DNA of 64,000 nucleotides from Alphaproteobacteria bacterium (GTDB taxonomy: Bacteria > Pseudomonadota > Alphaproteobacteria > Micropepsales > Micropepsaceae): contig JAHFQC010000013.1 in assembly GCA_023259375.1 (NCBI GenBank), forward strand, positions 1 to 64,000, in the 5' to 3' direction. The position numbers and the translations under genes are program-made. The notes beneath the pieces were generated by a model. It was not told where the DNA came from and did no database searches. It saw nothing but the letters and a program-made list of their open reading frames with translations. Positions 1 through 64,000 of this stretch are shown here, piece after piece (within the stretch, counting starts at the first letter, position 1; each line of letters opens with the position of its first letter).

Positions 1-1659
1 GGGCCGCTCGGCGGAAATGCGCCGGATCTCAGCGGTCGCGGGATCGCGCACGCCGGTGAGCCGCCAGATCGTCGAGGTTTTCAGACGGCCGCCGGGCAAG
101 CCGAAGTCGTCGAGCGGCAGCACGGTTTCGAAATCGATCACGTTGCGGTGGCCGCCGCCGATATTGCCCGGCGCATCGAAATGACCGGCCGGACCGAACA
201 CCGGAATGTAATCGAGCACGCCCGAAATATCTTCGTGCAGCAAGGACAGTGATACCGCGCCCTTTTCCCAGAAGTGCCGTTCGAACGCGAGTTCGTATTG
301 CCAGTGACGGTCGGGCGCCAGATTGGGATTGCCGCCGGTGACGCCGTAGGACGACAGACTGCTCGACGCCACAAAATTGGAAAAATCCAATTGCCCCAGA
401 ACGCGCTCGGCCCTGAGGCGCACCTGGGTGTTGGGGATCGGCGTCCAGGTGAAAAGGACGCGCGGCTTGGGATAGAAGAACTCGCGGCTCAACGTGCCTT
501 CGGAGATCACCGAGTATTCCAGGCGCAAACCGGTCTCGAGCTTGAACGCCGGCGTGATCGTCCACATGCCCTGGGCGAACATCTCGGTGCGCTTCTCGTC
601 GACACGGGCATTGCCGGACGGCAAATCCACCGCCGCACCGTTGATGACATACGTCGAAGCGCCTTCGAGCTGGTTGTAGGCGCCTTCCCATCCGCTCTCG
701 ATGGTGAGATCGGCATTGGGACGATAGCGCACGATGGCGCGAAGGATGCTTTCCATCGTGCGATTGCGCTGCCAGAAGGTTTCGTTGTCGCCGACCATCG
801 TTTGGACTTGATTGTCCGTGTCGCGACCGAACCGCTGCAGGACCAGCGTTTCCAGCTCGATGCCGGAGACCGGGCCGATCCAATGCAGACCCACCTCGCC
901 CTTCTTGGTGCCCGAACTGTCGGTAATGGCGTAATCGCCGGCACCGCCGAAATAGGCGTAATGCGATTGGTCCGGTGAATCCTGGTAGGTGTAGTTGGCC
1001 TTGAACTCGCCGCCCAGCCACGGGACGGTCGCCGCACCGGTGCTCGTCCAGCCAATGCCCCAGTTCTTGTAGTGCATGCCATAATGCGTGGTGGCGGCGT
1101 TTGCGACGTCGGTCACGTTGTAGAAGCCGTGTCCGACAGAATCGTCGTAGCTGGTGGAAGTTTCCAGCGCGAATTCATAAGTGCTGGCGCCGGTGCGATG
1201 GGTCACTTGCAGCGAGGCCGAAGGCACCATGTGACCGTCGGTCCAGATATCGTTGGTGAGATCGACGACGACCTGGGTGGAAGCGGTTTTCTTGCGCACG
1301 ACGTTGGCGACGACCGATTGGCCTTGCATGTCGATGCCCTGCGCGCCGCCGCGGACCAAATCGATGCGCTCGACGTCGCTCGCCGGAATGCGCTGCAGGA
1401 TGGATTGCAGGTCGTTGGTCTTGGCGGTGGGCCGCTGGCCGTCAATCAAGACATTGCCCGCGGTACCCGCAAAGCCGCGCGCCGACTTGCCGTCGTCGAA
1501 CACGAAACCCGGAACACGGGCGATCATGTCGTAGGCGGTCGAAGGGCGGGCGGACTCGAAGTAGGAACTTGGATATTGCAGCGTGCCGCCCTGATCGTCG
1601 GCAAACGCCGCCGTCCCCATCAACGCCGCCGCCAAAACCGCCGCAATACCTTTACGCAT
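1..1659 (-). CDS. TonB-dependent receptor, partial (C-terminus beyond window)
   Basis: The reverse strand is open from an ATG at 1659 to the first base of the window, giving the N-terminal 553 residues of an outer-membrane receptor. A signal peptide (MRKGIAAVLAAALMGTAAFA, about 20 residues) is followed by a plug domain with the typical order of motifs: IARVPGFVFDDG, a 'NVLIDGQRP' strand, an 'IPASDVERIDLVRGG' segment and 'GQSVVANVVRKK'. This is the class of receptor that imports ligands across the outer membrane using TonB energy. The first residues of the mature protein show no convincing TonB box, and the ligand cannot be read from the sequence. The gene downstream of the cut is not visible. 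Product class is secure; specificity is unknown. Confidence 0.88.
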   Translation of the reverse strand, partial: MRKGIAAVLAAALMGTAAFADDQGGTLQYPSSYFESARPSTAYDMIARVPGFVFDDGKSARGFAGTAGNVLIDGQRPTAKTNDLQSILQRIPASDVERIDLVRGGAQGIDMQGQSVVANVVRKKTASTQVVVDLTNDIWTDGHMVPSASLQVTHRTGASTYEFALETSTSYDDSVGHGFYNVTDVANAATTHYGMHYKNWGIGWTSTGAATVPWLGGEFKANYTYQDSPDQSHYAYFGGAGDYAITDSSGTKKGEVGLHWIGPVSGIELETLVLQRFGRDTDNQVQTMVGDNETFWQRNRTMESILRAIVRYRPNADLTIESGWEGAYNQLEGASTYVINGAAVDLPSGNARVDEKRTEMFAQGMWTITPAFKLETGLRLEYSVISEGTLSREFFYPKPRVLFTWTPIPNTQVRLRAERVLGQLDFSNFVASSSLSSYGVTGGNPNLAPDRHWQYELAFERHFWEKGAVSLSLLHEDISGVLDYIPVFGPAGHFDAPGNIGGGHRNVIDFETVLPLDDFGLPGGRLKTSTIWRLTGVRDPATAEIRRISAERP

Positions 1660-1784
1660 ACCGCTATCCCCACACAGATCTGAACTATCTTAAGGGTGGG
1701 GAGTGCCGTCTAGTGGTTCAAAACTTTCGTTTCGCATAGCCCGCATGCGCCGCCGCAGGCGGTACAAACTAGTGCAGCGGCCGG

Positions 1785-2420
1785 CTAGTTCGCCAGACCG
1801 GGATACCACGCAAACCCGTTCGCGCTGAATGTCGGCTGGGAGACCGCAGCGTTAATCTTGGCAAGCCAGGGCGATTTCGCGGCGCAGACTTGGAACTGGC
1901 CGTCAAGCGCCGCCCGGCCGCTCGACTGCATGATCTGCACCGTTGCGGGCTGGTTGCGCGGCAAAAGGACGATAGCCTCCAAGATTCCGGAGAATTCCGG
2001 CTCCAACGCATGGGCAACGGCCGAACGCCGCACGCAAGCCCACGCGTCGGCGCGAAAGTTCCTGACGGCGATCGCAAAATCGTCGGGACCAGGTTCGACC
2101 TTCCATATCACCTCGACCTTCCACGGCCGGTATGTGGATTGCACGACGTTTTCGCCATAGGTCCAGGTCTTGACGCAGGCGAGCGCCGCGCGGTCGAGCT
2201 CGCCGTCGCCGGAGGACTGCACGAGTACCGGATTGATCACAGTACCACCCGGCGAAATCAGGAATCCGATGGTAACCTTGCCTTCGCGATTATCGAGAAT
2301 GGCTTGCGGCGGATAGAACGCCTCGTTGCAGTTGTGCGAATTGGTCACCGGTTGGGCCGTTTGACCGAACGCTGCCGCTGTCCACGATGCGAACGCCAGC
2401 GCGCAAAGACACAGCTTCAT
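1785..2420 (-). CDS. Exported protein with TonB C-terminal-like domain
   Basis: A 211-residue protein with a cleavable signal peptide (MKLCLCALAFASWTAAAFGQ). Residues about 30-100 match the TonB C-terminal fold: 'CNEAFYPPQAILDNREGKVTIGF', then 'SPGGTVINPVLVQSSGDGELDRAALACVKTW'. A classical TonB has an N-terminal membrane anchor and a proline-rich spacer; both are missing here, so this is probably a free periplasmic TonB_C-domain protein rather than an energy transducer. It lies 125 bp upstream of a TonB receptor on the same strand, so a related role is possible but unproven. The C-terminal half (about 110-211) is not recognised. Confidence 0.75.
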   Translation of the reverse strand: MKLCLCALAFASWTAAAFGQTAQPVTNSHNCNEAFYPPQAILDNREGKVTIGFLISPGGTVINPVLVQSSGDGELDRAALACVKTWTYGENVVQSTYRPWKVEVIWKVEPGPDDFAIAVRNFRADAWACVRRSAVAHALEPEFSGILEAIVLLPRNQPATVQIMQSSGRAALDGQFQVCAAKSPWLAKINAAVSQPTFSANGFAWYPGLAN

Positions 2421-2477
2421 GCGTCCCTCCCCCCAAGGGCCTCCACTCTATCACAAATGCGGCCGGCAAGGCCCGCA

Positions 2478-3050
2478 TCAAACCGGATAGTGCTGTGCCA
2501 GAACGGCAGCGCTCGCTTCTACCATTTTGGGTAACGCCTCGCCGACGCGGCCTTGTTTGGCCTCGGCGAGGAAGTCCTTGATGATCGCGTCCCACACGCT
2601 TTGCGGAATATGACGATCGACGTCACGGTCGGTCACCACTTCGACATAGCGCTCGCCGAGCGAGACGAACAGCAGAATGCCCGTCTTGCGGTCGTTCTGC
2701 GCGAGGACGCGCGAAGCGAAGGCGCGGTGCGCCAGCTCCCAGCATTCCCACAGCTTGGCGTGACGCGGCACCACCGCGAGGCGCAGCGGCCAGAAGTCGA
2801 GCAGGAAGCTCGCCAATCCCGCCACCACCACGACGATGAAGAAGGCTTCCCGCAATGGCATGTGCGGGTAGAACACCGCCAGCACGGCGCCCATCAGGAA
2901 CGCCGCCAGGCCGCCGTAGAGCGCTGGATAGAGCTTGTACTTGTCGCTGATCGGAACCGTCGTCACCGCAACACGGGCCGAGGTGCGTTTCTCGACCGCC
3001 TCGAGCGCTTGCTTCAGTTTCGCACGTTGTGCGTCGTTCAATTTCTGCAT
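2478..3050 (-). CDS. TPM-domain membrane protein
   Basis: A 190-residue protein starting at the ATG (3050-3048) that overlaps the stop of the upstream gene as ATGA; the open frame extends further up but only as an arginine-rich shadow of the glycine-rich tail of its neighbour. It opens with a TPM-type segment (LEAVEKRTSARVAVTTVPIS), has two hydrophobic helices around residues 40-85, and continues with 'KTGILLFVSLGERYVEVVTDRDV', the hallmark second half of the TPM domain. It is likely an inner-membrane partner of the YgcG-like protein upstream. The 1-bp overlap implies translational coupling. Biochemical function in bacteria is not established. Confidence 0.8.
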   Translation of the reverse strand: MQKLNDAQRAKLKQALEAVEKRTSARVAVTTVPISDKYKLYPALYGGLAAFLMGAVLAVFYPHMPLREAFFIVVVVAGLASFLLDFWPLRLAVVPRHAKLWECWELAHRAFASRVLAQNDRKTGILLFVSLGERYVEVVTDRDVDRHIPQSVWDAIIKDFLAEAKQGRVGEALPKMVEASAAVLAQHYPV

Positions 3051-3805
3051 CACCAGCTCCCCGATGCGCCGCCGCCGCCGAACGATCCGCCGCCGCCGGA
3101 GAATCCTCCGCCGGAACCGCCGCCCCAACCGCCACCGCCGCCACCCCAGCCGCCGCGGCCACCACCACCCAAACCGCCAAGCAAAAGCAGCGGCCACAGG
3201 TGGCGTCCGAACACGACGAAGAAGATGATCATCAGGATGATCGGAAACGCCCCGAGCGGCGAACCGTTATCGCGCTGCGGCTCCGGAATGGCTTCGGCCC
3301 CGGTCGGATTGCCGCCGAGAGTCCTCAGCACATTGACAGTGCCGTTGATGATGCCCTTGTCGTAATCGCCGTGGCGAAACGCGGGCAGCATCACGTTTTC
3401 GATAATCAGCTTCGACTGCGCGTCGGTGAGATCGCCTTCCAGCTTGTAGCCGACATCGATGCGGGTCTGGCGCTGGTTGGGCGCGATCTCGATCAGGACG
3501 CCGTTGTCCTTGCCCTTCTGGCCGATGCCCCAGGCGCGGCCGAGCTGATAGCCGTAATCGGCGATGTCGGTACCGCCGAGATCCTTCAGGGTCACGACAA
3601 CGACTTGATTGCCGGTCTGCTTCTCGTGCTCGGCGAGATAGGCGGTGAGCTTTTCTTTCGCCGCCTCGCTCAGGATGCCGGCGTCATCGACGACGCGGCC
3701 GGTCAGCGGCGGGAACTGAAGTGCGGCATTGGCCGAAGCCGTCACGAACACCGCAATAAGGGCGACGACGATGAAGGCAGCAACGCTGCGGAATAGTTTG
3801 GGCAT
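3050..3805 (-). CDS. YgcG-type TPM-domain protein with glycine-rich tail
   Basis: A 251-residue protein with signal peptide (about residues 1-27, ending ANA). A TPM domain spans residues 30-165 ('GRVVDDAGILSEAAKEKL', 'VVVVTLKDL', 'KDNGVLIEIAPNQRQTRIDVGY'). A single transmembrane helix at about 188-212 follows, then a tail made almost only of Gly, Ser and Trp. This order is standard for the YgcG family, which commonly sits next to lemA, as here (lemA lies immediately upstream, 3918-4514). The three genes form one transcription direction, although a palindromic repeat (3825-3909) sits between lemA and this gene. The role is probably in the envelope; exact function is unknown. Confidence 0.85.
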   Translation of the reverse strand: MPKLFRSVAAFIVVALIAVFVTASANAALQFPPLTGRVVDDAGILSEAAKEKLTAYLAEHEKQTGNQVVVVTLKDLGGTDIADYGYQLGRAWGIGQKGKDNGVLIEIAPNQRQTRIDVGYKLEGDLTDAQSKLIIENVMLPAFRHGDYDKGIINGTVNVLRTLGGNPTGAEAIPEPQRDNGSPLGAFPIILMIIFFVVFGRHLWPLLLLGGLGGGGRGGWGGGGGGWGGGSGGGFSGGGGSFGGGGASGSW

Positions 3806-3824
3806 TGAATATCCCTTCCCACGT

Positions 3825-3909
3825 CGTCATGGCCGGCCCCCGAATCGGCCATCCAGTCTTACTTCGCGATGTGCGCGGCTGGATGGCCGCCGCGAGGGCG
3901 GCCATGACG
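3825..3909. repeat. Intergenic double-palindrome repeat, GTCATGGCC family, copy 1
   Basis: Two nested inverted pairs can be read. The outer arms are CGTCATGGCCG and CGGCCATGACG. The inner arms are CGGCCATCCAG and CTGGATGGCCG. Folded, the element makes a hairpin at each end or one long stem. A second copy with the same four-arm order lies at 8796-8903. It fills nearly the whole gap between lemA and the TPM gene, so it may act as an mRNA stability or attenuation element in that operon, which is inference. Confidence 0.85.
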
Positions 3910-3917
3910 GGTAAGGA

Positions 3918-4514
3918 TTAGAACGACACCGTCGGTGCGTTCTGGTTCTTCTCGGACGTCGTGAAGGTCGGATAAGGCTTCAGTTCCGGATAGAAGATCG
4001 ACGCCGTCCAGCGCATCGGAATGGTGCGCAGCATGGTGTTGAACGCCTGGACTTCCTGGATGTAGTCGCGGCGGGCCACCGTGATGCGGTTCTCGGTGCC
4101 TTCAAGCTGCGCCTGCAGCGCAATGAAGTTCTGGTTCGACTTGAGGTCCGGATAATTCTCGCTGATCGCCAAGAGGCGTCCGAGAGCGCCGGACAAACGC
4201 GCCTGGCTCGCTTCGTACTGCTTGAAGGCTTCCGGATCGGTCGCGACTTTTTCCGGCAGCACGGTTTGCGTCGCCTTGGCGCGCGCTTCCGTCACCGCGG
4301 TCAGAACCGAGGATTCCTGTTTGGCGTATCCTTTCACGGTATTCACCAAGTTCGGCACCAGATCGGCGCGGCGCTGATATTGGTTCTGCACCTCGCTCCA
4401 GGCGGCTTTCACCTTCTCGTCCTGGGACGGAATCTTGTTGATGCCGCAGCCGGCAAGACCCACGCCCAGCGCGGCCACCACGGCGAGACGGGCAAAATTC
4501 TTCCAAAACGACAT
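3918..4514 (-). CDS. lemA: LemA family lipoprotein
   Basis: The protein has 198 residues from the ATG at 4514; 12 extra codons upstream are open but precede the signal sequence. The N-terminus carries a lipobox ('GVGLAGC'), so it is probably lipidated and membrane-anchored. The LemA domain is complete: 'AWSEVQNQYQRRADLVPNLVNTVKGYAKQE', 'SENYPDLKSNQNFIALQAQLEGTENRI', then 'ARRDYIQEVQAFNT' and 'FYPELKPYPTF'. Length fits the family. LemA proteins are widespread, often beside TPM/YgcG proteins as here, and their biochemical role is not settled. The call is secure. Confidence 0.93.
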   Translation of the reverse strand: MSFWKNFARLAVVAALGVGLAGCGINKIPSQDEKVKAAWSEVQNQYQRRADLVPNLVNTVKGYAKQESSVLTAVTEARAKATQTVLPEKVATDPEAFKQYEASQARLSGALGRLLAISENYPDLKSNQNFIALQAQLEGTENRITVARRDYIQEVQAFNTMLRTIPMRWTASIFYPELKPYPTFTTSEKNQNAPTVSF

Positions 4515-4578
4515 CGATAGACCTCCCAAATCGACCCTCCTCCTCGCCATCGAATCGCAGGGTCTCCCACTTAATACG

Positions 4579-4614
4579 AAAAAATTGCCGGAGCGGGGGG
4601 GCGCTCCGGCAATT
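4579..4614 (-). terminator. Intrinsic terminator (reverse strand)
   Basis: A perfect 13-bp stem (AATTGCCGGAGCG with CGCTCCGGCAATT) closes a short C-rich loop and, read on the reverse strand, runs into six T residues (4584-4579). It lies about 160 bp beyond the LysR gene stop and would end the trxB-lysR transcript before lemA. The 4620-4775 stretch between is G/C-homopolymer-rich with no gene. Confidence 0.8.
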
Positions 4615-4775
4615 CAGCTTGGGATCGCTCGCGTGGTTGGGGCGCGAGCCGAGCCGGCGGCGGGGGAGCCGCCAGCTCTCGCGGCGGGGGGGCCGCCGCC
4701 GGCAGTCCTTGGGGGGAAGGAGTGCCGTGACTCTCAGATAAGTGCGAAAAACGCCGTTTCAAGGCGTGTTGCGAT

Positions 4776-5672
4776 TTAGTAATGCCAATCTTTGGCTTCG
4801 CGCACCAGGAAGTCGCGGAACGCTGCTACGCGCTTGGATTGGCGCAAGGAATCCGCATAAACCAAATGCACGTCGAAGCTCGGACCGGGAACCTCGGGCA
4901 GAATCCTGACCAGTTGCGCGTACTGCGCCGCAACGTAGTCGGGAATCGACACGACGCCGATATCGGCGAGTGCGGCGTTGAGCACGCCCGTCACATTGTT
5001 GATCCGGATGAGGCGGCCTTTGCCGCCGGAACGGCCGCCCCGTTTGCACTGATCGGCCAGCCAGTTGATGTCGCGCACTTCGCTCGGCGCGGATTCACCA
5101 TAGGAGACGACGGTGTGGTCAACCAAGTCTTCGCACTTCGTCGGCGTACCGGCGGCGTCGAGATAAGCCTGCGTCGCATACACATGATAGTGCACAGTAA
5201 ACAGCTTGCGCTGGATCAGATCGGCCTGCACCGGCGCGCGCATGCGGATGGCGACGTCGGCCTCGCGCTGCGACAGATCGAGCTCGCGATCTTCCAGCAT
5301 CAGATGCAGTTCGAGTTCCGGGCATTCCTTGAGCAGGTTAGCGAGCCGCGGGACCAGCCAGTAAGAGCCGATGCCGTGGGTCGACGTCACTTTCAGCGAG
5401 CCGCGCGGCGCGTCATGGACGTTCTTCAGCGCCTCTTCGGCCTGGGCGAGCCGCGCCAGCACGTCGGACACCGCCGCGTACAGCATCTCGCCTTCGTCGG
5501 TCAGCGTCAGGCCGCGGGCGTGGCGCTGGAACAGCGGCGTGTTGATCTCTTCCTCGAGCGCACTGATCTGGCGGCTGACCGCCGACTGGCTCAAGGTCAG
5601 CATTTGACCGGCATGGGTGAAACTTCCGGCAGACGCCACCGCATGGAAGATGCGCAGCTTGTCCCAATCCAT
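4776..5672 (-). CDS. LysR family transcriptional regulator
   Basis: 298 residues, the usual LysR length. The winged HTH is at residues 1-60 (MDWDKLRIFHAVASAGSFTH, 'LSQSAVSRQISALEEE'), and the effector-binding domain spans about 90-295. It starts 11 bp after the stop of trxB on the same strand, so the two are almost certainly co-transcribed. A LysR gene directly behind trxB is a common alphaproteobacterial arrangement, which suggests redox-linked control, but no cysteine pattern like that of OxyR (two cysteines in a regulatory loop) is evident. Target genes cannot be deduced from the window. Confidence 0.9.
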   Translation of the reverse strand: MDWDKLRIFHAVASAGSFTHAGQMLTLSQSAVSRQISALEEEINTPLFQRHARGLTLTDEGEMLYAAVSDVLARLAQAEEALKNVHDAPRGSLKVTSTHGIGSYWLVPRLANLLKECPELELHLMLEDRELDLSQREADVAIRMRAPVQADLIQRKLFTVHYHVYATQAYLDAAGTPTKCEDLVDHTVVSYGESAPSEVRDINWLADQCKRGGRSGGKGRLIRINNVTGVLNAALADIGVVSIPDYVAAQYAQLVRILPEVPGPSFDVHLVYADSLRQSKRVAAFRDFLVREAKDWHY

Positions 5673-5683
5673 GCCTTACCTCT

Positions 5684-6685
5684 TCACTTGGACCCTGCGG
5701 TCGCCGTTTTGTCCGCTGCCGCCTTCGGCTTCGCTGGCCGCAATTTTACCGGTTCGAGCGTTCCGGCCAGGAACCGCTCGGCCTCCAGCGCCGCCATACA
5801 TCCCATTCCGGCCGCAGTGACCGCCTGGCGGAAAGTGTGATCTTTCACATCGCCCGCCGCGAACACGCCGGCCACACTGGTCTGGGTGGAATCGGGCGCC
5901 GTCCTGATATAGCCGAATTCGTCCATCTTCACCTGACCTTTAAACAAGGCGGTCGCGGGGGAATGGCCGATGGCGATAAACACGCCGTCCACGTCGAGGG
6001 TCTTTTTGGCACCGGTGGTCTTATCGGAGAGCACAATCCCGGTGACGCCCTTCGGATTCTCGGTGCCGACCACCTCGTCGATTTCGCAACCGTAGGCGAT
6101 CTTGATCTTGGGATGGCCTTCGAGGCGAGAAATGTTGGTCTTGTCGCAGCGCAAGGCATCGCGACGGTGAACCAGCGTCACTTCGTCGGCGAAGTTGGTC
6201 AGGAACAGGGCCTCTTCCGCTGCGGTATTGCCACCGCCGACGACCGCGACTTTCTTGCCCCGGTAGAAGAAGCCATCGCAGGTCGCGCAGGCCGATACGC
6301 CGGAGCCCTGGAACTTGGTTTCCGACGGCAGTCCGAGCCAATTGGCCTGGGCGCCGGTGGCCACGATCAGCGTGTCGCAGGTGTAGAGCTCGCCCGAGTC
6401 GCCGGTCAGGGTGAACGGGCGCTTTTTGAGGTCCACCGTCGTGATGACGTCGGTGACGAATTTCGTCCCCAGCTTTTTGGCCTGTTCTTCCATCTGCTGC
6501 ATCAGCCAGGGCCCCTGAATGGGGTCGGCGAAGCCGGGGAAATTCTCGATTTCCGTGGTGATGGTGAGCTGGCCGCCGGGCTGCAGGCCGGCAATGACGA
6601 CCGGATCGAGCATGGCGCGGGCCGCATAGATGGCCGCGGTGCAGCCGGCCGGGCCGCTGCCCAGGATGATGACTTTGGAATGCAT
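5684..6685 (-). CDS. trxB: Thioredoxin-disulfide reductase
   Basis: A 333-residue flavoenzyme that reduces thioredoxin with NADPH. It has the FAD-binding GSGPAG (residues 9-14), the redox CATC motif (Cys133, Cys136) followed by DGFFYRG, the NADPH-binding GGGNTA (about 154), and the C-terminal FAD motif 'GVFAAGDVKD'. Compared with the usual ~315-320 residues it has a short Ala/Lys-rich C-terminal extension (about 20 residues) that looks disordered. It is the first gene of a two-gene unit with the LysR regulator. The product assignment is firm. Confidence 0.97.
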   Translation of the reverse strand: MHSKVIILGSGPAGCTAAIYAARAMLDPVVIAGLQPGGQLTITTEIENFPGFADPIQGPWLMQQMEEQAKKLGTKFVTDVITTVDLKKRPFTLTGDSGELYTCDTLIVATGAQANWLGLPSETKFQGSGVSACATCDGFFYRGKKVAVVGGGNTAAEEALFLTNFADEVTLVHRRDALRCDKTNISRLEGHPKIKIAYGCEIDEVVGTENPKGVTGIVLSDKTTGAKKTLDVDGVFIAIGHSPATALFKGQVKMDEFGYIRTAPDSTQTSVAGVFAAGDVKDHTFRQAVTAAGMGCMAALEAERFLAGTLEPVKLRPAKPKAAADKTATAGSK

Positions 6686-6899
6686 AGACGAACGCTCTCG
6701 TTGACGCCGGACTCAGGGTTCCGGCAGCCCAGGGCAGATATCGGAATTGCCCCCGAAAAGGTCAAGCCAGGGCAACTCCGCGCCGCCGGAAGCCCGGTTC
6801 GGACGCCCCCTGCGGCGAGGGGGTTCTAGACATATTATTGCGTCTACCCCGGTTCCCGGAGTACAAATGCGCCGAGACAGAATATTTCGGGGAAGCCCC

Positions 6900-7379
6900 T
6901 TGGAGCACCACAAGCTCGATTCCATCGACCTCAAGATTTTGGCCGAACTTCAGGCCGACGGTCGCATCACCAACGTTGAACTCTCCCGCCGAGCCAAGAT
7001 CACGGCGCCGCCGTGCCTGCGCCGTATGCGGGCGCTGGAAAAAGCCGGCTACATTCAGGGATATCACGCCGATCTCGACCCCAAGTCGCTCGGCTTCGAA
7101 GTCACCGGCTTCGCCTTCGTCGGCCTCAACAGCCAGCACGATCGCGATCTCAAGGAATTCGAAGACCATGTCCGTTCGTGGCCGAACGTGCGCGAATGCT
7201 ACATGCTGTCGGGCGAAGTCGATTTCATTCTCAAGGTCGTGGCGAAAGACCTGTCCAGCTTCCAGAGCTTCATCACGGAAGTGCTGACGGCGGAGAAAAA
7301 TGTCGCGAGCGTCAAGACGGCCTTGTCGATTCATGCGTCGAAAAATCAGCCGGGCGTGCCGATCGAGGCGAAGCTTTAG
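6900..7379 (+). CDS. Lrp/AsnC family transcriptional regulator
   Basis: About 159 residues. The HTH is at the N-terminus ('LDSIDLKILAELQADGRITNVELSRRAKITAPPCLRRMRALEKAGYI') and the RAM ligand/oligomer domain follows ('GFEVTGFAFVGL', 'VRECYMLSGEVDFILKVVAKDL', 'VASVKTALSIH'). I chose the TTG at 6900 because a GGGGAAG lies just upstream and the protein then begins where family members normally begin; an in-frame ATG at 6867 would add 11 residues. It is divergent from trxB. Regulators of this type usually sense amino acids; the ligand is not known. Confidence 0.88.
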   Translation: MEHHKLDSIDLKILAELQADGRITNVELSRRAKITAPPCLRRMRALEKAGYIQGYHADLDPKSLGFEVTGFAFVGLNSQHDRDLKEFEDHVRSWPNVRECYMLSGEVDFILKVVAKDLSSFQSFITEVLTAEKNVASVKTALSIHASKNQPGVPIEAKL

Positions 7380-7833
7380 GCTTCTCGCAGCGATCGCCAT
7401 TTCTGCAGCGCCGGCGTTCGCGGACGATCCGGCGTTCGGCAGCTTCACGCTCGACCCGGCGCGTTCGACCGGCGGCGATGTTTGCGCGGCGACGAGCCTC
7501 GAAGATCTCGGCGGCGGTAAATTTCACATGACTGCCGTGCGCGTCGCCGCCGACGGCAAGAGGCAGCATCAGGACGGCGTGTTCGCGTTCGACGGCGGCG
7601 ATCATCCTGTTGCCTTGGCCGATGGGACGGGCGGCAGCCTCGCTTTCCTGCGCATCGACGATCACCGCTACATCGTGGTGTCGAAAGGCACCGTGCGGTC
7701 GACCGCCATGCGCACGCTTTCCGCCGATGGCGCAACGATGACCGAGACCATCGACGGCACCGACGACGACCAGGCGTTCCGCGCCTCGCGGGTCTATGTC
7801 CGCGGCACGGGGAGCTGCGAACAGAAGCAGTGA
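7333..7833 (+). CDS. Small exported protein of unknown function
   Basis: About 166 residues from the ATG at 7333, which lies inside the end of the Lrp gene (47-bp overlap). It has an arginine-rich n-region and a hydrophobic stretch ending 'AISAAPAFA', a good signal peptidase I site. The mature part (about 135 residues) holds two cysteines and several short beta-type segments ('ATSLEDLGGGKFHMTAVRV', 'RYIVVSKGTVRSTAMRTLS'). I recognise no family. The overlap suggests co-transcription with the Lrp gene; the start is not certain since no strong ribosome site is visible. Confidence 0.6.
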   Translation: MRRKISRACRSRRSFRLLAAIAISAAPAFADDPAFGSFTLDPARSTGGDVCAATSLEDLGGGKFHMTAVRVAADGKRQHQDGVFAFDGGDHPVALADGTGGSLAFLRIDDHRYIVVSKGTVRSTAMRTLSADGATMTETIDGTDDDQAFRASRVYVRGTGSCEQKQ

Positions 7834-7866
7834 TTTTTGGCGCGGGTTCGCGCCTTGGAGGGGGCA

Positions 7867-8787
7867 ATGGGCTGGTTCGGCCCCAAGCAAAGCGAAGAGC
7901 AGATCAAACGGGCGATGATCCGGCAGTATTTCGCGTCGGAGAGAGGGCTGCCGCCGTGGACCTTTGCCGCCGGCGGCGGTGTCAGCCTTGCGATCATGAT
8001 CGCGCTCGTGGTGTTCGCGATTTCGTTCTATGGCACCGTCGCCGCTGCGGTTCTGACGGTGGTGCTGTTCGCCATCGCCTGGGTGTCGTTCGACGAACGC
8101 TCGCGGCGGGCCGATGACGATGACATCGATTTTTGGCGCGACGAGGATTTCGAGGCCCTGATCGAGCGGATCGGTCGCGATGTCATGCGCACCACCCCCG
8201 GCCTGATCGATCCGCTGCATCCGATCGTGTTCGCCGGCATGCCGCGCTTCGACAATCTCGAGATCAGCCGCAGCCACGACAACGGCACGCTGCGCCAGCG
8301 CTGGCGCGTCAAATTCAAAGTCGGCCGCGACAAGGTCACCCGCTTCACCCCGCCCTGCCTCACGCTGCTCTATTTCACCAAGGACCACCTGATCGCCTAT
8401 CAGTGCGACCTCAATCTTCTCAACGGCCAAGTGATCAACGAAACGCTCGACGAGTATTTCTGGCAGGACATCTCGACGCTGCAGATCGAGCGCCAGACGC
8501 TGCCGACCGAGACCGACGACCGTCAGCTCTATGAACAAGTCGCGGAAAACATGCCGAATGAGGACGCCGAGCGTTACGCCCCGCTGCGCGCCGACGAGCC
8601 GGCCGAACTGTGGATCGGCAAGCGCACCATCCTGCGCCTGAAAACCAATTCGGGCGGCGGTCTCGAAATCGTGCTCGCCGACGAGCGCCTCACCGGCAAG
8701 CCCGACGAAGACAGTCTGCAGATCCGCAACGAAAAAGCCATCGACAAGCTGCGCCTGTTGCTGCGCGATCGCAAAGCGCGGCGATAG
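7867..8787 (+). CDS. Membrane protein of unknown function
   Basis: 306 residues starting at ATG 7867, chosen for the GGAGGGGGCA just in front of it; ten upstream codons are open but lack such a site. The N-terminus is soluble, two closely spaced transmembrane helices lie at about residues 31-72, and the remaining 230 residues are a charged cytoplasmic-type domain ('NLEISRSHDNGTLRQRWRV', 'LLYFTKDHLIAYQCDLNLLNGQ', 'EYFWQDISTLQIE', 'LEIVLADERL'). The repeated beta-strand patterns resemble a PH-like fold, but that is only an impression. No family name can be given. Confidence 0.75.
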   Translation: MGWFGPKQSEEQIKRAMIRQYFASERGLPPWTFAAGGGVSLAIMIALVVFAISFYGTVAAAVLTVVLFAIAWVSFDERSRRADDDDIDFWRDEDFEALIERIGRDVMRTTPGLIDPLHPIVFAGMPRFDNLEISRSHDNGTLRQRWRVKFKVGRDKVTRFTPPCLTLLYFTKDHLIAYQCDLNLLNGQVINETLDEYFWQDISTLQIERQTLPTETDDRQLYEQVAENMPNEDAERYAPLRADEPAELWIGKRTILRLKTNSGGGLEIVLADERLTGKPDEDSLQIRNEKAIDKLRLLLRDRKARR

Positions 8788-8795
8788 TCCTCATT

Positions 8796-8903
8796 CGTCA
8801 TGGCCGGGCGTTCGACCCGGCCATCCAGTGCCCGAACAAATACCGACGCCTTTCCAGATTTCGCCACCGCCAGGATGGCCGGCTCAACGGACCGGCCATG
8901 ACG
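8796..8903. repeat. Intergenic double-palindrome repeat, GTCATGGCC family, copy 2
   Basis: Same four-arm layout as the element at 3825-3909: outer arms CGTCATGGCCGGG and CCGGCCATGACG, inner arms CCCGGCCATCCAG and CAGGATGGCCGG. The central spacer differs in sequence from copy 1. It sits between a membrane-protein gene and an exported-protein gene on the same strand. Confidence 0.85.
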
Positions 8904-9044
8904 AGAGAATAAGGGCGCGAGTTTCCGTTCTATTCTGCAGTCACATCTCCGTTATCGCAGCAGTTTCCTCCAATCACGTGCGCGCCCGACGTGCACTATG
9001 GTTCGCGAGGAACGCAGACAACCAACAGAGAGGGAATTTTCGCC

Positions 9045-9725
9045 ATGAAGCTTTTGCTTTCCGCCGCGATGGCGCTTGCGGCCACGCTCCCGGCCGGAGC
9101 GCAGCAAATGGGTGACGCGGCTGCGAAGATCGCGCTGCCCGGCATCACGTTCACGCGCGCACTCAATGGGGCCGCACAAAACGCCGCCGTCGCGAACGGG
9201 CGCCTGACGATCAAGAGCGATGCCAAGCGCGACAATTTCATCGATCCGGACGGCAAGCTGTCGAACAGCACCGCGCCGGTGCTGCTGGCGCCGATCGACA
9301 ACGCCAAGCCGTTCACCCTGACCGCGAAAGTAACGCCGCAGTTCCTCTCCACCTACGACGCCGGTGCGACCTACATCTGGATCAAGGACACGCTGTGGCT
9401 CAAGTTCGCGATGGAACGCAGCGAAGACGGCCGCATCCGCATCGTCAGCGTGCGGACCAACGGCACGTCGGATGACAACAACCACGACGTCGTCACCGCC
9501 AAGTCGGTATTCATGAAGATCTCGTCCGACACCAAGACCGTCGGCTTCTACTATTCGCTCGATGCCAAGAAGTGGCAGCTCATCCGCCTGTTCAAGAACG
9601 ACTACCCCGCCAAACTCTGGCTCGGCGTCAGCGCCCAATCGCCCACCGGCAAAGGCAACACGGTCGAATTCGAAAACATCGCCCTGACCCAGAAATCCAT
9701 CACCAATTTCCGCATGGGGGAGTGA
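9045..9725 (+). CDS. Exported DUF1349-like (concanavalin-fold) protein
   Basis: 226 residues from ATG 9045, preceded by GAGAGGGA. A signal peptide (MKLLLSAAMALAATLPAGAQ) is followed by a jelly-roll type domain with 'PFTLTAKVTPQFLSTYDAGATYIWIKDTLWLKFAMERSEDGRIRI', then 'DDNNHDVVTAKSVFMKISSDTKTVGFYYSLDAKKWQLIR'. This matches the DUF1349/laminin-G-like pattern often found in carbohydrate-related exported proteins. It has no adjacent glycosidase, so substrate is unknown. Confidence 0.7.
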   Translation: MKLLLSAAMALAATLPAGAQQMGDAAAKIALPGITFTRALNGAAQNAAVANGRLTIKSDAKRDNFIDPDGKLSNSTAPVLLAPIDNAKPFTLTAKVTPQFLSTYDAGATYIWIKDTLWLKFAMERSEDGRIRIVSVRTNGTSDDNNHDVVTAKSVFMKISSDTKTVGFYYSLDAKKWQLIRLFKNDYPAKLWLGVSAQSPTGKGNTVEFENIALTQKSITNFRMGE

Positions 9726-9736
9726 AGGCAATAACT

Positions 9737-9911
9737 GTCATCCCCGGCGGAGCTAGCGCAGCGCAGCGACGGAAAGGGGACCCAGGTGGATACATCTGCT
9801 CCGGCGTAGGCGATGAGACACCGCCTCACCGTCGCCGTTTCAAAGCACCACCACCTGGATCCCCTTCCCTTCGCATCCGCGCTTCCGCACGCCTGCTCAG
9901 CCGGGGATGAC
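9737..9911. repeat. Intergenic double-palindrome repeat, GTCATCCCCGG family
   Basis: Outer arms GTCATCCCCGGC and GCCGGGGATGAC; inner arms AAGGGGACCCAGGTGG and CCACCTGGATCCCCTT (one mismatch). The arm order equals that of the GTCATGGCC repeats at 3825 and 8796, but the sequence is different, so it is a second family built on the same plan. It fills the gap between convergent genes and may work as a two-sided terminator or exonuclease barrier (inference). Confidence 0.82.
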
Positions 9912-9932
9912 ACCTAGCTTTATAAGCCACCC

Positions 9933-10421
9933 TCACCGTTCCCGCGTGCACGCGGCATCGGAAGCGGACTTGTTGATCGCGTCAGCCAACGCCTCCGCTT
10001 TCGGCCGTTCCAGCGGCCCGACGAGAAAACCATCGAATTGAATCGGATCGAGGATCCTGGCCGCCTTGATCACGTCGCCGTCGACGATGAACGCAATCGT
10101 CGTCCCGACATGATCTTTGCTGAACTGGCGAAGGCGCCCGCCGCCGTCGCGATCGAGGCTGATGTTGAGGACGATCTGGTTCTCGGTAAGCGAGACATTC
10201 GCGCCCGTGAAGTCCGCTATGGTGACGAGCGGCGCCGCTTCGAGATGCAGGACCTTTCCACTTGGTCCGGTGATCGTGCGCGGACCTTGCGGGTCAACAA
10301 CAGCGAATTCCATCCGCGTGCAGGCCGCATTGGCGGAAATACTGGCGCCGAGAACGCTTGCCGCCAAGGCTGCCGGAATCCATTTCAGGAAAGGCCGCAA
10401 ACCCGCCTCCAGAGAACGCAT
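9933..10421 (-). CDS. Exported protein with SecD/SecF P1-head-like domain
   Basis: 162 residues with an N-terminal signal or anchor segment ('IPAALAASVLGASISANA'). Residues 75-155 follow the SecDF first periplasmic (P1 head) pattern: 'NISLDRDGGGRLRQFSKDHVGTTIAFIVDGDVIKAARILDPI', then 'ERPKAEALADAIN'. Real SecD has six transmembrane helices, all missing here, so this is a stand-alone exported domain, not part of the Sec motor. It lies 53 bp downstream of an exported hydrolase on the same strand. Function unknown. Confidence 0.7.
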   Translation of the reverse strand: MRSLEAGLRPFLKWIPAALAASVLGASISANAACTRMEFAVVDPQGPRTITGPSGKVLHLEAAPLVTIADFTGANVSLTENQIVLNISLDRDGGGRLRQFSKDHVGTTIAFIVDGDVIKAARILDPIQFDGFLVGPLERPKAEALADAINKSASDAACTRER

Positions 10422-10474
10422 CGTCCGAGCATATAGGCATCGAACAGGACTGCGACAAGCGGCATGAGCGAAGG

Positions 10475-12244
10475 TTACTTGCGGCCGTGAATAATCTCTA
10501 TTGCAGCGTTCACGTCCCGGACGGCATCGGCGGCGTCCTTGATGCCATGTTCTGTGCCGTCATATTCAAAGACGCGCCCCAAGCGCGCCGCCCGCACCGC
10601 GGATGAGAAGTGCGCGGCTCCTTTTGGAGTGAGGATCGCATCGTTCTTGTAGACGAACCCGATCACCGGCACCGACACGTTCTTGAAACCGCCGCAACCA
10701 GATTGCCCGTTCTTCACCATGCGGACCTGGATTGGATCATTGCGATGAATGGCAAAATGAGGATCCAACTCGTTCTGCAACATGATCTCTGGATTGCAGT
10801 AACCCGCAAACACGACATAAGCGTTCGCCGGCACCTCGCGTCCCGCCATAATCTGCGCGATAAAGCCGCCAAAGCTCTGACTGACGTTCAGCCACTTGCC
10901 TTTGAGACCCAGGGATTGCGTTGCGTCTTTTTGAACCGCCGCCGCTTCGTCTGCAGCCTTGAGCGAATCGAACGTTGCCGCATCCGGATAGAGGAGTTGG
11001 CCGAAGCGGCTCGCACCTCCCGTGTAGATCGGCACCACGACATCATATCCGCGATCGAGGAATGCGCTCCCGATCGCGTCTAGCCCGGTGACGGCGCCCA
11101 TCGGACCGCCATGCAAATAGAGCACGGCATCGCCATTCGGTTGCTCGGGCCTTGCCACAAGATAGGAAACATCGCGCCCCTCGATCTTAAACGAGCGGAC
11201 GCTGTCGAGCCGACCTAGTTGGAACGTCTGTTCCGAACACATCACTGCGACAGCGCCATTTTGCCCTTCGAAACACAGCTTCGACGTGGCGCCAGAAATG
11301 TCCACGAAAAGCGCCATGCCGCTTCCGTCGGCATCGAGCCAGCGGCGACCGGGCGTTCTCGCGAGCATTGCGGGATTATCCATCAGCGACATCAGCACTC
11401 GGCTCGACAAAGCAGCGTAAGGCCGCGCAGCATCCGGCACCTCGTTGGTACGGCTCGCGGTTGTTCCTTTGCCAAGGTCGTAGTTGAAAATCGTCAGCGA
11501 TCTTCCATCGGCCGCGGGCGCCGCAAACTCAAGCTGGCTCGCCCCCTTCTCGCGCAACATGCTCGTGAAAAGCACCGGCCAATCGTTCAGTGTCTGGATG
11601 TCGGACCACAAGACCTGCCACTTGTTCTGTCCGGGAACGTAAGCCAACAGTTTGCTGTGTTGGCTCTCCCCTTCAAATCGGACACAATACGTTGCCAGCA
11701 CTATCGGCTGCCCTGCACCCATCGACACCGGATAGATGCTGCCTTGTGCATCGGCCGAGAACGGACACGGCATGGGTGTCGATGTGATACAACTCGAGGC
11801 GCCTTGCCGGCACCATACCAGCACGGCTTGGTCTTTACGGTCGATCCTCGCAATGAAAGACGCGGGACCGTTCTGGTAGTTCTGTACGGTGAAGTCCCCC
11901 TTGAGCAGGGCGGATGGGATCAACGGCAGATTGGGTACGACCGGCGTCAGCGTCTCGATTTCGAGCGTCGTGACCACACCATTCGCGACGTAGCTCACCA
12001 GGCGACCGTCAAAACTCGGGATTGCGGCATCCGCTCTGCCGGACCACTTCAGCCGCATACTGGCATCGTAGATCAGCAGCCAACCGAGCCCCTTGTCGTC
12101 ATTGGCCTGAACCTGGACATTGCCGTCGAAAATGCGAGCGACGGTGATAGCAAGATGATCCGGTAGCGCAGCCTTTGCTTGCGGCGAGCATCCCATCAGG
12201 CCCGCGGCGACCGCCGCAATCAGGAATCTGCGAAGTACGTCCAT
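10475..12244 (-). CDS. Exported alpha/beta hydrolase (S9 prolyl-oligopeptidase-like)
   Basis: 589 residues from ATG 12244, preceded by a GGGGGGC run. The signal sequence ends 'AAGLMGC', a lipobox, so it is likely a lipoprotein. The first ~350 residues are beta-rich and propeller-like; the last ~240 are the hydrolase. Catalytic candidates are the serine in 'NVSQSFGGF' (the usual first Gly of GxSxGG is Ser), the aspartate in 'FVYKNDAIL' and the histidine in 'YDGTEHGI'; an oxyanion-type 'LYLHGGP' is present. Likely a periplasmic peptidase or esterase. The substrate is not predictable. Confidence 0.8.
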   Translation of the reverse strand: MDVLRRFLIAAVAAGLMGCSPQAKAALPDHLAITVARIFDGNVQVQANDDKGLGWLLIYDASMRLKWSGRADAAIPSFDGRLVSYVANGVVTTLEIETLTPVVPNLPLIPSALLKGDFTVQNYQNGPASFIARIDRKDQAVLVWCRQGASSCITSTPMPCPFSADAQGSIYPVSMGAGQPIVLATYCVRFEGESQHSKLLAYVPGQNKWQVLWSDIQTLNDWPVLFTSMLREKGASQLEFAAPAADGRSLTIFNYDLGKGTTASRTNEVPDAARPYAALSSRVLMSLMDNPAMLARTPGRRWLDADGSGMALFVDISGATSKLCFEGQNGAVAVMCSEQTFQLGRLDSVRSFKIEGRDVSYLVARPEQPNGDAVLYLHGGPMGAVTGLDAIGSAFLDRGYDVVVPIYTGGASRFGQLLYPDAATFDSLKAADEAAAVQKDATQSLGLKGKWLNVSQSFGGFIAQIMAGREVPANAYVVFAGYCNPEIMLQNELDPHFAIHRNDPIQVRMVKNGQSGCGGFKNVSVPVIGFVYKNDAILTPKGAAHFSSAVRAARLGRVFEYDGTEHGIKDAADAVRDVNAAIEIIHGRK

Positions 12245-12831
12245 TGCGCCCCCCGGCCGTTTGCGGATGAAGATCGCCTTCTGGTGGGCCACACTCTCCG
12301 CGACACCCTCCGAGCACCTTACTGCAGCATCGAAAGAATGTCGTGTTTGGGCGCACCTCACACCTGCTCGCGTAGCAGCGGACACTCTGCGATCTTGAAA
12401 CAGCGCGATCCGTACCTATCTCTACGAAAGCTCTTTGACCGCGCCGGACAGACTGCGAAGCAGTTGCGTTTGCATACGTACAAAGTCTGGAACGATTCGA
12501 TTTCGATTCTGGACGCTGTGCGTACAGTTTATGCAGCGCCACAGTGTGAAGCGTCCAAACTTTAGAGCCATTCGATTTCGATTCTGGACGCCTGGCGTTG
12601 GCTCCAGGCCGCAAGGTGCGCGTACGCTGTATCGTCTAATAAGGCGATTGTCGTGATGCCGCCGCCGCTTAGTCCGAATTGAATTCACGTTTTGCTTCCA
12701 CACAATTTTCCGCGTCTCCGCGCCTCCGCGTGAATTCGTTACCGGTGGAGGGAGGGGGGAGGTTTTGCGGGATTCCGCAAATCAAAGATCAACCGCTGGC
12801 GCTTTTCGGTGTGGTGCCGTCCACCACTAGT
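12245..12831. other. 587-bp gene-free region holding dispersed repeat units
   Basis: No credible gene is found between the hydrolase and the permease. At 12495-12516 and 12570-12591 the same 22-bp string occurs twice, 75 bp apart (core ATTCGATTTCGATTCTGGAC). Before it, at about 12425-12475, lies a CTTTGACCGCGCCGGAC segment with GACTGCGAAGCAGTTGCG. The same pieces in inverted order are found at 21495-21660. The segment 12640-12830 shows nothing further. Confidence 0.7.
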
Positions 12832-14253
12832 TCAGCCCTGTGCCAGCCTGCTCTTCTTCACCCCGTAGACCGCGTACACCGCGATCCCGATCGCGTTCCA
12901 GATCAGGAACAGGTGCTGGGTCAGGGATGGGAGATTCCAGAACAGATACGCGCAGCCCAAAATCGCCAGCGGCCCGACCAGCCAGGCGAGCGGCGTGCGG
13001 AAGACGCGGGGGCGGGCGGGATCGCGGCGGCGGTAGATCAGCATTGCCAGCGACACCGCCACGAACGCGCACAACGTGCCGGAGTTGGCGAGTTCGGCGA
13101 TCAGCTTCAACGGCGCGACACCCGCGATCACTGCCGACATCGCGCCGGTGAACAGGGTCACGGCGATCGGCGTGCCGGTTTTCGCATTCACCTTGGCCAA
13201 CGCGCCGGGCAACAGCCGGTCGCGCGCCATGACGAAGAAGATGCGGCTCTGGCCGTACATGAACACCATGATGACGGTCGGAAACGCCAGCACCGCGGCG
13301 CCGCCGATCAGCGCCGACCATCTGGCGCGGCCAAGATTGCGCAGGATCAAGGCGAGCGGCTCGGCGCTGGAGGCGAAGCTCGCGGCGGGCACCGCGCCGA
13401 TGGCGGCAATCGCCACCACGATGTAGATCGCCGTGCACAAGAGCATCGAACCGACGATGCCGATGGAGAGATCGCGGCCCGGACGCTTGGTCTCTTCCGC
13501 CGCCGTCGAGATGGTGTCAAAGCCGTAGAAGGCAAAGAAGATCAGCGACGCGGCGGGCAGGACGCCGAGTTTCATGCCGTTCTCGCCCAGCGAAGAAATG
13601 CCGTAGGGCAGGAATGGCGTGAAGTGCTTGGAGTCGAACGCGGGCAACGCCAGTGCGATGAAGGCGGCGAGCGCGGCGAGCTTGAGAATGACGAGAACGA
13701 AATTGACCGTGGCGCTCTCGCGCGTGCCCGCCGCCAAAAGACCGGCGACGGCGAGCGAAATGGCGACAGCGGGCAGATTGATGATCCCGCCCGCTTCGGG
13801 TCCGGCCAGCAAAGCGGGCACGATCGGCAGATCGAGCCATGCCATGAAGCCGCCGGCATAGGCCGACCAGCCCACCGCCACCGCGGCGCAGACGACGGTA
13901 TATTCCAGGATGAGGCTCCAGCCGACGAACCAGGCCACCGGCTCGCCCATCACGACGTAGGAATAGGTATAGGCACTGCCCGCCGCCGGCATCATCGTCG
14001 CCATCTCGGCATAAGCGAGCGCGGCGCAGGCGGACACGACGCCGGCGATGAGAAAGGAGATGACCATGCCGGGCCCGGCGAGCCCCGCCGCCTGCCCGAT
14101 CAAGGTGTAGATGCCGGTGCCGACGATGCCGCCGACGCCGAGTGCCACCAGATGCGGCCAGGACAGTGTCGGCTTCAGGCGCTCGCCGCCCGGGTTATCG
14201 TGGACGCTGTCGATCGGCTTCAGCCGCGTAAAAATGCTCATCCCACCCGCCAT
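12832..14253 (-). CDS. APC family amino acid permease
   Basis: 473 residues with about 12 hydrophobic helices. It has the APC superfamily N-terminal signature ('LVALGVGGIVGTGIYTLIGQAAGLAGPGMVISFLIAG'), 'ALAYAEMATMMPAAGSAYTYSYVVMGE', and 'FFAFYGFDTISTAAEETKRPGRDLSIGI', which fits the cationic amino acid transporter (CAT) subgroup. An in-frame ATG four codons later (14241) is an alternative start. No catabolic gene neighbours, so the substrate among amino acids or polyamines cannot be fixed. Confidence 0.93.
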   Translation of the reverse strand: MAGGMSIFTRLKPIDSVHDNPGGERLKPTLSWPHLVALGVGGIVGTGIYTLIGQAAGLAGPGMVISFLIAGVVSACAALAYAEMATMMPAAGSAYTYSYVVMGEPVAWFVGWSLILEYTVVCAAVAVGWSAYAGGFMAWLDLPIVPALLAGPEAGGIINLPAVAISLAVAGLLAAGTRESATVNFVLVILKLAALAAFIALALPAFDSKHFTPFLPYGISSLGENGMKLGVLPAASLIFFAFYGFDTISTAAEETKRPGRDLSIGIVGSMLLCTAIYIVVAIAAIGAVPAASFASSAEPLALILRNLGRARWSALIGGAAVLAFPTVIMVFMYGQSRIFFVMARDRLLPGALAKVNAKTGTPIAVTLFTGAMSAVIAGVAPLKLIAELANSGTLCAFVAVSLAMLIYRRRDPARPRVFRTPLAWLVGPLAILGCAYLFWNLPSLTQHLFLIWNAIGIAVYAVYGVKKSRLAQG

Positions 14254-14373
14254 GACCTGAGGGCCGCATTTGACGGAACGACAGCCGCTCTGTCCAGCAT
14301 ATCAGCTTGCCGTTGCGTCGGCCTCGCCTAACGGGGCGCTTGTATGCATAGTCCTGAGGCACATTGGAGAGAA

Positions 14374-15090
14374 ATGATGCGCACCCTTGTGATCGCCCTG
14401 CTTCTCGCATTCGCCGCTCCGGCTCTTGCCGCCGATTATTCCGCCGCGCTGAGCGACGCCCACCGCCCCGCCGCCGACACCGCCCGCGATGCCGACCGCA
14501 AGCCGGCCGAGATGCTCGCTTTTGCCGGCATAAAGCCAGGCATGAAGGTGATGGATCTGATCCCGGGCGGCGGCTATTTCACCCGCCTGTTCGCCACCGC
14601 TGTCGGTCCCAAGGGCCACGTCTACGCCTATCAGCCGAGCGAGTTTGACGCCTATCTCAAAGGCAAAGAACCGCCGGTGGCTGCGGTGGCGAAAGACTAT
14701 CCCAATGTCACCGTGGCGCACGCCAGCATCAATGCGCTGACCGTGCCGGAGAAGCTGGACCTGATCTGGACGTCGCAGAACTATCACGACGTCAAGGGCA
14801 ACGGCGATACCGCAAAAGTCGACAAGGCGGCATTCGCGGCGTTGAAACGCGGTGGGATTTATATCGTGCTCGATCACGCCGCCGCCCCCGGCACCGGTGC
14901 GCGCGACGTCAGCACCCTGCACCGCATCGACCCGGCGACGGTAAAAGCGGAAGTAACGGCGGCGGGATTTCTCTTCGTCGGCGAAAGCACCGTGCTTGCC
15001 AATACCGCCGACGACCACACCAAGGCGGTGTTCGATCCCGCCATCCGCGGCCACACCGATCAGTTCGTGCTCAAATTCAAGAAGCCCTAG
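14374..15090 (+). CDS. Exported class I methyltransferase-like protein
   Basis: 238 residues from ATG 14374 (GGAGAGAA ribosome site). A clear signal peptide ends 'FAAPALAAD'. The rest is a Rossmann methyltransferase-like domain: 'EMLAFAGIKPGMKVMDLIPGGGYFTRLFATAVGPKGHVYAYQPSEFDAYL', 'LDLIWTSQNYHDVKG' and 'LKRGGIYIVLDHAA'. The SAM-binding loop reads DLIPGGGYF, as in the COG4798 'predicted methyltransferase' group. A methyltransferase fold sent to the periplasm, where no SAM is expected, is odd; it may use another ligand. Confidence 0.82.
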   Translation: MMRTLVIALLLAFAAPALAADYSAALSDAHRPAADTARDADRKPAEMLAFAGIKPGMKVMDLIPGGGYFTRLFATAVGPKGHVYAYQPSEFDAYLKGKEPPVAAVAKDYPNVTVAHASINALTVPEKLDLIWTSQNYHDVKGNGDTAKVDKAAFAALKRGGIYIVLDHAAAPGTGARDVSTLHRIDPATVKAEVTAAGFLFVGESTVLANTADDHTKAVFDPAIRGHTDQFVLKFKKP

Positions 15091-15146
15091 CTTGCGCAAA
15101 TCGGGCGATGCGCGCACTTTCCCGTTCCTGGTTTGACGGAGGGGAA

Positions 15147-15827
15147 ATGATGCGTTTTGTCTTTGCTGCGATGGCCGCTGCGCTTTACGTTCTGCCGGCC
15201 GCCGCCGAGATGACACCCACGGCGGCGCCGGAGCGCATCACCGGCACGATCGTCTCCTATGCCGCTTCGACGCTGACGGTGAAGACGGCAAAGGGCGCGA
15301 CCACAACGGTCACGCTCGTGCCGACCGCGAAAGTAATCGCCAACCAGAAGAGCAGTTTCAACACCATCAAGCAGAACGATTTCGTCTCCCTGACCGCGGC
15401 TGCGGGGAAAGACGGCAAGCTCAAGGCCAAAGAGGTGCGCGTCTTCCCCGAGCCGATGCGCGGCTTTGGCGAAGGCCAGTATCCAGGCGACAAGACCGTC
15501 GAGACGCGCATCAACGGTACGGTCAGCGAGGCGGCCACCACCGTCAAAGGCAAGGGCGGCACGCTCAAGCTCTCGTTCCGCGCCGCCGCAGCTAACGCGC
15601 TCGGCATCTGCAGCGGCCATGCGCCGGCACCGGGCAAAGGCGGCTGCACCGGCGATGCCGAAATCCTGGTCACCCCCGCCACGCCGGTGACGGCCTGGGT
15701 GCTCGGCGACCCGACCTGGCTCGAAGCCGGCAAGGCGGTGTCGTTCTATCCAATTTCGCGGCGAGACGGAAAAAACGTGACATACGGCGTCATCGTGGAA
15801 CACGACGGCGTCAAACCGATTCCTTGA
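15147..15827 (+). CDS. Exported protein with DUF5666-like beta domain
   Basis: 226 residues from ATG 15147, after GGAGGGGAA. The signal peptide ends 'LPAAAE'. The first mature part is an OB-like strand pattern ('ERITGTIVSYAASTLTVKTAKGATTTVTLVPTAKVIANQKSSFNTIKQNDFVSLTA'), typical of DUF5666-type exported proteins; a second similar block follows ('RINGTVSEAATTVKGKGGTLKLSF'). Two cysteines in 'GICSGHAPAPGKGGCTG' may form a disulfide. It runs into a small membrane-protein gene 3 bp downstream. Function unknown. Confidence 0.7.
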   Translation: MMRFVFAAMAAALYVLPAAAEMTPTAAPERITGTIVSYAASTLTVKTAKGATTTVTLVPTAKVIANQKSSFNTIKQNDFVSLTAAAGKDGKLKAKEVRVFPEPMRGFGEGQYPGDKTVETRINGTVSEAATTVKGKGGTLKLSFRAAAANALGICSGHAPAPGKGGCTGDAEILVTPATPVTAWVLGDPTWLEAGKAVSFYPISRRDGKNVTYGVIVEHDGVKPIP

Positions 15828-15830
15828 GAT

Positions 15831-16064
15831 ATGGAAAAAGAACCTAGGAAAATTGGTGCCGTTGCGGCACTTCCCATCGGGCTATCGCCGATCGGCTTTG
15901 CCTTGATCGGTGCGACGTTGCTGGGCGCGATTTCGATCGGCGCTCTCGCCGTGGCACGGCTGGTGGTCGGACGGATGGCCGTCGGCCACCTCCACCTCAA
16001 GAGCGCCGAAATCGATCGGTTGACCGTTCGGCGCCTCAAGGTCGAGGAAGACGATACCGATTGA
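15831..16064 (+). CDS. Small membrane protein with pentapeptide-like C-terminus
   Basis: 77 residues, 3 bp after the previous stop and so probably co-translated. It has one hydrophobic stretch (residues 8-45) rich in Gly, Ala and Ile, which passes without a break into short periodic units ('IGALAVARLVVGRMAVGHLHLKSAEIDRLTVRRLKV') with a hydrophobic residue about every second to fifth position, as in a small beta-helix. The last residues are acidic. Not assigned to a named family. Confidence 0.65.
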   Translation: MEKEPRKIGAVAALPIGLSPIGFALIGATLLGAISIGALAVARLVVGRMAVGHLHLKSAEIDRLTVRRLKVEEDDTD

Positions 16065-16067
16065 CGG

Positions 16068-17093
16068 TTACGAGCGGACCGCTTCCAAGAACGCCCGGAT
16101 ATTCTCGGTGGTCACGCCCGGAGGCATACCGCCGCCGCACGACGCCAGAATGCGCGAATGATCCTTGGCCTCGGCCAGCATAGCCTTCACCGCAGCGCGG
16201 ACATCGTCAGGCGAGCCCGCGGCGAGCACATCGCGGGGTGGGATGTTGCCGAGAATAGTCATCCGGTGACCGGTCGCTTCGTGGATCTGACCCATCGTCA
16301 TGTGGATGCCGGGATTGTAGAGGTTCACGCCGAGATCGGGATAATGCTTCACCGACTGGCGGAAGTCGGCATCGTTGTGGAACATCTTCACCGACACCGG
16401 CTGATCGAACAGCTCCTTCAGATAGGGATGAGCAAATTCGAGGTAGTCGGCCTCGGAAATGAACCCGACGATGTCGTCGAGGACCAGCATGCCGTCGATG
16501 GTGTCGATCGCCTCGCGCTGGCGCACATGCCAGGCGATCAGATACTCGTTGATCAGCTTGAGCAGGCGATGGGTGCGTTCCGGATCGGTGCCGAGCATCA
16601 TCAGGAACTCGGTGGTCCCCATCAGGAAGCTGGCGATGTTGAGCGGTCCGCGGCTGACCGAGAAGCGGATCTTGTGGCCCATCTTTTCGATGCGCGAACG
16701 GTTGCGCGTCAGGCGATTGAGCATGAACGGCAGCAGGCCGTCGGTCTCGACATTCGGCACTTCGAGATTATCGACGTCGTCCTCGCTCTGAATGCACTTC
16801 TGGGCGAAGGGAAACTCGTTTTCCGGGAACTGGCACTTGACGCCGAACGCCGAGGGTTCGGTGCACATGCCGAACTCGCTCCAGAAGCCGGGCAGGAACA
16901 TGATATCCGGGAAGGTCTCGATCGCCTTCTTGTTGGCCTCGAACCAGACGTCGTCGCTCTGGAAATAATCGATCAGGTTGACCCCGTACCAGTTCGGCAG
17001 CCAGGGACAATCGATGATGAATCCCACCGGCAGCGTAGCGCCCGTTTCGCCCGCGATTGCCGCCTTGAGCTCCGCCCAGTGCTTGTCGTGCAT
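16068..17093 (-). CDS. URO-D-family (MtaA/MtbA-like) methyltransferase
   Basis: 341 residues in the uroporphyrinogen-decarboxylase fold, in the branch that handles methyl groups rather than haem: 'VSRGPLNIASFLMGTTEFLMML', 'LDDIVGFISEADYLEFAHPYLKELFD', 'LGNIPPRDVLAAGSPDDVRAAVKAML' and 'RILASCGGGMPPGVTTENIRAF'. In methyltransferases of this fold zinc is bound by an HxC pair and a later Cys; here the first motif reads His239-Asn-Asp241, with Cys319 kept. True HemE is not meant: the decarboxylase N-terminal motifs are absent. It is divergent from a homocysteine methyltransferase and a corrinoid activator, so the likely job is moving a methyl group to or from the corrinoid protein at 20326-20955. 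The substrate is unknown. Confidence 0.82.
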   Translation of the reverse strand: MHDKHWAELKAAIAGETGATLPVGFIIDCPWLPNWYGVNLIDYFQSDDVWFEANKKAIETFPDIMFLPGFWSEFGMCTEPSAFGVKCQFPENEFPFAQKCIQSEDDVDNLEVPNVETDGLLPFMLNRLTRNRSRIEKMGHKIRFSVSRGPLNIASFLMGTTEFLMMLGTDPERTHRLLKLINEYLIAWHVRQREAIDTIDGMLVLDDIVGFISEADYLEFAHPYLKELFDQPVSVKMFHNDADFRQSVKHYPDLGVNLYNPGIHMTMGQIHEATGHRMTILGNIPPRDVLAAGSPDDVRAAVKAMLAEAKDHSRILASCGGGMPPGVTTENIRAFLEAVRS

Positions 17094-17118
17094 ATTCCAC
17101 CCCTATTTGCCGGTCAGC

Positions 17119-17178
17119 GGGCGGACAATGATCCGCCCCGGCGCCGGGGACAATCCCCGGAAGTGCCTGTTTCACAGG
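17119..17178. other. Three tandem hairpins between divergent methyl-transfer genes
   Basis: Three stem-loops follow each other: GGGCGGA/TCCGCCC (17119-17138), CCGGGG/CCCCGG (17144-17160) and CCTGT/ACAGG (17166-17178). They lie in the 175-bp gap between the URO-D gene and the homocysteine methyltransferase, 90 bp in front of the latter. They may be a leader RNA structure for either operon. I do not see a cobalamin or SAM riboswitch consensus. Confidence 0.5.
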
Positions 17179-17268
17179 AATTGGTACCGGTCCCGCTGCG
17201 ACATGGCGTGCATTGAACCGCCCGGGAGGTCGTGCTGAGACTCGCTCTGCCATTTTGAGGGGGCCACC

Positions 17269-18150
17269 ATGTCCCACCCGGTCATCGACAAGCTCGTTCG
17301 TCAGGCGCCCGTCATCACTGATGGTGCGTGGGGCACACAATTGCAGGCCCGCGGCCTTCAGCCCGGCGATGTGCCCGATTTGTGGAATCTTTCCAATCCC
17401 GACGCGGTCGAAGCCGTGGCGGCTTCCTATGTCGCGGCGGGATCGCAGATCATTCTCACCAACACCTTTGGCGCCAACCGCTTCCGCCTCGTTGAGGCCG
17501 ATGCGGCCGACAAGGTGCGCGAGATCAACAAGGCCGGGGTGGCGCTGTCGAAGAAAGCCGCGGGCGATAAGGCGCTTGTGTTCGCCTCGATCGGGCCGAG
17601 CGGCAAGCTGCTTCTTAGCGGCGATGTGACGGAAGACGACTTGGCGGTCGGGTTCGCCGAACAGGCTGAAGCCGTTGCCGCGGCCAAGCCGGATGGCATC
17701 GTCATCGAGACCATGCAGGACATCCAGGAAGCCGTCCTGGCGATCGCTGCCGCCAAGGCGACGGGATTGCCGGTGGTGGCAAGCATGGTGTTCGATTCCG
17801 GCAAGGACCTCGACCGCACCATGATGGGCGCCACACCGGAACAAGCGGCCGACGCCCTTGCCAAGGCCGGAGCCGATGTCATCGGCGCCAATTGCGGCCA
17901 AGGCATCGCCGGGTTCGTCGCCATCTGCAAGCGCCTGAATGCCGCCAGCCAGGGCTTGCCGGTATGGATCAAGGCTAATGCAGGGCTTCCCAGGATTGAG
18001 AACGGCAAGACCCTGTACGCCACTACGGCAGACGATTTCGCCGCCCAGGTTCCGGCGGTATTGACCGCGGGGGCGAGCTTCATCGGCGGCTGTTGCGGCA
18101 CCTCGCCCGCGTTCATCGCGAAGGTCGCAGCATCTCTCAAGCGGGCATGA
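17269..18150 (+). CDS. Homocysteine S-methyltransferase domain protein
   Basis: 293 residues, a single HcyS/BHMT-type barrel: 'ITDGAWGTQLQARGL', 'GSQIILTNTFGANRFRL', and the three zinc cysteines Cys209 (GANCGQG) and Cys275-Cys276 (GGCCGTSP). All metal ligands are present, so it should bind and methylate a thiol such as homocysteine. It corresponds to the first module of methionine synthase MetH; the folate, B12 and activation modules of MetH are not fused. Its stop overlaps the start of the DUF1638 gene (ATGA), so it leads a three-gene coupled operon. Together with the corrinoid protein it probably ends the methyl route at methionine (inference). Confidence 0.88.
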   Translation: MSHPVIDKLVRQAPVITDGAWGTQLQARGLQPGDVPDLWNLSNPDAVEAVAASYVAAGSQIILTNTFGANRFRLVEADAADKVREINKAGVALSKKAAGDKALVFASIGPSGKLLLSGDVTEDDLAVGFAEQAEAVAAAKPDGIVIETMQDIQEAVLAIAAAKATGLPVVASMVFDSGKDLDRTMMGATPEQAADALAKAGADVIGANCGQGIAGFVAICKRLNAASQGLPVWIKANAGLPRIENGKTLYATTADDFAAQVPAVLTAGASFIGGCCGTSPAFIAKVAASLKRA

Positions 18151-18884
18151 CGGCCCGCCGGAAGCTGAGCGTCATCGCCTGCCCAAGCCTGCGGCCGGAA
18201 TTGGAGCTGGTCGCAGCAAAGACTGGTGAGGACGTTTCGTTCCGCTATCTCGAGATGGCACTGCATAATCGCTCGACCGGAGCGCTGCATGACGCGCTAC
18301 AGCAGGCCATCGACTCGACGCGCGGCTGCGATGTCCTCGTTATTGGCTATGGCTTGTGCAATCGTGGCATCGTCGGCATCGCGGCGCGAGACATTCCGCT
18401 CGTCATTCCGCGAGCCCACGACTGCATCGGGCTTCTGCTGGGATCGACGGCGCGTTATCTCGAAGAACTCGACCGCGAACCCGGCACCTATTTCCAAAGC
18501 GCAGGCTGGCTGCAGGCGGCGCGTGATGCGGGCGGCCAGGGGGAACTCACGTTCGGCCCCAATTCCAATGCCAACTTCGAACGCCTGGCGGCGCAGTACG
18601 GCGATGAGGCTGCCCGCTATCTGGTGGAAGAACTCGAAACCTTTCTTATGCACTACAAGCGCCTAGCCTACGTCGCGACCCCGCTTTCGGAGACTGCTGC
18701 ATTGGCGGCTGAAGCCCGTTCGATCGCCGCGGCACAGGGGCTGAAGTACGATACCCTTCAAGGTGATATTGGCTGGCTGCAGCGCTTGTTGACCGGGCCG
18801 TGGCCGGACGAGGAATTCCTGATCGTACGCCCAGGACAACGAGTTGGGCTTGCGAGCGGCGACCGATTGATCGAGGCGATATGA
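18147..18884 (+). CDS. DUF1638 domain protein
   Basis: 245 residues beginning with the ATG that overlaps the previous stop. It has 'KLSVIACPSLRPELELVA', 'DVLVIGYGLCNRGIVGIAARDIPLVIPRAHDCIGLLLGS' and 'GTYFQSAGWL', the pattern of DUF1638, a family often found beside corrinoid methyltransferases and their activators. Cysteines in 'ACPS', 'GLCN' and 'HDCI' could bind a metal or iron-sulfur centre. It overlaps the next gene by 4 bp (ATGA). Its role in methyl transfer is not known; corrinoid handling or metal insertion is a guess. Confidence 0.82.
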   Translation: MTARRKLSVIACPSLRPELELVAAKTGEDVSFRYLEMALHNRSTGALHDALQQAIDSTRGCDVLVIGYGLCNRGIVGIAARDIPLVIPRAHDCIGLLLGSTARYLEELDREPGTYFQSAGWLQAARDAGGQGELTFGPNSNANFERLAAQYGDEAARYLVEELETFLMHYKRLAYVATPLSETAALAAEARSIAAAQGLKYDTLQGDIGWLQRLLTGPWPDEEFLIVRPGQRVGLASGDRLIEAI

Positions 18885-20329
18885 CGACCATCACGCTGCA
18901 TGGATCGGAGCGGCACCTCGAAGCGGCGGCGGGAACACCGCTGCGCGATCTGCTGTTCGGCGAGGGTGTCGAGTTTCCCTGCGGCGGACAGGGGCGCTGC
19001 GGAGGGTGTCGCGTTCGGGTCATCACCGGCACGATGACGGCGAACGCCGATGATCACGCTGCCTTCTCCGCTACCGAACTTGGCGACGGCTGGCGGCTGG
19101 CGTGCCGGCACACCGTTGAGGCCGACGTCACTCTCGAGCTGGCGCAATGGGAGATGACCGTCCTCGGCGATGCCGAAGCGTTCGCCTTCACACCCCGCGA
19201 CGGCTTCGGAATCGCGGTCGACCTCGGCACCACTACCATTGCAGCCCAACTTCTGGATCTCAGTACCGGTCAGGTGCTGGCGACGCGAACGGCGCTCAAC
19301 GATCAAGCCCGGCACGGCGCCGATGTGCTGTCGCGGGCTGGCTATGCCTTGGCAGGCGGAGCGACGGAACTCACCAGCCTGATCCGGGAGCAGATCGGGG
19401 CGATGGTCGCGGAACTTGCGGCAGATCGCGCTCTCAGCCGAATCGTGGTGGCGGGCAACAGCGCCATGCACCATCTGTTCGGCGGACTCGATATCGCGCC
19501 GCTGGCGACCTACCCGTTCCTGCCCGAGCATCCCGAGGCGCTGCGGTTCAGCGGTGCCGACCTCGGCTGGACGACCAGCGCGGCAGTCGAGGTGCTGCCG
19601 TGTATCGGCGGACTGGTTGGCGGCGACGTCCTAGCGGGCGTTAGCGCGACGGGACTGAAGGACCAGCGCGGGCTGGTTGCCCTGGTCGATCTCGGCACCA
19701 ATGGCGAGGTCGTCGTCGCCAAGGATGGCCGCATGTTGTGCACCTCGACGGCAGCAGGACCGGCGTTCGAAGGCGCCCGCATCCACTACGGCATGCGGGC
19801 CGCGACCGGGGCCATCGATGCGGTTGCCTCCGATGGTACATGCCACGTCATCGGCGGCGGAGCGGCGCGCGGACTTTGCGGCTCAGGACTCGTCGATGCG
19901 GTGGCGGCAGGACTCGACAATGGTCGCATCACCCCAAGCGGACGCATGGCCGATGACTGGATGCTGGTCGATGGCGTGGCGCTGACCCCGCACGATGTGC
20001 GTGAGCTCCAGCTTGCCAAAGGCGCCATTGCGGCGGGGCTGAAACTTCTCACCGCCAAGTTCGGCGCCACACCGGCCGATATCGATCGGCTTTATTTGGC
20101 AGGCGCTTTCGGCAACGCGATCAACCGTACCAGCGCGGTGCGGATCGGGCTGATCAAGACGCCGGCGGAGCGTATCATTCCGGCCGGCAATACCGCCCTC
20201 AAGGGCGCCAAGCGGGCGCTGTTTGCGGACGCCGCCGATTTGGAAACGCTGGCAAAAACTATCGATTTCATGCCGCTCAACGAAGAACCGGCGTTCGAAG
20301 AAGTCTTCGCCGAAGAGATGGGGTTCTAG
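18881..20329 (+). CDS. RACo/RamA-type corrinoid activator (2Fe-2S + ASKHA, DUF4445)
   Basis: 482 residues. The first 80 are a plant-type ferredoxin domain with Cys34, Cys40, Cys43 and Cys75 (PCGGQGRCGGC ... LACRH). Next comes an actin-like ATPase (ASKHA) fold: phosphate loop 'GIAVDLGTTTIAAQLLDLSTGQ', 'VVAGNSAMHHLFGG', 'DLGTNGEVVV', 'GARGLCGSG' type and 'LYLAGAFGNAIN'. This is the architecture of ATP-dependent reductases that return inactive Co(II) corrinoid to Co(I). It lacks the long linker of larger members. It is translationally coupled to DUF1638 and its 3' end overlaps the convergent corrinoid gene by 4 bp. The activating role toward that corrinoid protein is well supported by context. 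Confidence 0.9.
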   Translation: MTTITLHGSERHLEAAAGTPLRDLLFGEGVEFPCGGQGRCGGCRVRVITGTMTANADDHAAFSATELGDGWRLACRHTVEADVTLELAQWEMTVLGDAEAFAFTPRDGFGIAVDLGTTTIAAQLLDLSTGQVLATRTALNDQARHGADVLSRAGYALAGGATELTSLIREQIGAMVAELAADRALSRIVVAGNSAMHHLFGGLDIAPLATYPFLPEHPEALRFSGADLGWTTSAAVEVLPCIGGLVGGDVLAGVSATGLKDQRGLVALVDLGTNGEVVVAKDGRMLCTSTAAGPAFEGARIHYGMRAATGAIDAVASDGTCHVIGGGAARGLCGSGLVDAVAAGLDNGRITPSGRMADDWMLVDGVALTPHDVRELQLAKGAIAAGLKLLTAKFGATPADIDRLYLAGAFGNAINRTSAVRIGLIKTPAERIIPAGNTALKGAKRALFADAADLETLAKTIDFMPLNEEPAFEEVFAEEMGF

Positions 20330-20955
20330 TGCAGCGACCGCGCCAGCGGCACCGCTCCGGCGGCGTTCTGGCTGTAGCCGTCGGCGCCGATCTCTTTGGC
20401 ATAGGCTTCGGTCACCGGCGCACCGCCGACCATGACCTTCACCTGCTCGCGCACGCCCGCTTTGGCGAGGGCGTCGATGGTGGTCTTCATCGCCGGCATG
20501 GTGGTGGTGAGCAGAGCTGATAACGCCACGATCTGCGCCCCCTTCTCCTTCACCGCCCGGACAAACTTGTTCGGATCGACATTGACGCCGAGGTCGATCA
20601 CCTCGAAGCCGCCGCCTTCCAGCATGGCGGCGACCAGATTTTTGCCGATGTCGTGCAGGTCGCCCTTAACGGTGCCGATGGCGATCTTGCCCGCCGGCTC
20701 GATCCCGCCTGCCGCGAGCAGGGGCCGGATCAGTTCCAGGCTCGCTTTCATGGCGCGGGCGGCCAAGAGAAGCTCGGGCACGAAATACTCGTTGGCCTCG
20801 AATTTCTTTCCGACCTCGTCCATGGCCGGCATCATTACGTCCTGGACCAGGGCCAGCGGCGCGGCTCCCTCGGCAAGGGCGGCTTCCGTAACCGTTTTAG
20901 CGGTAACATTGTCCCCGGTCAGAATTGCTTGGTGGAGAGCTTGAAGGTCGGCCAT
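20326..20955 (-). CDS. Methyltransferase corrinoid protein (B12-binding)
   Basis: 209 residues. A helical cap domain occupies residues 1-85 ('VQDVMMPAMDEVGKKFEANEYFVPELLLAARAM'), then a cobalamin-binding Rossmann domain with the His-on motif DLHDIG (residues 99-104, lower ligand His101), 'SALLTTTMPAM' and 'VMVGGAPVTEAYAKEIGADGY'. This is the MtaC/MttC-like form: one small protein shuttling methyl between two methyltransferases. It is convergent with the activator gene, sharing 4 bp, and transcribed on its own toward it. Confidence 0.95.
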   Translation of the reverse strand: MADLQALHQAILTGDNVTAKTVTEAALAEGAAPLALVQDVMMPAMDEVGKKFEANEYFVPELLLAARAMKASLELIRPLLAAGGIEPAGKIAIGTVKGDLHDIGKNLVAAMLEGGGFEVIDLGVNVDPNKFVRAVKEKGAQIVALSALLTTTMPAMKTTIDALAKAGVREQVKVMVGGAPVTEAYAKEIGADGYSQNAAGAVPLARSLH

Positions 20956-21062
20956 GGGGCACCTTTAGAGCTGATTTTTGCTGGCGAGCCGAACTGCGGC
21001 TCGCGGCCGCCATCGCCAGGAGCTTCGGCGTAGCAGCCTTCCCTCGCTTTCCGAGCAAAGGC

Positions 21063-21151
21063 TGGCGGACAGGGAGGGATTCGAACCCCCGGTACGGTTT
21101 CCCGTACGCCGCATTTCGAGTGCGGTGCGATCGACCACTCCGCCACCTGTC
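21063..21151 (-). tRNA. tRNA-Ser (anticodon CGA)
   Basis: Read on the reverse strand, acceptor GGACAGG pairs with CCTGTCC, followed by G and an encoded CCA (21065-21063). The anticodon arm is CCGCA-CTCGAAA-TGCGG, anticodon CGA. The long variable arm (TACGG ... CCGTA) is that of a class II tRNA, and the T arm carries GGTTCGAATCC. Confidence 0.96.
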
Positions 21152-21842
21152 CAGCGTAAGGGGGCCTGAAATAATGAACCCGGGGCCGAAGTGCAAGCGC
21201 GGCCCGAAGCTTGGCCCTTCCGGCAGGCCTCGGCGGCTGCGACCAATTCGCGTCGGGCCGAAACGGCGGGCGGCCTCCAACATATGGGGCGACTTCAGGC
21301 CAAAACCACACCGGCTTGATCTTTGATTGGCGGAATTGGCGAAACCACCCCAGGAGAGCGGGCCGGACCGCCAAAAAACGGAAAACCTGAATTCAATTCG
21401 GCGATTTCGACCCTAAGCCACGGAACAACCGCAAGAATCGCCTTGCACTGGGAATGGCGCAAAACGGCAGCAACAAGCGCCGCGGTGGCGGGCTGTCCAG
21501 AATCGAAATCGAATCGTTCCAAACTACGAACCCAACGCCGCCATGACGAGACAACGCGTCCCGAATCGAATTCGAAACTTTCCAAACGACGCACACGCGC
21601 AATCGCGACTGCGAAGCAGTGTGAAGATCAGTCCAGCGCGGTCAAACAGCTTCGATTGAGGTAGGCACGCCCACGCCAGTTTCAAGACGGCGGAACGTCC
21701 GATGAGCGGAGCAACTTCGGACATTCGCTCGAGGTCCGGCTTGCGCCACTTCCAGACATACGTTTTCAGTTAGGCCGTGACCCCCAAAAGGTTGTTGCAA
21801 CTCCCTTCGGATGGCAGAGTCGGCCGACGTGGAGGATGTCTA
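21152..21842. other. About 690-bp gene-free region downstream of tRNA-Ser with dispersed repeats
   Basis: No open frame here looks like a protein. At 21495-21514 lies the reverse complement of ATTCGATTTCGATTCTGGAC, the core also found at 12495 and 12570. A degenerate second unit is at about 21556-21584 (reverse: GGAAAGTTTCGAATTCGATT). Further along, 21608-21660 carries the inverse of the GAAGCAGT / TTTGACCGCG segment found at 12425-12475. The whole is an inverted, diverged copy of the repeat array at 12425-12600. Confidence 0.72.
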
Positions 21843-22181
21843 ATGGACGAAGCACCGTTCGTGGAGCGCAGGTTTGATCTTGATGGGGCCAAGATGGTCA
21901 TCCGCTTCTTCGCGCCTACCAAAGTCAACGACGGAGAGTTTCAGTGTCGCTACTCCATAGGGTGGCCCGAGCGAGAGGCATGCCGGTATGCGTGCGGATC
22001 GGATGGCATTCAAGCGCTCATGCTCGCCATGCGAACCGTTCATTCCGACCTTGTTGAAAGCGATGCCTACAAGGCTGGGCGACTTACTTGGTGTGACCAA
22101 GCTGATCTTGATCTTCCGCCCACTTGGGGTGTTGGACCTCTATACAATGTCCCACCGCCCGCCACTCCGCAGGAGCCTTAA
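21843..22181 (+). CDS. Hypothetical protein (DUF6968-like)
   Basis: 112 residues from ATG 21843, eight bases after a strong GGAGGATG. Residues 8-80 show 'VERRFDLDGAKMVIRFFAPTKVNDGEFQCRYSIG' and 'YACGSDGIQALMLAMRTVHSDLV', a pattern I associate with DUF6968, although I cannot check this. The C-terminus is proline-rich. It lies in a poorly conserved stretch behind tRNA-Ser. No function is known. Confidence 0.62.
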   Translation: MDEAPFVERRFDLDGAKMVIRFFAPTKVNDGEFQCRYSIGWPEREACRYACGSDGIQALMLAMRTVHSDLVESDAYKAGRLTWCDQADLDLPPTWGVGPLYNVPPPATPQEP

Positions 22182-22207
22182 ACGCCGCTCTTTCCTGTAA
22201 GCGGCCA

Positions 22208-22471
22208 ATGTCCGCAACTGGCGCAAAGCAGACTCTCGACTACCTCGTCGCGCGCGTGTCCGAATGGGCAAGGCAGACATCTACCGCGGTCGCAAGACGG
22301 ACGGGCCGCGGCGAGCAATGTGCGCTCCTAATTGCGCTACTGCTGCGGTCGAAGGCGCGTGAGGCGATCGACGCGGCGACCAAAGCCGTTGAAGCCAGCG
22401 CGCCCTACAAGATGCCCGAGAGCCGCTATCGCGCGTGGCCGAACCTCACCCTGGTGTTCGATCCGCGTTGA
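22208..22471 (+). CDS. Possible small hypothetical protein
   Basis: An 87-residue frame from ATG 22208. No ribosome site is evident. The string MSATGAKQT at its start recurs, as far as I recall, at the head of many short rhizobial hypothetical proteins that come from a repeated DNA segment, so translation is uncertain. The remainder ('LIALLLRSKAREAIDAATKAVEASAPYKMPESRYRAWPNLTLVFDP') could be a fragment of a longer gene. Confidence 0.3.
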   Translation: MSATGAKQTLDYLVARVSEWARQTSTAVARRTGRGEQCALLIALLLRSKAREAIDAATKAVEASAPYKMPESRYRAWPNLTLVFDPR

Positions 22472-22599
22472 CGTAAAGCAATTGTCTAGCTGCGCTGGAC
22501 GTTGCGGAACATCGACTGCGCCAGGGGGGCGAGACCGACTGGGCCAATTGACGGTTTCGCGCACGCATTCCTATGATCCAGTTCTTGGCGGGAGGGAGC

Positions 22600-23574
22600 A
22601 TGCGGGGATTTGTTCGGGCGCTCGTTGCAGCGGCATTGATCAGTTCATCGGCGGCTGCCTCTGATGAATGCACCAGGATCAGAGGCTTCACGATACCTCT
22701 GAAGCCGGTCGAGGATGTCGGCTACCTCCTGCCGGTTGGTGTTGCTGATACACCTCGCCAATTCGTGCTCGAGAGCGGATTTGCCTATACCAAGATGGAT
22801 GAAACGATCGCCGACGAGCTCAAGCTGCCGAAGAAGTCGCTACCAAAAGACATGCGGGTGGTGGATAGCGCTGGTGCATTCACCAGGATTGCCACAGTGC
22901 CGTCGCTCAAGATCGGACCCTTGCCGCGGGCCCATGTGGAAGTGCTGATTGGCTCACACCGGCCATCCTGGGGGCCTGCCGACGGTGTCGCGGGGGCCAA
23001 TATTTTTTACGGCCTGGATGTGGAGCTGGATTTGGCGCACCAGCGGTTGGGGCTCTATCTTCCCCGCGAAGGCTGCACGTTTGAGCCGTTCTGGCCGGCC
23101 GTTGAGTGGGGTAGTGCGGATTACAAGACTTTACCGACGGGTGGGAGTTACCTGCCGATGGAACTCGATGGCAAGCAGCTCATCGTCACGCTTAATCCCT
23201 CTACTACGCGAACCTATATGCCGGCCGCGGCCGCGCGTATGCTGTTTGGAATCGACGCGGGCGATCCGCGACTGGTATCCGCTGGGCCACGCTCAGGGGA
23301 CGGCAAAATGCTCTTTCGCTTTCCGTTCAAATCGCTGTCCGGCGGGCACAATGTGACGGTGCAAGACCCGGAGATCTACATCGTTGCGGACGGCGATCGG
23401 TGTGGGAGCGCTCGCGATCTCAACGCCTGGAGTTTGGGCTTGCCAGAGAATGTTTGTTTCGGGGGCGGTGATCTGCGTCTCGGCATCAATCTGCTTAAGA
23501 AGCTGCACTTCTTTTTCACGTTCAAAGACAAGAAGGTCTATTTCACGCTCGCCGAGCCTCCCACGCCGAAATAA
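22600..23574 (+). CDS. Exported retropepsin-like protein with degenerate active site
   Basis: 324 residues from ATG 22600, preceded by GGGAGGGAG. The signal peptide ends 'SSSAAAS'. The layout is that of bacterial exported aspartic-protease-like proteins: 'PRQFVLESGFAYTKMDETIADEL', 'SLKIGPLPRAHVEVLIG', 'ANIFYGLDVELDLAHQRLGLY', and a C-terminal 'FFFTFKDKKVYFTLAEPP'. The catalytic DTG/DSG triplet reads ESG, so Asp is Glu. It may be a non-catalytic relative. Its GC content appears lower than that of the neighbours. Confidence 0.65.
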   Translation: MRGFVRALVAAALISSSAAASDECTRIRGFTIPLKPVEDVGYLLPVGVADTPRQFVLESGFAYTKMDETIADELKLPKKSLPKDMRVVDSAGAFTRIATVPSLKIGPLPRAHVEVLIGSHRPSWGPADGVAGANIFYGLDVELDLAHQRLGLYLPREGCTFEPFWPAVEWGSADYKTLPTGGSYLPMELDGKQLIVTLNPSTTRTYMPAAAARMLFGIDAGDPRLVSAGPRSGDGKMLFRFPFKSLSGGHNVTVQDPEIYIVADGDRCGSARDLNAWSLGLPENVCFGGGDLRLGINLLKKLHFFFTFKDKKVYFTLAEPPTPK

Positions 23575-23928
23575 TTCGCTGGCAGCTGCGGGGTGGTTGC
23601 TCGGCGCGATCCCGCGTCGGAATGCCGGTGAGCTAACGGCGGCTAGAGAGCTTTTTCCGCGTTTCCCTACGATGCCTGAGTAAGCTTGGCTTGCATCAAG
23701 CCGGTTAGGCGTTCGCGCACTCGAAGAGGGCGTTGGAACGGCGGTATTTTGATGTGTTTGATGCCGTGTGTGACGAAATTAGAGCGGTCGATCAATGACA
23801 GTTCGTGGCGCATCTCGGACGTAGCCGTTGCTTCAGTAATGTCCGCGAACGAGTGATGTATTGCCATCCCATGCGGGTTCGGCGCGCTTGAAGTATTGCG
23901 GTTCAAAGCGGTGATCCGGCTCAACGGC
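23575..23928. other. Gene-free stretch, nothing recognised
   Basis: Roughly 350 bp between the retropepsin-like gene and the terminator of the DUF6600-type gene. A reverse-strand open frame (23667-23996) runs through that terminator and has no signal peptide, ribosome site or recognisable motif. I see no promoter or repeat that I can support. Confidence 0.5.
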
Positions 23929-23958
23929 AAAAAAATGGGACCGGGTACCGGGTCCCAT
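23929..23958 (-). terminator. Intrinsic terminator (reverse strand)
   Basis: A near-perfect palindrome (ATGGGACC ... GGTCCCAT, 23935-23958) is followed on the reverse strand by seven T residues (23935-23929). It lies 35 bp beyond the stop of the DUF6600-like gene at 23993. Confidence 0.82.
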
Positions 23959-23992
23959 GAGTTCGACCACTGATCGCGATCCGCCTCCGATC

Positions 23993-25603
23993 TCAATGCG
24001 ATGGCGGGGTGTCATCCGGCTTGAGCTTGCCGTGTTCGGGTTTTCCGCCGGGCTCTGCGTGCGGAGGACGAGCTTGCGCCGGCGAAGGACCGCCCTGCGG
24101 ATGCGCGACCGGTCCGTGGTTCGGCATTTCGGCCCCATGCGGCGCGTGTGCGGCCATAGGAGGAGCGCTCCCGCGTTCGTCAGCCGGACTTCTGCCATTA
24201 CCTGCCGGACCGCGACGCTCCATCTCCGGAGAGGGACGCATACGGGCTTGCGGCGGCGCCGTGTCCGGACCGCCGTGCGGACGCTCCATATCTTGGCGAG
24301 GCGGACGGATATGGCTCTCCGTCGGCGCCATCGTCGTATCGGGGCCACCGCGCGGACGCTCCATGTCAGGACGCGGCGGACGCCTTTCCGGCGGGGCCAT
24401 GCTCGTATCGGGGCGCGGGCGCGTTGTATCGGGCGCGTGCATGCGGTCGGGCGCTCGGCCCGGCGGCGCCTCGGACGGCTTGGGCGGATTGTCGGTACGA
24501 TGAACGGCCTCGGGCGGTGGCGGCGCGGCATGCGCGGGTCCGGGCTGCGGACCGCCCATCGCCGGTGGATGGCCTTCGTTCGGCATCGGCTTGCCGTGGA
24601 AATGCGTGTTCACCACCGCGGGATTGCCGACATCCGCTTTGGTGAACAGATGCGTCGGTGGACGCCCGCCGCGTGACCTCGGCGGCTGCGCCGAAAGCCG
24701 CTGTACGATTTGCGGCGGCGGCGGCGGCGCGCTGTTGGCCGTGCCATGGCCCATCGGCGCAATCATACGCGCCTGTTCCCGCGCGTGCTGGCCCGCGGCG
24801 ATGGACGCGATCAGGTTCGGACGACGGATCACTTGGCGCGCCGGCACCACGGCAACGGGATGATGCGCCACCTGCTCGACGCGATGCACATCGATGCCTC
24901 TGTTGACCACGTAGTTGTTGACCACGGTGTAGTTCACCACCGTCGTGGTCTGATGGACGATGTTGATCGTCTGCGCCGGATCGCGCACCGCGTAACGGCC
25001 GTAATCACGATCGGCGACATGGCCGTAACCGACGAAGACCCAGTTCGACGCAAAGCGGCGGTCGTCATAATCGCCGCCGTACCAGTTGCGGTAGCCGTAA
25101 TAAGGATCACTGTTCCAGCCGAACGAAATCGACACGCCACCGCCGCCAATCGAAAGTCCTGCGCCTTCGATGAAAGCCGGATCCGGCGGCATCGGCATCC
25201 AGCCGACATAGTCATTGTTGGTGCGCCACACGACCCACGACGGCGCCCAGGTGTAGCCCGGAATCCAGAGCCAGCCGTCATCCGGATCGTTGACCCAGCG
25301 TCCGTAGTGGAAAGGAATGTCGCCCCAGTCGTAATCCGAATTCCACATCCAGCCGTAATCACCGGTGTAGACCCAATGGCCCTGCGTGTAATACGGCCGG
25401 AAATCCGGCGCCACGTCTTCCGGCTGCCAAACCATGCCCCAGCGGTCGCTGTAGAGCCACGCGCCGTAGCCGCGGAGCTGATCGTGGAAATAGTCGAAGC
25501 TGACGGTGTTCTGCGCAACGGCAGGCTGCGGCATCAGCACGACAGGAGCAGAGCCCAACACTATCGCTCCGGCAAGCAGGGCGGCACGAATCCTGGATCG
25601 CAT
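23993..25603 (-). CDS. Exported DUF6600-like protein with Pro-rich repeat tail
   Basis: 536 residues from ATG 25603. A signal peptide ends 'MPQPAVAQ'. The N-terminal 190 residues are tryptophan/tyrosine-rich ('FDYFHDQLRGYGAWLYSDRWGMVWQPEDVAPDFRPYYTQGHWVYTGDYGWMW'), as in DUF6600 proteins with repeated W-x-P strands. Residues 200-300 are less regular, and the last ~220 are Pro/Arg/His-rich with near repeats such as 'DMERPRGGPDTTMAP' and 'DMERPHGGPDTAPP'. Probably periplasmic or cell-wall associated. Function is unknown. Confidence 0.75.
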   Translation of the reverse strand: MRSRIRAALLAGAIVLGSAPVVLMPQPAVAQNTVSFDYFHDQLRGYGAWLYSDRWGMVWQPEDVAPDFRPYYTQGHWVYTGDYGWMWNSDYDWGDIPFHYGRWVNDPDDGWLWIPGYTWAPSWVVWRTNNDYVGWMPMPPDPAFIEGAGLSIGGGGVSISFGWNSDPYYGYRNWYGGDYDDRRFASNWVFVGYGHVADRDYGRYAVRDPAQTINIVHQTTTVVNYTVVNNYVVNRGIDVHRVEQVAHHPVAVVPARQVIRRPNLIASIAAGQHAREQARMIAPMGHGTANSAPPPPPQIVQRLSAQPPRSRGGRPPTHLFTKADVGNPAVVNTHFHGKPMPNEGHPPAMGGPQPGPAHAAPPPPEAVHRTDNPPKPSEAPPGRAPDRMHAPDTTRPRPDTSMAPPERRPPRPDMERPRGGPDTTMAPTESHIRPPRQDMERPHGGPDTAPPQARMRPSPEMERRGPAGNGRSPADERGSAPPMAAHAPHGAEMPNHGPVAHPQGGPSPAQARPPHAEPGGKPEHGKLKPDDTPPSH

Positions 25604-25626
25604 ACCGTTTTCCTTTTGCGCCTTAT

Positions 25627-25660
25627 CCGGTCCCAAAATCGGCCGGTCCCAAAACCGGCC
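25627..25660. other. Leader hairpin with a repeated CCGGTCCCAAAA
   Basis: CCGGTCCCAAAA occurs twice (25627 and 25644), and GGCCGGT / ACCGGCC (25641-25660) form a 7-bp stem. The element sits 25-55 bp in front of the DUF6600-type start codon on the reverse strand, in its likely untranslated leader. No known riboswitch is recognised. Confidence 0.4.
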
Positions 25661-25802
25661 ATACAATGCGCAGGATGGCGAAGCGGTTGCCGCTGTAACC
25701 AGTGACAAAGAGGAGGTTGGCGCGCGCGCTGGATGAAGGTTTCGCAAGCTTCACCCTCTTCACCAGGGCGACGCGACGGCCGCTTTTCGCGGAGCCGATC
25801 GG

Positions 25803-26609
25803 CTATTCCTTGCCTGCCAGCCAATCGAAGCGCGCGCTGCAATCGAGGCGCGGCAGTGCGATGTCGAGCGCAGCGCGCATTTCGTCTTCGAACTGCCACG
25901 GCGGGTTGATCACCACGAGGCCGGCGGCGGCGAGCTTGCCCTCGGCGATACCACGCTTCTCGACATCGACGCGAAGCACTTTGCCTGCGCCGGATGCGAG
26001 GACCTCGCCGCAAAATGCATTGGCCTCGGCCGCGGACTTGATCGGAAACCAGATGAGATAAAGGCCGGTGGCGAAACGGCGATAGGCCGCCGTCACGGCG
26101 TGCGCGGCAAAGCGAAATTCGTCGGGCGCTTCGTACGGCGGATCGACCAGGATGAGGCCACGGCGCTCGGGCGGCGGCACCAGGGCGACAAGACGCTTGT
26201 AGCCGTCACCCTCTTCCACCCGCGCCTTGGCATAAGGCTGCAAGGTTTCGCGCAAGGCGACCACATCCTCAGGATGCTTCTCGACCGCCACCAGACGATC
26301 CTGCGGCCGGAGCAGCTTGGCGGCGATCAGCGGCGAGCCGGGATAGATCTCCCCGCCTGCCAGTTCGCGATAGGTCGCGAGCGTCGCCGGCCCACCGTTT
26401 ACATCCGTCAAGCGCCTGATCCCGTCCGCGGCCTCGCCGGTGCGGGCGGCCTCGGTGCCAGCGAGATTGTAGGCGCCGCGGCCCGCATGGGTGTCGATCA
26501 CGGCGAAGCCCGTAGCCTTGCGGCGCAGGTGCTCAAGCCCGGCAATCAGCGCCAAGTGCTTGACGACATCGGCAAAATTCCCGGCGTGGAAGGCGTGACG
26601 GTAGTTCAT
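25803..26609 (-). CDS. rlmJ: 23S rRNA (adenine(2030)-N6)-methyltransferase RlmJ
   Basis: 268 residues, standard length. It begins with the RlmJ signature 'MNYRHAFHAGNFADVVKHLAL' type, has the SAM-binding 'FAVIDTHAGRGAYNL' and the catalytic 'LILVDPPYEAPDEF' (DPPY), plus 'GAGKVLRVDVEKRG' and 'GLVVINPPWQFEDEM'. It modifies A2030 of 23S rRNA. It is divergent from the sodium:solute symporter, with a 168-bp shared upstream region. A firm call. Confidence 0.96.
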   Translation of the reverse strand: MNYRHAFHAGNFADVVKHLALIAGLEHLRRKATGFAVIDTHAGRGAYNLAGTEAARTGEAADGIRRLTDVNGGPATLATYRELAGGEIYPGSPLIAAKLLRPQDRLVAVEKHPEDVVALRETLQPYAKARVEEGDGYKRLVALVPPPERRGLILVDPPYEAPDEFRFAAHAVTAAYRRFATGLYLIWFPIKSAAEANAFCGEVLASGAGKVLRVDVEKRGIAEGKLAAAGLVVINPPWQFEDEMRAALDIALPRLDCSARFDWLAGKE

Positions 26610-26777
26610 GGCAGGGCTGTTTACGTCTCAGTAAGCCCCAGGGCAATCGCGTGGCGCGTTGAGGCATTTACAATATTTGTGATGGCAAACTCTCCCCGCC
26701 GCGGCTTGGGTGCGGATAGCGTTAACATCTGTCGACTGATTCGAGGAAACCATGGCTCGGTCCGGGGGTCTCCCGCC

Positions 26778-28355
26778 ATGCATCTAGGCTTCAAGGACAT
26801 CATCGTCATCCTCATTTATGCCGTCCTTGTGCTGACGGTGGCGCATCTGTTCCAGCGCGGTGAGCGGCGAGACGACGAAGATGGTGATGATACGCCGGTG
26901 CGGCGCGCCCTGCCTTGGTGGGCCATCGGCGCCTCGCTGATCGCGGCGAACATCTCCGCCGAGCAGATCATCGGCATGTCGGGGTCGGCCTATGCGCTCG
27001 GCATCGCCATCGCCGGTTACGAATGGCTGGCTGCCTTCGCCATGGTGGTCATCGGCAAGTACTTCCTGCCGGTGTTCCTGAAGAACCAGATTTCCACCAT
27101 GCCGCAATTCCTGCGCCTGCGGTACGGGCCGAAGACGCAAGTGACGATGGCGCTGATGTGGCTGGCGCTCTACACCTTCGTCAACCTGACCGCCGTGATG
27201 TGGCTGGGCGCGACCGCCGTGCATGTCGTGACCGGACTCAACATGACGGTGAGCGTGATCCTGCTCGGTCTGGTGGCGGGCAATTACGCGCTTTATGTCG
27301 GACTCAAATCGACCCATTTCACCGACGTGATACAGGTCGCCATGCTGGTGCTCGGCGGCATCGTGATCATGGTGTTCGCGCTCGAGAAGATCGCCGCATC
27401 GGTCGGTTCGCCGGGCGGCCTCCAAGGCGTGGTGTTCGGCTTTCAAACCATGGTGGAGCGGATGCCCGAGCATTTCGATATGGTGCTCGACCCGTCCAAT
27501 CCCTATTACAAGTACCTGCCCGGCCTTGCCACGGTCGGCGGCGCGATGTGGCTGATCCAGTTCTCCTACTGGGGCTTCAACCAGTACATCGTGCAGCGGG
27601 CACTGGCCGCGCGCTCGATCCGCGAAGTGCAGAAGGGCATGGTGTTCGCCGCCTATCTGAAACTCTTGATGCCGGTGCTGGTGGTGCTGCCCGGCATAGC
27701 CGCCGCCTACCTTTTGCCCGGCGTGGCGCCGTCCGACACGGCGTATCCCAGACTGATGACCATGCTGCCGCCAGGCTTCCTCGGCTTCGTCTTCGTGGCG
27801 CTGGTGGCGGCCATCGTCGCATCGACCGGATCGAGCCTGTCGTCGATCGCCAAGATATTCACCCACGACGTCGTCGAAGTCGTCTATCCCGGCGCGACCC
27901 GGCGCCTGCTCGTCATCGTCGGCAAGTTCGGCGCCATCGGCGCGCTGATGGTCGCCATGGCGGTCGCGTCACCGCTGCTCGGGCACACCGATCAGGCGTT
28001 CCAGTACATCCAGGAGTTCACCGGCTTTCTCACCCCCGGCGTGATCGTGGTCTTCGTCCTCGGCATGTTTTGGGCGCGCACCACCGAGACCGGCGCCTTG
28101 CTTGCGGCCGGCGGCACCGTGATCGCCTCGGCGTTCTATGCGCTGTTCCTGCCCGAGATGCCGTTCATGATCCGGATGATGAACGTGTTCATGATTTGCT
28201 TCGCCCTCGCCGTCGGCGGATCGCTTGCCACCAGGCCGAAGCACGAGGCGGCCATCGATCTAAAGGGCGTCGATTACAGCACGTCGGCCGGTTACAACAT
28301 CGCTTCCGCCGCCATCGCACTGATCCTGGCAGGACTGTACTGGTATCTCTGGTAG
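26778..28355 (+). CDS. Sodium:solute symporter (SSS/SGLT family)
   Basis: 525 residues from ATG 26778; the long upstream open frame is a shadow of rlmJ. About 14 hydrophobic helices. Family motifs: 'LPWWAIGASLIAANISAEQIIGMSGSAYALGIAIAGYEW', 'FLKNQISTMPQFLRLRYG', 'GGAMWLIQFSYWGFNQYIVQRALAARSIREVQKGM', and 'VALVAAIVASTGSSLSSIAKIFTHDV', which holds the Na+-site serines. It fits the vSGLT-like sugar symporters. The sugar locus lies 1.2 kb further on, which supports a sugar role without proving it. Confidence 0.92.
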   Translation: MHLGFKDIIVILIYAVLVLTVAHLFQRGERRDDEDGDDTPVRRALPWWAIGASLIAANISAEQIIGMSGSAYALGIAIAGYEWLAAFAMVVIGKYFLPVFLKNQISTMPQFLRLRYGPKTQVTMALMWLALYTFVNLTAVMWLGATAVHVVTGLNMTVSVILLGLVAGNYALYVGLKSTHFTDVIQVAMLVLGGIVIMVFALEKIAASVGSPGGLQGVVFGFQTMVERMPEHFDMVLDPSNPYYKYLPGLATVGGAMWLIQFSYWGFNQYIVQRALAARSIREVQKGMVFAAYLKLLMPVLVVLPGIAAAYLLPGVAPSDTAYPRLMTMLPPGFLGFVFVALVAAIVASTGSSLSSIAKIFTHDVVEVVYPGATRRLLVIVGKFGAIGALMVAMAVASPLLGHTDQAFQYIQEFTGFLTPGVIVVFVLGMFWARTTETGALLAAGGTVIASAFYALFLPEMPFMIRMMNVFMICFALAVGGSLATRPKHEAAIDLKGVDYSTSAGYNIASAAIALILAGLYWYLW

Positions 28356-28363
28356 GCGTTCGT

Positions 28364-29344
28364 TTACCCGGCCCGCGCCAGCAGCATGGACGCCAGATCG
28401 AAGCGGATCTCCTTCATGCCGTAGTCGATCGAGACCTGCGCGAACTGGCGCAGGAAGTTCATCCCGATCAACAGTGCCGGCTGGTTCGACAAGCCCCACA
28501 CGTCGAAAATCGCCATATCCGCGATCGCCACCACCGCATCGGAGAAGCTGACCGAATGGAGGTGGATGCGGTCGACCCGGACCACGGCACCCATGATGAC
28601 GCCGCCGGTGATGCCAGTGATCGGCAGCAGACCGAGAGTGCGCAGGCCCGGATTCTCCTCGATCAACGACTTGAGGAGCATCGTATTGCCCACCGAAATC
28701 TGCGCGCCGGTATCGAGGAAGCAGGTGGTCGCAACACCGTCGACGCGGCAATTCAACGACCGCAGATGGCCCATGGAGCCGCGCACCGGCACGTAGGCTT
28801 CGGTCGAACGCCGCGTCTGGAAGGCGGTCTGCGAACGCGAGGTGCTGATCTTGAGGGCGCGGTTGGCGAAATCGAGAGTCACGCGCGCGCCATCCACCGC
28901 ATCGAGCCCGAGATAGCCATCGGCGCCCATATACGTGCGCGGCAGCATCGGCATCACCAGATTGCGCCGGTTTACCGAACCGAAGGAGAGATTGGCGATC
29001 GGCACGACCCGGGTAGCAAAGGAGCGCACCACACCTTGAACCGACACCTCGGTCCCCCGCACCAGCCCGAGCGTCACCGCAAGGTCTTCGGCGATCACCG
29101 AACGGTCGGCACCGGTGTCGACCACAAACCGGAACGGTCCCTGGCCGTTGATCATCACCGGAATGGTCATGTGCTCGTCGGCATCGTTGCCGGCAGCAAT
29201 ACGCGCAGCATCGTCAGGCGGCGCGCCCGGTTGCGGCGGCGCAATCTCCTGCGCCCAACTCATTTGGGTCAGTGCGGCTCCGGCAGCTCCGGCAGCAACG
29301 AAACGCCTGCGCGACAGCCTTGTGGCTTCAGTCTCTGCACGCAT
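28364..29344 (-). CDS. Exported retropepsin-like aspartic protease
   Basis: 326 residues from ATG 29344, preceded by GGAGGGCGAAG. The N-terminus carries a Tat-type signal ('LSRRRFVAAGAAGAAL'). Two catalytic motifs are visible: 'FRFVVDTGADRSVIAEDLA' and 'CFLDTGAQISVGNTMLL', each in its own half, so this is a two-domain single chain with both Asp present. 'GYLGLDAVDGARVTLDFANRALKI' is the conserved linking strand. It is convergent with the symporter (8 bp between stops). Target proteins are unknown. Confidence 0.85.
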   Translation of the reverse strand: MRAETEATRLSRRRFVAAGAAGAALTQMSWAQEIAPPQPGAPPDDAARIAAGNDADEHMTIPVMINGQGPFRFVVDTGADRSVIAEDLAVTLGLVRGTEVSVQGVVRSFATRVVPIANLSFGSVNRRNLVMPMLPRTYMGADGYLGLDAVDGARVTLDFANRALKISTSRSQTAFQTRRSTEAYVPVRGSMGHLRSLNCRVDGVATTCFLDTGAQISVGNTMLLKSLIEENPGLRTLGLLPITGITGGVIMGAVVRVDRIHLHSVSFSDAVVAIADMAIFDVWGLSNQPALLIGMNFLRQFAQVSIDYGMKEIRFDLASMLLARAG

Positions 29345-29588
29345 CTTCGCCCTCCGATCCGTGCTGGCAGGACGCAATTGTCGTGAGCCGTATGTCCAAA
29401 CTGTGTCTAGGCGCGGCTGCTCCAGCACTCCGTCGATTTCGAACGCATGCGGAGTTTACCACCCAACACCGCGTTCGGATTGGGAAATCTTCACTCGCAG
29501 AAGATGAAGAAGCCAGTGCCGCGCCGGATTGTAAGCATCACAAGCGCGTGACCGGCGACAACTCTGCCGCCGGCCAAGCCAGCCATGC

Positions 29589-32522
29589 TTAATGGCGGCG
29601 CTTCTTGGAGGACTTGCGCCCGGTATGAACCGCGCTTTTCTTGCTCGACGTCGTGGTGGCTTTCTTTTTCTTCGAGCCGTGGGCGTGCTTGGATTTCGGC
29701 GCACCCGGATCGGCGGAGGCTGCATGTCCCGGGCCGGTCATCGCCGCCGCAGCGGTCACCGACGGCACCTGCGCACAGCTGAGCGGCTCGCCTTCGCGCG
29801 AAATCTTAACCGACTGGATGGTGACATCGAGCCCCTTGGTCGCCGTCAGCGAAAAGCCGGTCGGCACGTTGGAGAGATCGGCCCCCGCGTCCCTCAGGCA
29901 AGCGAGCGGAACATTCAGGGTCGTAAAGCCGCCGCGGTCGGCCAGTGCGCGCAACGTGTCGGTGAAATCGAGTTGACCACCGCAAAGCGGGCCGCAACCC
30001 ATCGCCAGCACGATATGAGACTCCGGCGCCCGGTCGACGCGCAAAGTCATGGCAAGACCCAGACCTCGATCGGCTTCGCCGCTGAAATCGGCGGGCGTCC
30101 CCGAAATATGGAAGCTGACCGGCACGCGCGTGGCCCAGGTCACGTTCACTCCCGCCGCGGTGCGCGTAGCGGTCAATCCGGCTTGCGTCGCCTTGGACGA
30201 CGCCCGCGTCACGACGCGCTCACCGCCGACATAGAGATTCCAGCCGCTCGTTGGCGCTCCGTTGTCGAGAATGACACTCTGCTCGGCGGTCCCGGCCGGC
30301 GACACTGAGGCTGGTGACACTGGTGCCGGCGGCACCAAGGCCGACCGCACGGGGGCAGACGCCAACGGGGCGGACGGCATGGGGGCCGTCACGGCCGCAG
30401 CCGGTACCGTAATTTGGTGCTGCGCCGGTACCGCCGTCGGCAGCGGGCCGATGTTCTGTGGCGCGCCGTAGGTGAGTCCGTAGCCAAACGGGAACAGCGG
30501 GAAATACGGCTCGGTCCCGGTATTGTTGGCATATTGATCGGGCGAACGCGGCCAGGAGAACGACAGGCGACCGCGGAAATCATAGGCGACCGATCCATCG
30601 GCATGGGCGAACAGGAGGTCGGAGACGCCCTCCCCTTCCGTTCCCGGCCAGAACGCGGCGACAAAGGCATTGGCGGCGTTGATCTCCGGCGTGACGTAGA
30701 GCGGACGGCCGGAAAGGAACACAGCCACCACCGGAATGCCCTGCGATTGCAGACGCTGCAACAACTTCAAGTCGCGCTTAGTGCCAGGCTGATATTCGAG
30801 CGTGTTGATATCGCCCTTGCCTTCGGCATAGGCGTCTTCGCCGAAAACGACGATCGCCACATCGGGACGCTGACGGAAGGCACCCTCGAGCGAATAATCG
30901 ACGATGCCGCCCGCGGCCTCGACGTTGGCTTTGATGCCTTCGTAGATCGTGGTGCCGTGCGGAAAATCGGCGCGGCTCGTCTCGGTGCCCTGCCAAGTGA
31001 TGGTCCAGCCGCCGGTCTGCTTCGACATGTTCTGGGCGCCTTCACCGGCCACCAGCACATGGCTGCGCGGGGAAAGCGGCAATAGTCCGCCGTCGTTCTT
31101 GAGCAGCACGAGCGACTCGCGCACCGCCTGCCGCGCCACGGCGCGATGTTCGGGCGAGCCCAACATTTCGTAATGCCCGGCATAAGGACGCTGCGACGGA
31201 CGTCCCGCCGCCATCAATCCGGATTCGATCTTGACGCGCAGAATACGGCCCACCGCCTCATTGATGCGCGCCATCGGAATCTGCCCGGAACTCACCTGAT
31301 TGATGAGATTGCCGTAGAGCGTCTTCCAGTCGTCGGCGGTCATGATCATGTCGACGCCGGCGTTCACCGCCTGCGGACAATTCGAGCGCGTGCAGCCGGG
31401 CACATCGGCGATGCCGTGATAGTCGCTGATGACGAAGCCATCGAAACCGAGACGGCCGACCAGCACATCGCTGACCAGGCCCTTCTGCCCGTGCATCTTA
31501 AGGCCGCGCCAACCGGAGTAGGACACCATCACGTTCTTGGCGCCCGCCTTGATCGCGGCGATATAGGGCGCGCCGAACAGGTCGCGGACGGCAGGCTCGG
31601 AATAGGTCATGTCGCCGGCGTTGACGCCATTATCGGTGCCGCCGTCGCCGATGAAATGCTTGATCGACGCGAGCACATGGCCGCCCTTGAGATAATCGGC
31701 GCTGCCGGGCTTGCCCTGCAGGCCTTCGACCATCGCGACCGCGTTCTCGGTCACGAGCCGCGGCTCCTCGCCAAAACCTTCATAGGAGCGGCCCCAGCGG
31801 TCGTCGCGGATGACGGCGATGGTCGGCGCAAACGTCCAATCCTGACCGGTCACGCGGATTTCCTGCGCCGCGATCTCGCCGAGACGGCGCACGAGATCGG
31901 GATCGCGCATCGCACCAAGGCCGATGTTGTGCGGGAAGATGGTAGCCCCGATGATATGGCCGTGGCCGTGCACCGCATCGATGCCCCACATCAGCGGAAT
32001 GCGCAGGCGTGTCCGCATCGAGGCGTCGTAATACTCGTCGGCGGCTTTCAGCCAATCCGGAGCCGGCGCGCGAAGATTGCCGTGCGGACCCGCACTGCCG
32101 CCGTTCAAAACCGAGCCGAGGTGATACCGGGTCACATCGTCGGGCGTGGTGCTTCTGATGTCGGGCTGCAGCATCTGCCCGATCTTCTCTTCCAGCGTCA
32201 TCTGTGCCAGAAGACGGGCGACCTCGGCCTCGACAGCTGCGTTCCGCTTCGGCGGCGGATTAGCGGGCCAGATTTCGGGATGTACCACCGTCGAGGTGGC
32301 GAAAGACGCTTCAGCAGGTGAGGACGCCGGTGCGGGTGTCGCGACGGGCGCCGGTTGCGGCGCAGTCTCCTTGGCCGCGGTCTTGGCCTCCGCATCGGAG
32401 AGGCCGATCCACGACGCGGGATCCGTGAAGCTGACGTTCGAGCACGCGGCCAGGGTCACGGCCCCCGCGAGCAACACCGTGTAGCGGAGCTTGCGTGCAG
32501 CATTGGTCTTGTATGCGCGCAT
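29589..32522 (-). CDS. Glycoside hydrolase family 3 lipoprotein (beta-glucosidase type)
   Basis: 977 residues starting after AGGAGAGACC. A lipobox ('VTLAAC') gives a lipid anchor. The GH3 N-domain (about 95-450) has 'MTLEEKIGQMLQ', 'IPLMWGIDAVHGHGHI', 'KHFIGDG' and the nucleophile in 'GFVISDYHG' (Asp about 366); the C-domain (about 480-720) has 'SLVLLKNDGGLLPL' and 'FWPGTEGEGVSDLLF'. It resembles ExoP/CelD exo-glucosidases. A further ~170-residue beta domain follows an Ala/Pro/Ser linker, and the C-terminus is a Lys/Arg/Ser/Thr-rich tail of about 40 residues, unusual for this family. With the epimerase, sugar porter and LacI downstream it forms a glucan/glucoside locus. Confidence 0.95.
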   Translation of the reverse strand: MRAYKTNAARKLRYTVLLAGAVTLAACSNVSFTDPASWIGLSDAEAKTAAKETAPQPAPVATPAPASSPAEASFATSTVVHPEIWPANPPPKRNAAVEAEVARLLAQMTLEEKIGQMLQPDIRSTTPDDVTRYHLGSVLNGGSAGPHGNLRAPAPDWLKAADEYYDASMRTRLRIPLMWGIDAVHGHGHIIGATIFPHNIGLGAMRDPDLVRRLGEIAAQEIRVTGQDWTFAPTIAVIRDDRWGRSYEGFGEEPRLVTENAVAMVEGLQGKPGSADYLKGGHVLASIKHFIGDGGTDNGVNAGDMTYSEPAVRDLFGAPYIAAIKAGAKNVMVSYSGWRGLKMHGQKGLVSDVLVGRLGFDGFVISDYHGIADVPGCTRSNCPQAVNAGVDMIMTADDWKTLYGNLINQVSSGQIPMARINEAVGRILRVKIESGLMAAGRPSQRPYAGHYEMLGSPEHRAVARQAVRESLVLLKNDGGLLPLSPRSHVLVAGEGAQNMSKQTGGWTITWQGTETSRADFPHGTTIYEGIKANVEAAGGIVDYSLEGAFRQRPDVAIVVFGEDAYAEGKGDINTLEYQPGTKRDLKLLQRLQSQGIPVVAVFLSGRPLYVTPEINAANAFVAAFWPGTEGEGVSDLLFAHADGSVAYDFRGRLSFSWPRSPDQYANNTGTEPYFPLFPFGYGLTYGAPQNIGPLPTAVPAQHQITVPAAAVTAPMPSAPLASAPVRSALVPPAPVSPASVSPAGTAEQSVILDNGAPTSGWNLYVGGERVVTRASSKATQAGLTATRTAAGVNVTWATRVPVSFHISGTPADFSGEADRGLGLAMTLRVDRAPESHIVLAMGCGPLCGGQLDFTDTLRALADRGGFTTLNVPLACLRDAGADLSNVPTGFSLTATKGLDVTIQSVKISREGEPLSCAQVPSVTAAAAMTGPGHAASADPGAPKSKHAHGSKKKKATTTSSKKSAVHTGRKSSKKRRH

Positions 32523-32612
32523 GTGCCGGTCTCTCCTGGATCTTTGGCGGGCGGACCATAAAGCGCTTCAGCCATTGTGGGAACCCGGTTTTCAATCTGC
32601 CGGCACGAGCAT

Positions 32613-32646
32613 GAAAAGCAAAACGCCGGTCACGAGGACCGGCGTT
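32613..32646 (-). terminator. Intrinsic terminator of the sugar operon
   Basis: Stem AACGCCGGTC / GACCGGCGTT (32622-32646), 10 bp perfect with a five-base loop, followed on the reverse strand by TTTTGCTTTTC. It lies 50 bp beyond the aldose epimerase stop, so the GH3 gene must start from its own promoter. Confidence 0.85.
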
Positions 32647-32694
32647 CTGTCAAGTTACAATCGATCGCCTGAAACAGGATGCCGCTTTGGCCCG

Positions 32695-33561
32695 TTACAG
32701 CGAACGCACTGCGAGGCGCATTTCGAGCGTCGCCGAAGCTCCGGGCGCCAACACCTTGGCCCCCGAATCAGCCGGTGATTCGCTGCGGTTGAATGCGTTG
32801 GGCATTGCCGTCGTCGGCTCGGCGCAGAAGAAGTCGGTCCCTTCCGGCATGAACGCATGCAGGAAGGAACTGTTGGCTGAGGCCGTCAGCGCGATTTCAA
32901 GCCCGAGTTCGGGCTGAGTGATGATCGCCGGACCTTCCCAGCCGGTGAAGGTGTTGTCGACGAACGGCGCCTTGGACACAACCTGACCGGCGTTGAGATC
33001 GATCAGCCGGCCGGGCTCCACATAGTCTGTCGGCAACATCGTGTCGTCGGCAAGCCACATGCCCTTGACCGACGCCTTAAGCGTCGAGCCGGGGCGGCGC
33101 GGAAAGTAAGGATGGAACCCGAGGCTGTACGGCATCGGCTTGGCGCTGCGATTCGTGAGCGTGAGCGCGAGCGCCATGCCGTCGTCGGTCACCGTGAACA
33201 CCTGCTCGGCCGTATAGGCCCACTCCCAGGCGTCGGGCGCATGCTCGAAGCCGAGGCTGAGGCGATCGCGCGACACAACGCCGACCTTCCACGCCGCCTG
33301 CCAGCCGTGGCCGTGCAGCGAATGCGGATGGTCGCCGAAGTTCAGCGGCAGGCGATACGACCGGCCGCCGAAATCGAACGTGCCCTTCTCGATGCGGTTG
33401 GCATACGGAACCAACGGAAACTCGCACATTTCGAGCACGTTGGTTTCACCCGCCTTCACGGGCCGCATGACGGGCACGTTACCCATCGCAAAACGCGTGA
33501 TGGCGCCGCCGAATTCCGGGGCGATATCGAGTTCGAATTTACCTCGTCCGAGAGTGATCAT
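32695..33561 (-). CDS. Aldose 1-epimerase family protein
   Basis: 288 residues. It has the conserved galactose-mutarotase motifs: 'EFPLVPYANRIEKGTFDFGG', 'HPHSLHGHGWQAAWKV' (catalytic-type His), 'YSLGFHPYFPRRP', and 'FVDNTFTGWEGPAII'. It interconverts alpha and beta anomers of free sugars. Its start lies 2 bp after the stop of the sugar porter, so the two are coupled. With the GH3 hydrolase upstream in the pathway, it would handle released glucose or xylose. Confidence 0.93.
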   Translation of the reverse strand: MITLGRGKFELDIAPEFGGAITRFAMGNVPVMRPVKAGETNVLEMCEFPLVPYANRIEKGTFDFGGRSYRLPLNFGDHPHSLHGHGWQAAWKVGVVSRDRLSLGFEHAPDAWEWAYTAEQVFTVTDDGMALALTLTNRSAKPMPYSLGFHPYFPRRPGSTLKASVKGMWLADDTMLPTDYVEPGRLIDLNAGQVVSKAPFVDNTFTGWEGPAIITQPELGLEIALTASANSSFLHAFMPEGTDFFCAEPTTAMPNAFNRSESPADSGAKVLAPGASATLEMRLAVRSL

Positions 33562-33563
33562 AG

Positions 33564-35036
33564 TCAGTTGTTACCTTTGCGATGCAGGTGCCAGACGCTT
33601 TCGATTTCCTCGAGGCTCTTGCCCTTGGTCTCCGGCACGTACTTCCAAACGAAAACCGCCGCCCCGACGCTGCACACGCCGTACAGCCAGTAGGCAAAGC
33701 CGTGATTGAAGGCAGCGTTGAGCGCCGACGAACCATCCATCATCGGGAAGGTCTGCGACACGATGTAGTTGGCGATCCACTGCGCGGCGACGCCGATCGA
33801 CATAGCCTGCCCCTTGATCGAGTTCGGATAGATCTCCGCCAGCAGCACCCACACGATCGGGCCCCACGAGAACGAGAAGCCGATGATGTAGACCACTACG
33901 GCACCGATCGCGACGTAGGACGAACCGCCCGCTGCCGCACCAGCACTGCCCGTCGCGTTGACCATGTGCAGGTGGAAGAGGAAGCCGAGCAGGATCATCG
34001 CCACCGCCATGACGACGGCGCCCCAGAACAAGAGCGGCTTGCGGCCGAGCTTCTCGACCGTGAAGGTCGCGACCAGGGTAAACAGGGTCATCGACACGCC
34101 GACGAACCACGCCGATTGCGAAAGCGCTTCGTTCGGAGTCGAGCCCATGTTCTCGAACATGTGCGGCGCGAAATAGAGCACCGCGTTGATGCCGACGAGT
34201 TGCTGGAACACCGACAGCACAATGCCGACCAGCACGACGGTCCAGCCGTAGCTGAGCAGCGGACGGGTGTGCTCGACCAGCGTCTCCTTGATCTGGGCAT
34301 GGGTCTTTTCGGCTTCACCGTTGCCGAACAGGCGCTTCAACAAGGACAGCGCCTCGTCGTTGCGGTCCTTCAGCACCAGGAACCGCGGCGTTTCCGGAAC
34401 CAGCAGCATGGCGATAATCAACAACGTCGCCGGGATCGCCGCGGACGCCAGCATGTGGCGCCAGCCGACGTCGAACAGGAATGAGCTGTCGTGGCCGCTC
34501 TGAATCCAGAAGTTGACGAAATAAACGAGATTGATGCCGACCACGATGGCGATCTGCTCGAACGTGAGCAGCATGCCGCGGATGTTGGTCGGCGCCATTT
34601 CGGAGATGTACATCGGCGCCAGCATCGAGGCCATGCCGATCGCCGTGCCGCCCATCAGGCGGTAGAGGATGAAGGGCGGCAGCGCCTTTTCATGGACCGC
34701 ACCGAAGATGCTCCAGAAAAATTCGGGATAAGCCGCGCCGACACTCGACACGAAGAACAGGACGCCCGCAATCAACAGACCCCATTTGCGGCCGATGCGG
34801 GTGGAAATCGGGCCCGCCAGCAACGCGCCGATCACGCAACCAAGCAGCGCGCAGGCCACCGCAAAGCCGTGCAGCATGTTCGCCCAGCCTTCGCTGAGGT
34901 GCCACGGCGTGACGAAATTCGCCTTGATGGCCTCGGTGGTGCCGGAAATCACCGCCGTGTCGTAGCCGAACAAAAGGCCGCCCAACGTGGCAGCGATCGT
35001 CAGGCCGATAATCAGCCCATAATTCGTTTTGGCCAT
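33564..35036 (-). CDS. MFS sugar porter (XylE/GLUT-like)
   Basis: 490 residues from ATG 35036, after GGAGGAG. Twelve transmembrane helices with the sugar-porter signatures 'GGLLFGYDTAVISG', 'GRKWGLLIAG', 'RLMGGTAIGMASMLAPMYISEMAP', 'FQQLVGINAVLYFAP', 'GPIVWVLLAEIYPNSIKGQAMS' and the C-terminal 'VPETKGKSLEEIE'. It is a proton-coupled hexose or pentose importer. Coupled to the epimerase and downstream of a LacI gene; a LacI-type operator sits about 100 bp upstream (35135). Confidence 0.95.
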   Translation of the reverse strand: MAKTNYGLIIGLTIAATLGGLLFGYDTAVISGTTEAIKANFVTPWHLSEGWANMLHGFAVACALLGCVIGALLAGPISTRIGRKWGLLIAGVLFFVSSVGAAYPEFFWSIFGAVHEKALPPFILYRLMGGTAIGMASMLAPMYISEMAPTNIRGMLLTFEQIAIVVGINLVYFVNFWIQSGHDSSFLFDVGWRHMLASAAIPATLLIIAMLLVPETPRFLVLKDRNDEALSLLKRLFGNGEAEKTHAQIKETLVEHTRPLLSYGWTVVLVGIVLSVFQQLVGINAVLYFAPHMFENMGSTPNEALSQSAWFVGVSMTLFTLVATFTVEKLGRKPLLFWGAVVMAVAMILLGFLFHLHMVNATGSAGAAAGGSSYVAIGAVVVYIIGFSFSWGPIVWVLLAEIYPNSIKGQAMSIGVAAQWIANYIVSQTFPMMDGSSALNAAFNHGFAYWLYGVCSVGAAVFVWKYVPETKGKSLEEIESVWHLHRKGNN

Positions 35037-35134
35037 CCAACTCCTCCCAGCGAGCAAGCTCGCATTACGTACGCACAGGCTCTTGGCGGCCTGCCAATCC
35101 TGGCTCCATACCGTATCGTCCGGCGGCGATATAT

Positions 35135-35148
35135 TGATAGCGTTACCA
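35135..35148. promoter_or_regulatory. Candidate LacI-family operator
   Basis: TGATAGCGTTACCA is an imperfect 14-bp palindrome with central CG, matching the general LacI-family operator form TGnnAnCGnTnnCA. It lies 100 bp in front of the sugar porter and behind the LacI gene. A weaker symmetrical sequence, TAAAGCGCTTCA (32559-32570), lies in front of the GH3 gene. Confidence 0.45.
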
Positions 35149-35307
35149 GCTCGCAGGCGGCAATCTGTCCAAGACCTTAGTACTATGGAAGCGCTGTCAT
35201 TGTTCCGTCAACGACCATGCCGTGCGAAGCGCCGTCCGCTGCCGCGATAGATGCGCGCAAGCATCCAGCGGCCACTCAACCGCCAATGGATACTCAACCA
35301 AAGGTGA

Positions 35308-36420
35308 TTACTCCGCCGGCTTGACCGCAGGCTTGGGCATGTTGGGCGGAGAGGCCGCCGATCCGCGTTTGATCAGCGAATAGGTCACCAAGTGATCGAC
35401 CGCCTTGGCCGCGTCGCCGTTGCGCTTGGTTGCACGGATCGCCTGGACGATGAGATCGAGTGCGATCTCGGCCATGGCGGTGATCGGCTGGCGGATGGTG
35501 GTGAGTTCCGGCCAGATGTTGGTCGCGATCGACGTATCGTCGAAGCCGACTATCGACAAATCGCGCGGCACATCGAGACCCTTGCGATGCGCGACCGAAA
35601 CCGCGGCCGCGGCCATATCGTCGTTGGCGGCAAAGATCGCGGTGGGCGTCTGCTTCAAGGTGAGCAGCGTCTCGGCCGCATCCAGACCCGAACGATAGCT
35701 GAAATAGCCCTGCACCATCAGCGCCGGATCGTGCTTGATGCCGGCGTCGGCCAATGCACTCAGGAAGCCCTTCTCGCGCTCGATCGAGGCGGTCTGGTTG
35801 GGATGGCCTTTGATGAAGCCGATGCGGCGATGACCGAGGCCAAGCAGGTAATTGGTCATTTCGCGCGAAGCCGCATAGTCGTTGATGCGCACGCAGCTCG
35901 CTTCCTTGCCGAAGCGGCCGGTGGCGACCGCAACGGTCGGAAGCCCGGTGATCTTCAGCTCGTCGAGGACGTCGTGGCTTTCGCACAAAGGCGGCGGCAG
36001 GATCACGCCGGCGGCACCGCTCGCCAACAGCTTGCGCACCGCACCACGTTCGCCCGCACTAGTCGCTTCGCATTTCTCAAGCATGATCTGCACCGACGTG
36101 CGGCTGGCTTCGTCGAGCGCGCCGACCAGGAACTCGGTCAGATAAGCGGCCGACGGATTGGAGTAGATCAGGCCAATCCTGGCAGCCTCCGCCCCGGCCA
36201 GCGAACGGGCCGCCGGATTGGGCGAATAGCTGAGCGCCTTGACGGCGGCAAGCACGGCGGCGCGGGTGGCTGGCCGGACGTTCTTCTCGCCGTTAACCAC
36301 CCGGCTGACGGTCATCGGCGAGACGCCGGCCCGGCGGGCGACGTCGAGAATGGTCGTGGCCCCGCGCTGCTTGCGGGACGACGGCTTCTTGGAATCGAGC
36401 GGTTCGGTGGTGCGGGCCAT
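35308..36420 (-). CDS. LacI family transcriptional regulator
   Basis: 370 residues from ATG 36420. The LacI HTH occupies about residues 22-70 ('TTILDVARRAGVSPMTVSRVVNGEKNVRPATRAAV') with the hinge 'LSYSPNPAARSLAG'. The periplasmic-binding-like domain follows ('RIGLIYSNPSAAYLTEFL', 'TAIFAANDDMAAAAVSVAHRKGLDVPRDLSIVGFDD'). The N-terminal ~20 residues and Pro/Lys-rich C-terminus are extensions. Position suggests that it represses the sugar porter, epimerase and GH3 genes. The sugar inducer is unknown. Confidence 0.92.
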   Translation of the reverse strand: MARTTEPLDSKKPSSRKQRGATTILDVARRAGVSPMTVSRVVNGEKNVRPATRAAVLAAVKALSYSPNPAARSLAGAEAARIGLIYSNPSAAYLTEFLVGALDEASRTSVQIMLEKCEATSAGERGAVRKLLASGAAGVILPPPLCESHDVLDELKITGLPTVAVATGRFGKEASCVRINDYAASREMTNYLLGLGHRRIGFIKGHPNQTASIEREKGFLSALADAGIKHDPALMVQGYFSYRSGLDAAETLLTLKQTPTAIFAANDDMAAAAVSVAHRKGLDVPRDLSIVGFDDTSIATNIWPELTTIRQPITAMAEIALDLIVQAIRATKRNGDAAKAVDHLVTYSLIKRGSAASPPNMPKPAVKPAE

Positions 36421-36565
36421 CCTGGCCTTCAATGCTGAAGTGCGGTCCCGGACCCCTCGCCCGGAATCGTGAGCCGTCACGGCTCGGGGTCCATGTTTAT
36501 TCCACCCGTTCCGATTTGTGAAACGTGAAGCGCGCCGGACGGCCTCAGCCCTACCGAATTATCGG

Positions 36566-37024
36566 TCAGAGCGCGGCCGAAAGGCCTTCGGCGAGGAGCT
36601 TGCGCATGCGGCTCGCCTTGCCGGGGGCTTGGGACACGTCGGCCAGCGTGGTCCGGTCGAGCACCTCAAGGAACGCCTGCATCGCCTCATCAAGCGGCTT
36701 TTTGAGGCCGCAAGCCGGGGTCACCACGCAGGTGTTACGCCGCCGGTCGAAGCACTCGACCATGGCAAAACCGTCTTCGGTGGCGCGCACCACGGCGCCG
36801 ATCCGGATCGCGGACGGATCCATGCCCAGCTTCAAGCCGCCGTGACGGCCGCGTACGGAGGCGACAAAACCCGCCTGAATCAGGGTCTGCGCCACCTTCA
36901 TCAGGTGATTGCGCGAAATCCGATAGCGCTGCGCCACGCTGGCTATTGTGTGAAGCTCTTCCGGCTCGAGCGCCAGCAGCATCAACATGCGCAGCGCATA
37001 ATCTGTGTGCAGAGTAAGACGCAC
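36566..37024 (-). CDS. Rrf2 family regulator (NsrR-like, 3-Cys)
   Basis: 152 residues. Winged HTH ('LTLHTDYALRMLMLLAL', 'IASVAQRYRISRNHLMKVAQTLIQAGFVASVRGRHGGLKL'), and Cys91, Cys99 and Cys105 (CFDRRRNTC, PACGL) that can hold an iron-sulfur cluster. The C-x7-C-x5-C spacing differs from E. coli NsrR and IscR (shorter first gap) but is usual for alphaproteobacterial Rrf2 proteins thought to sense nitric oxide or iron-sulfur status. Divergent from the M3 peptidase, with an FNR-type site between. Confidence 0.88.
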   Translation of the reverse strand: MRLTLHTDYALRMLMLLALEPEELHTIASVAQRYRISRNHLMKVAQTLIQAGFVASVRGRHGGLKLGMDPSAIRIGAVVRATEDGFAMVECFDRRRNTCVVTPACGLKKPLDEAMQAFLEVLDRTTLADVSQAPGKASRMRKLLAEGLSAAL

Positions 37025-37185
37025 GACATTTCTCCCAACTGCCGCCTATGACCCGCGCGGCTTGCCACCATCATAGCGGATGGACCGATCAGGACAGGTA
37101 TTTTCAATGCCACTTTACCTATGACATCCTGACGCGGGCACTCGCGTGTGCGTGATTTGAGCGGGAACCCGTAACAGTGCGAGAA

Positions 37186-37199
37186 TTGACATCAATCAA
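37186..37199. promoter_or_regulatory. Candidate FNR/FixK-type box
   Basis: TTGACATCAATCAA matches the anaerobox pattern TTGA-N6-TCAA. It lies 39 bp in front of the M3 peptidase start and 160 bp in front of the divergent Rrf2 gene. An oxygen- or NO-responsive Crp/FNR protein could act here, which fits the Rrf2 neighbour. Confidence 0.4.
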
Positions 37200-37237
37200 T
37201 TTTCCACGCTAGCCAACCGTTCGAGGGTCGTGAATCC

Positions 37238-39361
37238 ATGCAAAGACGCCAATTTCTGCTAGCTTCGGCCGCTGCAACCGCAATATCCGCGATGGGGCCA
37301 ATGGCTGCCGAACCGAAATATCCGCTGCTCGATCCCTGGACCGGCCCTTACGGCGGCGTGCCGGATTTCCGCAAGGTCAAAGCCAGCGAGTTCAGCCCGG
37401 CTTTGAAACACGCGATCGCGCTTAACCGCGCGGAAATCGAGAAGATCGCCGGCAACAAGGCTCCGCCGACCTTCGAAAACACCGTCGCCGCCCTCGAAGA
37501 CACCGGCCGTCCACTCGGCCGCGGCGCCTCGATCTTCAACATCTACACCTCCACCATGAACGACGACGTCATGAAGGAGATCGAGAAGGAGCTGGCACCG
37601 ATCTACACCGCGTTCGGCGACGAGGTGGTGCAGAACGAAAAACTCTTCGCCCGCATCAAGGCGGTCTACGACAAGCGTGAGACCAGCAACCTGACGCCGG
37701 AACAGAAGCGCCTCGTCTGGGTCACCTACCGCCACTTCGTGCGCGAAGGCGCGGCCCTCGATCCGGCCGGCAAGAAGCGCCTGGCCGAGGTCAACCAGGA
37801 ACTCGCCAAGCTCTACACCCAGTTCAGCCAGAACGAACTTCTCGATGAGGAAGGCGTGTGGCTGACGGCCGAGAAGACCGATCTCGACGGCCTGCCCGAT
37901 TGGCTGGTGGCGGGCGCGGCGGAAGCGGCCAAGGAAAAGAAGCTTGAAGGCAAATACGTCTTCGCCAACACCCGTTCGGCGATCGAACCGCTGCTCACCT
38001 ATTCGACCAAGCGGGACCTGCGCGAAAAAGCCTTCCGCATGTGGACCAGCCGTTGCGATAACAACGACGCCCACGACAACAAGGCGATCATCACCAAGAT
38101 CTGCGCCCTGCGCGCCGAGAAAGCCAAGCTGCTCGGCTATCCGACGTTCGCGCACTGGATCTGCGATTATCAGATGGCCAAGACCCCGGAAGCGGCGATG
38201 GACCTTCTGATGAAGGTGTGGAAGCCGGCGGTGGCCCGCGTCCACGAAGAAGTCGCCGACATGCAGAAGGTCGCCGATGCCGAAGGCGCCAAGATCAAGA
38301 TCGCGCCGTGGGACTATCGCTTCTACGCCGAGAAGGTACGCAAGGCGAAGTACGACCTCGACGAAAGCGTGATGAAGCCGTACCTGCAGCTCGACAAGAT
38401 CCGCGAAGGCATGTTCTGGGCGGCGGGCAAGGTCCACGGCCTCGAATTCACCGAAACCCACGGCCTGCCTACGGTGCAGAAAGACGTCCGCATCTTCGAC
38501 GTCACCCGGGGCGGCCAGCATGTGGCGCTGTGGTACTTCGATCCCTATGCCCGCGCCGGCAAGGGATCAGGCGCCTGGATGAACGAATACCGCACCCAGG
38601 AACGCTTCAAGACGCCGATCACGCCGATCGTCTCCAACAACTGCAATTTCGTGCCGGCGGGCGACGGCAAGCCGATCCTGATCTCGTGGGATGATGCCAC
38701 CACCATGTTCCATGAATTCGGCCATGCGCTGCACGGCATGAATTCGAACGTGACCTATCCCTCGCTCGGCGGCACCAGCGTGGTGCGCGACTTCGTCGAG
38801 TTCCCGAGCCAGCTCAACGAGCACTGGCTGCCGACCCACGAAGTGCTGTCGCGCTTTGCGGTGCACTACGAGACCGGCAAGCCGATGCCGGAAGAACTGG
38901 TCGCCAAGATCAAGAAGTCGAAGACCTTCAACCAGGGCTTCGCCACGGTCGAATATCTCGCCCCGGCCATTCTGGACATGAAGATCCATCTGGCGGGCGC
39001 CACCCCGATCGATGCGGCGGCGTTCGAGAAGACCGCGCTCGCCGAAATCGGCATGCCGAGCGAAATCGTCATGCGTCACCGCCTGCCCCACTTCGGGCAC
39101 ATCTTCGGCGGCGAGGGCTATGCCGCCGGCTACTTCAACTACATCTGGGCCGATGTGCTGGTGGCCGATGCGGCGGAAGCGTTCGAAGAGGCGCCGGGCG
39201 GCTATTACGACGTGGCGATGTGCAAGAAGCTGCACGACGACATCATCTCGGTCGGCAACACGGTCGAAGCGGCGGATGCCTATCGCAAGTTCCGCGGCCG
39301 CGATGCGACGGTCGACGCGCTGATGCGCGACCGCGGCTTCCCGGCGCCTGCCAAGGCCTGA
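37238..39361 (+). CDS. Exported M3 family oligopeptidase (Dcp/OpdA-like)
   Basis: 707 residues. The N-terminus 'MQRRQFLLASAAATAISA' is a Tat-like signal. The zinc site is 'HEFGHALH' (His492, Glu493, His496), and the third ligand lies in the following 'EFPSQLNEHW'. Later 'LPHFGHIFGGEGYAAGYFNYIW' is the substrate-binding loop of the Dcp group. Length fits dipeptidyl carboxypeptidases (~680) plus signal. It probably breaks down short peptides in the periplasm. A terminator follows at 39387. Confidence 0.94.
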   Translation: MQRRQFLLASAAATAISAMGPMAAEPKYPLLDPWTGPYGGVPDFRKVKASEFSPALKHAIALNRAEIEKIAGNKAPPTFENTVAALEDTGRPLGRGASIFNIYTSTMNDDVMKEIEKELAPIYTAFGDEVVQNEKLFARIKAVYDKRETSNLTPEQKRLVWVTYRHFVREGAALDPAGKKRLAEVNQELAKLYTQFSQNELLDEEGVWLTAEKTDLDGLPDWLVAGAAEAAKEKKLEGKYVFANTRSAIEPLLTYSTKRDLREKAFRMWTSRCDNNDAHDNKAIITKICALRAEKAKLLGYPTFAHWICDYQMAKTPEAAMDLLMKVWKPAVARVHEEVADMQKVADAEGAKIKIAPWDYRFYAEKVRKAKYDLDESVMKPYLQLDKIREGMFWAAGKVHGLEFTETHGLPTVQKDVRIFDVTRGGQHVALWYFDPYARAGKGSGAWMNEYRTQERFKTPITPIVSNNCNFVPAGDGKPILISWDDATTMFHEFGHALHGMNSNVTYPSLGGTSVVRDFVEFPSQLNEHWLPTHEVLSRFAVHYETGKPMPEELVAKIKKSKTFNQGFATVEYLAPAILDMKIHLAGATPIDAAAFEKTALAEIGMPSEIVMRHRLPHFGHIFGGEGYAAGYFNYIWADVLVADAAEAFEEAPGGYYDVAMCKKLHDDIISVGNTVEAADAYRKFRGRDATVDALMRDRGFPAPAKA

Positions 39362-39386
39362 TCCGCGATCATTTGTTGAATGTACG

Positions 39387-39417
39387 AAGCGCCGTCCGCG
39401 AGGGCGGCGCTTTTCGT
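39387..39417 (+). terminator. Intrinsic terminator
   Basis: Stem AAGCGCCGTCC / GGGCGGCGCTT (one G-T pair) with a four-base loop, followed by TTTTCGTTT. It lies 26 bp after the M3 peptidase stop. Confidence 0.8.
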
Positions 39418-39557
39418 TTGGAACGGCGCGGAAAAGCTTTGGTAACCGGTGTTAACGTGAAGCAAACCCGGTACAGCGCTTTCAGGTCTTAAAGCTTACT
39501 TAGTAGGCAACCCGGTATTCTTTTCTCCTTACATGCGAAAAGGCATGGGGGGAGGAT

Positions 39558-40385
39558 ATGACCGCAGGGTCGAGACAGAGGCACGCATCGCTTCTTTCCC
39601 GATACACGTTCGACCTTGGACAGTGCGTGTCGCGCCAGCGCGGCGAACGCGCCCTGAAAGCCGCTGCCATGGAACAGGCACTGGCGTCGCGGACCAAATC
39701 CGAATTCCTCGCCAATATGAGCCATGAGCTCAGAACCCCGCTCAACGCCATCATCGGCTTCTCCGATATCATCGCCGGCCAGCCCGCTTTGCCGCGCGAA
39801 CGCACCTGCGAATACGCCGGACTGATCAACGACGCCGGCAAGCACTTGCTTTCCATCATTTCCGATGTCCTGGATGTCGCCAAGATCGAGAGCGGCACAT
39901 TCGAACTCGACATCGAAACCCATCTCCTTCGTGATCTCCTCGTCAGTGCCGCCTCCATGGTCGAGCACCGCATTGCGGAGAAGCATCAGACGCTCGCCGT
40001 CGTGCTGCCCGACCGCTTGCCGCTGGTGCGTGCCGATGCGCGACGGCTGAAGCAGATTGTCGTCAACCTCCTGAGTAATGCGCACAAGTTCACGCCCAGC
40101 GGCGGCGGCATCACGCTGGCGGCCGCACCGGTCGACGCACACTATGTCGCCGTCTCAGTGCGCGACACCGGCATCGGCATGAGCGAGGCCCAGATCGAAG
40201 TGGCGCTGACGCCGTTCGGGCAAGTGCATAGCTGCCGTACCCGCTCGCAGGAAGGCACCGGCCTCGGCCTGCCGATCGCCAAGGCCCTGGTTGAACAACA
40301 CGGCGGACGGCTGTGGCTAGACAGCGCCGAAGGGCGCGGGACCACCGTCGCGTTCACAATTCCCGCTGAGGAGACGTCCCGATGA
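39558..40385 (+). CDS. Soluble sensor-less histidine kinase
   Basis: 275 residues after GGGGGGAGGAT. There is no transmembrane segment and no PAS or GAF domain; the first 40 residues are a short helix. HisKA has 'FLANMSHELRTPLNAIIGFSDII' (phospho-acceptor His56). The ATPase domain has the N-box 'NLLSNAHKF' (Asn170/174), G1 'DTGIG' (203-207) and G2 'GTGLGLPIA' (233-240). The sequence is closest in style to PleC/DivJ-type kinases. Its stop overlaps the start of a HerA-type ATPase (ATGA). No response regulator is adjacent. The signal sensed is unknown. Confidence 0.9.
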   Translation: MTAGSRQRHASLLSRYTFDLGQCVSRQRGERALKAAAMEQALASRTKSEFLANMSHELRTPLNAIIGFSDIIAGQPALPRERTCEYAGLINDAGKHLLSIISDVLDVAKIESGTFELDIETHLLRDLLVSAASMVEHRIAEKHQTLAVVLPDRLPLVRADARRLKQIVVNLLSNAHKFTPSGGGITLAAAPVDAHYVAVSVRDTGIGMSEAQIEVALTPFGQVHSCRTRSQEGTGLGLPIAKALVEQHGGRLWLDSAEGRGTTVAFTIPAEETSR

Positions 40386-42016
40386 GTTACGCCAGCGCCG
40401 ACAGCCGACCTCGCACCAATCCGCGCGCGGGCCACATCGTGTCCGTATCGGGCGCTCAGGCCGTGGCGGTGATGGAAAAGAGCAGCGCCTCCCCCATCCG
40501 CGTCGAAATCGGCTCCACGCTCGCCATCCCGACGCCGCACGCCCTCGTCATCGGCATCGTGTCGGCGGTCAGCGTGCCGATGCCCGATGCGGCTTCCGGA
40601 TCCGAAGAAGTCAGTCTGCTCGAACTCAATCTGGCCGGCGAAATCCTTCTCGATCCCGTCAAAGGACGCGTGTTCCGCCGCGGCGTCACTTGCCTCCCGA
40701 CCATCGGCGATGCCGTGCATCTGGCCGACCGCGATGCGCTGACGCTCGCTTACACGCGCCCCGATGTCGATACCATCGAGATCGGCACCCTTTATCAGCA
40801 CGCCGATGTGCCGGCGCGGCTCTTGGTCGACGATCTGATCGGCAAGCATTTTCTCATTGTCGGCACCACCGGCTCAGGCAAGTCGACGGCGCTGACCTGC
40901 ATCCTGAAAGGCCTGTTGCCGGAATACCGTCAGGCGCGCATCGTCGTGCTCGACATTCACGGCGAATACGCCGCCACGTTCGGCGCCCAGGCCGAGGTGA
41001 TCAATCCCTCCAATCTCAATCTGCCGTTCTGGCTGCTCAACTTCCACGAACTGACGGCCGCCTTCGCCACGCCGGGCGACGATGCCGAAATCGAAATCCT
41101 CACCGACGCCGTGGTGTGGGCCAAGCGTCGTTACTCCGATGCCTTCGCCGGACGGGTACGCCGGACCCAGGCCGAGACCACCTGCATCACCGTCGACACG
41201 CCGGTGCCGTTCCGCCTCGCCGATCTGGTCGCCTATTGCGACGAACAACTCGGCAAGCTCGACCGCGCGATTCATACGCTGCCCTTCAAACGGCTGAAGA
41301 ACCGCATCGAAACCCTGGTCAGCGACTCCCGCTACAGTTTCATGTTCGGCAGCGTGATGATCGAAGACACCATGACCGACGTGCTGGGGCGCCTGTTCCG
41401 CGTGCCGGTCGGCGACAAGCCGATCACGGTGCTCGATCTCTCGACGGTGCCCGGCGAGATCATGGACGTGGTGATCTCGGTGATCTCGCGGCTGGCGTTC
41501 GACCTCGCCAGTTGGAGCGAAGCGCGGCTGCCGCTGCTGATCGTCTGTGAAGAGGCGCACCGTTATGCCCCCGCCGACGCGAGCGGCAAGTTCATGCCGA
41601 CACGACAAGCCCTGGCGCGCATCGCCAAGGAAGGACGCAAATACGGCGTGGCGCTCGCCCTCATCACGCAAAGGCCGTCGGAACTCGACACTACCATCCT
41701 GTCGCAATGCTCGACGGTGATCGCGATGCGCCTCTCGACCGAGCGCGATCAGGCGGTGATCCGCGCCAACACCCACGAAGGCGCACTCGATCTATTGGAC
41801 TTCCTGCCGCTGCTCGGCGACCGCGAAGCGATCGTGCTCGGCCAAGGCTCGGTGATGCCGATGCGCATCCGCTTCAAGGATATGCGCACCGTCCGCTCGG
41901 CCCATGTGCAGCAGGCCTCGTTCAGCCACGCCTGGCGCACCGTCGACATTTCGCGTGAAGAACTCGCCCAGATCGTCAAGCGCTGGCGTTCGCCGGCAAC
42001 GAAAAAGAGCGTGTAG
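40382..42016 (+). CDS. HerA-like (DUF87) hexameric ATPase
   Basis: 544 residues. An N-terminal HAS-barrel-like region (about 15-125; 'GHIVSVSGAQAVAVM', 'VGIVSAVSV') comes first. The FtsK/HerA ATPase follows, with Walker A GTTGSGKS (161-168), 'IVVLDIHGEYA', Walker B 'LLIVCEEAH' (385-393) and a sensor 'LALITQRPSELD'. HerA proteins are DNA translocases that usually pair with the nuclease NurA or an SIR2/DUF4297-type effector; none is present here. The start overlaps the kinase stop by 4 bp, so the kinase and this ATPase are made together. Confidence 0.92.
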   Translation: MSYASADSRPRTNPRAGHIVSVSGAQAVAVMEKSSASPIRVEIGSTLAIPTPHALVIGIVSAVSVPMPDAASGSEEVSLLELNLAGEILLDPVKGRVFRRGVTCLPTIGDAVHLADRDALTLAYTRPDVDTIEIGTLYQHADVPARLLVDDLIGKHFLIVGTTGSGKSTALTCILKGLLPEYRQARIVVLDIHGEYAATFGAQAEVINPSNLNLPFWLLNFHELTAAFATPGDDAEIEILTDAVVWAKRRYSDAFAGRVRRTQAETTCITVDTPVPFRLADLVAYCDEQLGKLDRAIHTLPFKRLKNRIETLVSDSRYSFMFGSVMIEDTMTDVLGRLFRVPVGDKPITVLDLSTVPGEIMDVVISVISRLAFDLASWSEARLPLLIVCEEAHRYAPADASGKFMPTRQALARIAKEGRKYGVALALITQRPSELDTTILSQCSTVIAMRLSTERDQAVIRANTHEGALDLLDFLPLLGDREAIVLGQGSVMPMRIRFKDMRTVRSAHVQQASFSHAWRTVDISREELAQIVKRWRSPATKKSV

Positions 42017-42035
42017 CGGCGCACAGATCCATAAA

Positions 42036-42068
42036 GAAAAGGCGGGCCTCAATCCCCGCCGTTCTTTC
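42036..42068 (+). terminator. Probable terminator behind the HerA gene
   Basis: GGCGGG / CCCGCC (42041-42060) with a short loop, preceded by AAAGAAAA and followed by TTCTTT, so it could act in both directions. It is 20 bp after the HerA stop. Confidence 0.6.
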
Positions 42069-42494
42069 CGGACTTAGAGGCGGCAAGTCTGGCATTCGCG
42101 TGTCACGGCGAATGGGCCTGCACCTGACCGGGTCAGCGAGGTTCGCAGCTTGGCCGCCAATGTATTGTCCGCTCGCGCGGCGGGAGCCCTGGCACCCCGG
42201 AACACTGGATCGGCCCTGCATGACGCGCCACAAGCTCACGCGTCGGAGCCTCTGTATGCACTTGTCGTTCGGACTTTATTACCGGCCGCGATAACGCCCG
42301 CGCACCTGATGGCCGTCACTCCTGTCATTGCAGGAATAGACGTGGGAACCCGAGGCGCCCCGTTCAAGAGAGCAAACGTCCATAATTATCACGTTTTTCA
42401 GTGAGTGCGAGGCAGGTGCAAAACGTCGTTCGCGCTGGGGAGAGAGAGAAAGCCAAGGCGGCCTCGCTGGGATCATTAAGTACTGCGCGCCCCT
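42069..42494. other. Gene-free stretch
   Basis: About 425 bp between the HerA terminator and the 3' end of the next gene. Short open frames exist in several phases, none with a ribosome site or recognisable motif. I see no repeat or promoter that I can support. Confidence 0.5.
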
Positions 42495-43355
42495 CTACCG
42501 TCGATCATCTACGAAAACTGCCAACCACCACATCTGATCGCGGGGGAAGCGATTTTGGCCAGAGCCAGATTTTCGAAGCTCTGAAATAGATGCGCTTCCT
42601 TCCGACACCCCGAGAAATAGCGAAGTACCGTGCCAATTCAGGTATTCTTCGGCGGAGAGTGTCTCAAGAGTATCGGCCAGCTTCGTTTCATAGGTGTTTG
42701 CGGACTGGGTGTTCGGCGGGATTTTGAGGTGAACGTGGTATTGCGGCGTCGGCTTGGCATTGCTGCAAACTCGGACCATCCAGTGACTTTGGGTGTGCTC
42801 ATCCCAATCAATCACTGAGACACGATAGAGCTGCTCGGCCTGCCCATCGCTATCGACATCGAATTTTGTGGTTTCATAGTGCGCTCGTCCGCCTGCAAAG
42901 AGAGCAAGAATAGCAGGTCCATCTTTGCTCCAGAGAATATCCCTTAATTGCTGCAATGAGGCACCAGGGACTGATTGCTGCAAATGCTGCATCACGGCAG
43001 TATTTCCTAGGAAACTACCTAGGACGGACGATTTTATCTCATCCAGATGGGCACGATAGTCTTCGACCGTCCAAACGGGGAATGAAGCTCCTAATTGCGT
43101 TAGCAGATCATCATCGACGAGGCACATGCTCGGCTTTGTAGTATGTTGTGCAAGAACTGCCTGCGTTAAGGACGTACAGATCGGCTTCTTGCATTCGGCC
43201 ACTACATTGACCGTCCATCTTAGCGATGGATTTTTTGGCGCAATATTGAAGCGAGGCGATTCGGCCGCTTCGCTCCCATGGACGAGCATAGTTACGAAAA
43301 ACAATGCCGTAACGGTGATCCGCGCCCTCCCCCAATCATCGCTTCTTCCGATCAT
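42495..43355 (-). CDS. Exported protein of unknown function, AT-richer than neighbours
   Basis: 286 residues. Signal peptide at about 12-31 ('VTALFFVTMLVHGSEAAE'). The mature part has 'CKKPICTS' and 'SMCLVDDDLLTQL', and 'GRAHYETTKFDVDSDGQAEQLYRVSVIDWDEH', where 'DVDSDGQAE' resembles a calcium-loop or FG-GAP type strand. Codon use and GC content look clearly lower than for adjacent genes, suggesting later acquisition. It borders an IS30-like remnant. No family recognised. Confidence 0.65.
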   Translation of the reverse strand: MIGRSDDWGRARITVTALFFVTMLVHGSEAAESPRFNIAPKNPSLRWTVNVVAECKKPICTSLTQAVLAQHTTKPSMCLVDDDLLTQLGASFPVWTVEDYRAHLDEIKSSVLGSFLGNTAVMQHLQQSVPGASLQQLRDILWSKDGPAILALFAGGRAHYETTKFDVDSDGQAEQLYRVSVIDWDEHTQSHWMVRVCSNAKPTPQYHVHLKIPPNTQSANTYETKLADTLETLSAEEYLNWHGTSLFLGVSEGSASISELRKSGSGQNRFPRDQMWWLAVFVDDRR

Positions 43356-43391
43356 CTGGGTTCTCCTCAGCAGCGCTTTGGCATTACCAAT

Positions 43392-43490
43392 TCAGGTTTG
43401 AGGGGCGCCACGGATTGCGGCGGGGAAGGCCTCATGGGGTGACTGATAGCCGAGGCATTTGCGGAGACGCATGATTGAGCCGTTTGACGG
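43392..43490 (-). pseudogene. C-terminal remnant of an IS30-like transposase
   Basis: On the reverse strand the last ~33 codons before the TGA at 43394-43392 read 'MRLRKCLGYQSPHEAF' and end 'AAIRGAPQT'. The RxRKCLGYxxPxEAF string is the usual end of IS30-family (DDE) transposases. The DDE domain and both terminal inverted repeats are missing. The reading frame is continuous with a piece of the duplicated gene at 43522-43683, so the two fragments were joined by a rearrangement. Confidence 0.7.
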
Positions 43491-43521
43491 CCGAAGCAAG
43501 CGCGGTGAGCTCAGGTCTGAG

Positions 43522-43683
43522 AGCTTCACCCGGGCATTGATGGCGAACAGATCGCCTTCGCGCGCGCGCTCGGTGATGCGCGGCATAAATCTCTCGAACG
43601 CGTCGAAGTGGTGTATGGCGACATCGGCCAGCGCGTCGCCGTAGAACGCGGCGATTTCGGCGTGCGCGACGGGCGTGGCATCG
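43522..43683. repeat. 162-bp direct repeat, copy A (gene fragment)
   Basis: This segment equals 47732-47893 in the same orientation with about eight differences counted by eye. In the right phase on the reverse strand it encodes a broken piece of the glycan-type protein at 47314-48054 ('HAEIAAFYGDALADVAIHHFDAFER' region). It is a truncated duplicate abutting an IS30-like remnant. Confidence 0.9.
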
Positions 43684-43768
43684 CCGACTGTGAGATAAGT
43701 ATTGTGTCCCGAGACAAAAATGCGAACGCGAATTCAGGTCCGAAGTGCGCCAAGGTGTTCGGCCCGGA

Positions 43769-46700
43769 TCAGAGCTTGATGCTCAGGCTGCCACCGACGG
43801 CGGTATAAGTCCCGGTGCTGCCCGGATTGGCGTTGAAGTAGAAGCCGAGCGCGGTGTTGTCATAGACATCGGCATCCAACTTCAAACCGAGGTCTGCCCA
43901 AGAGGCTGCGTCACCTGCGATATCGAAGGCCATCTTGTTGGCCGGCGATGCCGCAAAGCCAGCGAACACCTTGCTCTTGTCGGCGCCCAGGCTACCGACG
44001 AGGAAGGCGTGCAATTGCGGCTTCAAGACGATGCCGTCGACATCCACCGCCCAGTCGGAATCAAAGCCGATACGAACACCGGCCCCTTGCTTGCTGTAGT
44101 CCTGGGTGGTCAATGCCGCCGCGCCGCCGGTTTCCGAATAGCCGTTGACGTGGGCATTACCGTACTGCACGCCAACCGCCGGCTTGAACGTGCCGGCCAG
44201 AATGCCGGGGAACGCACGGCCGAGCTGGATACCGAACAACGGGGTGGTGGCACTGGTACGACCGTCCAGCAGATAAGACACGCCGTTGACGGAGACCTGA
44301 CGCGTAGTGTGGATCGAGTCCAAACCAACGCCGGCATAACCGTTCGCGAAATACCCGGCCTCGCTCATGAACGCGCCATAGCCGATAATCTGCTTCGCTC
44401 CGGTCTTGGAACGCGCCGGCTGGTTGCGCTGGGTGGCATCAGCTTCGCCGTAACCGAACGACAAACCAACACGGAGCTGATCGAGAGCGGCATAATCGAT
44501 ACCGCCGGCGATCAAGTAGCCGTCAACAACGGCCTTGCCGCTGCTGCCGCCCAAACGGACATTACCGTCGATCTTCTGCCCGGACAGAAAAGCCCCAAAG
44601 CCCTTCGGCAACGCCATCGTGCCCGACGAGCCACCACCGGTGGACGCATCGGCGGCACAACGAATGCGGCCGCTGGTGCAATCGCTGTTCGAACCGAGGT
44701 TGACCAGCATATTACGCATTTCGTACGAGCCGACCCGCAAATTCTGCGCCAGCTTCAGCGCACCGGTCTGGACCGTCAATTGCGGCGCGGAGGTGAAGTC
44801 GATACCGGCCATGTACTGCCACATGAAACTGGTATGCGCACCAGCGAGCATCAGGGCCACTTGCGGAACCGAGCGCTGGGCGCCAGGAACCAAGGCATCA
44901 AGCGCGGCACCCAAGCTGGTATCGGACAAGGGGTCGATGGCGCCGTACAGCGCCGACATCTTGTCGTAAGCCCCGCTGCGAGCGGCATCGAGCCCATCGC
45001 CGATCGCCTGCTGATCGGCCGACGGACTGGACAGCTGCGACTTGAACGAAGCGGCTTCGAAGGTGACCACTTCCGTATCATCGCCGTTGGCTGCGACCTT
45101 CGTCGCAACCGGATACAGCACACCAGCAATGGTGTCTGGAACAGCGTCGAACGCGCCTTGGATGACATCGGCTGAGGCAATCGTCGCGCTCTGATGCCAC
45201 TTGGGCGCAACCCCGCCTTGCGGCATCACAACCAGCGTACCGCCGAGAGACAAGATGCCGCCGATAACGCCCAAACGGTCGTTGGCGGCAGACGTCACAT
45301 CAATCAACAAACCGGACTTGCTCGACAACACGACGCTGCCGATGATCGACAGAACGCCGGTAGTGCCAACGGTTCCCGGCGCGATGGCACCGAGTACCGC
45401 CGTCGTATACGGCGCCGCCACGGTGCCGTTGCCCGACAAAACACCGCCCATCAAAGCGAGATCGCCTTTCGAAGCCAACAGGCCGTCAACACGCAGATTG
45501 CCGGCATACATTGTGGTGTCGATCAGAACGCCCAAGGCGCCAGTCGACGTAATGGTCAATCCCGTCTTAGCGCCGTTAATTGTCAAACGATCGATCACCG
45601 CGCTGGCGCTGCTGAGCGTCGTAGTACCGCTCGCCGACAGCGTCACATCGTAATAGCGCGGGGCGTGGGTGACATCCCCGTCGGTATCGGCCGGAACGAA
45701 ATTGGTCGTACCCGGACCATCCACAATCGCGAAAGGCGCATTGGCGGACGGTGTCGGGGCGCCGGAGATATTGGCGCAGGTGTCGAAATGGCAGACCTGA
45801 CCGAACTTCGGCGAATTGACTTCGCCGGCAGAAGGAACCCCTTGTGCCGGTGTCGTCGGCAGTGCGTTCACCAGCTTGCCGTCGGCACCGATGGTGACGT
45901 AATTCGGATCAAGACCCATCTCCCAATGGGTGGGATCGGTCCAACTGCCGTCACCGGCTTTGGCCGAAACATATTTGTACGGGTTGTTTGCGACGATCCA
46001 ATCCCAGAACAGATAGAGCGGCTGATAGAACGTCATCGAGCCGTAGGAGAAGGACGGCTGATCATCGAAAAACCAACTGCCGCCCGATGCCACGCCTGCA
46101 ATCACCTGTTGCTGGAACAACTGATCGACGATCAAAGGCCCGCCGGAATCACCCGGTGCCGGAGAGGCTTCCTTGGCCAGGGCGGCATCGTGGAAAATAT
46201 TGAAATCGTACTGGTTGGCTGCCGCGGTGCCGAACTTCGGATCGTTGAAATCCATCATGTACTCATTCTGCGGCAGCCCCGCGGCAAGTCCGGCCAGGAC
46301 GGTGTTGCGGTCATCGAACGAACCGAGAAAACTGATCGTGTTCTCGGCGACGCGACGTCGATAATCGACGTCGTAGATATCTCCTGTGCTGCCGGTGCCG
46401 TTCCTGCCGTAGCCGACAATGGTGGCGTGCGCCGCCGTCGTGAGTGGCGAGAACAGCAGCGTCCAGGTCGGAATGTCGGTCGCGGGCGTATCGAGCGCTG
46501 CGATCGCGACGTCGGCCTGCATGTGGGGCATCCCCAGACCGAGTTCCGTGCTCTTGCCCATATAGGACACGTAATTCGCATTGTAAGTGTTTTCGCTCGC
46601 CCGGCTCAGATAGCGCGCGCCGTCATCCACGCCCCAGAACCAGTCAATGATGGCCGAGTGGTCGGGAGCATTGTTGTCGGCATTGAAGAAGAACGCGATC

Positions 46701-47038
46701 GGCGTGCCGCCACGGGCGGTGCCATAGACCGATGGGTCCCGGAAGGCGGAGCGGTCGGAATTCATGTTCACACAATGGGCCGCAAGGATCACGGTGCGCG
46801 GATTGATCAACGTCGCCGTGCATACACCGATAGTGCCGTCCTGCTGATCGACGACCATCTGCCCGACGCCGGTGACATTGACCGTGTCTACGAGATCGTC
46901 TGGAGAATAATTATCGTTTCCGACAATCGCGCAAGCCGGTACTGTGAAACAAGCCGCCACGATCCCGATGGCCGTACCCGTTCGCCGCAGCCAATCCACC
47001 AAATGCGAACTGAATGTCATCATGCCCCACAAAACCAT
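43769..47038 (-). CDS. Autotransporter with S1 (trypsin-like) serine protease passenger
   Basis: 1089 residues. The signal region ends 'VPACA' at residue 37 and the next residues are IVGND, the N-terminus expected of an active chymotrypsin-fold protease. Catalytic residues are visible: His88 (AAHC), Asp176 (QADVAIAAL) and Ser298 (GDSGGPL). Residues 450-700 are a repetitive beta-helix type stalk ('TLSSASAVIDRLTINGAKTGLTI', 'LRVDGLLASKGDLALMGGVLSGNGTV'). The last ~270 are a type V beta-barrel ('GFGAFLSGQKIDG', ending 'VGGSLSIKL'). So an outer-membrane anchored or released protease. Start may alternatively be the ATG at 47023. It is flanked by 162-bp direct repeats. Confidence 0.93.
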   Translation of the reverse strand: MVLWGMMTFSSHLVDWLRRTGTAIGIVAACFTVPACAIVGNDNYSPDDLVDTVNVTGVGQMVVDQQDGTIGVCTATLINPRTVILAAHCVNMNSDRSAFRDPSVYGTARGGTPIAFFFNADNNAPDHSAIIDWFWGVDDGARYLSRASENTYNANYVSYMGKSTELGLGMPHMQADVAIAALDTPATDIPTWTLLFSPLTTAAHATIVGYGRNGTGSTGDIYDVDYRRRVAENTISFLGSFDDRNTVLAGLAAGLPQNEYMMDFNDPKFGTAAANQYDFNIFHDAALAKEASPAPGDSGGPLIVDQLFQQQVIAGVASGGSWFFDDQPSFSYGSMTFYQPLYLFWDWIVANNPYKYVSAKAGDGSWTDPTHWEMGLDPNYVTIGADGKLVNALPTTPAQGVPSAGEVNSPKFGQVCHFDTCANISGAPTPSANAPFAIVDGPGTTNFVPADTDGDVTHAPRYYDVTLSASGTTTLSSASAVIDRLTINGAKTGLTITSTGALGVLIDTTMYAGNLRVDGLLASKGDLALMGGVLSGNGTVAAPYTTAVLGAIAPGTVGTTGVLSIIGSVVLSSKSGLLIDVTSAANDRLGVIGGILSLGGTLVVMPQGGVAPKWHQSATIASADVIQGAFDAVPDTIAGVLYPVATKVAANGDDTEVVTFEAASFKSQLSSPSADQQAIGDGLDAARSGAYDKMSALYGAIDPLSDTSLGAALDALVPGAQRSVPQVALMLAGAHTSFMWQYMAGIDFTSAPQLTVQTGALKLAQNLRVGSYEMRNMLVNLGSNSDCTSGRIRCAADASTGGGSSGTMALPKGFGAFLSGQKIDGNVRLGGSSGKAVVDGYLIAGGIDYAALDQLRVGLSFGYGEADATQRNQPARSKTGAKQIIGYGAFMSEAGYFANGYAGVGLDSIHTTRQVSVNGVSYLLDGRTSATTPLFGIQLGRAFPGILAGTFKPAVGVQYGNAHVNGYSETGGAAALTTQDYSKQGAGVRIGFDSDWAVDVDGIVLKPQLHAFLVGSLGADKSKVFAGFAASPANKMAFDIAGDAASWADLGLKLDADVYDNTALGFYFNANPGSTGTYTAVGGSLSIKL

Positions 47039-47313
47039 TCCGATGCGGGAGGGTCCGATGTCCCTGCAAGCGGACTTTTGTAAAAAACATGATAGGTATG
47101 CCGGACTGTCGTAAAGTTTCCGGTAATTTCAGAAATGAATCGACGCGACCAACGGCGGCAGGAACGGCTCCGGATTCCCCAACAATCGTTGGCCATTTAG
47201 GGGACAGGGTACTCAACTCCTTTTGCCCGCACTCACGGTTCGCAGGTGATCGGGCCGGGGCGTGCGGAGTAGGCGGCTTTGCCGGTGACCGGAATGATCG
47301 CGGTACCGAAATG
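47039..47313. other. Intergenic region upstream of the autotransporter
   Basis: About 275 bp, less GC-rich than the genes, which should hold the autotransporter promoter on the reverse strand. I cannot mark its elements with confidence. No gene seen. Confidence 0.45.
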
Positions 47314-48054
47314 CTAGACCCGCGTGATCGGGAGGCTGCGGCTGACATAGGCGATGTCGCGCTGCACCAGAAAGAGCCGCAAGAGCTCCTCGGCATTGCA
47401 GACGTCGGCATTCTGGCGGTCGTAGAGCGGTTCGATGGCGAAGCACAGATCGCCGAGCTTCATCATCTCGGCGGCAGGGCCGATCATGAACCAGTCGGGC
47501 ACCAGGCCGCGATCGTTCTGGCCTTCCAGATCGCCCGGCAGATGCGCATCCAGCAGAACGCGGTCCTGCGGCCACTCCGGTAAGGGCTCGCGAAGGGCGA
47601 TATCGGTCCGCGTCCGGCAGATGACGTCCGGCTCCCAGCCGGTCAGCCTGGCGTGCTCGGCAATCATGAGCAATCCCTGGCGCACCAGCCACCACTGCGC
47701 AAACAGACGGTTCATCCAATAGACGCCGTGCAGCTTCGCCCGGGCATTGATGGCGAACAGATCGCCTTCGCGCGCCCGTTCGGTGATGCGCGGCACATAT
47801 CTTTCGAACGCGTCGAAGTGGTGTATGGCGACATCGGCCAGCGCGTCGCCGTAGAACGCAGCGATTTCGGCGTGCGCGACGGGCGTGGGATCGATGCGAT
47901 GCTCGGTCACCGCCTCGCGGACGCTGTCGGCGATGTCCCAGGTGGCAATGAACAGACGCGTGTCGCCGCGGCTGAGGACATGCTGGCGCAGTCCCCAGAA
48001 TGTCTCGTCCTTCTTGCGCAGGAATCCGGTGAGGAGAACCGCTTGCTTGGCCAT
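47314..48054 (-). CDS. Glycan/surface-polysaccharide related protein, unnamed
   Basis: 246 residues from ATG 48054 (GGAAAAGAG upstream). Pattern: 'QAVLLTGFLRKKDETFWGLRQHV', 'TRLFIATWDIAD', 'DVICRTRTDIAL' (an R-x-R-x-D element often seen in WavE-like and related sugar-transfer proteins), and 'GLVPDWFMIGPAAEMM'. A sugar-transfer role is plausible but unproven. It lies 30 bp after a SAM methyltransferase gene in the same operon. A 162-bp portion is repeated at 43522-43683. Confidence 0.65.
   Translation of the reverse strand: MAKQAVLLTGFLRKKDETFWGLRQHVLSRGDTRLFIATWDIADSVREAVTEHRIDPTPVAHAEIAAFYGDALADVAIHHFDAFERYVPRITERAREGDLFAINARAKLHGVYWMNRLFAQWWLVRQGLLMIAEHARLTGWEPDVICRTRTDIALREPLPEWPQDRVLLDAHLPGDLEGQNDRGLVPDWFMIGPAAEMMKLGDLCFAIEPLYDRQNADVCNAEELLRLFLVQRDIAYVSRSLPITRV
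47732..47893. repeat. 162-bp direct repeat, copy B (inside intact gene)
   Basis: The intact source copy of the segment at 43522-43683, lying inside the glycan-type gene. The two copies are in the same orientation 4210 bp apart and bracket the autotransporter gene, so recombination between them would delete it. Confidence 0.9.
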
Positions 48055-48084
48055 GACGCTCTTTTCCGGCAACGCTGCCACGCT

Positions 48085-48945
48085 TTAGCCGCCGTATTTC
48101 TTTCCGGCGCAGTGGATGTAGACGAAATGCGTCCCGTGATACTCGTCGGAGATATGGCTGTTGGGATGAATGTGGGGCAGGATGCGCGTCTGCCCGAGCC
48201 CGTCGCGCCCGATCGAAATATCGTAGAACCAGAAATCGACCAGCTCGAAGTAGAGGCGGAAATAATTGTAGACGATCTCCAGTTCGCCCGGCCCGATCAC
48301 CACATCGCAATCCGAATTGGTGCTGACCGCGTCGGTCTTGTTCTCGAACCACTTGGCGTGGTGCTTGTCGTTGCGGAACAGCTGCACGCTATGGTCGGGA
48401 CTGACGGAACGAACCGGCGTCACCGGCAGCGCCGGATAGGCCCGCGAATAGAGATATTGCAGCGTGATCTGGCCGTCGGGCTTGAGGATGCGGCACATGT
48501 CCCTGAGGATCCGGTCGCGGGTTTCGAACACGCAGATGTGCTGCATCGAGATCGTGCAGTAGCAGAAATCGTAGGCGGCCGATGGCGCGGCGCCCGTGCT
48601 CATGCCGTCGGTGACCCAGAAATCGCTGCCCGGCGTGCGCTTCCGGGCGAGATCGATCATCGTCTCGCTGAGATCGGCGCCGTCGACCTTGTCGAAGAAG
48701 CGCCGCATGCGGCGGACCATACGCCCTTCACCGCACGCAAAGTCGAACGCGGTGCGATTGCCGAAGTCCGTGAAGATCGGCTTGCGGATGTCGCCGTAGA
48801 GATAAAGCAGGTTCGTCTCGTACGGGACGTTCTCGTGATAGTCGTAGCAGCCGACCACTTGCTGTTCGGGATCGCGCTTGGCTTCGCGCTCGTAGAACGT
48901 CCGCTGCATGTCGGCGTATTGCAGTAGCTGCGACGTTTCGGTCAT
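48085..48945 (-). CDS. Class I SAM-dependent methyltransferase
   Basis: 286 residues from ATG 48945 (AGGA nearby); an ATG at 48981 would add 12 residues. The SAM motif I is 'TAFDFACGEGRMVRRMRRFFDKVDGADLSETMIDLARKR', with 'YDFCYCTISMQHI' and 'DMCRILKPDGQITLQYLY' as motifs IV and VI. A ~100-residue C-terminal extension ('NYFRLYFELVDFWFYDISIGRDGLGQTR') may bind the acceptor. It leads a two-gene unit with the glycan-type gene, so a sugar or small-molecule methylation is likely. Confidence 0.88.
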   Translation of the reverse strand: MTETSQLLQYADMQRTFYEREAKRDPEQQVVGCYDYHENVPYETNLLYLYGDIRKPIFTDFGNRTAFDFACGEGRMVRRMRRFFDKVDGADLSETMIDLARKRTPGSDFWVTDGMSTGAAPSAAYDFCYCTISMQHICVFETRDRILRDMCRILKPDGQITLQYLYSRAYPALPVTPVRSVSPDHSVQLFRNDKHHAKWFENKTDAVSTNSDCDVVIGPGELEIVYNYFRLYFELVDFWFYDISIGRDGLGQTRILPHIHPNSHISDEYHGTHFVYIHCAGKKYGG

Positions 48946-49072
48946 CTCGGCCCGTCCTAAACCGCGGAAAGGCTCGTTCATAGCTTGTGAAGGTTAATTA
49001 TTTCGTACGAGCGGCAGTCCGCGGCGCGCCGAAAAACGCCGGGAATCCGGAGAACACAATCGGCAGTGTCCC

Positions 49073-49103
49073 AAAAAAAAGCGAGGCGGGAATGCCGCCT
49101 CGC
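49073..49103 (-). terminator. Intrinsic terminator, distal
   Basis: Perfect 9-bp stem GCGAGGCGG / CCGCCTCGC (49081-49103) with, on the reverse strand, a tail of eight T residues (49080-49073). It is the second of two terminators after the TonB receptor and shields the methyltransferase operon. Confidence 0.88.
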
Positions 49104-49181
49104 AAGAAGGTCAGTGCTCCCGGAAGGAGACGTCCAGTCAAACCTTGAGAAAAGCACCAACCAAATCCAACCGTCCAAGTG

Positions 49182-49220
49182 CAAGAAAAGGAACGGGCCG
49201 ATGGGTTCGCCATCGGCCCG
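49182..49220 (-). terminator. Intrinsic terminator, proximal to the TonB receptor
   Basis: Perfect 11-bp stem CGGGCCGATGG / CCATCGGCCCG (49194-49220) around GTTCG, followed on the reverse strand by TTCCTTTTCTT. It starts 12 bp after the receptor stop. Confidence 0.85.
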
Positions 49221-49232
49221 TGAGGGAGGGTC

Positions 49233-52200
49233 TTACAGCTTGAAGTGCACGCCGGCCGTGTAGCTGCGGCCGAGCGAGATGATGCCGTAGACCTGATCTG
49301 CGAACCGGCCACGGGTCGAATACGAATTGTTGAGCAGGTTCGAGGCCGTGAAGTAGGCCTTCAGGTTGTCGGTGATGTCGTAACCGCCGCTGAGCGAAAG
49401 ATCCCAGTTGCCGTTGACGAAGATCGGTTCCGTGCCGAACGTGCCGTTGCCCTGGCCCTGACCGAAGCGGTCAAGATAGCTGTCACGCCAGTTGGCGGCA
49501 AAGCGCAGTTCGATCCCATCCTTGTCGTAGAAGAACGTGAAGTTCGCCGAGTCGGCCAGACCGGTGACGGCGAAGTTGCTGACCAGGAGGTTATGCGGAT
49601 CGTACGGCCGGTCGCTTTGAACGATCGTGCCGTTGATCAGGTAGCCGAAGCCGCTGTCGCCGAACACATGCTGCCAGGCGAGCTCGAGACCATAGACGTT
49701 GGCCGAAGGCCCGTTGATGACGCTGTTGAGCGTGAACACGGCATCGTTGCCCGTGTTCGGATCGATCACACCCTTCGTTACGAGAGTCGAAGTGCCGTTG
49801 ATGACGAAGTTCGACACGTTCTTCAGGTAGACGTCGGCCGACAGGTAGGAGTTTTCGTCGTAATACCATTCGGCGGCGACGTCGACGTTGTCAGAGAGGA
49901 ACGGCAACAGCTTCGGATTGCCGCCGGTCGCCGTCAGCGAGCCCTTGCGGCCGCCGTACGACACGGTGGCAGTCAGGTTGCCGATCGGCGCACGAGTCAT
50001 CGACCGGGACGCATCGAACCGCAGATGGAAGGCGTCGGTCACGTTGAGGCTGACGTCGAGGTTCGGCAGCAGATAGGAGTAGGTGTTTTTCTCGCTGAGG
50101 ACCTTCGGGTCGGTCAGCAGGAAATTATACGCGGTAAGGTCACCCGGTGTGACGACCATCGACTTCAGCGCCGTGCCGAAGCCGGATGCCGTCATATCGG
50201 TATATTCCCAGCGAACGCCGCCACTGATCTTCATCGGCATTTCGCCAAGCTTCGTGTCGGTCGCGAAGCTGGCATAGAAGGCGTAGTTGTCTTCAAACAG
50301 CTTCTGATACTGCGACTTCGATTCGTCGGGCATCAGGCTCGGAACCAAACCGTGGAAGCCCGCCGGGTCGGTGAGGGCACCGCAGTTGACGCCGTTGGGA
50401 GTCGGAACGCCCCAGACTTTTTCGCCCTTGGCATTGAGGGTGTACGGGCAACTGATGGAGGGACCGACCTTGGTGTTCAGGTAGGCATAGACGTCATAGG
50501 CATTGGTGATCGGCAGACCCGGAATGACGCCGCTATCAGGCGCCGACCAACCGGGAATACTGTCGGGCTTCATCGACTTGACGCCATGGAACAGGTTCGC
50601 CGGGAGATGGAAGCCGGCGTCCGAACCGGAGGCGAGCGTGTTATGCGAATCCGGGCCGTAGCCCGAGACGACCTGCCAGTTGTTGTTGGAGCCGCCGAAC
50701 AGGTCGGTGTAGGAGCGGGTGATGAAGTGGTTCGGCTGGTACTGGGCGCCGACCTTGATCTTCAGACCGGCATAGTCAACGTCCGCTTCCAATCGGGCCT
50801 GGTTGACGAGGTAGGTATTATTCCTGTTGTTCACCACCATCACGTGGGAACCCAGGATGCTGCCGTCAGCCGTCAAGCCGGTGTTGATGCCCGTGAACTT
50901 CGAGGCATCGCCGCTCGGACCGACGCCCGAGTAGTACGGAAGACCATGTCCTTCAACCTGGGTAACGGTGTAGGCGGAGCCGTAAATGCCGCCAGGACCC
51001 GACGGGCCATAGCCGATACCGGCGGAGACTTCCGAGAGGTGGTCCCGGCCGTTCGGATTCTGAGCGGAGAGCGCCTGGCTGTAGTCGGCAATCACCGTAA
51101 CGTGATCGTTGACGTTATACTTGAAATTGATGCCCCAGTTGTAGGTCTGCTGGATCTGCTGGCTTCTGACGTCGTCGAAGTCCTGCGGTCCATTACGCGT
51201 AAAGGCCATCGCCGTGCCGTTCTTGGAAAGCGACACGTTCCGCATATCGCCGACGCTGTTCCACAGCGCGTAGGTCAGCGAATCCTGCATCAGGTCATCG
51301 CGGGCGAAGTTGCCGTCGACCGTGATTTCAATCGCGTTTGTCGGCCGGAATTGGGCCACGGCGCGCATGTTCATGCGTTCTTCGTTGATCTGGTTCCAGT
51401 CGACCGCATAGTCCTGCGTCCACCAGACCGGCTTCGTCGTGTCCGCCGTGTTGCGCGGATCGGTGGCGGACAGCGTGCCGCAATCCGGTCCCGTATAGCC
51501 CGACATCTGGCACGGCGCGAGGTACGAGCCGTTCCAACCCCAGTTCTGGACCTGCCACTGGCTGGTCTGGAAGCTCGAATAGGAGCCGGCAACCAGAATG
51601 CCGACCTTGTCATTGGCGAAGGTATCGCTGACCAGGAAGTTGCCGTTGGGCATCCAGCGGCCGTCGTCGGTGTTGATGCTGCCCGAAAACGACGCCACAG
51701 CCGTGAGGCCGGGCTTGTCGAACGGCTTCGGATAAATGACGTTGATGCTCGCGCCGATGGCGCCAGCCGACAACGACGCATCCGGCGACTTCAAGACTTC
51801 CAAGCGCGAGACCATGTCGGCGGAAAGGCCGCTGAAGTCGAACGAACGGCCGCCCGTGGTCACGCCGGTGACGGAGTTGGCCGACGGGATGAAGCGTCCG
51901 TCGAACAGGGTTTCGTTGTAAGTCGGACCGAAACCGCGAACGGTGATCGACACGCCTTGACCGGTCGTGGTCGCCTGGCCGTTGTTGGTCGAGTTGGCCG
52001 TCATCGACATCGTCACGCCAGGAATGCGCATCAGAGCATTGGCGAGGTTCGCATCCGGGAACTTGCCGATGTCTTCCATGGTGATCGCATCGACCAGGCC
52101 GAGGCTATCGCGTTTGATGTCCAAGTTGCGCTGGAGCGATCCGCGGATGCCGGTCACGACAACGGTTTCCGCCACACCACTGTCGGCCTGCCCCCATACC

Positions 52201-52271
52201 GGCGCCGTCAGCATAAACAGTGCAGCTAATGCCGTAGAACTACACAGTATCTGCCTACTCTTCATGTTCAT
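49233..52271 (-). CDS. TonB-dependent receptor (Xanthomonas/Caulobacter type)
   Basis: 1012 residues. The signal peptide ends 'APVWGQ'. A short TonB-box-like 'ETVVVTGIRGSLQRNL' precedes a plug with 'DAITMEDIGKFPDANLANALMRIPGV', 'GVSITVRGFGPTYNETLFDGR' and 'LKSPDASLSAGAIGASINV', the signature of the large TonB-Xanth-Caul family. The remainder is a 22-strand barrel ending in the aromatic-type 'AGVHFKL'. Members often import glycans or their fragments; the ligand is not known. Two terminators follow. Divergent from a LytTR regulator with paired LytTR sites in between. Confidence 0.95.
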   Translation of the reverse strand: MNMKSRQILCSSTALAALFMLTAPVWGQADSGVAETVVVTGIRGSLQRNLDIKRDSLGLVDAITMEDIGKFPDANLANALMRIPGVTMSMTANSTNNGQATTTGQGVSITVRGFGPTYNETLFDGRFIPSANSVTGVTTGGRSFDFSGLSADMVSRLEVLKSPDASLSAGAIGASINVIYPKPFDKPGLTAVASFSGSINTDDGRWMPNGNFLVSDTFANDKVGILVAGSYSSFQTSQWQVQNWGWNGSYLAPCQMSGYTGPDCGTLSATDPRNTADTTKPVWWTQDYAVDWNQINEERMNMRAVAQFRPTNAIEITVDGNFARDDLMQDSLTYALWNSVGDMRNVSLSKNGTAMAFTRNGPQDFDDVRSQQIQQTYNWGINFKYNVNDHVTVIADYSQALSAQNPNGRDHLSEVSAGIGYGPSGPGGIYGSAYTVTQVEGHGLPYYSGVGPSGDASKFTGINTGLTADGSILGSHVMVVNNRNNTYLVNQARLEADVDYAGLKIKVGAQYQPNHFITRSYTDLFGGSNNNWQVVSGYGPDSHNTLASGSDAGFHLPANLFHGVKSMKPDSIPGWSAPDSGVIPGLPITNAYDVYAYLNTKVGPSISCPYTLNAKGEKVWGVPTPNGVNCGALTDPAGFHGLVPSLMPDESKSQYQKLFEDNYAFYASFATDTKLGEMPMKISGGVRWEYTDMTASGFGTALKSMVVTPGDLTAYNFLLTDPKVLSEKNTYSYLLPNLDVSLNVTDAFHLRFDASRSMTRAPIGNLTATVSYGGRKGSLTATGGNPKLLPFLSDNVDVAAEWYYDENSYLSADVYLKNVSNFVINGTSTLVTKGVIDPNTGNDAVFTLNSVINGPSANVYGLELAWQHVFGDSGFGYLINGTIVQSDRPYDPHNLLVSNFAVTGLADSANFTFFYDKDGIELRFAANWRDSYLDRFGQGQGNGTFGTEPIFVNGNWDLSLSGGYDITDNLKAYFTASNLLNNSYSTRGRFADQVYGIISLGRSYTAGVHFKL

Positions 52272-52392
52272 TTCCCCTTCCTCTTTATTCGCGCAGCCTT
52301 GAGACAGCGCTTACCGAATGATCGTTTTCGAAATATGGAATGGCAATCCTCGCCGGAGCGGTTTGCGATGAACCGCTGCACAGCCACGCCGT

Positions 52393-52422
52393 ACCGTTCG
52401 TCGCGCACACGAAACGGTTCGC
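52393..52422. promoter_or_regulatory. LytTR-type tandem site 1
   Basis: ACCGTTCGT - 12 bp - ACGGTTCGC. The first half-site matches the published LytTR consensus [TA][AC][CA]GTTN[AG][TG] at every position; the second differs at two. The 12-bp spacing is the normal distance between LytTR direct repeats. It lies about 120 bp upstream of the TonB receptor start. Confidence 0.55.
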
Positions 52423-52502
52423 AGCACTTGCGCTCAACGCGCATACTGGGTCGGCAGTTCTCGTCGGGATTGTTGCGACGAGCCGCCGCAAAAACGCGCC
52501 GA

Positions 52503-52532
52503 ACCGTTCGTCGCGCACACGAAACGGTTCGC
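52503..52532. promoter_or_regulatory. LytTR-type tandem site 2
   Basis: The same ACCGTTCGT - 12 bp - ACGGTTCGC arrangement, 110 bp from site 1 (about 11 helical turns of 10 bp, or 10.5 turns of 10.5 bp). Four half-sites in total lie in front of the LytTR gene at 52859. Confidence 0.55.
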
Positions 52533-52858
52533 AGCAAGTGCGATCAGCGCGCGCCGGAGGCCGACGCTACTCTGAAGCACGAATACCGCCCCCAAGCGGC
52601 ATTCCGCCTCCGCGCGATTACATTGTGGTGGCCACGAAGGTTTCGGATTTGCATTCTTCACAACGGCAACTGCGCTAATCGGCTGCACTGAGGTAATCGG
52701 CAAATCGCACGTCTGTGAGTACGTCATATAAATACGGAGACGCGGACGCGCAGCGGTGCGCGTTATCATCACACCTTAGTGAGTATGCTTCGACGCATTG
52801 CTCCTTGCCCGCTTAAGCGGCAGAATCTCAAATCGGGGGCTCACCAGGAAAGCAGCAA

Positions 52859-53629
52859 ATGCTCGGGGCGATTATTGCCGACGGTGAAGAATTAACGCGT
52901 CATCACATACGAGATCTTCTCAGATCTCACGCGGACATCGAGATTTTGCGCGAATGCAGAGACGGATCCGCAACCGTCGAGGCGACCAAAGAACTCAATC
53001 CGGCGCTGCTTTTTCTCGCCATCGATATGCCGAAGCTCGATGGCTTCGGCGTTTTATCCGCCGTTGAAACGCATCCTGCCGTCATCCTGATCGCCGCCCA
53101 GCCGCAATACGCGGTCGCCGCCTTCGAAGCGAAAGTCCTCGATTATCTCTTGAAGCCGGTGCGCAAATCGCGCTTCGACGTGGCGTTGGAACGCGCCCGC
53201 ACGCGAATCCGCGAATTGGAAGATCTCGCCAAGCTCTCGGCCAGCGCGTCCGACCGCGGCCTGTTGGTGATCAAGGTGGACGGACGGACGTTGTTCCTGC
53301 CGCCCGATGCCGTGGAGTGCATCAAAGCGGAGCGCGACTACGTGCTGGTTTGCGCCGACAAGGCCGAACATCTCGTCCGCGAGACGCTGACCTCGATCTT
53401 GAACCGCCTCGACCAACGCTTCTTACGCATCCATCGCTCCGCCATCGTCAACCTCCAACATGTCCGGGAAGTTCATCCGCTGTTTGCCGGCGATGCACGG
53501 CTGACATTGGCGAGCGGGCGCCAACTTACGCTAAGCCGCACCCATCGCCAAGCCTTCGAAGACCTCATGCATGGCTTCACGATGCAACGCTCGGGTCCGC
53601 TCACCGCGGCATCCGTGCTTGGCCGGTGA
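52859..53629 (+). CDS. LytTR regulator with degenerate receiver domain
   Basis: 256 residues. The receiver-like domain (1-115) has a usual 'AVAAFEAKVLDYLLKPV' C-terminal part (Lys about 103), but the strand that should read FLDIxMP reads FLAIDMP, so the phospho-acceptor is Ala54. The switch Thr/Ser is also Ala ('LIAAQPQYAV'), and the acidic pair reads ADGEE. The LytTR DNA-binding domain (about 135-240) is intact: 'LFLPPDAVECIKAERDYVLVCADKAEHLVRETLTSIL', 'FLRIHRSAIVNLQHVREV', 'TLASGRQLTLSRTHR'. It likely works without phosphorylation. Divergent from the TonB receptor. Confidence 0.92.
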   Translation: MLGAIIADGEELTRHHIRDLLRSHADIEILRECRDGSATVEATKELNPALLFLAIDMPKLDGFGVLSAVETHPAVILIAAQPQYAVAAFEAKVLDYLLKPVRKSRFDVALERARTRIRELEDLAKLSASASDRGLLVIKVDGRTLFLPPDAVECIKAERDYVLVCADKAEHLVRETLTSILNRLDQRFLRIHRSAIVNLQHVREVHPLFAGDARLTLASGRQLTLSRTHRQAFEDLMHGFTMQRSGPLTAASVLGR

Positions 53630-53656
53630 GACCTGCTGCAAAGAGGCGCGGGGCTT

Positions 53657-53692
53657 CCTGGCGGCACTTCGAAAAATCCGAGAACCGCCAGG
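53657..53692. terminator. Hairpin between convergent genes
   Basis: CCTGGCGG / CCGCCAGG, with GGCGCGGGGC / GGCCCGCC extending the arms outside. It lies in the 74-bp gap between the LytTR and PEP-CTERM genes. There is no clear T tract, so it is a possible bidirectional terminator. Confidence 0.45.
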
Positions 53693-53703
53693 ATAGGCCC
53701 GCC

Positions 53704-54522
53704 TTATACGGCGTTGGCAGTGCGAGGGCGCCGTGAAATCCGGCTGGCACCAAAGACGACGCCGAGCGCGGCGAGCATCAAAAGCCAGCTCGAAGGTTCC
53801 GGAACTTCGGAGATGGTAATGCGCGCGAAGGAAAAGCCGCCGCGGGCGCCGACGTTGGCATCGGCGGCGTTGAAGGTGCGGCCGTTGGGCTCCGTCTGGC
53901 CGTCGAACGTGCCGAAGCCGGGATGCAGCATGACGTTGCCGGCTTCCGCATCCCCGAGCATGGCGTTCTGGCCGACGATGAACGCCGAGCCGAACAACTG
54001 ATCGGCTTCGGTGCCGGCATCCCAAATGTCGTTGCCGGTCAGGGTCAGCGTCTTGTCGCCGAGAAAATGGCCGGCGCTGTCGAAAATGGCCAGGGCGTTG
54101 TCGAGCGACGTGAAGGCGTCGTTCGACGGCACCACCATCGCCGCGAAATTGAAGAACCGGTTGGTCGCCGAATTCAGCGTGAGAGTGATCGAGCCGGACT
54201 CGCCCGGTTCGATCTGCGCCAGCCCGCTGGAGCCGACAACCGGAATCAAGCCCGTCACGGCGCCGGGATCGGTCGTGGCTTGCCGCGCCGCAAGACCGCT
54301 GGGGTCACCGAGTTCCGCCAGCGGTTTGAGACCGGGCGTTGCCGCCGCTCCGGCATTGAATACGTCGAACGTACCGTTGCCGAAGCTGACCCAAAGCGGC
54401 GACAGATTGAGACCGCCCGTCGCCGAGAGGTTCTGGATCGTCACTTTGACCTGAGCCGCCTCGGCCGCTCCGGTCCCCAGCGCCATCAGCATGACGGCCG
54501 TACATAGCCAACCAGTTTTCAT
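53704..54522 (-). CDS. Spondin-domain PEP-CTERM protein
   Basis: 272 residues from ATG 54522 after GGAGGTCAACGAT. Signal peptide ends 'AAEAAQ'. The spondin-type core reads 'VKVTIQNLSATGGLNLSPLWVSFGNGTFDVFNAG' and 'LNSATNRFFNFAAMVVPSNDAF'. The C-terminus is a PEP-CTERM anchor: 'VPEPSSWLLML', a hydrophobic helix, then 'SRISRRPR'. Such proteins are sorted by an exosortase (EpsH), which is not in this window. Probably a surface or exopolysaccharide-associated protein. Confidence 0.9.
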   Translation of the reverse strand: MKTGWLCTAVMLMALGTGAAEAAQVKVTIQNLSATGGLNLSPLWVSFGNGTFDVFNAGAAATPGLKPLAELGDPSGLAARQATTDPGAVTGLIPVVGSSGLAQIEPGESGSITLTLNSATNRFFNFAAMVVPSNDAFTSLDNALAIFDSAGHFLGDKTLTLTGNDIWDAGTEADQLFGSAFIVGQNAMLGDAEAGNVMLHPGFGTFDGQTEPNGRTFNAADANVGARGGFSFARITISEVPEPSSWLLMLAALGVVFGASRISRRPRTANAV

Positions 54523-54645
54523 ATCGTTGACCTCCATAGATTGGTGCCGCAACGGCCGATGCGGCCGATCGGTTCACGCGGAAGGAAGAACAAATTCTTT
54601 TTCGGTGCCTGTAACCTCGCGCCACGCTTTTGCGTAGCGCTGCTC

Positions 54646-54897
54646 TCAAGGCTGCTTGGCCTTGGCCGGCTTGGCATCGTCCGCAGGCGCCATGCCGCTC
54701 ATGGCGTGCGGCGACCCCATCATTGCGTTCTTTGCCTTCGCGGGTTTCATGCGATGATCGGACGTCTTCGACGTCATGTTCGACGTCATGCTGTTTACCG
54801 TCGCCGGTTTGGACATCATATTGGCGTTGTCCGCCAAGGCCGGCAGGTTGGACAAGACCGAGACGGCGGTCAGGATCAAGAGGGTGCGGCAGGTCAT
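54646..54897 (-). CDS. Small exported Met/Lys-rich protein
   Basis: 83 residues from ATG 54897 after GGAGAACCCGC. Signal peptide ends 'LSNLPALAD'. The mature 60 residues are rich in Met, Lys, Ala, Ser and Asn ('NANMMSKPATVNSMTSNMTSK', 'AKNAMMGSPHAMSGM') and have no Cys. It is probably disordered; Met-rich segments can bind Cu(I) or be oxidised by hypochlorite. It is divergent from an ECF sigma/NrsF pair, the usual place for a gene of that regulon. Confidence 0.7.
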   Translation of the reverse strand: MTCRTLLILTAVSVLSNLPALADNANMMSKPATVNSMTSNMTSKTSDHRMKPAKAKNAMMGSPHAMSGMAPADDAKPAKAKQP

Positions 54898-54942
54898 GCG
54901 GGTTCTCCATCGTGGTCGGCCGGAAATCGGCGTCTGTCCTGA

Positions 54943-54970
54943 TTTACGGCGCACGCATGGGAGAAGTTAC
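54943..54970 (-). promoter_or_regulatory. Candidate ECF promoter of the Met-rich protein
   Basis: Read on the reverse strand: GTAAC (54970-54966), 17 bp, CGTAAA (54948-54943). GTAAC-type -35 and CGT-type -10 elements are typical of ECF sigma factors. It lies about 45 bp in front of the small protein start. Another GTAAC is near 54998, so the evidence is weak. Confidence 0.3.
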
Positions 54971-55026
54971 GGCGGGCAAAAACTTATCCGCGCAACGGTA
55001 ACGTCAAAGGACGGCGCAACGTAACC

Positions 55027-55581
55027 ATGCAGGACGGCGATCCAGAAAACCGCGATGCTGCCTTGCGGATCTTGGCGATGAAAGCCGTCGACGACAACGC
55101 GGCGATGGCATCATTGCTGACGGCCGTGGCGCCATTGCTGCGCCGCTATTGCGCCGCCCAGCTGGCCCGCTATCGCCGGAGCGACTGGGCGGAAGACATG
55201 GTTCAAGAGGTCATGCTCACGCTGCATCTGAAACTGCACACCTTCAACGCCGAGATGGCCTTCACGGCCTGGATGCAGGCGATCGCCAAACACAAGATCA
55301 TCGATACGCTGCGGCGCGAACGAATGGTCCAGGTGCCGATCGAGGAAGCCGAAGCCCTGGGTGACGGCAGCGACGAGAACGCCATGGCGCAGCGCGATCT
55401 GGCACAACTGCTGGCCCGACTGAAGCCGCCGGCCGGCGAGATCATTCATGCGCTCAAGGTCGACGGCGTATCGGTGAAAGATCTCGCGGCAAAATTCGCC
55501 ACCAGCGAAAGCAACATCAAAGTCATGGTTCACCGGGGTCTGCGCCGGCTTGCCCGACTGCTCGCCGAGGAGAAAGCCTGA
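55027..55581 (+). CDS. ECF sigma factor (SigF/NrsF type)
   Basis: 184 residues. Region 2: 'LLRRYCAAQLARYRRSDWAEDMVQEVMLTLHLKLHTFNAEMAFTAWMQAIAKHKIIDTLRRER' (residues 37-100). Region 4: 'LKVDGVSVKDLAAKFATSESNIKVMVHRGLRRLARLL' (about 142-178). The fused-like 'DMVQEVMLTLHLK' and the NrsF gene 2 bp after the stop place it with the Caulobacter SigF group that responds to oxidants and heavy metals. Targets may include the divergent Met-rich protein. Confidence 0.92.
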   Translation: MQDGDPENRDAALRILAMKAVDDNAAMASLLTAVAPLLRRYCAAQLARYRRSDWAEDMVQEVMLTLHLKLHTFNAEMAFTAWMQAIAKHKIIDTLRRERMVQVPIEEAEALGDGSDENAMAQRDLAQLLARLKPPAGEIIHALKVDGVSVKDLAAKFATSESNIKVMVHRGLRRLARLLAEEKA

Positions 55582-55583
55582 TC

Positions 55584-56201
55584 ATGCGAACCGATGAGCT
55601 GATCGCGCTGCTCGCCAAAACGCCCCGACCGGTGCCGCCGCTCGGCTGGACCGCCATGCTGACTCTGCTGGTGGCGGCCATCACGGCGCTCAATGTTGCG
55701 ATTTTGGGCTTCAGGCCGGATATCGCGGCGCCGCCATTATCCATGGCCCTGAAGAGTGCGCTGCTGCTCGCCCTGCTGGTGCTCGCCGGAATGACCCTCG
55801 CACACGCCGCCCGCCCCATCGCGACGGTGCACCGGACTCCCGCTCTCGCCTTCGCGGGCGTGCTGGCCGCCGCGGTGGCGTGGGAATGGACTCATGTACC
55901 GGCCGCCGAGATCGTGCATTTCTTCTTCCTGCCGAATTTCCCGTTCTGTCTCGGCGCAGTCACGATCTATGGCGCGCTCGCTGCCGGCGCACTGACGTGG
56001 CTGATGCGCTATTACGCGCCCGCCGACACCGCGAAGGCCGCCACGAACCTCGGGCTCGCCGCGGCGGCCGCGGGCGCGGTCGGCTATTCGGTCCACTGCC
56101 CGGTTGACAGCCCGACCTTCGTGGTCATCGCCTATGGCTGTCCCGTCGCCTGGGTGGCCCTGACCGCGCGCGCGCTGCTGACCCGCCATATCCGCTGGTG
56201 A
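55584..56201 (+). CDS. nrsF: NrsF (DUF1109) membrane anti-sigma factor
   Basis: 205 residues with six hydrophobic helices. The N-terminus 'MRTDELIALLAKTPRPVPPLG' is the conserved sigma-binding part. Cysteines in 'NFPFCLG', 'HCPVDSPTF' and 'YGCPVAW' are at the positions typical for NrsF, where paired Cys sense metal or oxidant. It starts 2 bp after the sigma gene and so is coupled to it. It holds the sigma factor at the membrane until the signal arrives. Confidence 0.88.
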   Translation: MRTDELIALLAKTPRPVPPLGWTAMLTLLVAAITALNVAILGFRPDIAAPPLSMALKSALLLALLVLAGMTLAHAARPIATVHRTPALAFAGVLAAAVAWEWTHVPAAEIVHFFFLPNFPFCLGAVTIYGALAAGALTWLMRYYAPADTAKAATNLGLAAAAAGAVGYSVHCPVDSPTFVVIAYGCPVAWVALTARALLTRHIRW

Positions 56202-56270
56202 TACGTTTCGAAGAAGCGGGGTGCCAAATGGCGACGCTAGGCGGGGCGAAGCCCCCGACGGCCTCCAAAC

Positions 56271-56642
56271 TCAGGCCTTATTGCCTTTCTTCGCCTTGCG
56301 CCGTTCAGGCGGGGTTTTGCCGAAGGTGGATTTCACCGCGCGAATTCGCAGCTCCAGGCCTGCTTCACCCAGCATCTCGGCCAGTTCATCGGCGGTGAAC
56401 GTACTGAATTTGCCGTTCAGATCGGCCAGACGCGGCCCGCACCGCTTTCTGGCGGCGGCCTTCGACCAGCCTTGAGCCTTTATGCGACGTTCCAGCTCCA
56501 TCGCCAGCCAAGAGCGCAGTTTCATCTTGGTGGCATCCCCGCCCGTCTCGCAGAGCGCATCCCACACGTTGTGAAAGCTCTGGCTCTCTTGGGCGATGGG
56601 TTTGGCGGGTGCCTTGCCCCTTACCTTGGTCTTTTTCTTCAT
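56271..56642 (-). CDS. Orphan HTH (HigA/XRE-like) antitoxin-type protein
   Basis: 123 residues. The N-terminal ~20 are Lys-rich. The central part 'SFHNVWDALCETGGDATKMKLRSWLAMELERRIKAQGWSKAAARKRCGPRLADLNGKFSTFTADELAEML' shows the HTH_37-type pattern of MqsA/HigA-like antitoxins. No toxin gene is adjacent: a 60-bp gap separates it from NrsF on one side and a tRNA on the other. It may be a stand-alone regulator. Confidence 0.72.
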   Translation of the reverse strand: MKKKTKVRGKAPAKPIAQESQSFHNVWDALCETGGDATKMKLRSWLAMELERRIKAQGWSKAAARKRCGPRLADLNGKFSTFTADELAEMLGEAGLELRIRAVKSTFGKTPPERRKAKKGNKA

Positions 56643-56720
56643 GGCTAGCTGCCCCGATCATCACGGGGCTTCGTGGAAGGCTCGCCATTGGGAGATGGCT
56701 GCGCCACGCGGGGCGAAGCG

Positions 56721-56806
56721 TGGTGCCCCCGGCCGGACTTGAACCAGCACGCCCGTGAAGGCAACAGATTTTGAGTCTGCCGCGTCTACCATTCCGCCAC
56801 GGGGGC
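56721..56806 (-). tRNA. tRNA-Leu (anticodon CAA)
   Basis: Reverse strand: acceptor GCCCCCG pairs with CGGGGGC, then A and encoded CCA (56723-56721). Anticodon arm GCAGA-CTCAAAA-TCTGT gives anticodon CAA. 'GGTTCAAGTCC' is the T arm; class II variable arm present. Confidence 0.96.
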
Positions 56807-56968
56807 ACAATTAACGGTCTGCGAATGGAGGCGGCGGACTATAGTCATGGAAAGGCGTCCGTCAACGCGGCGCCGAGGCCTTGACGGCGCCTTAATTGTC
56901 GGAGAGGACAGCGACGTTTTATCCCGGTCCGGCGGCGGACGGGCATCCCGGCGAGCAAAGAGCGTTCC

Positions 56969-58060
56969 ATGAGCAGCGAATTTCCGGCCGAACCCGTTTT
57001 GACCGTGACCAAGGCGCGCGGCAGCGTCATTACCCTGGAAGACGGCCGGACCCTGATCGACGGCGCCACCCGCAACGCCATTCTCGGCCTGTCGCCCACC
57101 CTGATTCAGCTCGGCGTCGAAGCCCAGGCCGCCCGCCTGCCCCACAGCTTCGAAGAAGTGCTGGTCGCCGCCCCCGCGACCAAACTGCAGGGCAGGATCA
57201 ACACCCTTCTGGCGGGCAAGCGCGCCAGCCTGACGCCGAACGGCCGCCTCGCGTTCGAAACCGCGTTGGCGATGGCCAAGAAAGCCCATCCCGGCGAGAT
57301 CGCGACGTTCGAAGGCGCCGCGTTTACCGGTGACGGCGCCCCGCTGCCCTTGCCGCGCGACGAACAGAGCGCGACCGACCTGATTGCCGCCCTGCAGAGC
57401 CGCGCCGCCAAACTCGCGGCGGTGGTGATCGAGCCGCTGGTGCAACTCATGCCCGGCCTGCCGTTCCATAATGAAGAGACGCTGGCGCGGGTGCGCGAGA
57501 TCACCTTCAAGTGCGGCGTGCCGCTGATCGCCGACGAACGCTTCTCCGGTTTCGGACGCCTCGGCGTGATGTTCGCCCACCAGGCGGCCCAGATCGAACC
57601 GGACATGGTGGTGCTGGGCGAGATGCTGACCGGCGGAACCCTGCCGCTCGGCGCCGTGCTGGCCTCGAGCCAATTCACGCCCGACACCAGCTGGGGCTCA
57701 GCCGATACCTTGACCGCGGCGGCGGCCAACTCCTTCCTCGACCTGTGGGCGCGCGAAAATCGGCTCCTGGCGGCAAACGAGATCGGCAAGAAACTTGCGA
57801 CCGAACTCGGCAAATGCCTGAAACTGCCGACGGTGAAAGATGTGCGCGTGCGCGGCGCGTTTGCCGTGATCGAACTCGCCGTCGCGCCCGATGCCGCCGC
57901 GCTGAAGCGGCAATTGCGCATGGATGGCGCATTGGTGGCGGTCTCGGGCACTGCCGTGATGCTGACGCCGGCGCTCACGATCGTGACAAAAGAACTGCAC
58001 ACGCTGGCAGGCGCGGTGTTCAAAGTGCTGAAAAGCCAGGCATCCAGCGCCGCGGCGTAA
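56969..58060 (+). CDS. Class-III aminotransferase homologue lacking the PLP lysine
   Basis: 363 residues, shorter than the usual ~430. The fold is that of BioA/ArgD-type enzymes: 'TLIDGATRNAILGLSPTLIQLGVEAQ', 'AAVVIEPLVQLMPGLPFHNEETLARVREITFKCGVPLIADERFSGFGRLG', 'PDMVVLGEMLTGGTLPLGAVLAS'. The catalytic aspartate is Asp189 (ADERF). Twenty-nine residues later, where BioA and GabT have the Schiff-base lysine (GK-LTGG), it has Glu218 (GEMLTGG, codon GAG at 57620). The phosphate-cup region is altered too (no SGSEANE; 'TPNGRLAFETALAMAKK' instead). It should not form the internal aldimine. Role unknown, possibly regulatory. Confidence 0.88.
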   Translation: MSSEFPAEPVLTVTKARGSVITLEDGRTLIDGATRNAILGLSPTLIQLGVEAQAARLPHSFEEVLVAAPATKLQGRINTLLAGKRASLTPNGRLAFETALAMAKKAHPGEIATFEGAAFTGDGAPLPLPRDEQSATDLIAALQSRAAKLAAVVIEPLVQLMPGLPFHNEETLARVREITFKCGVPLIADERFSGFGRLGVMFAHQAAQIEPDMVVLGEMLTGGTLPLGAVLASSQFTPDTSWGSADTLTAAAANSFLDLWARENRLLAANEIGKKLATELGKCLKLPTVKDVRVRGAFAVIELAVAPDAAALKRQLRMDGALVAVSGTAVMLTPALTIVTKELHTLAGAVFKVLKSQASSAAA

Positions 58061-58195
58061 CCTGCGCAACATTCGTTCGTTTTTCGTGATGCCCGATTCG
58101 CGCGGAAATTTCGTGCGGGCGGCGATCTGGCTCTTTTGTTTCACGGCCTCGCGAAGTATCACCGGCCGTAACCCCAAACCGATCGCGAGTCTGCC

Positions 58196-59782
<1,587 letters not shown>

Positions 59783-59870
59783 TAGCGAAGAGCGTCACTG
59801 AAAAAGAAAGACGGCACTGACACGGCGGGGCGCATCTGATACATCGGATGCGCCAGCCTTGGATGCTGTC

Positions 59871-60854
59871 ATGGTGCGTAAACCGGTCGTCATCGTTACG
59901 CGCAAGCTGCCGGACGTCGTCGAGACGCGGATGCGCGAGCTGTTCGACGCGCAACTGAACGACGCCGACAAGCCGTTCCGCCGCCACGAACTGGTCGCGG
60001 CGATGCAGAGCTGCGAAATCCTGGTGCCGACCATCACTGACCGGATCGATGCCTCGCTGATTGCCGAGGCGGGCCCCGGCCTCAAGATGATCGCCAACTA
60101 CGCCAACGGCTTCGACAACATCGACATCACCGCGGCGCTGGCCAAAGGCCTGATGGTCACCAACACGCCGGGCGTGCTGACGAACGACACCGCCGATGCC
60201 ACCATGGCGCTGATCCTGGCGGTGCCGCGGCGGTTCTTCGAAGGCGCCGAAGCGCTGGAGCGCGGCGCGTTCCGCGGCTGGTCGCCGACCTGGATGCTGG
60301 GCCACCGCCTTGGCGGCAAGCGTCTCGGCATCGTCGGCATGGGCCGCATCGGCGAAGCCGTGGCACGACGGGCCAAGGCATTCGGGCTGCAGATCCATTA
60401 TCACAATCGCAAGCCGGTGCGGGCGCATGTCGAGACCGCGCTTGAAGCGACCTATTGGGAAAATCTCGACCAGATGCTGTCGCGGATGGACATCGTCTCG
60501 GTCAATTGTCCGCATACCCCGGCGACCTACCGGCTGTTGTCGGCGCGGCGGCTGAAACTGCTGAAGCCCACCGCGTATGTCGTCAACACCGCCCGCGGCG
60601 AGATCATCGACGAGGAATGCCTCGCGAATATGCTGGAAGCGGGACAACTCGCCGGCGCCGGTCTCGACGTCTACGAACGCGAACCGGCGATCGATCCCAA
60701 ACTCCTGAAGGCCAAGAACGTCGTGCTCTTGCCGCACATGGCCTCGGCCACCATCGAAGGCCGCATCGAGATGGGCGAGAAGGTGATCGTCAACATCAAG
60801 TCCTATGTCGACGGCCACCGCCCGCCCGACCGGGTCATTCCGGCGATGCTATAG
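59871..60854 (+). CDS. D-2-hydroxyacid dehydrogenase (glyoxylate/hydroxypyruvate reductase type)
   Basis: 327 residues from ATG 59871; a TTG at 59859 would add four codons. The NAD(P) site is 'GKRLGIVGMGRIGEAVARRAKAFGLQIHYHNR', and the catalytic set is Arg in 'VVNTARGEIIDEE', Glu in 'YEREPAIDP' and His in 'LLPHMASAT'. 'ANYANGFDNIDI' is the substrate loop. This fits GyaR/GhrB-type glyoxylate reductases. No catabolic partners are nearby, so the substrate is only approximate. Confidence 0.92.
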   Translation: MVRKPVVIVTRKLPDVVETRMRELFDAQLNDADKPFRRHELVAAMQSCEILVPTITDRIDASLIAEAGPGLKMIANYANGFDNIDITAALAKGLMVTNTPGVLTNDTADATMALILAVPRRFFEGAEALERGAFRGWSPTWMLGHRLGGKRLGIVGMGRIGEAVARRAKAFGLQIHYHNRKPVRAHVETALEATYWENLDQMLSRMDIVSVNCPHTPATYRLLSARRLKLLKPTAYVVNTARGEIIDEECLANMLEAGQLAGAGLDVYEREPAIDPKLLKAKNVVLLPHMASATIEGRIEMGEKVIVNIKSYVDGHRPPDRVIPAML

Positions 60855-61172
60855 CGCTGTCATCGTCTAGGTATTTACACCAACACGTATAAATCCCTAT
60901 CCGCACGTTCCGGCTGCAACTGCCGGCGGATTGGCGCGCGCTCCTGTACGATTGTCCCGCCTACATTCAAACAATCGCAAGGGCTTGCCTTTCGGCGGCC
61001 GCCAGCAACACCTCGCCCTTAACGTGCAAACGCCAATGATGCCAATGGCGTACGCAATATCCGCCTCTGATCACTCCTGATTGTCTACACGACATATCAA
61101 CAATTGCGCCCCAATCGTACGCGTAATGCGGGAACCGCAAGGCGTGGAACCTCTAGCGACTGGGATGCAGCC
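60855..61172. other. 318-bp upstream region of the chemotaxis receptor gene
   Basis: It should hold the promoter of the MCP-cheW unit. No gene or repeat is seen. Several A/T-rich patches exist, but I cannot assign -35/-10 or sigma-28/54 elements with confidence. Confidence 0.45.
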
Positions 61173-63053
61173 ATGAACTTCAAAGATCTTTCCGTCAGCA
61201 AGAAGCTGGTCGGCGTATTTGCGCTGGTGCTCGCCGTTACGGTCGGTCTGGGCATCTTTGCCCAAAGCGGCCTGTCCAAGGTGAACGATGTTGCCGCCGA
61301 TGTGTCCGGCAACTGGCTGCCCTCGGTGAAGGCACTGGGGCAGTACGAATACGGCATGACGCGCCTCAGGGCAGCACAAGCCACGTATTTGCTGCCGCTC
61401 GACGACGCAACACGGGCCCGGCTGATCAAAAACATGGACGCATACAAGGCCGTGGCCGATACCGCATGGGCAAAATACAAGCCCCTCGTCACAGCCGGAA
61501 AAGAGCAAGAGCTGGCCGACAAAATCGCGGCCGCCAGAGAGGCCTATGATAGTTCGCTGACCAAGAACGAGGAAATCTTCAAGACCGAGGGTGAAAAGGC
61601 CGGGACCACCTATGCGCAAGGCGAATCCCGCGACCGGTTCAATGTGCTCGTCGAGGCGATCGACGCAGATGTGCAGTTTAACGACCAAATGAGCGCCCAG
61701 CGGGGTGCCGAGGGCCAGTCCGTTTTCAAATCCACGCGCCTTTGGATCTACATCGCACTCGGTCTTGCCGCCATCTTCTGCGTCGCGGCCGGTTATGCGC
61801 TGGTGCGTGCGATTTCTGCACCGCTGACCGACATGACCGACGCCATGGGCGAACTCGCCCGCGGCAATCTCAATGCCAACGTCCCGCACGACGATCAGCA
61901 GGACGAAATCGGCAAGCTCGCCGAGGCAATGACCGCCTTCAAGAACCAGCTCGCCGCGGCGGAAGAAGCCAAAGCTGCGCAGACTGAGGTGATTGTCTCT
62001 TCGATCGGCGCCGGCCTCGATCATCTCGCCAAGGGCGACCTCACCCATCGCGTCACGGCGGACCTGACCGGCGCCTTCGCCAAGCTGAAGGAAGACTTCA
62101 ACACCGCTATGGGACGCCTGCAGGAGACGATCCAGAACGTCCTGACCTCAACGCATCAGATCGACAACAACGCCAGCGAAATCTCGACCGCCGCCGACGA
62201 CCTGTCGCGGCGCACCGAACAGCAGGCAGCGAGCCTCGAAGAAACCGCAGCGGCGCTCGAAGAGATCACCGCGACCGTCAAGAAGACCGCCTCCAACGCC
62301 AAGGAAGCCTCGCACAGCGTGGTCGGCGCCAAGGATGCGGCCGAAAACGGCGGACGCGTGGTCGAAACCGCCGTCAAGGCGATGGACGCCATTTCCCAAT
62401 CATCCAAGCAGATCACCGACATCATCGGCGTCATCGACGAGATCGCCTTCCAGACCAACCTCTTGGCCTTGAATGCGGGTGTCGAAGCGGCGCGCGCTGG
62501 TGAAGCCGGCAAAGGTTTTGCCGTGGTCGCCAGCGAAGTACGTTCGCTGGCGCAGCGTTCCTCGGAAGCGGCCAAGCAGATCAAGGCGCTGATCAACACC
62601 TCCAGCGAGCATGTCGGCGACGGCGTGAAATACGTCGGCGAAACTGGCACGGCCTTGAAACGCATCGTCGATCAGGTGATCCAGATCAACGCCCTGGTCG
62701 GAGAAATGGCGCAAGCCGCCGAGCAGCAGTCGACCGGCATCGAGCAGGTCAACACGGCGGTCAGCCAGATGGATCAGGTCACCCAGCAGAACGCGGCGAT
62801 GGTCGAAGAATCCACGGCGGCGGCCCGCAACATGGCGGGCGAGACCAAGGTCCTCACCGAACTCATCGGCTTCTTCTCGGTCGGCGAGACGTCGCACGTC
62901 GCAAGTGCGCCGCGGCCCGTCGCGCGCCACACTCCGGCTCCGCTGCCGGTCAAGCGTCCGGCTGCCAAGCCTGTCGCCAAAGTGGCCGCCGCCGCGGGTG
63001 GACGCGCGTCCGCACCGGCGAGTGCCGGCGACGGCGACTGGACCGAATTCTAA
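61173..63053 (+). CDS. Methyl-accepting chemotaxis protein
   Basis: 626 residues from ATG 61173. TM1 is at about 10-30, an all-helical periplasmic four-helix-bundle type sensor at about 35-205 ('[29 protein letters not shown]'), TM2 at about 208-230, two HAMP-like segments (to ~340), then the signalling domain with the hairpin tip '[43 protein letters not shown]'. After an Ala/Pro-rich linker the last five residues are DWTEF, an xWxxF tether for CheR/CheB. The ligand is unknown. cheW follows 24 bp later. Confidence 0.97.
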
Positions 63054-63077
63054 AACCGCAACCGGCCGGAGGACACC

Positions 63078-63539
63078 ATGAGCGAAACCGACACCCAGTC
63101 CCGCCAGTACATCACCTTCATCGCCAACGGCCAGGAATTCGCCACCAACATCATGACGATCCGCGAAATCCGCGGCTGGACCGACACCACGGCCCTGCCC
63201 CATGTGCCCGATTATGTCCGCGGCGTCATCAACCTGCGCGGCATCGTGCTGCCGGTGGTGGATCTCAAGGCCCGCCTCGGCCTCGGCATGACCGAAGCCA
63301 CCGCCAAGCACGTCATCATCGTGGTGGCGGACGGCAAACACACCACCGGCATCCTGGTCGACGCGGTCTCGGACATCATCACCGTCTCGAACACCGACGT
63401 GCAGCCGCCCCCCGACGTGATGAAGGGTGGCGACGGCCATATCGACGGCATCGCCGTGATCGACGGCCGTATGGTCACCTTGCTGGCGACGTCCCATTTG
63501 ACCGCCATCGGCGTCGACGACGCCATGCTGGCAGCCTAA
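63078..63539 (+). CDS. cheW: CheW chemotaxis coupling protein
   Basis: 153 residues; a complete CheW beta-barrel: 'YITFIANGQEFATNIMTIREI', 'PHVPDYVRGVINLRGIVLPVVDLKARLGL', 'ILVDAVSDIITVSNTDVQPPPDV'. It links chemoreceptors to the kinase CheA. Same operon as the MCP; cheA is not in the window, so it serves an array encoded elsewhere. Confidence 0.96.
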   Translation: MSETDTQSRQYITFIANGQEFATNIMTIREIRGWTDTTALPHVPDYVRGVINLRGIVLPVVDLKARLGLGMTEATAKHVIIVVADGKHTTGILVDAVSDIITVSNTDVQPPPDVMKGGDGHIDGIAVIDGRMVTLLATSHLTAIGVDDAMLAA

Positions 63540-63561
63540 ATCCGCACCTAGACCTAAGAAT

Positions 63562-63588
63562 AAGGGCCCGCGGCGAAAGGGCCCTTTT
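63562..63588 (+). terminator. Intrinsic terminator behind cheW
   Basis: AAGGGCCC / GGGCCCTT (63562-63586) with a nine-base loop, running into TTTT. It lies 22 bp after the cheW stop. Confidence 0.85.
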
Positions 63589-63649
63589 CACAGCCGCCCG
63601 ACGGGACTAGCTCTCCTCCCGCAAGTATCGGAGGTTTGCGGGAACTGCC

Positions 63650-64000
63650 GTGAAGGTTGTGGTCTTAGGCGCAGGCGTCGTCGGAACGGCGGCCGCTTGG
63701 TTTCTTTCCAAACGCGGGCACGAAGTTACCGTCATCGAGCGCGAGCCGGCGGCGGGGCTTGAAACCAGTTTCGCCAACGGCGGACAGGTCTCGCCTTGCC
63801 ATGCCGAACCCTGGGCCAATCCCGGCACGCCGTTGCAGGCGGCCAAATGGATGTTCCGCGCCGACGCGCCGCTGGTGTTCAAGTGGTGGCGCTATGACCC
63901 GACCCTGTGGGCCTGGCTGATCCGCTTCCTCGCCAACTGCACGCCCGGACGCACCCGCATCAACACCGACCGCACTTTGCGCGTTGCCATCTATTCGCGC
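63650..64000 (+). CDS. dadA: D-amino acid dehydrogenase, partial
   Basis: 117 residues to the window edge, from a GTG at 63650 (GGGAAC just upstream). 'MKVVVLGAGVVGTAAAWFLSKRGHEVTVIEREP' is an FAD-binding GxGxxG fold and 'ETSFANGGQVSPCHAEPWANPGTPLQAAKWM' is the signature of DadA small-subunit FAD enzymes. It oxidises D-alanine and other D-amino acids to keto acids. The upstream reading is divided from cheW by a terminator, so it has its own promoter. The 3' part is missing. Confidence 0.9.
   Translation, partial: MKVVVLGAGVVGTAAAWFLSKRGHEVTVIEREPAAGLETSFANGGQVSPCHAEPWANPGTPLQAAKWMFRADAPLVFKWWRYDPTLWAWLIRFLANCTPGRTRINTDRTLRVAIYSR

Follow-up and report, generated by a model that had tools for sequence, protein, structure and literature searches.

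A five-gene corrinoid methyl-transfer unit with a UroD-superfamily protein: a candidate O-demethylase of 4-O-methyl-glucuronate

Gene content and organization of the locus

The window, a 64 kb stretch of DNA, carries at positions 16068-20955 the five-gene set reported by a first-pass annotation, whose presence was confirmed (Table 1). The genes had been described as touching each other; this holds for the 4-base overlaps between the HcyS and DUF1638 genes, between the DUF1638 and RACo-like genes, and between the convergent RACo-like and corrinoid carrier genes, but not for the URO-D and HcyS genes, which are divergent and separated by a 175-base gap that contains an operator-like palindrome. 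The same arrangement was found in five genomes of the order, including that of the window, with URO-D proteins 75-98% identical in the other four. Nine neighbor proteins from the window had no match in the stretches around the five-gene unit of two genomes, G018 and G042; kept in five genomes, two of them with unrelated flanks, the arrangement is more than chance. All five genes are present in Rhizomicrobium electricum DSM 21034, and a comparison of DUF1638 with plasmids gave no match.

Table 1. Features of the five-gene unit in the window
Feature	Coordinates	Strand	Evidence or remark
UroD-superfamily methyltransferase gene (URO-D)	16068..17093	-	Pfam URO-D, 130 bits
Operator-like palindrome TGGTACCGGTCCCG	17182..17195		Divergent URO-D/HcyS promoter
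HcyS, homocysteine S-methyltransferase domain protein, 293 aa	17269..18150	+	Pfam S-methyl_trans, 211.7 bits
DUF1638 protein, presumed corrinoid reactivation helper	18147..18884	+	Pfam DUF1638, 120.4 bits
RACo/RamA-like ATP-dependent corrinoid reductive activase, N-terminal 2Fe-2S, 482 aa	18881..20329	+	Pfam Fer2, Raco_middle, RACo_C_ter
MtgC-like corrinoid carrier, 209 aa, DLHDIGK motif	20326..20955	-	Pfam B12-binding, B12-binding_2

Proteins of the unit

The URO-D protein passed the cut-off of neither the HemE model TIGR01464 (60.9 bits against 302.95) nor the MtaA/CmuA model (57.7 bits against 235.4). A second URO-D family protein elsewhere in the genome, with 337 bits, is presumably HemE, and a HemE identity for the protein of the cluster was rejected on these scores. 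The AlphaFold model of the URO-D protein (pLDDT 92.2) has the UroD fold, with matches to UroD (1jpk; Z 31.0, 2.8 A over 325 residues) and MtaA (4ay7; Z 30.4). Among solved structures, CdmB (9rui) was the only demethylase of the superfamily reached, remotely so (E 3.3e-6 and 1.7e-8 with two sequence profiles), and it was not among the best 50 fold matches listed for the model.

The motif H239-N240-D241 was invariant in all 37 sequences of the alignment from which its conservation was taken; loci L070 and L073 are wrong picks in the tree of relatives. The HTC motif of CmuA can be aligned with H239-x-D241 only after a one-column shift, and C319 is replaced by valine in Gemmatirosa. The altered zinc motif (HND) that the first-pass annotation had pointed out is thus real, and His-x-Asp at this site suggests a donor other than the usual one. 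UroD S-methyltransferases are described as having His-Cys-Cys at these positions, and O-methyltransferases carboxylates or non-ligands (PMC10418091); the carboxylate found here at one zinc-cysteine position of the predicted metal site matches the published O-methyltransferase pattern. A cognate corrinoid carrier and an activator are encoded alongside the URO-D gene.

The three zinc cysteines that had been ascribed to HcyS, C209, C275 and C276, were invariant in 17/17 aligned sequences; HcyS had been found in 26 loci, 17 of which are represented in this alignment. The carrier has the expected His-on motif, DLHDIGK; its nearest NCBIfam model is MtgC, at 205.3 bits below the cut-off of 370, and a further score of 184.3 bits likewise did not pass a cut-off of 310. 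For the DUF1638 gene of Phaeobacter, a fitness pattern correlated with that of the split methionine synthase genes is described in PMC5764234. The earlier view of the five genes as one methyl-transfer unit, with the URO-D protein on the donor side and HcyS on the acceptor side, is supported by their sequences.

MetH and folate-binding proteins

The unit had also been said to look like a dispersed, folate-free methionine synthase, with a check proposed on whether the set occurs without metH. A stand-in for methionine synthase was not borne out: a full MetH (a frame of 1279 aa with pterin and reactivation domains) is encoded in the genome, and MetH was over the curated cut-off in 37 of the 45 genomes with a URO-D relative; a replacement methionine synthase was therefore rejected. 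The absence of MetH from the other eight (G068, G070, G078, G083, G086, G090, G100 and G103) is not firm because these are draft genomes. Of the absences stated in the first-pass annotation, those covered by the MTTB and Pterin_bind models did hold. No MTTB-family (PF06253) match, and hence no MttB-type substrate methyltransferase, was found in the genome, and the unit includes no pterin protein, Pterin_bind (PF00809) being represented genome-wide by MetH and one FolP-like protein only, whose reading as FolP relies on sequence and on a phosphoglucosamine-mutase-like neighbor. Glycine betaine demethylation was rejected as a function of the unit because the genome has neither MtgB nor MtgD.

Operator-like sites and xylan genes

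The TGGTACCGGTCCCG site is the sole match to TGGTACCGGTACCA, with up to 2 mismatches, in the 64 kb (0.06 expected). Elsewhere in the same genome, operator-like sites were found once in the uxuA stretch, ahead of uxuA (0.01 expected), and three times in the xylan stretch (0.01 expected). The xylan locus encodes an MFS transporter, GH52, GH10, a glucuronoyl esterase and GH115; the genome also has a further locus with GH115 and GH43, and a uxuA gene. In R. electricum, operator-like sites were present at the URO-D promoter, at uxuA and at GH115. In G018 and G042 the URO-D promoter has no such site with up to 3 mismatches, and neither has uxuA of G042. In the genus of the window, no xylan genes lie beside the five-gene unit in the parts examined, and the link from the unit to xylan is the operator-like site.

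Neighborhoods of relatives in other phyla

UroD relatives are spread over many phyla. UxuA (mannonate dehydratase) or GH115 alpha-glucuronidase was found in the fetched flank of 12 of the 80 loci and neither in 68, where many flanks were short; with the same limit, HcyS was not found in 56 and a carrier not in 58 (L019 has no carrier), and 19 loci had both together. UxuA was present in the flanks of 8/80 loci plus the Gemmatirosa locus L017, in six phyla. GH115 occurred in 6/80 flanks against about 0.38 expected under a rough density model (P 3e-6), a value that is too good because the GH115-linked loci are not independent, 5/6 belonging to Ignavibacteriota and one (L032) to Bacteroidota. The order of genes is GH115-MtgC-HcyS-reactivation-URO-D in L085, where UxuA and SDR follow 5.6 kb on, together with a symporter, and GH115-GH43-MtgC-HcyS-reactivation-URO-D in L086, followed by a URO-D paralogue and then by UxuA and SDR on the opposite strand. 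In L076, GH115 and GH43 precede MtgC-HcyS-reactivation-URO-D; GH115 lies upstream of URO-D in L032, L090 and L092; L066 reads URO-D-UxuA-SDR, and L025 and L017 read UxuA-URO-D. The GH115, GH43, UxuA and SDR assignments were Pfam-confirmed in representatives only; the SDRs of L085 and L017 pass the D-mannonate oxidoreductase cut-off and the UxuA of L085 passes that for mannonate dehydratase. No substrate clue was recognized among the tested flank genes of L012 and L013.

The carriers of Rhizomicrobium and those of Bacteroidota/Ignavibacteriota fall into separate starred sets, and the reactivation genes also vary between backgrounds (RACo and DUF1638 versus a PF02965-like protein), which indicates that HcyS and the carrier accompany URO-D on different backgrounds.

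At the level of whole genomes, GH115 was found in 5/5 URO-D genomes and in 5/59 others. A GH28 pectinase used as control behaved nearly alike (4/5 versus 5/59); the co-occurrence of URO-D and GH115 is therefore confounded and was dropped as stand-alone proof. The larger comparison, with GH115 in 37/45 URO-D genomes (8 without) and in 14/247 Bacteroidia, mixes phyla and is confounded like the GH28 case; URO-D itself was present in 1/247 genomes of the Bacteroidia sample.

Proposed function and alternatives

The first-pass annotation had left the donor unnamed. That it may differ from the usual one is still supported by the motif, and the neighborhoods in other phyla, together with the operator-like sites shared in the genus, narrow it to a candidate, the 4-O-methyl-glucuronate of glucuronoxylan. 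What the analysis shows directly is which genes are present and adjacent, which motifs they conserve, the predicted fold and the sharing of operator-like sites. We propose that the URO-D protein may be a 4-O-methyl-glucuronate (or 4-O-methyl uronate product):corrinoid methyltransferase, and that the unit would be a corrinoid-dependent O-demethylase of this sugar or its product, with homocysteine as methyl acceptor, a reading to which we assign a probability of roughly 0.57. Release of 4-O-methyl-D-glucuronate would fall to a GH115 alpha-glucuronidase and a glucuronoyl esterase whose genes lie elsewhere in the same genome. The URO-D protein would then activate the ether oxygen at its His239/Asp241(/Cys319) site and place the O-methyl group on the MtgC-like carrier in its Co(I) form. 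HcyS would take the methyl group over from the carrier and attach it to homocysteine bound to zinc, so that methionine would form with no part played by folate. Any carrier lost to the Co(II) state would be reduced by RACo and DUF1638, while the demethylated uronate could enter the glucuronate route through isomerase, D-mannonate oxidoreductase and the mannonate dehydratase UxuA. We infer every one of these reactions, the substrate, the placing of demethylation before or after isomerization and reduction, and HcyS as main acceptor. A broader version of the proposal is tentative, its odds falling just short of even: a B12 ether demethylase would draw on xylan 4-O-methyl-glucuronate for folate-free methionine, in a module shared by Rhizomicrobium with Bacteroidota, Verrucomicrobiota, Ignavibacteriota and Gemmatimonadota and assembled anew there with other carriers and other reactivation proteins.

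Aromatic O-demethylases of the UroD superfamily exist (PMC13222342), and MtvB, OdmB, VdmB and MtoB are described as using methoxylated aromatics (PMC13222342, PMC8630106). The unit resembles them in its UroD-superfamily donor side, its separate corrinoid carrier, its ATP-dependent activator and the carboxylate at a zinc-cysteine position, a feature reported for O-methyltransferases. The substrate could thus be another plant-wall methyl ether, a vanillate/ferulate-type aromatic or some other O-methyl sugar, with the uronate genes adjoining through shared plant cell-wall use. A possible hint at aromatics is a PF13557 ("MetA-pathway of phenol degradation") protein near URO-D in L070, the one tested member of a neighbor cluster with untyped mates in L036, L052 and L053. 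This explanation appears unlikely, as UxuA recurs by URO-D in six phyla, the operator-like site is common to both in this genus, and no ring-cleavage enzyme was recognized among the 21 neighbor clusters listed, most of them without a Pfam run. Unlike the aromatic systems, some relatives adjoin xylan and uronate genes, and the acceptor side here is HcyS rather than a folate or H4MPT methyltransferase (MT2); judged from sequence, the unit would work like an O-demethylase system without the usual second half.

It is somewhat improbable, though deserving of attention, that the URO-D protein demethylates the sugar but the main methyl acceptor is tetrahydrofolate, reached by way of the MetH pterin domain, or a further compound, with HcyS in a minor or alternative role. 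MetH is full-length here and in most URO-D genomes, glycine betaine demethylation is described as sharing one carrier and a bidirectional MtgD with methionine synthesis in Ruegeria (PMC12478193), and four loci have an additional UroD paralogue, with His-x-Cys, that could serve another thiol; the genome nevertheless has no stand-alone pterin methyltransferase (PF00809), and HcyS and carrier go together in 19/80 loci. The MtgBCDE system of Ruegeria and Sinorhizobium is alike in its MtgC-like carrier, its HcyS (MtgE), its DUF1638/RamA-type helpers and in tying demethylation to methionine, whereas the unit has a UroD-type donor side and neither the MttB-type MtgB nor the pterin MtgD. A back-up split methionine synthase, in which HcyS, carrier, DUF1638 and activator use methyl-folate from another protein and URO-D is incidental, would parallel Phaeobacter inhibens, whose separate HcyS, B12 protein, DUF1638 and RamA-like activator are described as working in this way, with mutants rescued by methionine (PMC5764234). 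Here the pterin-binding piece is absent from the unit and from the genome as a separate protein (PF00809), MetH is intact, the unit accompanies URO-D in 5/5 genomes (chosen by URO-D), and HcyS or carrier lies near URO-D in other phyla, making this very unlikely. MetH itself has HcyS and B12 modules in common with the unit, which differs in its donor module and in having no folate module or fused reactivation domain. Least weight, hardly any, falls on an S- or Se-methyltransferase role with salvage of methylthio or methylseleno compounds, as in Type I mlp clusters, which have in common with the unit the superfamily, a corrinoid protein and an activator (PMC10418091) but comprise several Mlps, mostly His-Cys-Cys; the unit has one UroD protein, with His-x-Asp, and HcyS, and no sulfur-salvage genes were recognized among the neighbor families identified.

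Hardwood xylans, among others, commonly bear 4-O-methyl-glucuronate as a side chain. By a rough estimate from general biomass figures, the methyl yield of xylan is several times the need for methionine synthesis, and this surplus makes a second methyl sink likely. Among the matches listed in the literature searched there was no relevant report or known enzyme for 4-O-methyl-glucuronate demethylation, and none of corrinoid demethylation of this sugar combined with an HcyS acceptor. Demethylation of 4-O-methyl-glucuronate by the unit, if true, would name the missing enzyme for this step, would tie xylan breakdown to B12 supply, and would mean that a plant methyl ether feeds methionine directly.

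A discrete five-gene unit

The host genome of the window (4.67 Mb, 155 contigs, 96.5% complete) is close to that of Rhizomicrobium electricum, whose URO-D protein is 98% identical. The first-pass annotation had described five corrinoid methyl-transfer genes here, an observation that was confirmed. The URO-D protein has matches at E ≤ 0.001 in 6 of 64 genomes of the order; five are close (75-100% identity; the own genome G000, R. electricum G008, G013, G018 and G042) and carry the same five genes in the same arrangement, while the sixth (G027) is remote at 29% identity. The URO-D and HcyS genes are divergent across a gap of 175 bases, and each successive pair thereafter (HcyS/DUF1638, DUF1638/activase, activase/carrier) overlaps by 4 bases. 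Among named-genome records, all five genes are present in L018, L020, L021 and L022, of which the first three correspond to G008, G013 and G042; on a 6-kb contig (L019) four were found and the carrier was not. Some flanking genes are common to the window, G008 and G013; around the unit in G018 and G042, no match was found to any of nine proteins that neighbour it in the window, and the neighbours tested there are other genes. The five genes form a discrete unit. A tRNA gene lies just past the corrinoid gene and could mark the point where the unit was inserted.

Elsewhere, the own genome encodes MetH (a 1279-aa frame with reactivation and pterin domains), one other pterin protein, which is FolP-like, and a further member of the URO-D family that is presumably HemE; no MTTB protein was found in it. 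The genus member G027 has a different corrinoid locus (L009/L014) with a carrier fragment, a 434-aa UroD-type protein, a 264-aa protein and a RACo-like protein.

Features in the window, in the own genome and at related loci (L numbers)
Feature	Location	Context
UroD-superfamily protein, HcyS, DUF1638, RACo-like activase, MtgC-like corrinoid carrier	window 16068-20955	five-gene unit
Operator-like TGGTACCGGTCCCG	window 17182	URO-D/HcyS gap
tRNA gene	window 21066-21152	
Sodium:solute symporter, GH3, aldose epimerase, sugar transporter, LacI regulator	window 26784-36480	past the unit
Palindrome version, 3 mismatches	window 35135	before sugar transporter
Enolase-superfamily N-terminal domain, MFS_2 transporter, GH52, GH10, glucuronoyl esterase, GH115 (contig end)	one contig, own genome	
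GH115, GH43	another contig, own genome	
uxuA	third contig, own genome	
Second UroD paralogue, His-x-Cys	L051:11063-12067; L076:13729-14775; L086:11056-11832; L094:12410-13417	after His-x-Asp paralogue
MtaA-like protein, 539 aa	L073:7366-8985	thioredoxin-like C-terminal domains
PF13769-like "virulence factor" domain at the end of the Gemmatirosa carrier (L017); genes annotated "virulence factor" (L125, L127, L126)	L017:11176-12147; L125:10807-11109; L127:7186-7521; L126:8140-10422	

The UroD-type protein

The window protein scores well under the HemE and MtaA/CmuA cut-offs, and its structure model (pLDDT 92.2) has a UroD fold equally close to UroD (Z 31.0) and MtaA (Z 30.4). All 37 aligned sequences, including that of Gemmatirosa, share H239, N240 and D241; C319 is nearly invariant, with valine in Gemmatirosa. 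Matching this HND to the HTC of CmuA requires shifting the alignment by one column. According to Kountz and Balskus (PMC10418091), His-Cys-Cys marks UroD S-methyltransferases, whereas O-methyltransferases have carboxylates or non-ligands for one or both cysteines. Of the 87 frames in the URO-D neighbour cluster, 81 have HNDA; the remaining six are two other proteins and four second paralogues with His-x-Cys, which adjoin or stand close to the first URO-D. Those tested (L076, L086) score MtaA/MtbA-like, under cut-off, and the second paralogue may serve the O-demethylase as a partner on the thiol side.

Possible links to glucuronate metabolism

At least 505 URO-D relatives were confirmed in named genomes, and the best 80 were kept as loci. 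In the flanks of these 80, HcyS was found at 24 loci and the carrier at 22, with 19 loci having both; UxuA was found at 8 and GH115 at 6, so that 12 have either, and three loci combine methyl-transfer with sugar genes. When only the 41 loci flanked by at least 4 kb both ways are counted, HcyS or carrier is present at 14, UxuA or GH115 at 10, and either kind at 21. UxuA-linked loci (L025, L034, L058, L066, L085, L086, L095 and L096, plus L017) span six phyla; GH115-linked loci (L032, L076, L085, L086, L090, L092) comprise five Ignavibacteriota and one Bacteroidota, the six compared with 0.38 expected under a rough density model that ignores relatedness. The neighbourhoods of L085, L086 and L076 are the fullest. 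Neighbour families were confirmed by Pfam for representatives; by NCBIfam, the SDRs of L085 and L017 exceed the cut-off for D-mannonate oxidoreductase and the L085 UxuA that for mannonate dehydratase, while the SDRs of L066 and L082 and the UxuA-like protein of L066 fall below. Four genomes whose URO-D locus is without HcyS and carrier (G077, L032; G088, L052; G096, L068; G099, L079) have an adjacent HcyS-carrier pair elsewhere. At L073 the MtaA-like protein is flanked by the reactivation gene and the carrier gene, the place of HcyS in other loci.

Within the order, GH115 occurs in 5/5 URO-D genomes and 5/59 others (Fisher, 3.3e-5). This co-occurrence is weak evidence, because the control pectinase GH28 behaves much alike (4/5 versus 5/59; 9.3e-4). 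UxuA occurs in 23 of the 64 genomes, the five with URO-D included. Across phyla, GH115 is found in 37 of the 45 URO-D genomes examined (for 45 of the 80 loci) and in 14 of 247 Bacteroidia; the same confounding applies here. Of these 45 genomes, 37 have a full MetH.

The URO-D/HcyS gap holds the sole match to TGGTACCGGTACCA with at most 2 mismatches in the 64-kb window (0.06 expected); this consensus was picked after the first site was seen, so that the weight rests on later stretches. Against 0.01 expected in each case, one site lies 30 bases upstream of the own uxuA, in a stretch where no sugar gene was recognised beside that gene, and three lie in the own xylan stretch, at the promoter of the enolase and transporter genes and at the beginning of GH115. 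Together, 138,711 bases of own-genome stretches hold six sites, one of them (L123) inside a gene, versus none in 10 simulated sets. R. electricum has sites at the URO-D promoter (L010, 2 mismatches), uxuA (L128, 2) and two GH115 genes (L132, 2; L133, 1, at a gene start within overlapping predicted frames). G013 has them at the URO-D promoter (3) and uxuA (2), G018 only at uxuA (3) and G042 only at a GH115 gene (3). The remaining GH115 stretches (L123, L134, L135, L137, L138, L139) showed no intergenic site within 2 mismatches.

Spread and history

In the tree, which has 82 rows and rests on the best 80 of at least 505 relatives, row labels include 42 Bacteroidota, 16 Verrucomicrobiota, 6 Ignavibacteriota, 5 Pseudomonadota and 4 Lentisphaerota. 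The Rhizomicrobium-type proteins are one clade (100/100), nested in a starred set (99/98) whose 30 rows also cover Verrucomicrobiota, Lentisphaerota and others; this placement is as a transfer would look, in a tree whose root is not established. Carriers of Rhizomicrobium and of Bacteroidota/Ignavibacteriota loci fall in separate starred sets, and between the window and the latter loci HcyS is 39-46% and URO-D 56-65% identical. URO-D therefore seems to have been combined more than once with different carrier and reactivation genes, within the limits that long branches set.

Proposed function

Several known systems resemble the unit. Its RACo and DUF1638 match a pair tied to methionine synthesis in Phaeobacter (PMC5764234). 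In S. meliloti and Azoarcus, annotated loci keep carrier, DUF1638 and activase together and add genes of the pterin and MTHFR-like kinds, joined in S. meliloti by one of MttB type; the unit has none of these three. Mausz et al. (PMC12478193) state that about 70% of MtgBCD genomes are without MetH, whereas the unit's genome has it. In S. meliloti, Azoarcus and Terrarubrum, genes annotated "virulence factor" lie close to those for the carrier and DUF1638, and the Gemmatirosa carrier ends in a PF13769-like domain of that name, under the Pfam cut-off; a B12-linked role seems likelier.

The UroD protein would form the donor half, acting in the manner of aromatic UroD O-demethylases (PMC13222342 and PMC8630106), and HcyS and the carrier the acceptor half, comparable to the HcyS and B12 modules in MetH or MtgE. 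In the limited literature collection searched, nothing relevant to 4-O-methyl-glucuronate demethylation stood among the matches listed; one hit that was checked does no more than cite a paper on birch xylan. DUF1638 turns up in three papers of that collection. The first-pass annotation had interpreted the unit as a dispersed, folate-free methionine synthase fed by an unknown methyl donor; this was partly right, and a more specific donor can now be proposed in place of the unknown one. We consider it somewhat probable (about 0.57) that the unit O-demethylates 4-O-methyl-glucuronate (or a product derived from it) and passes the methyl group to homocysteine, a reading that is both more specific and testable.
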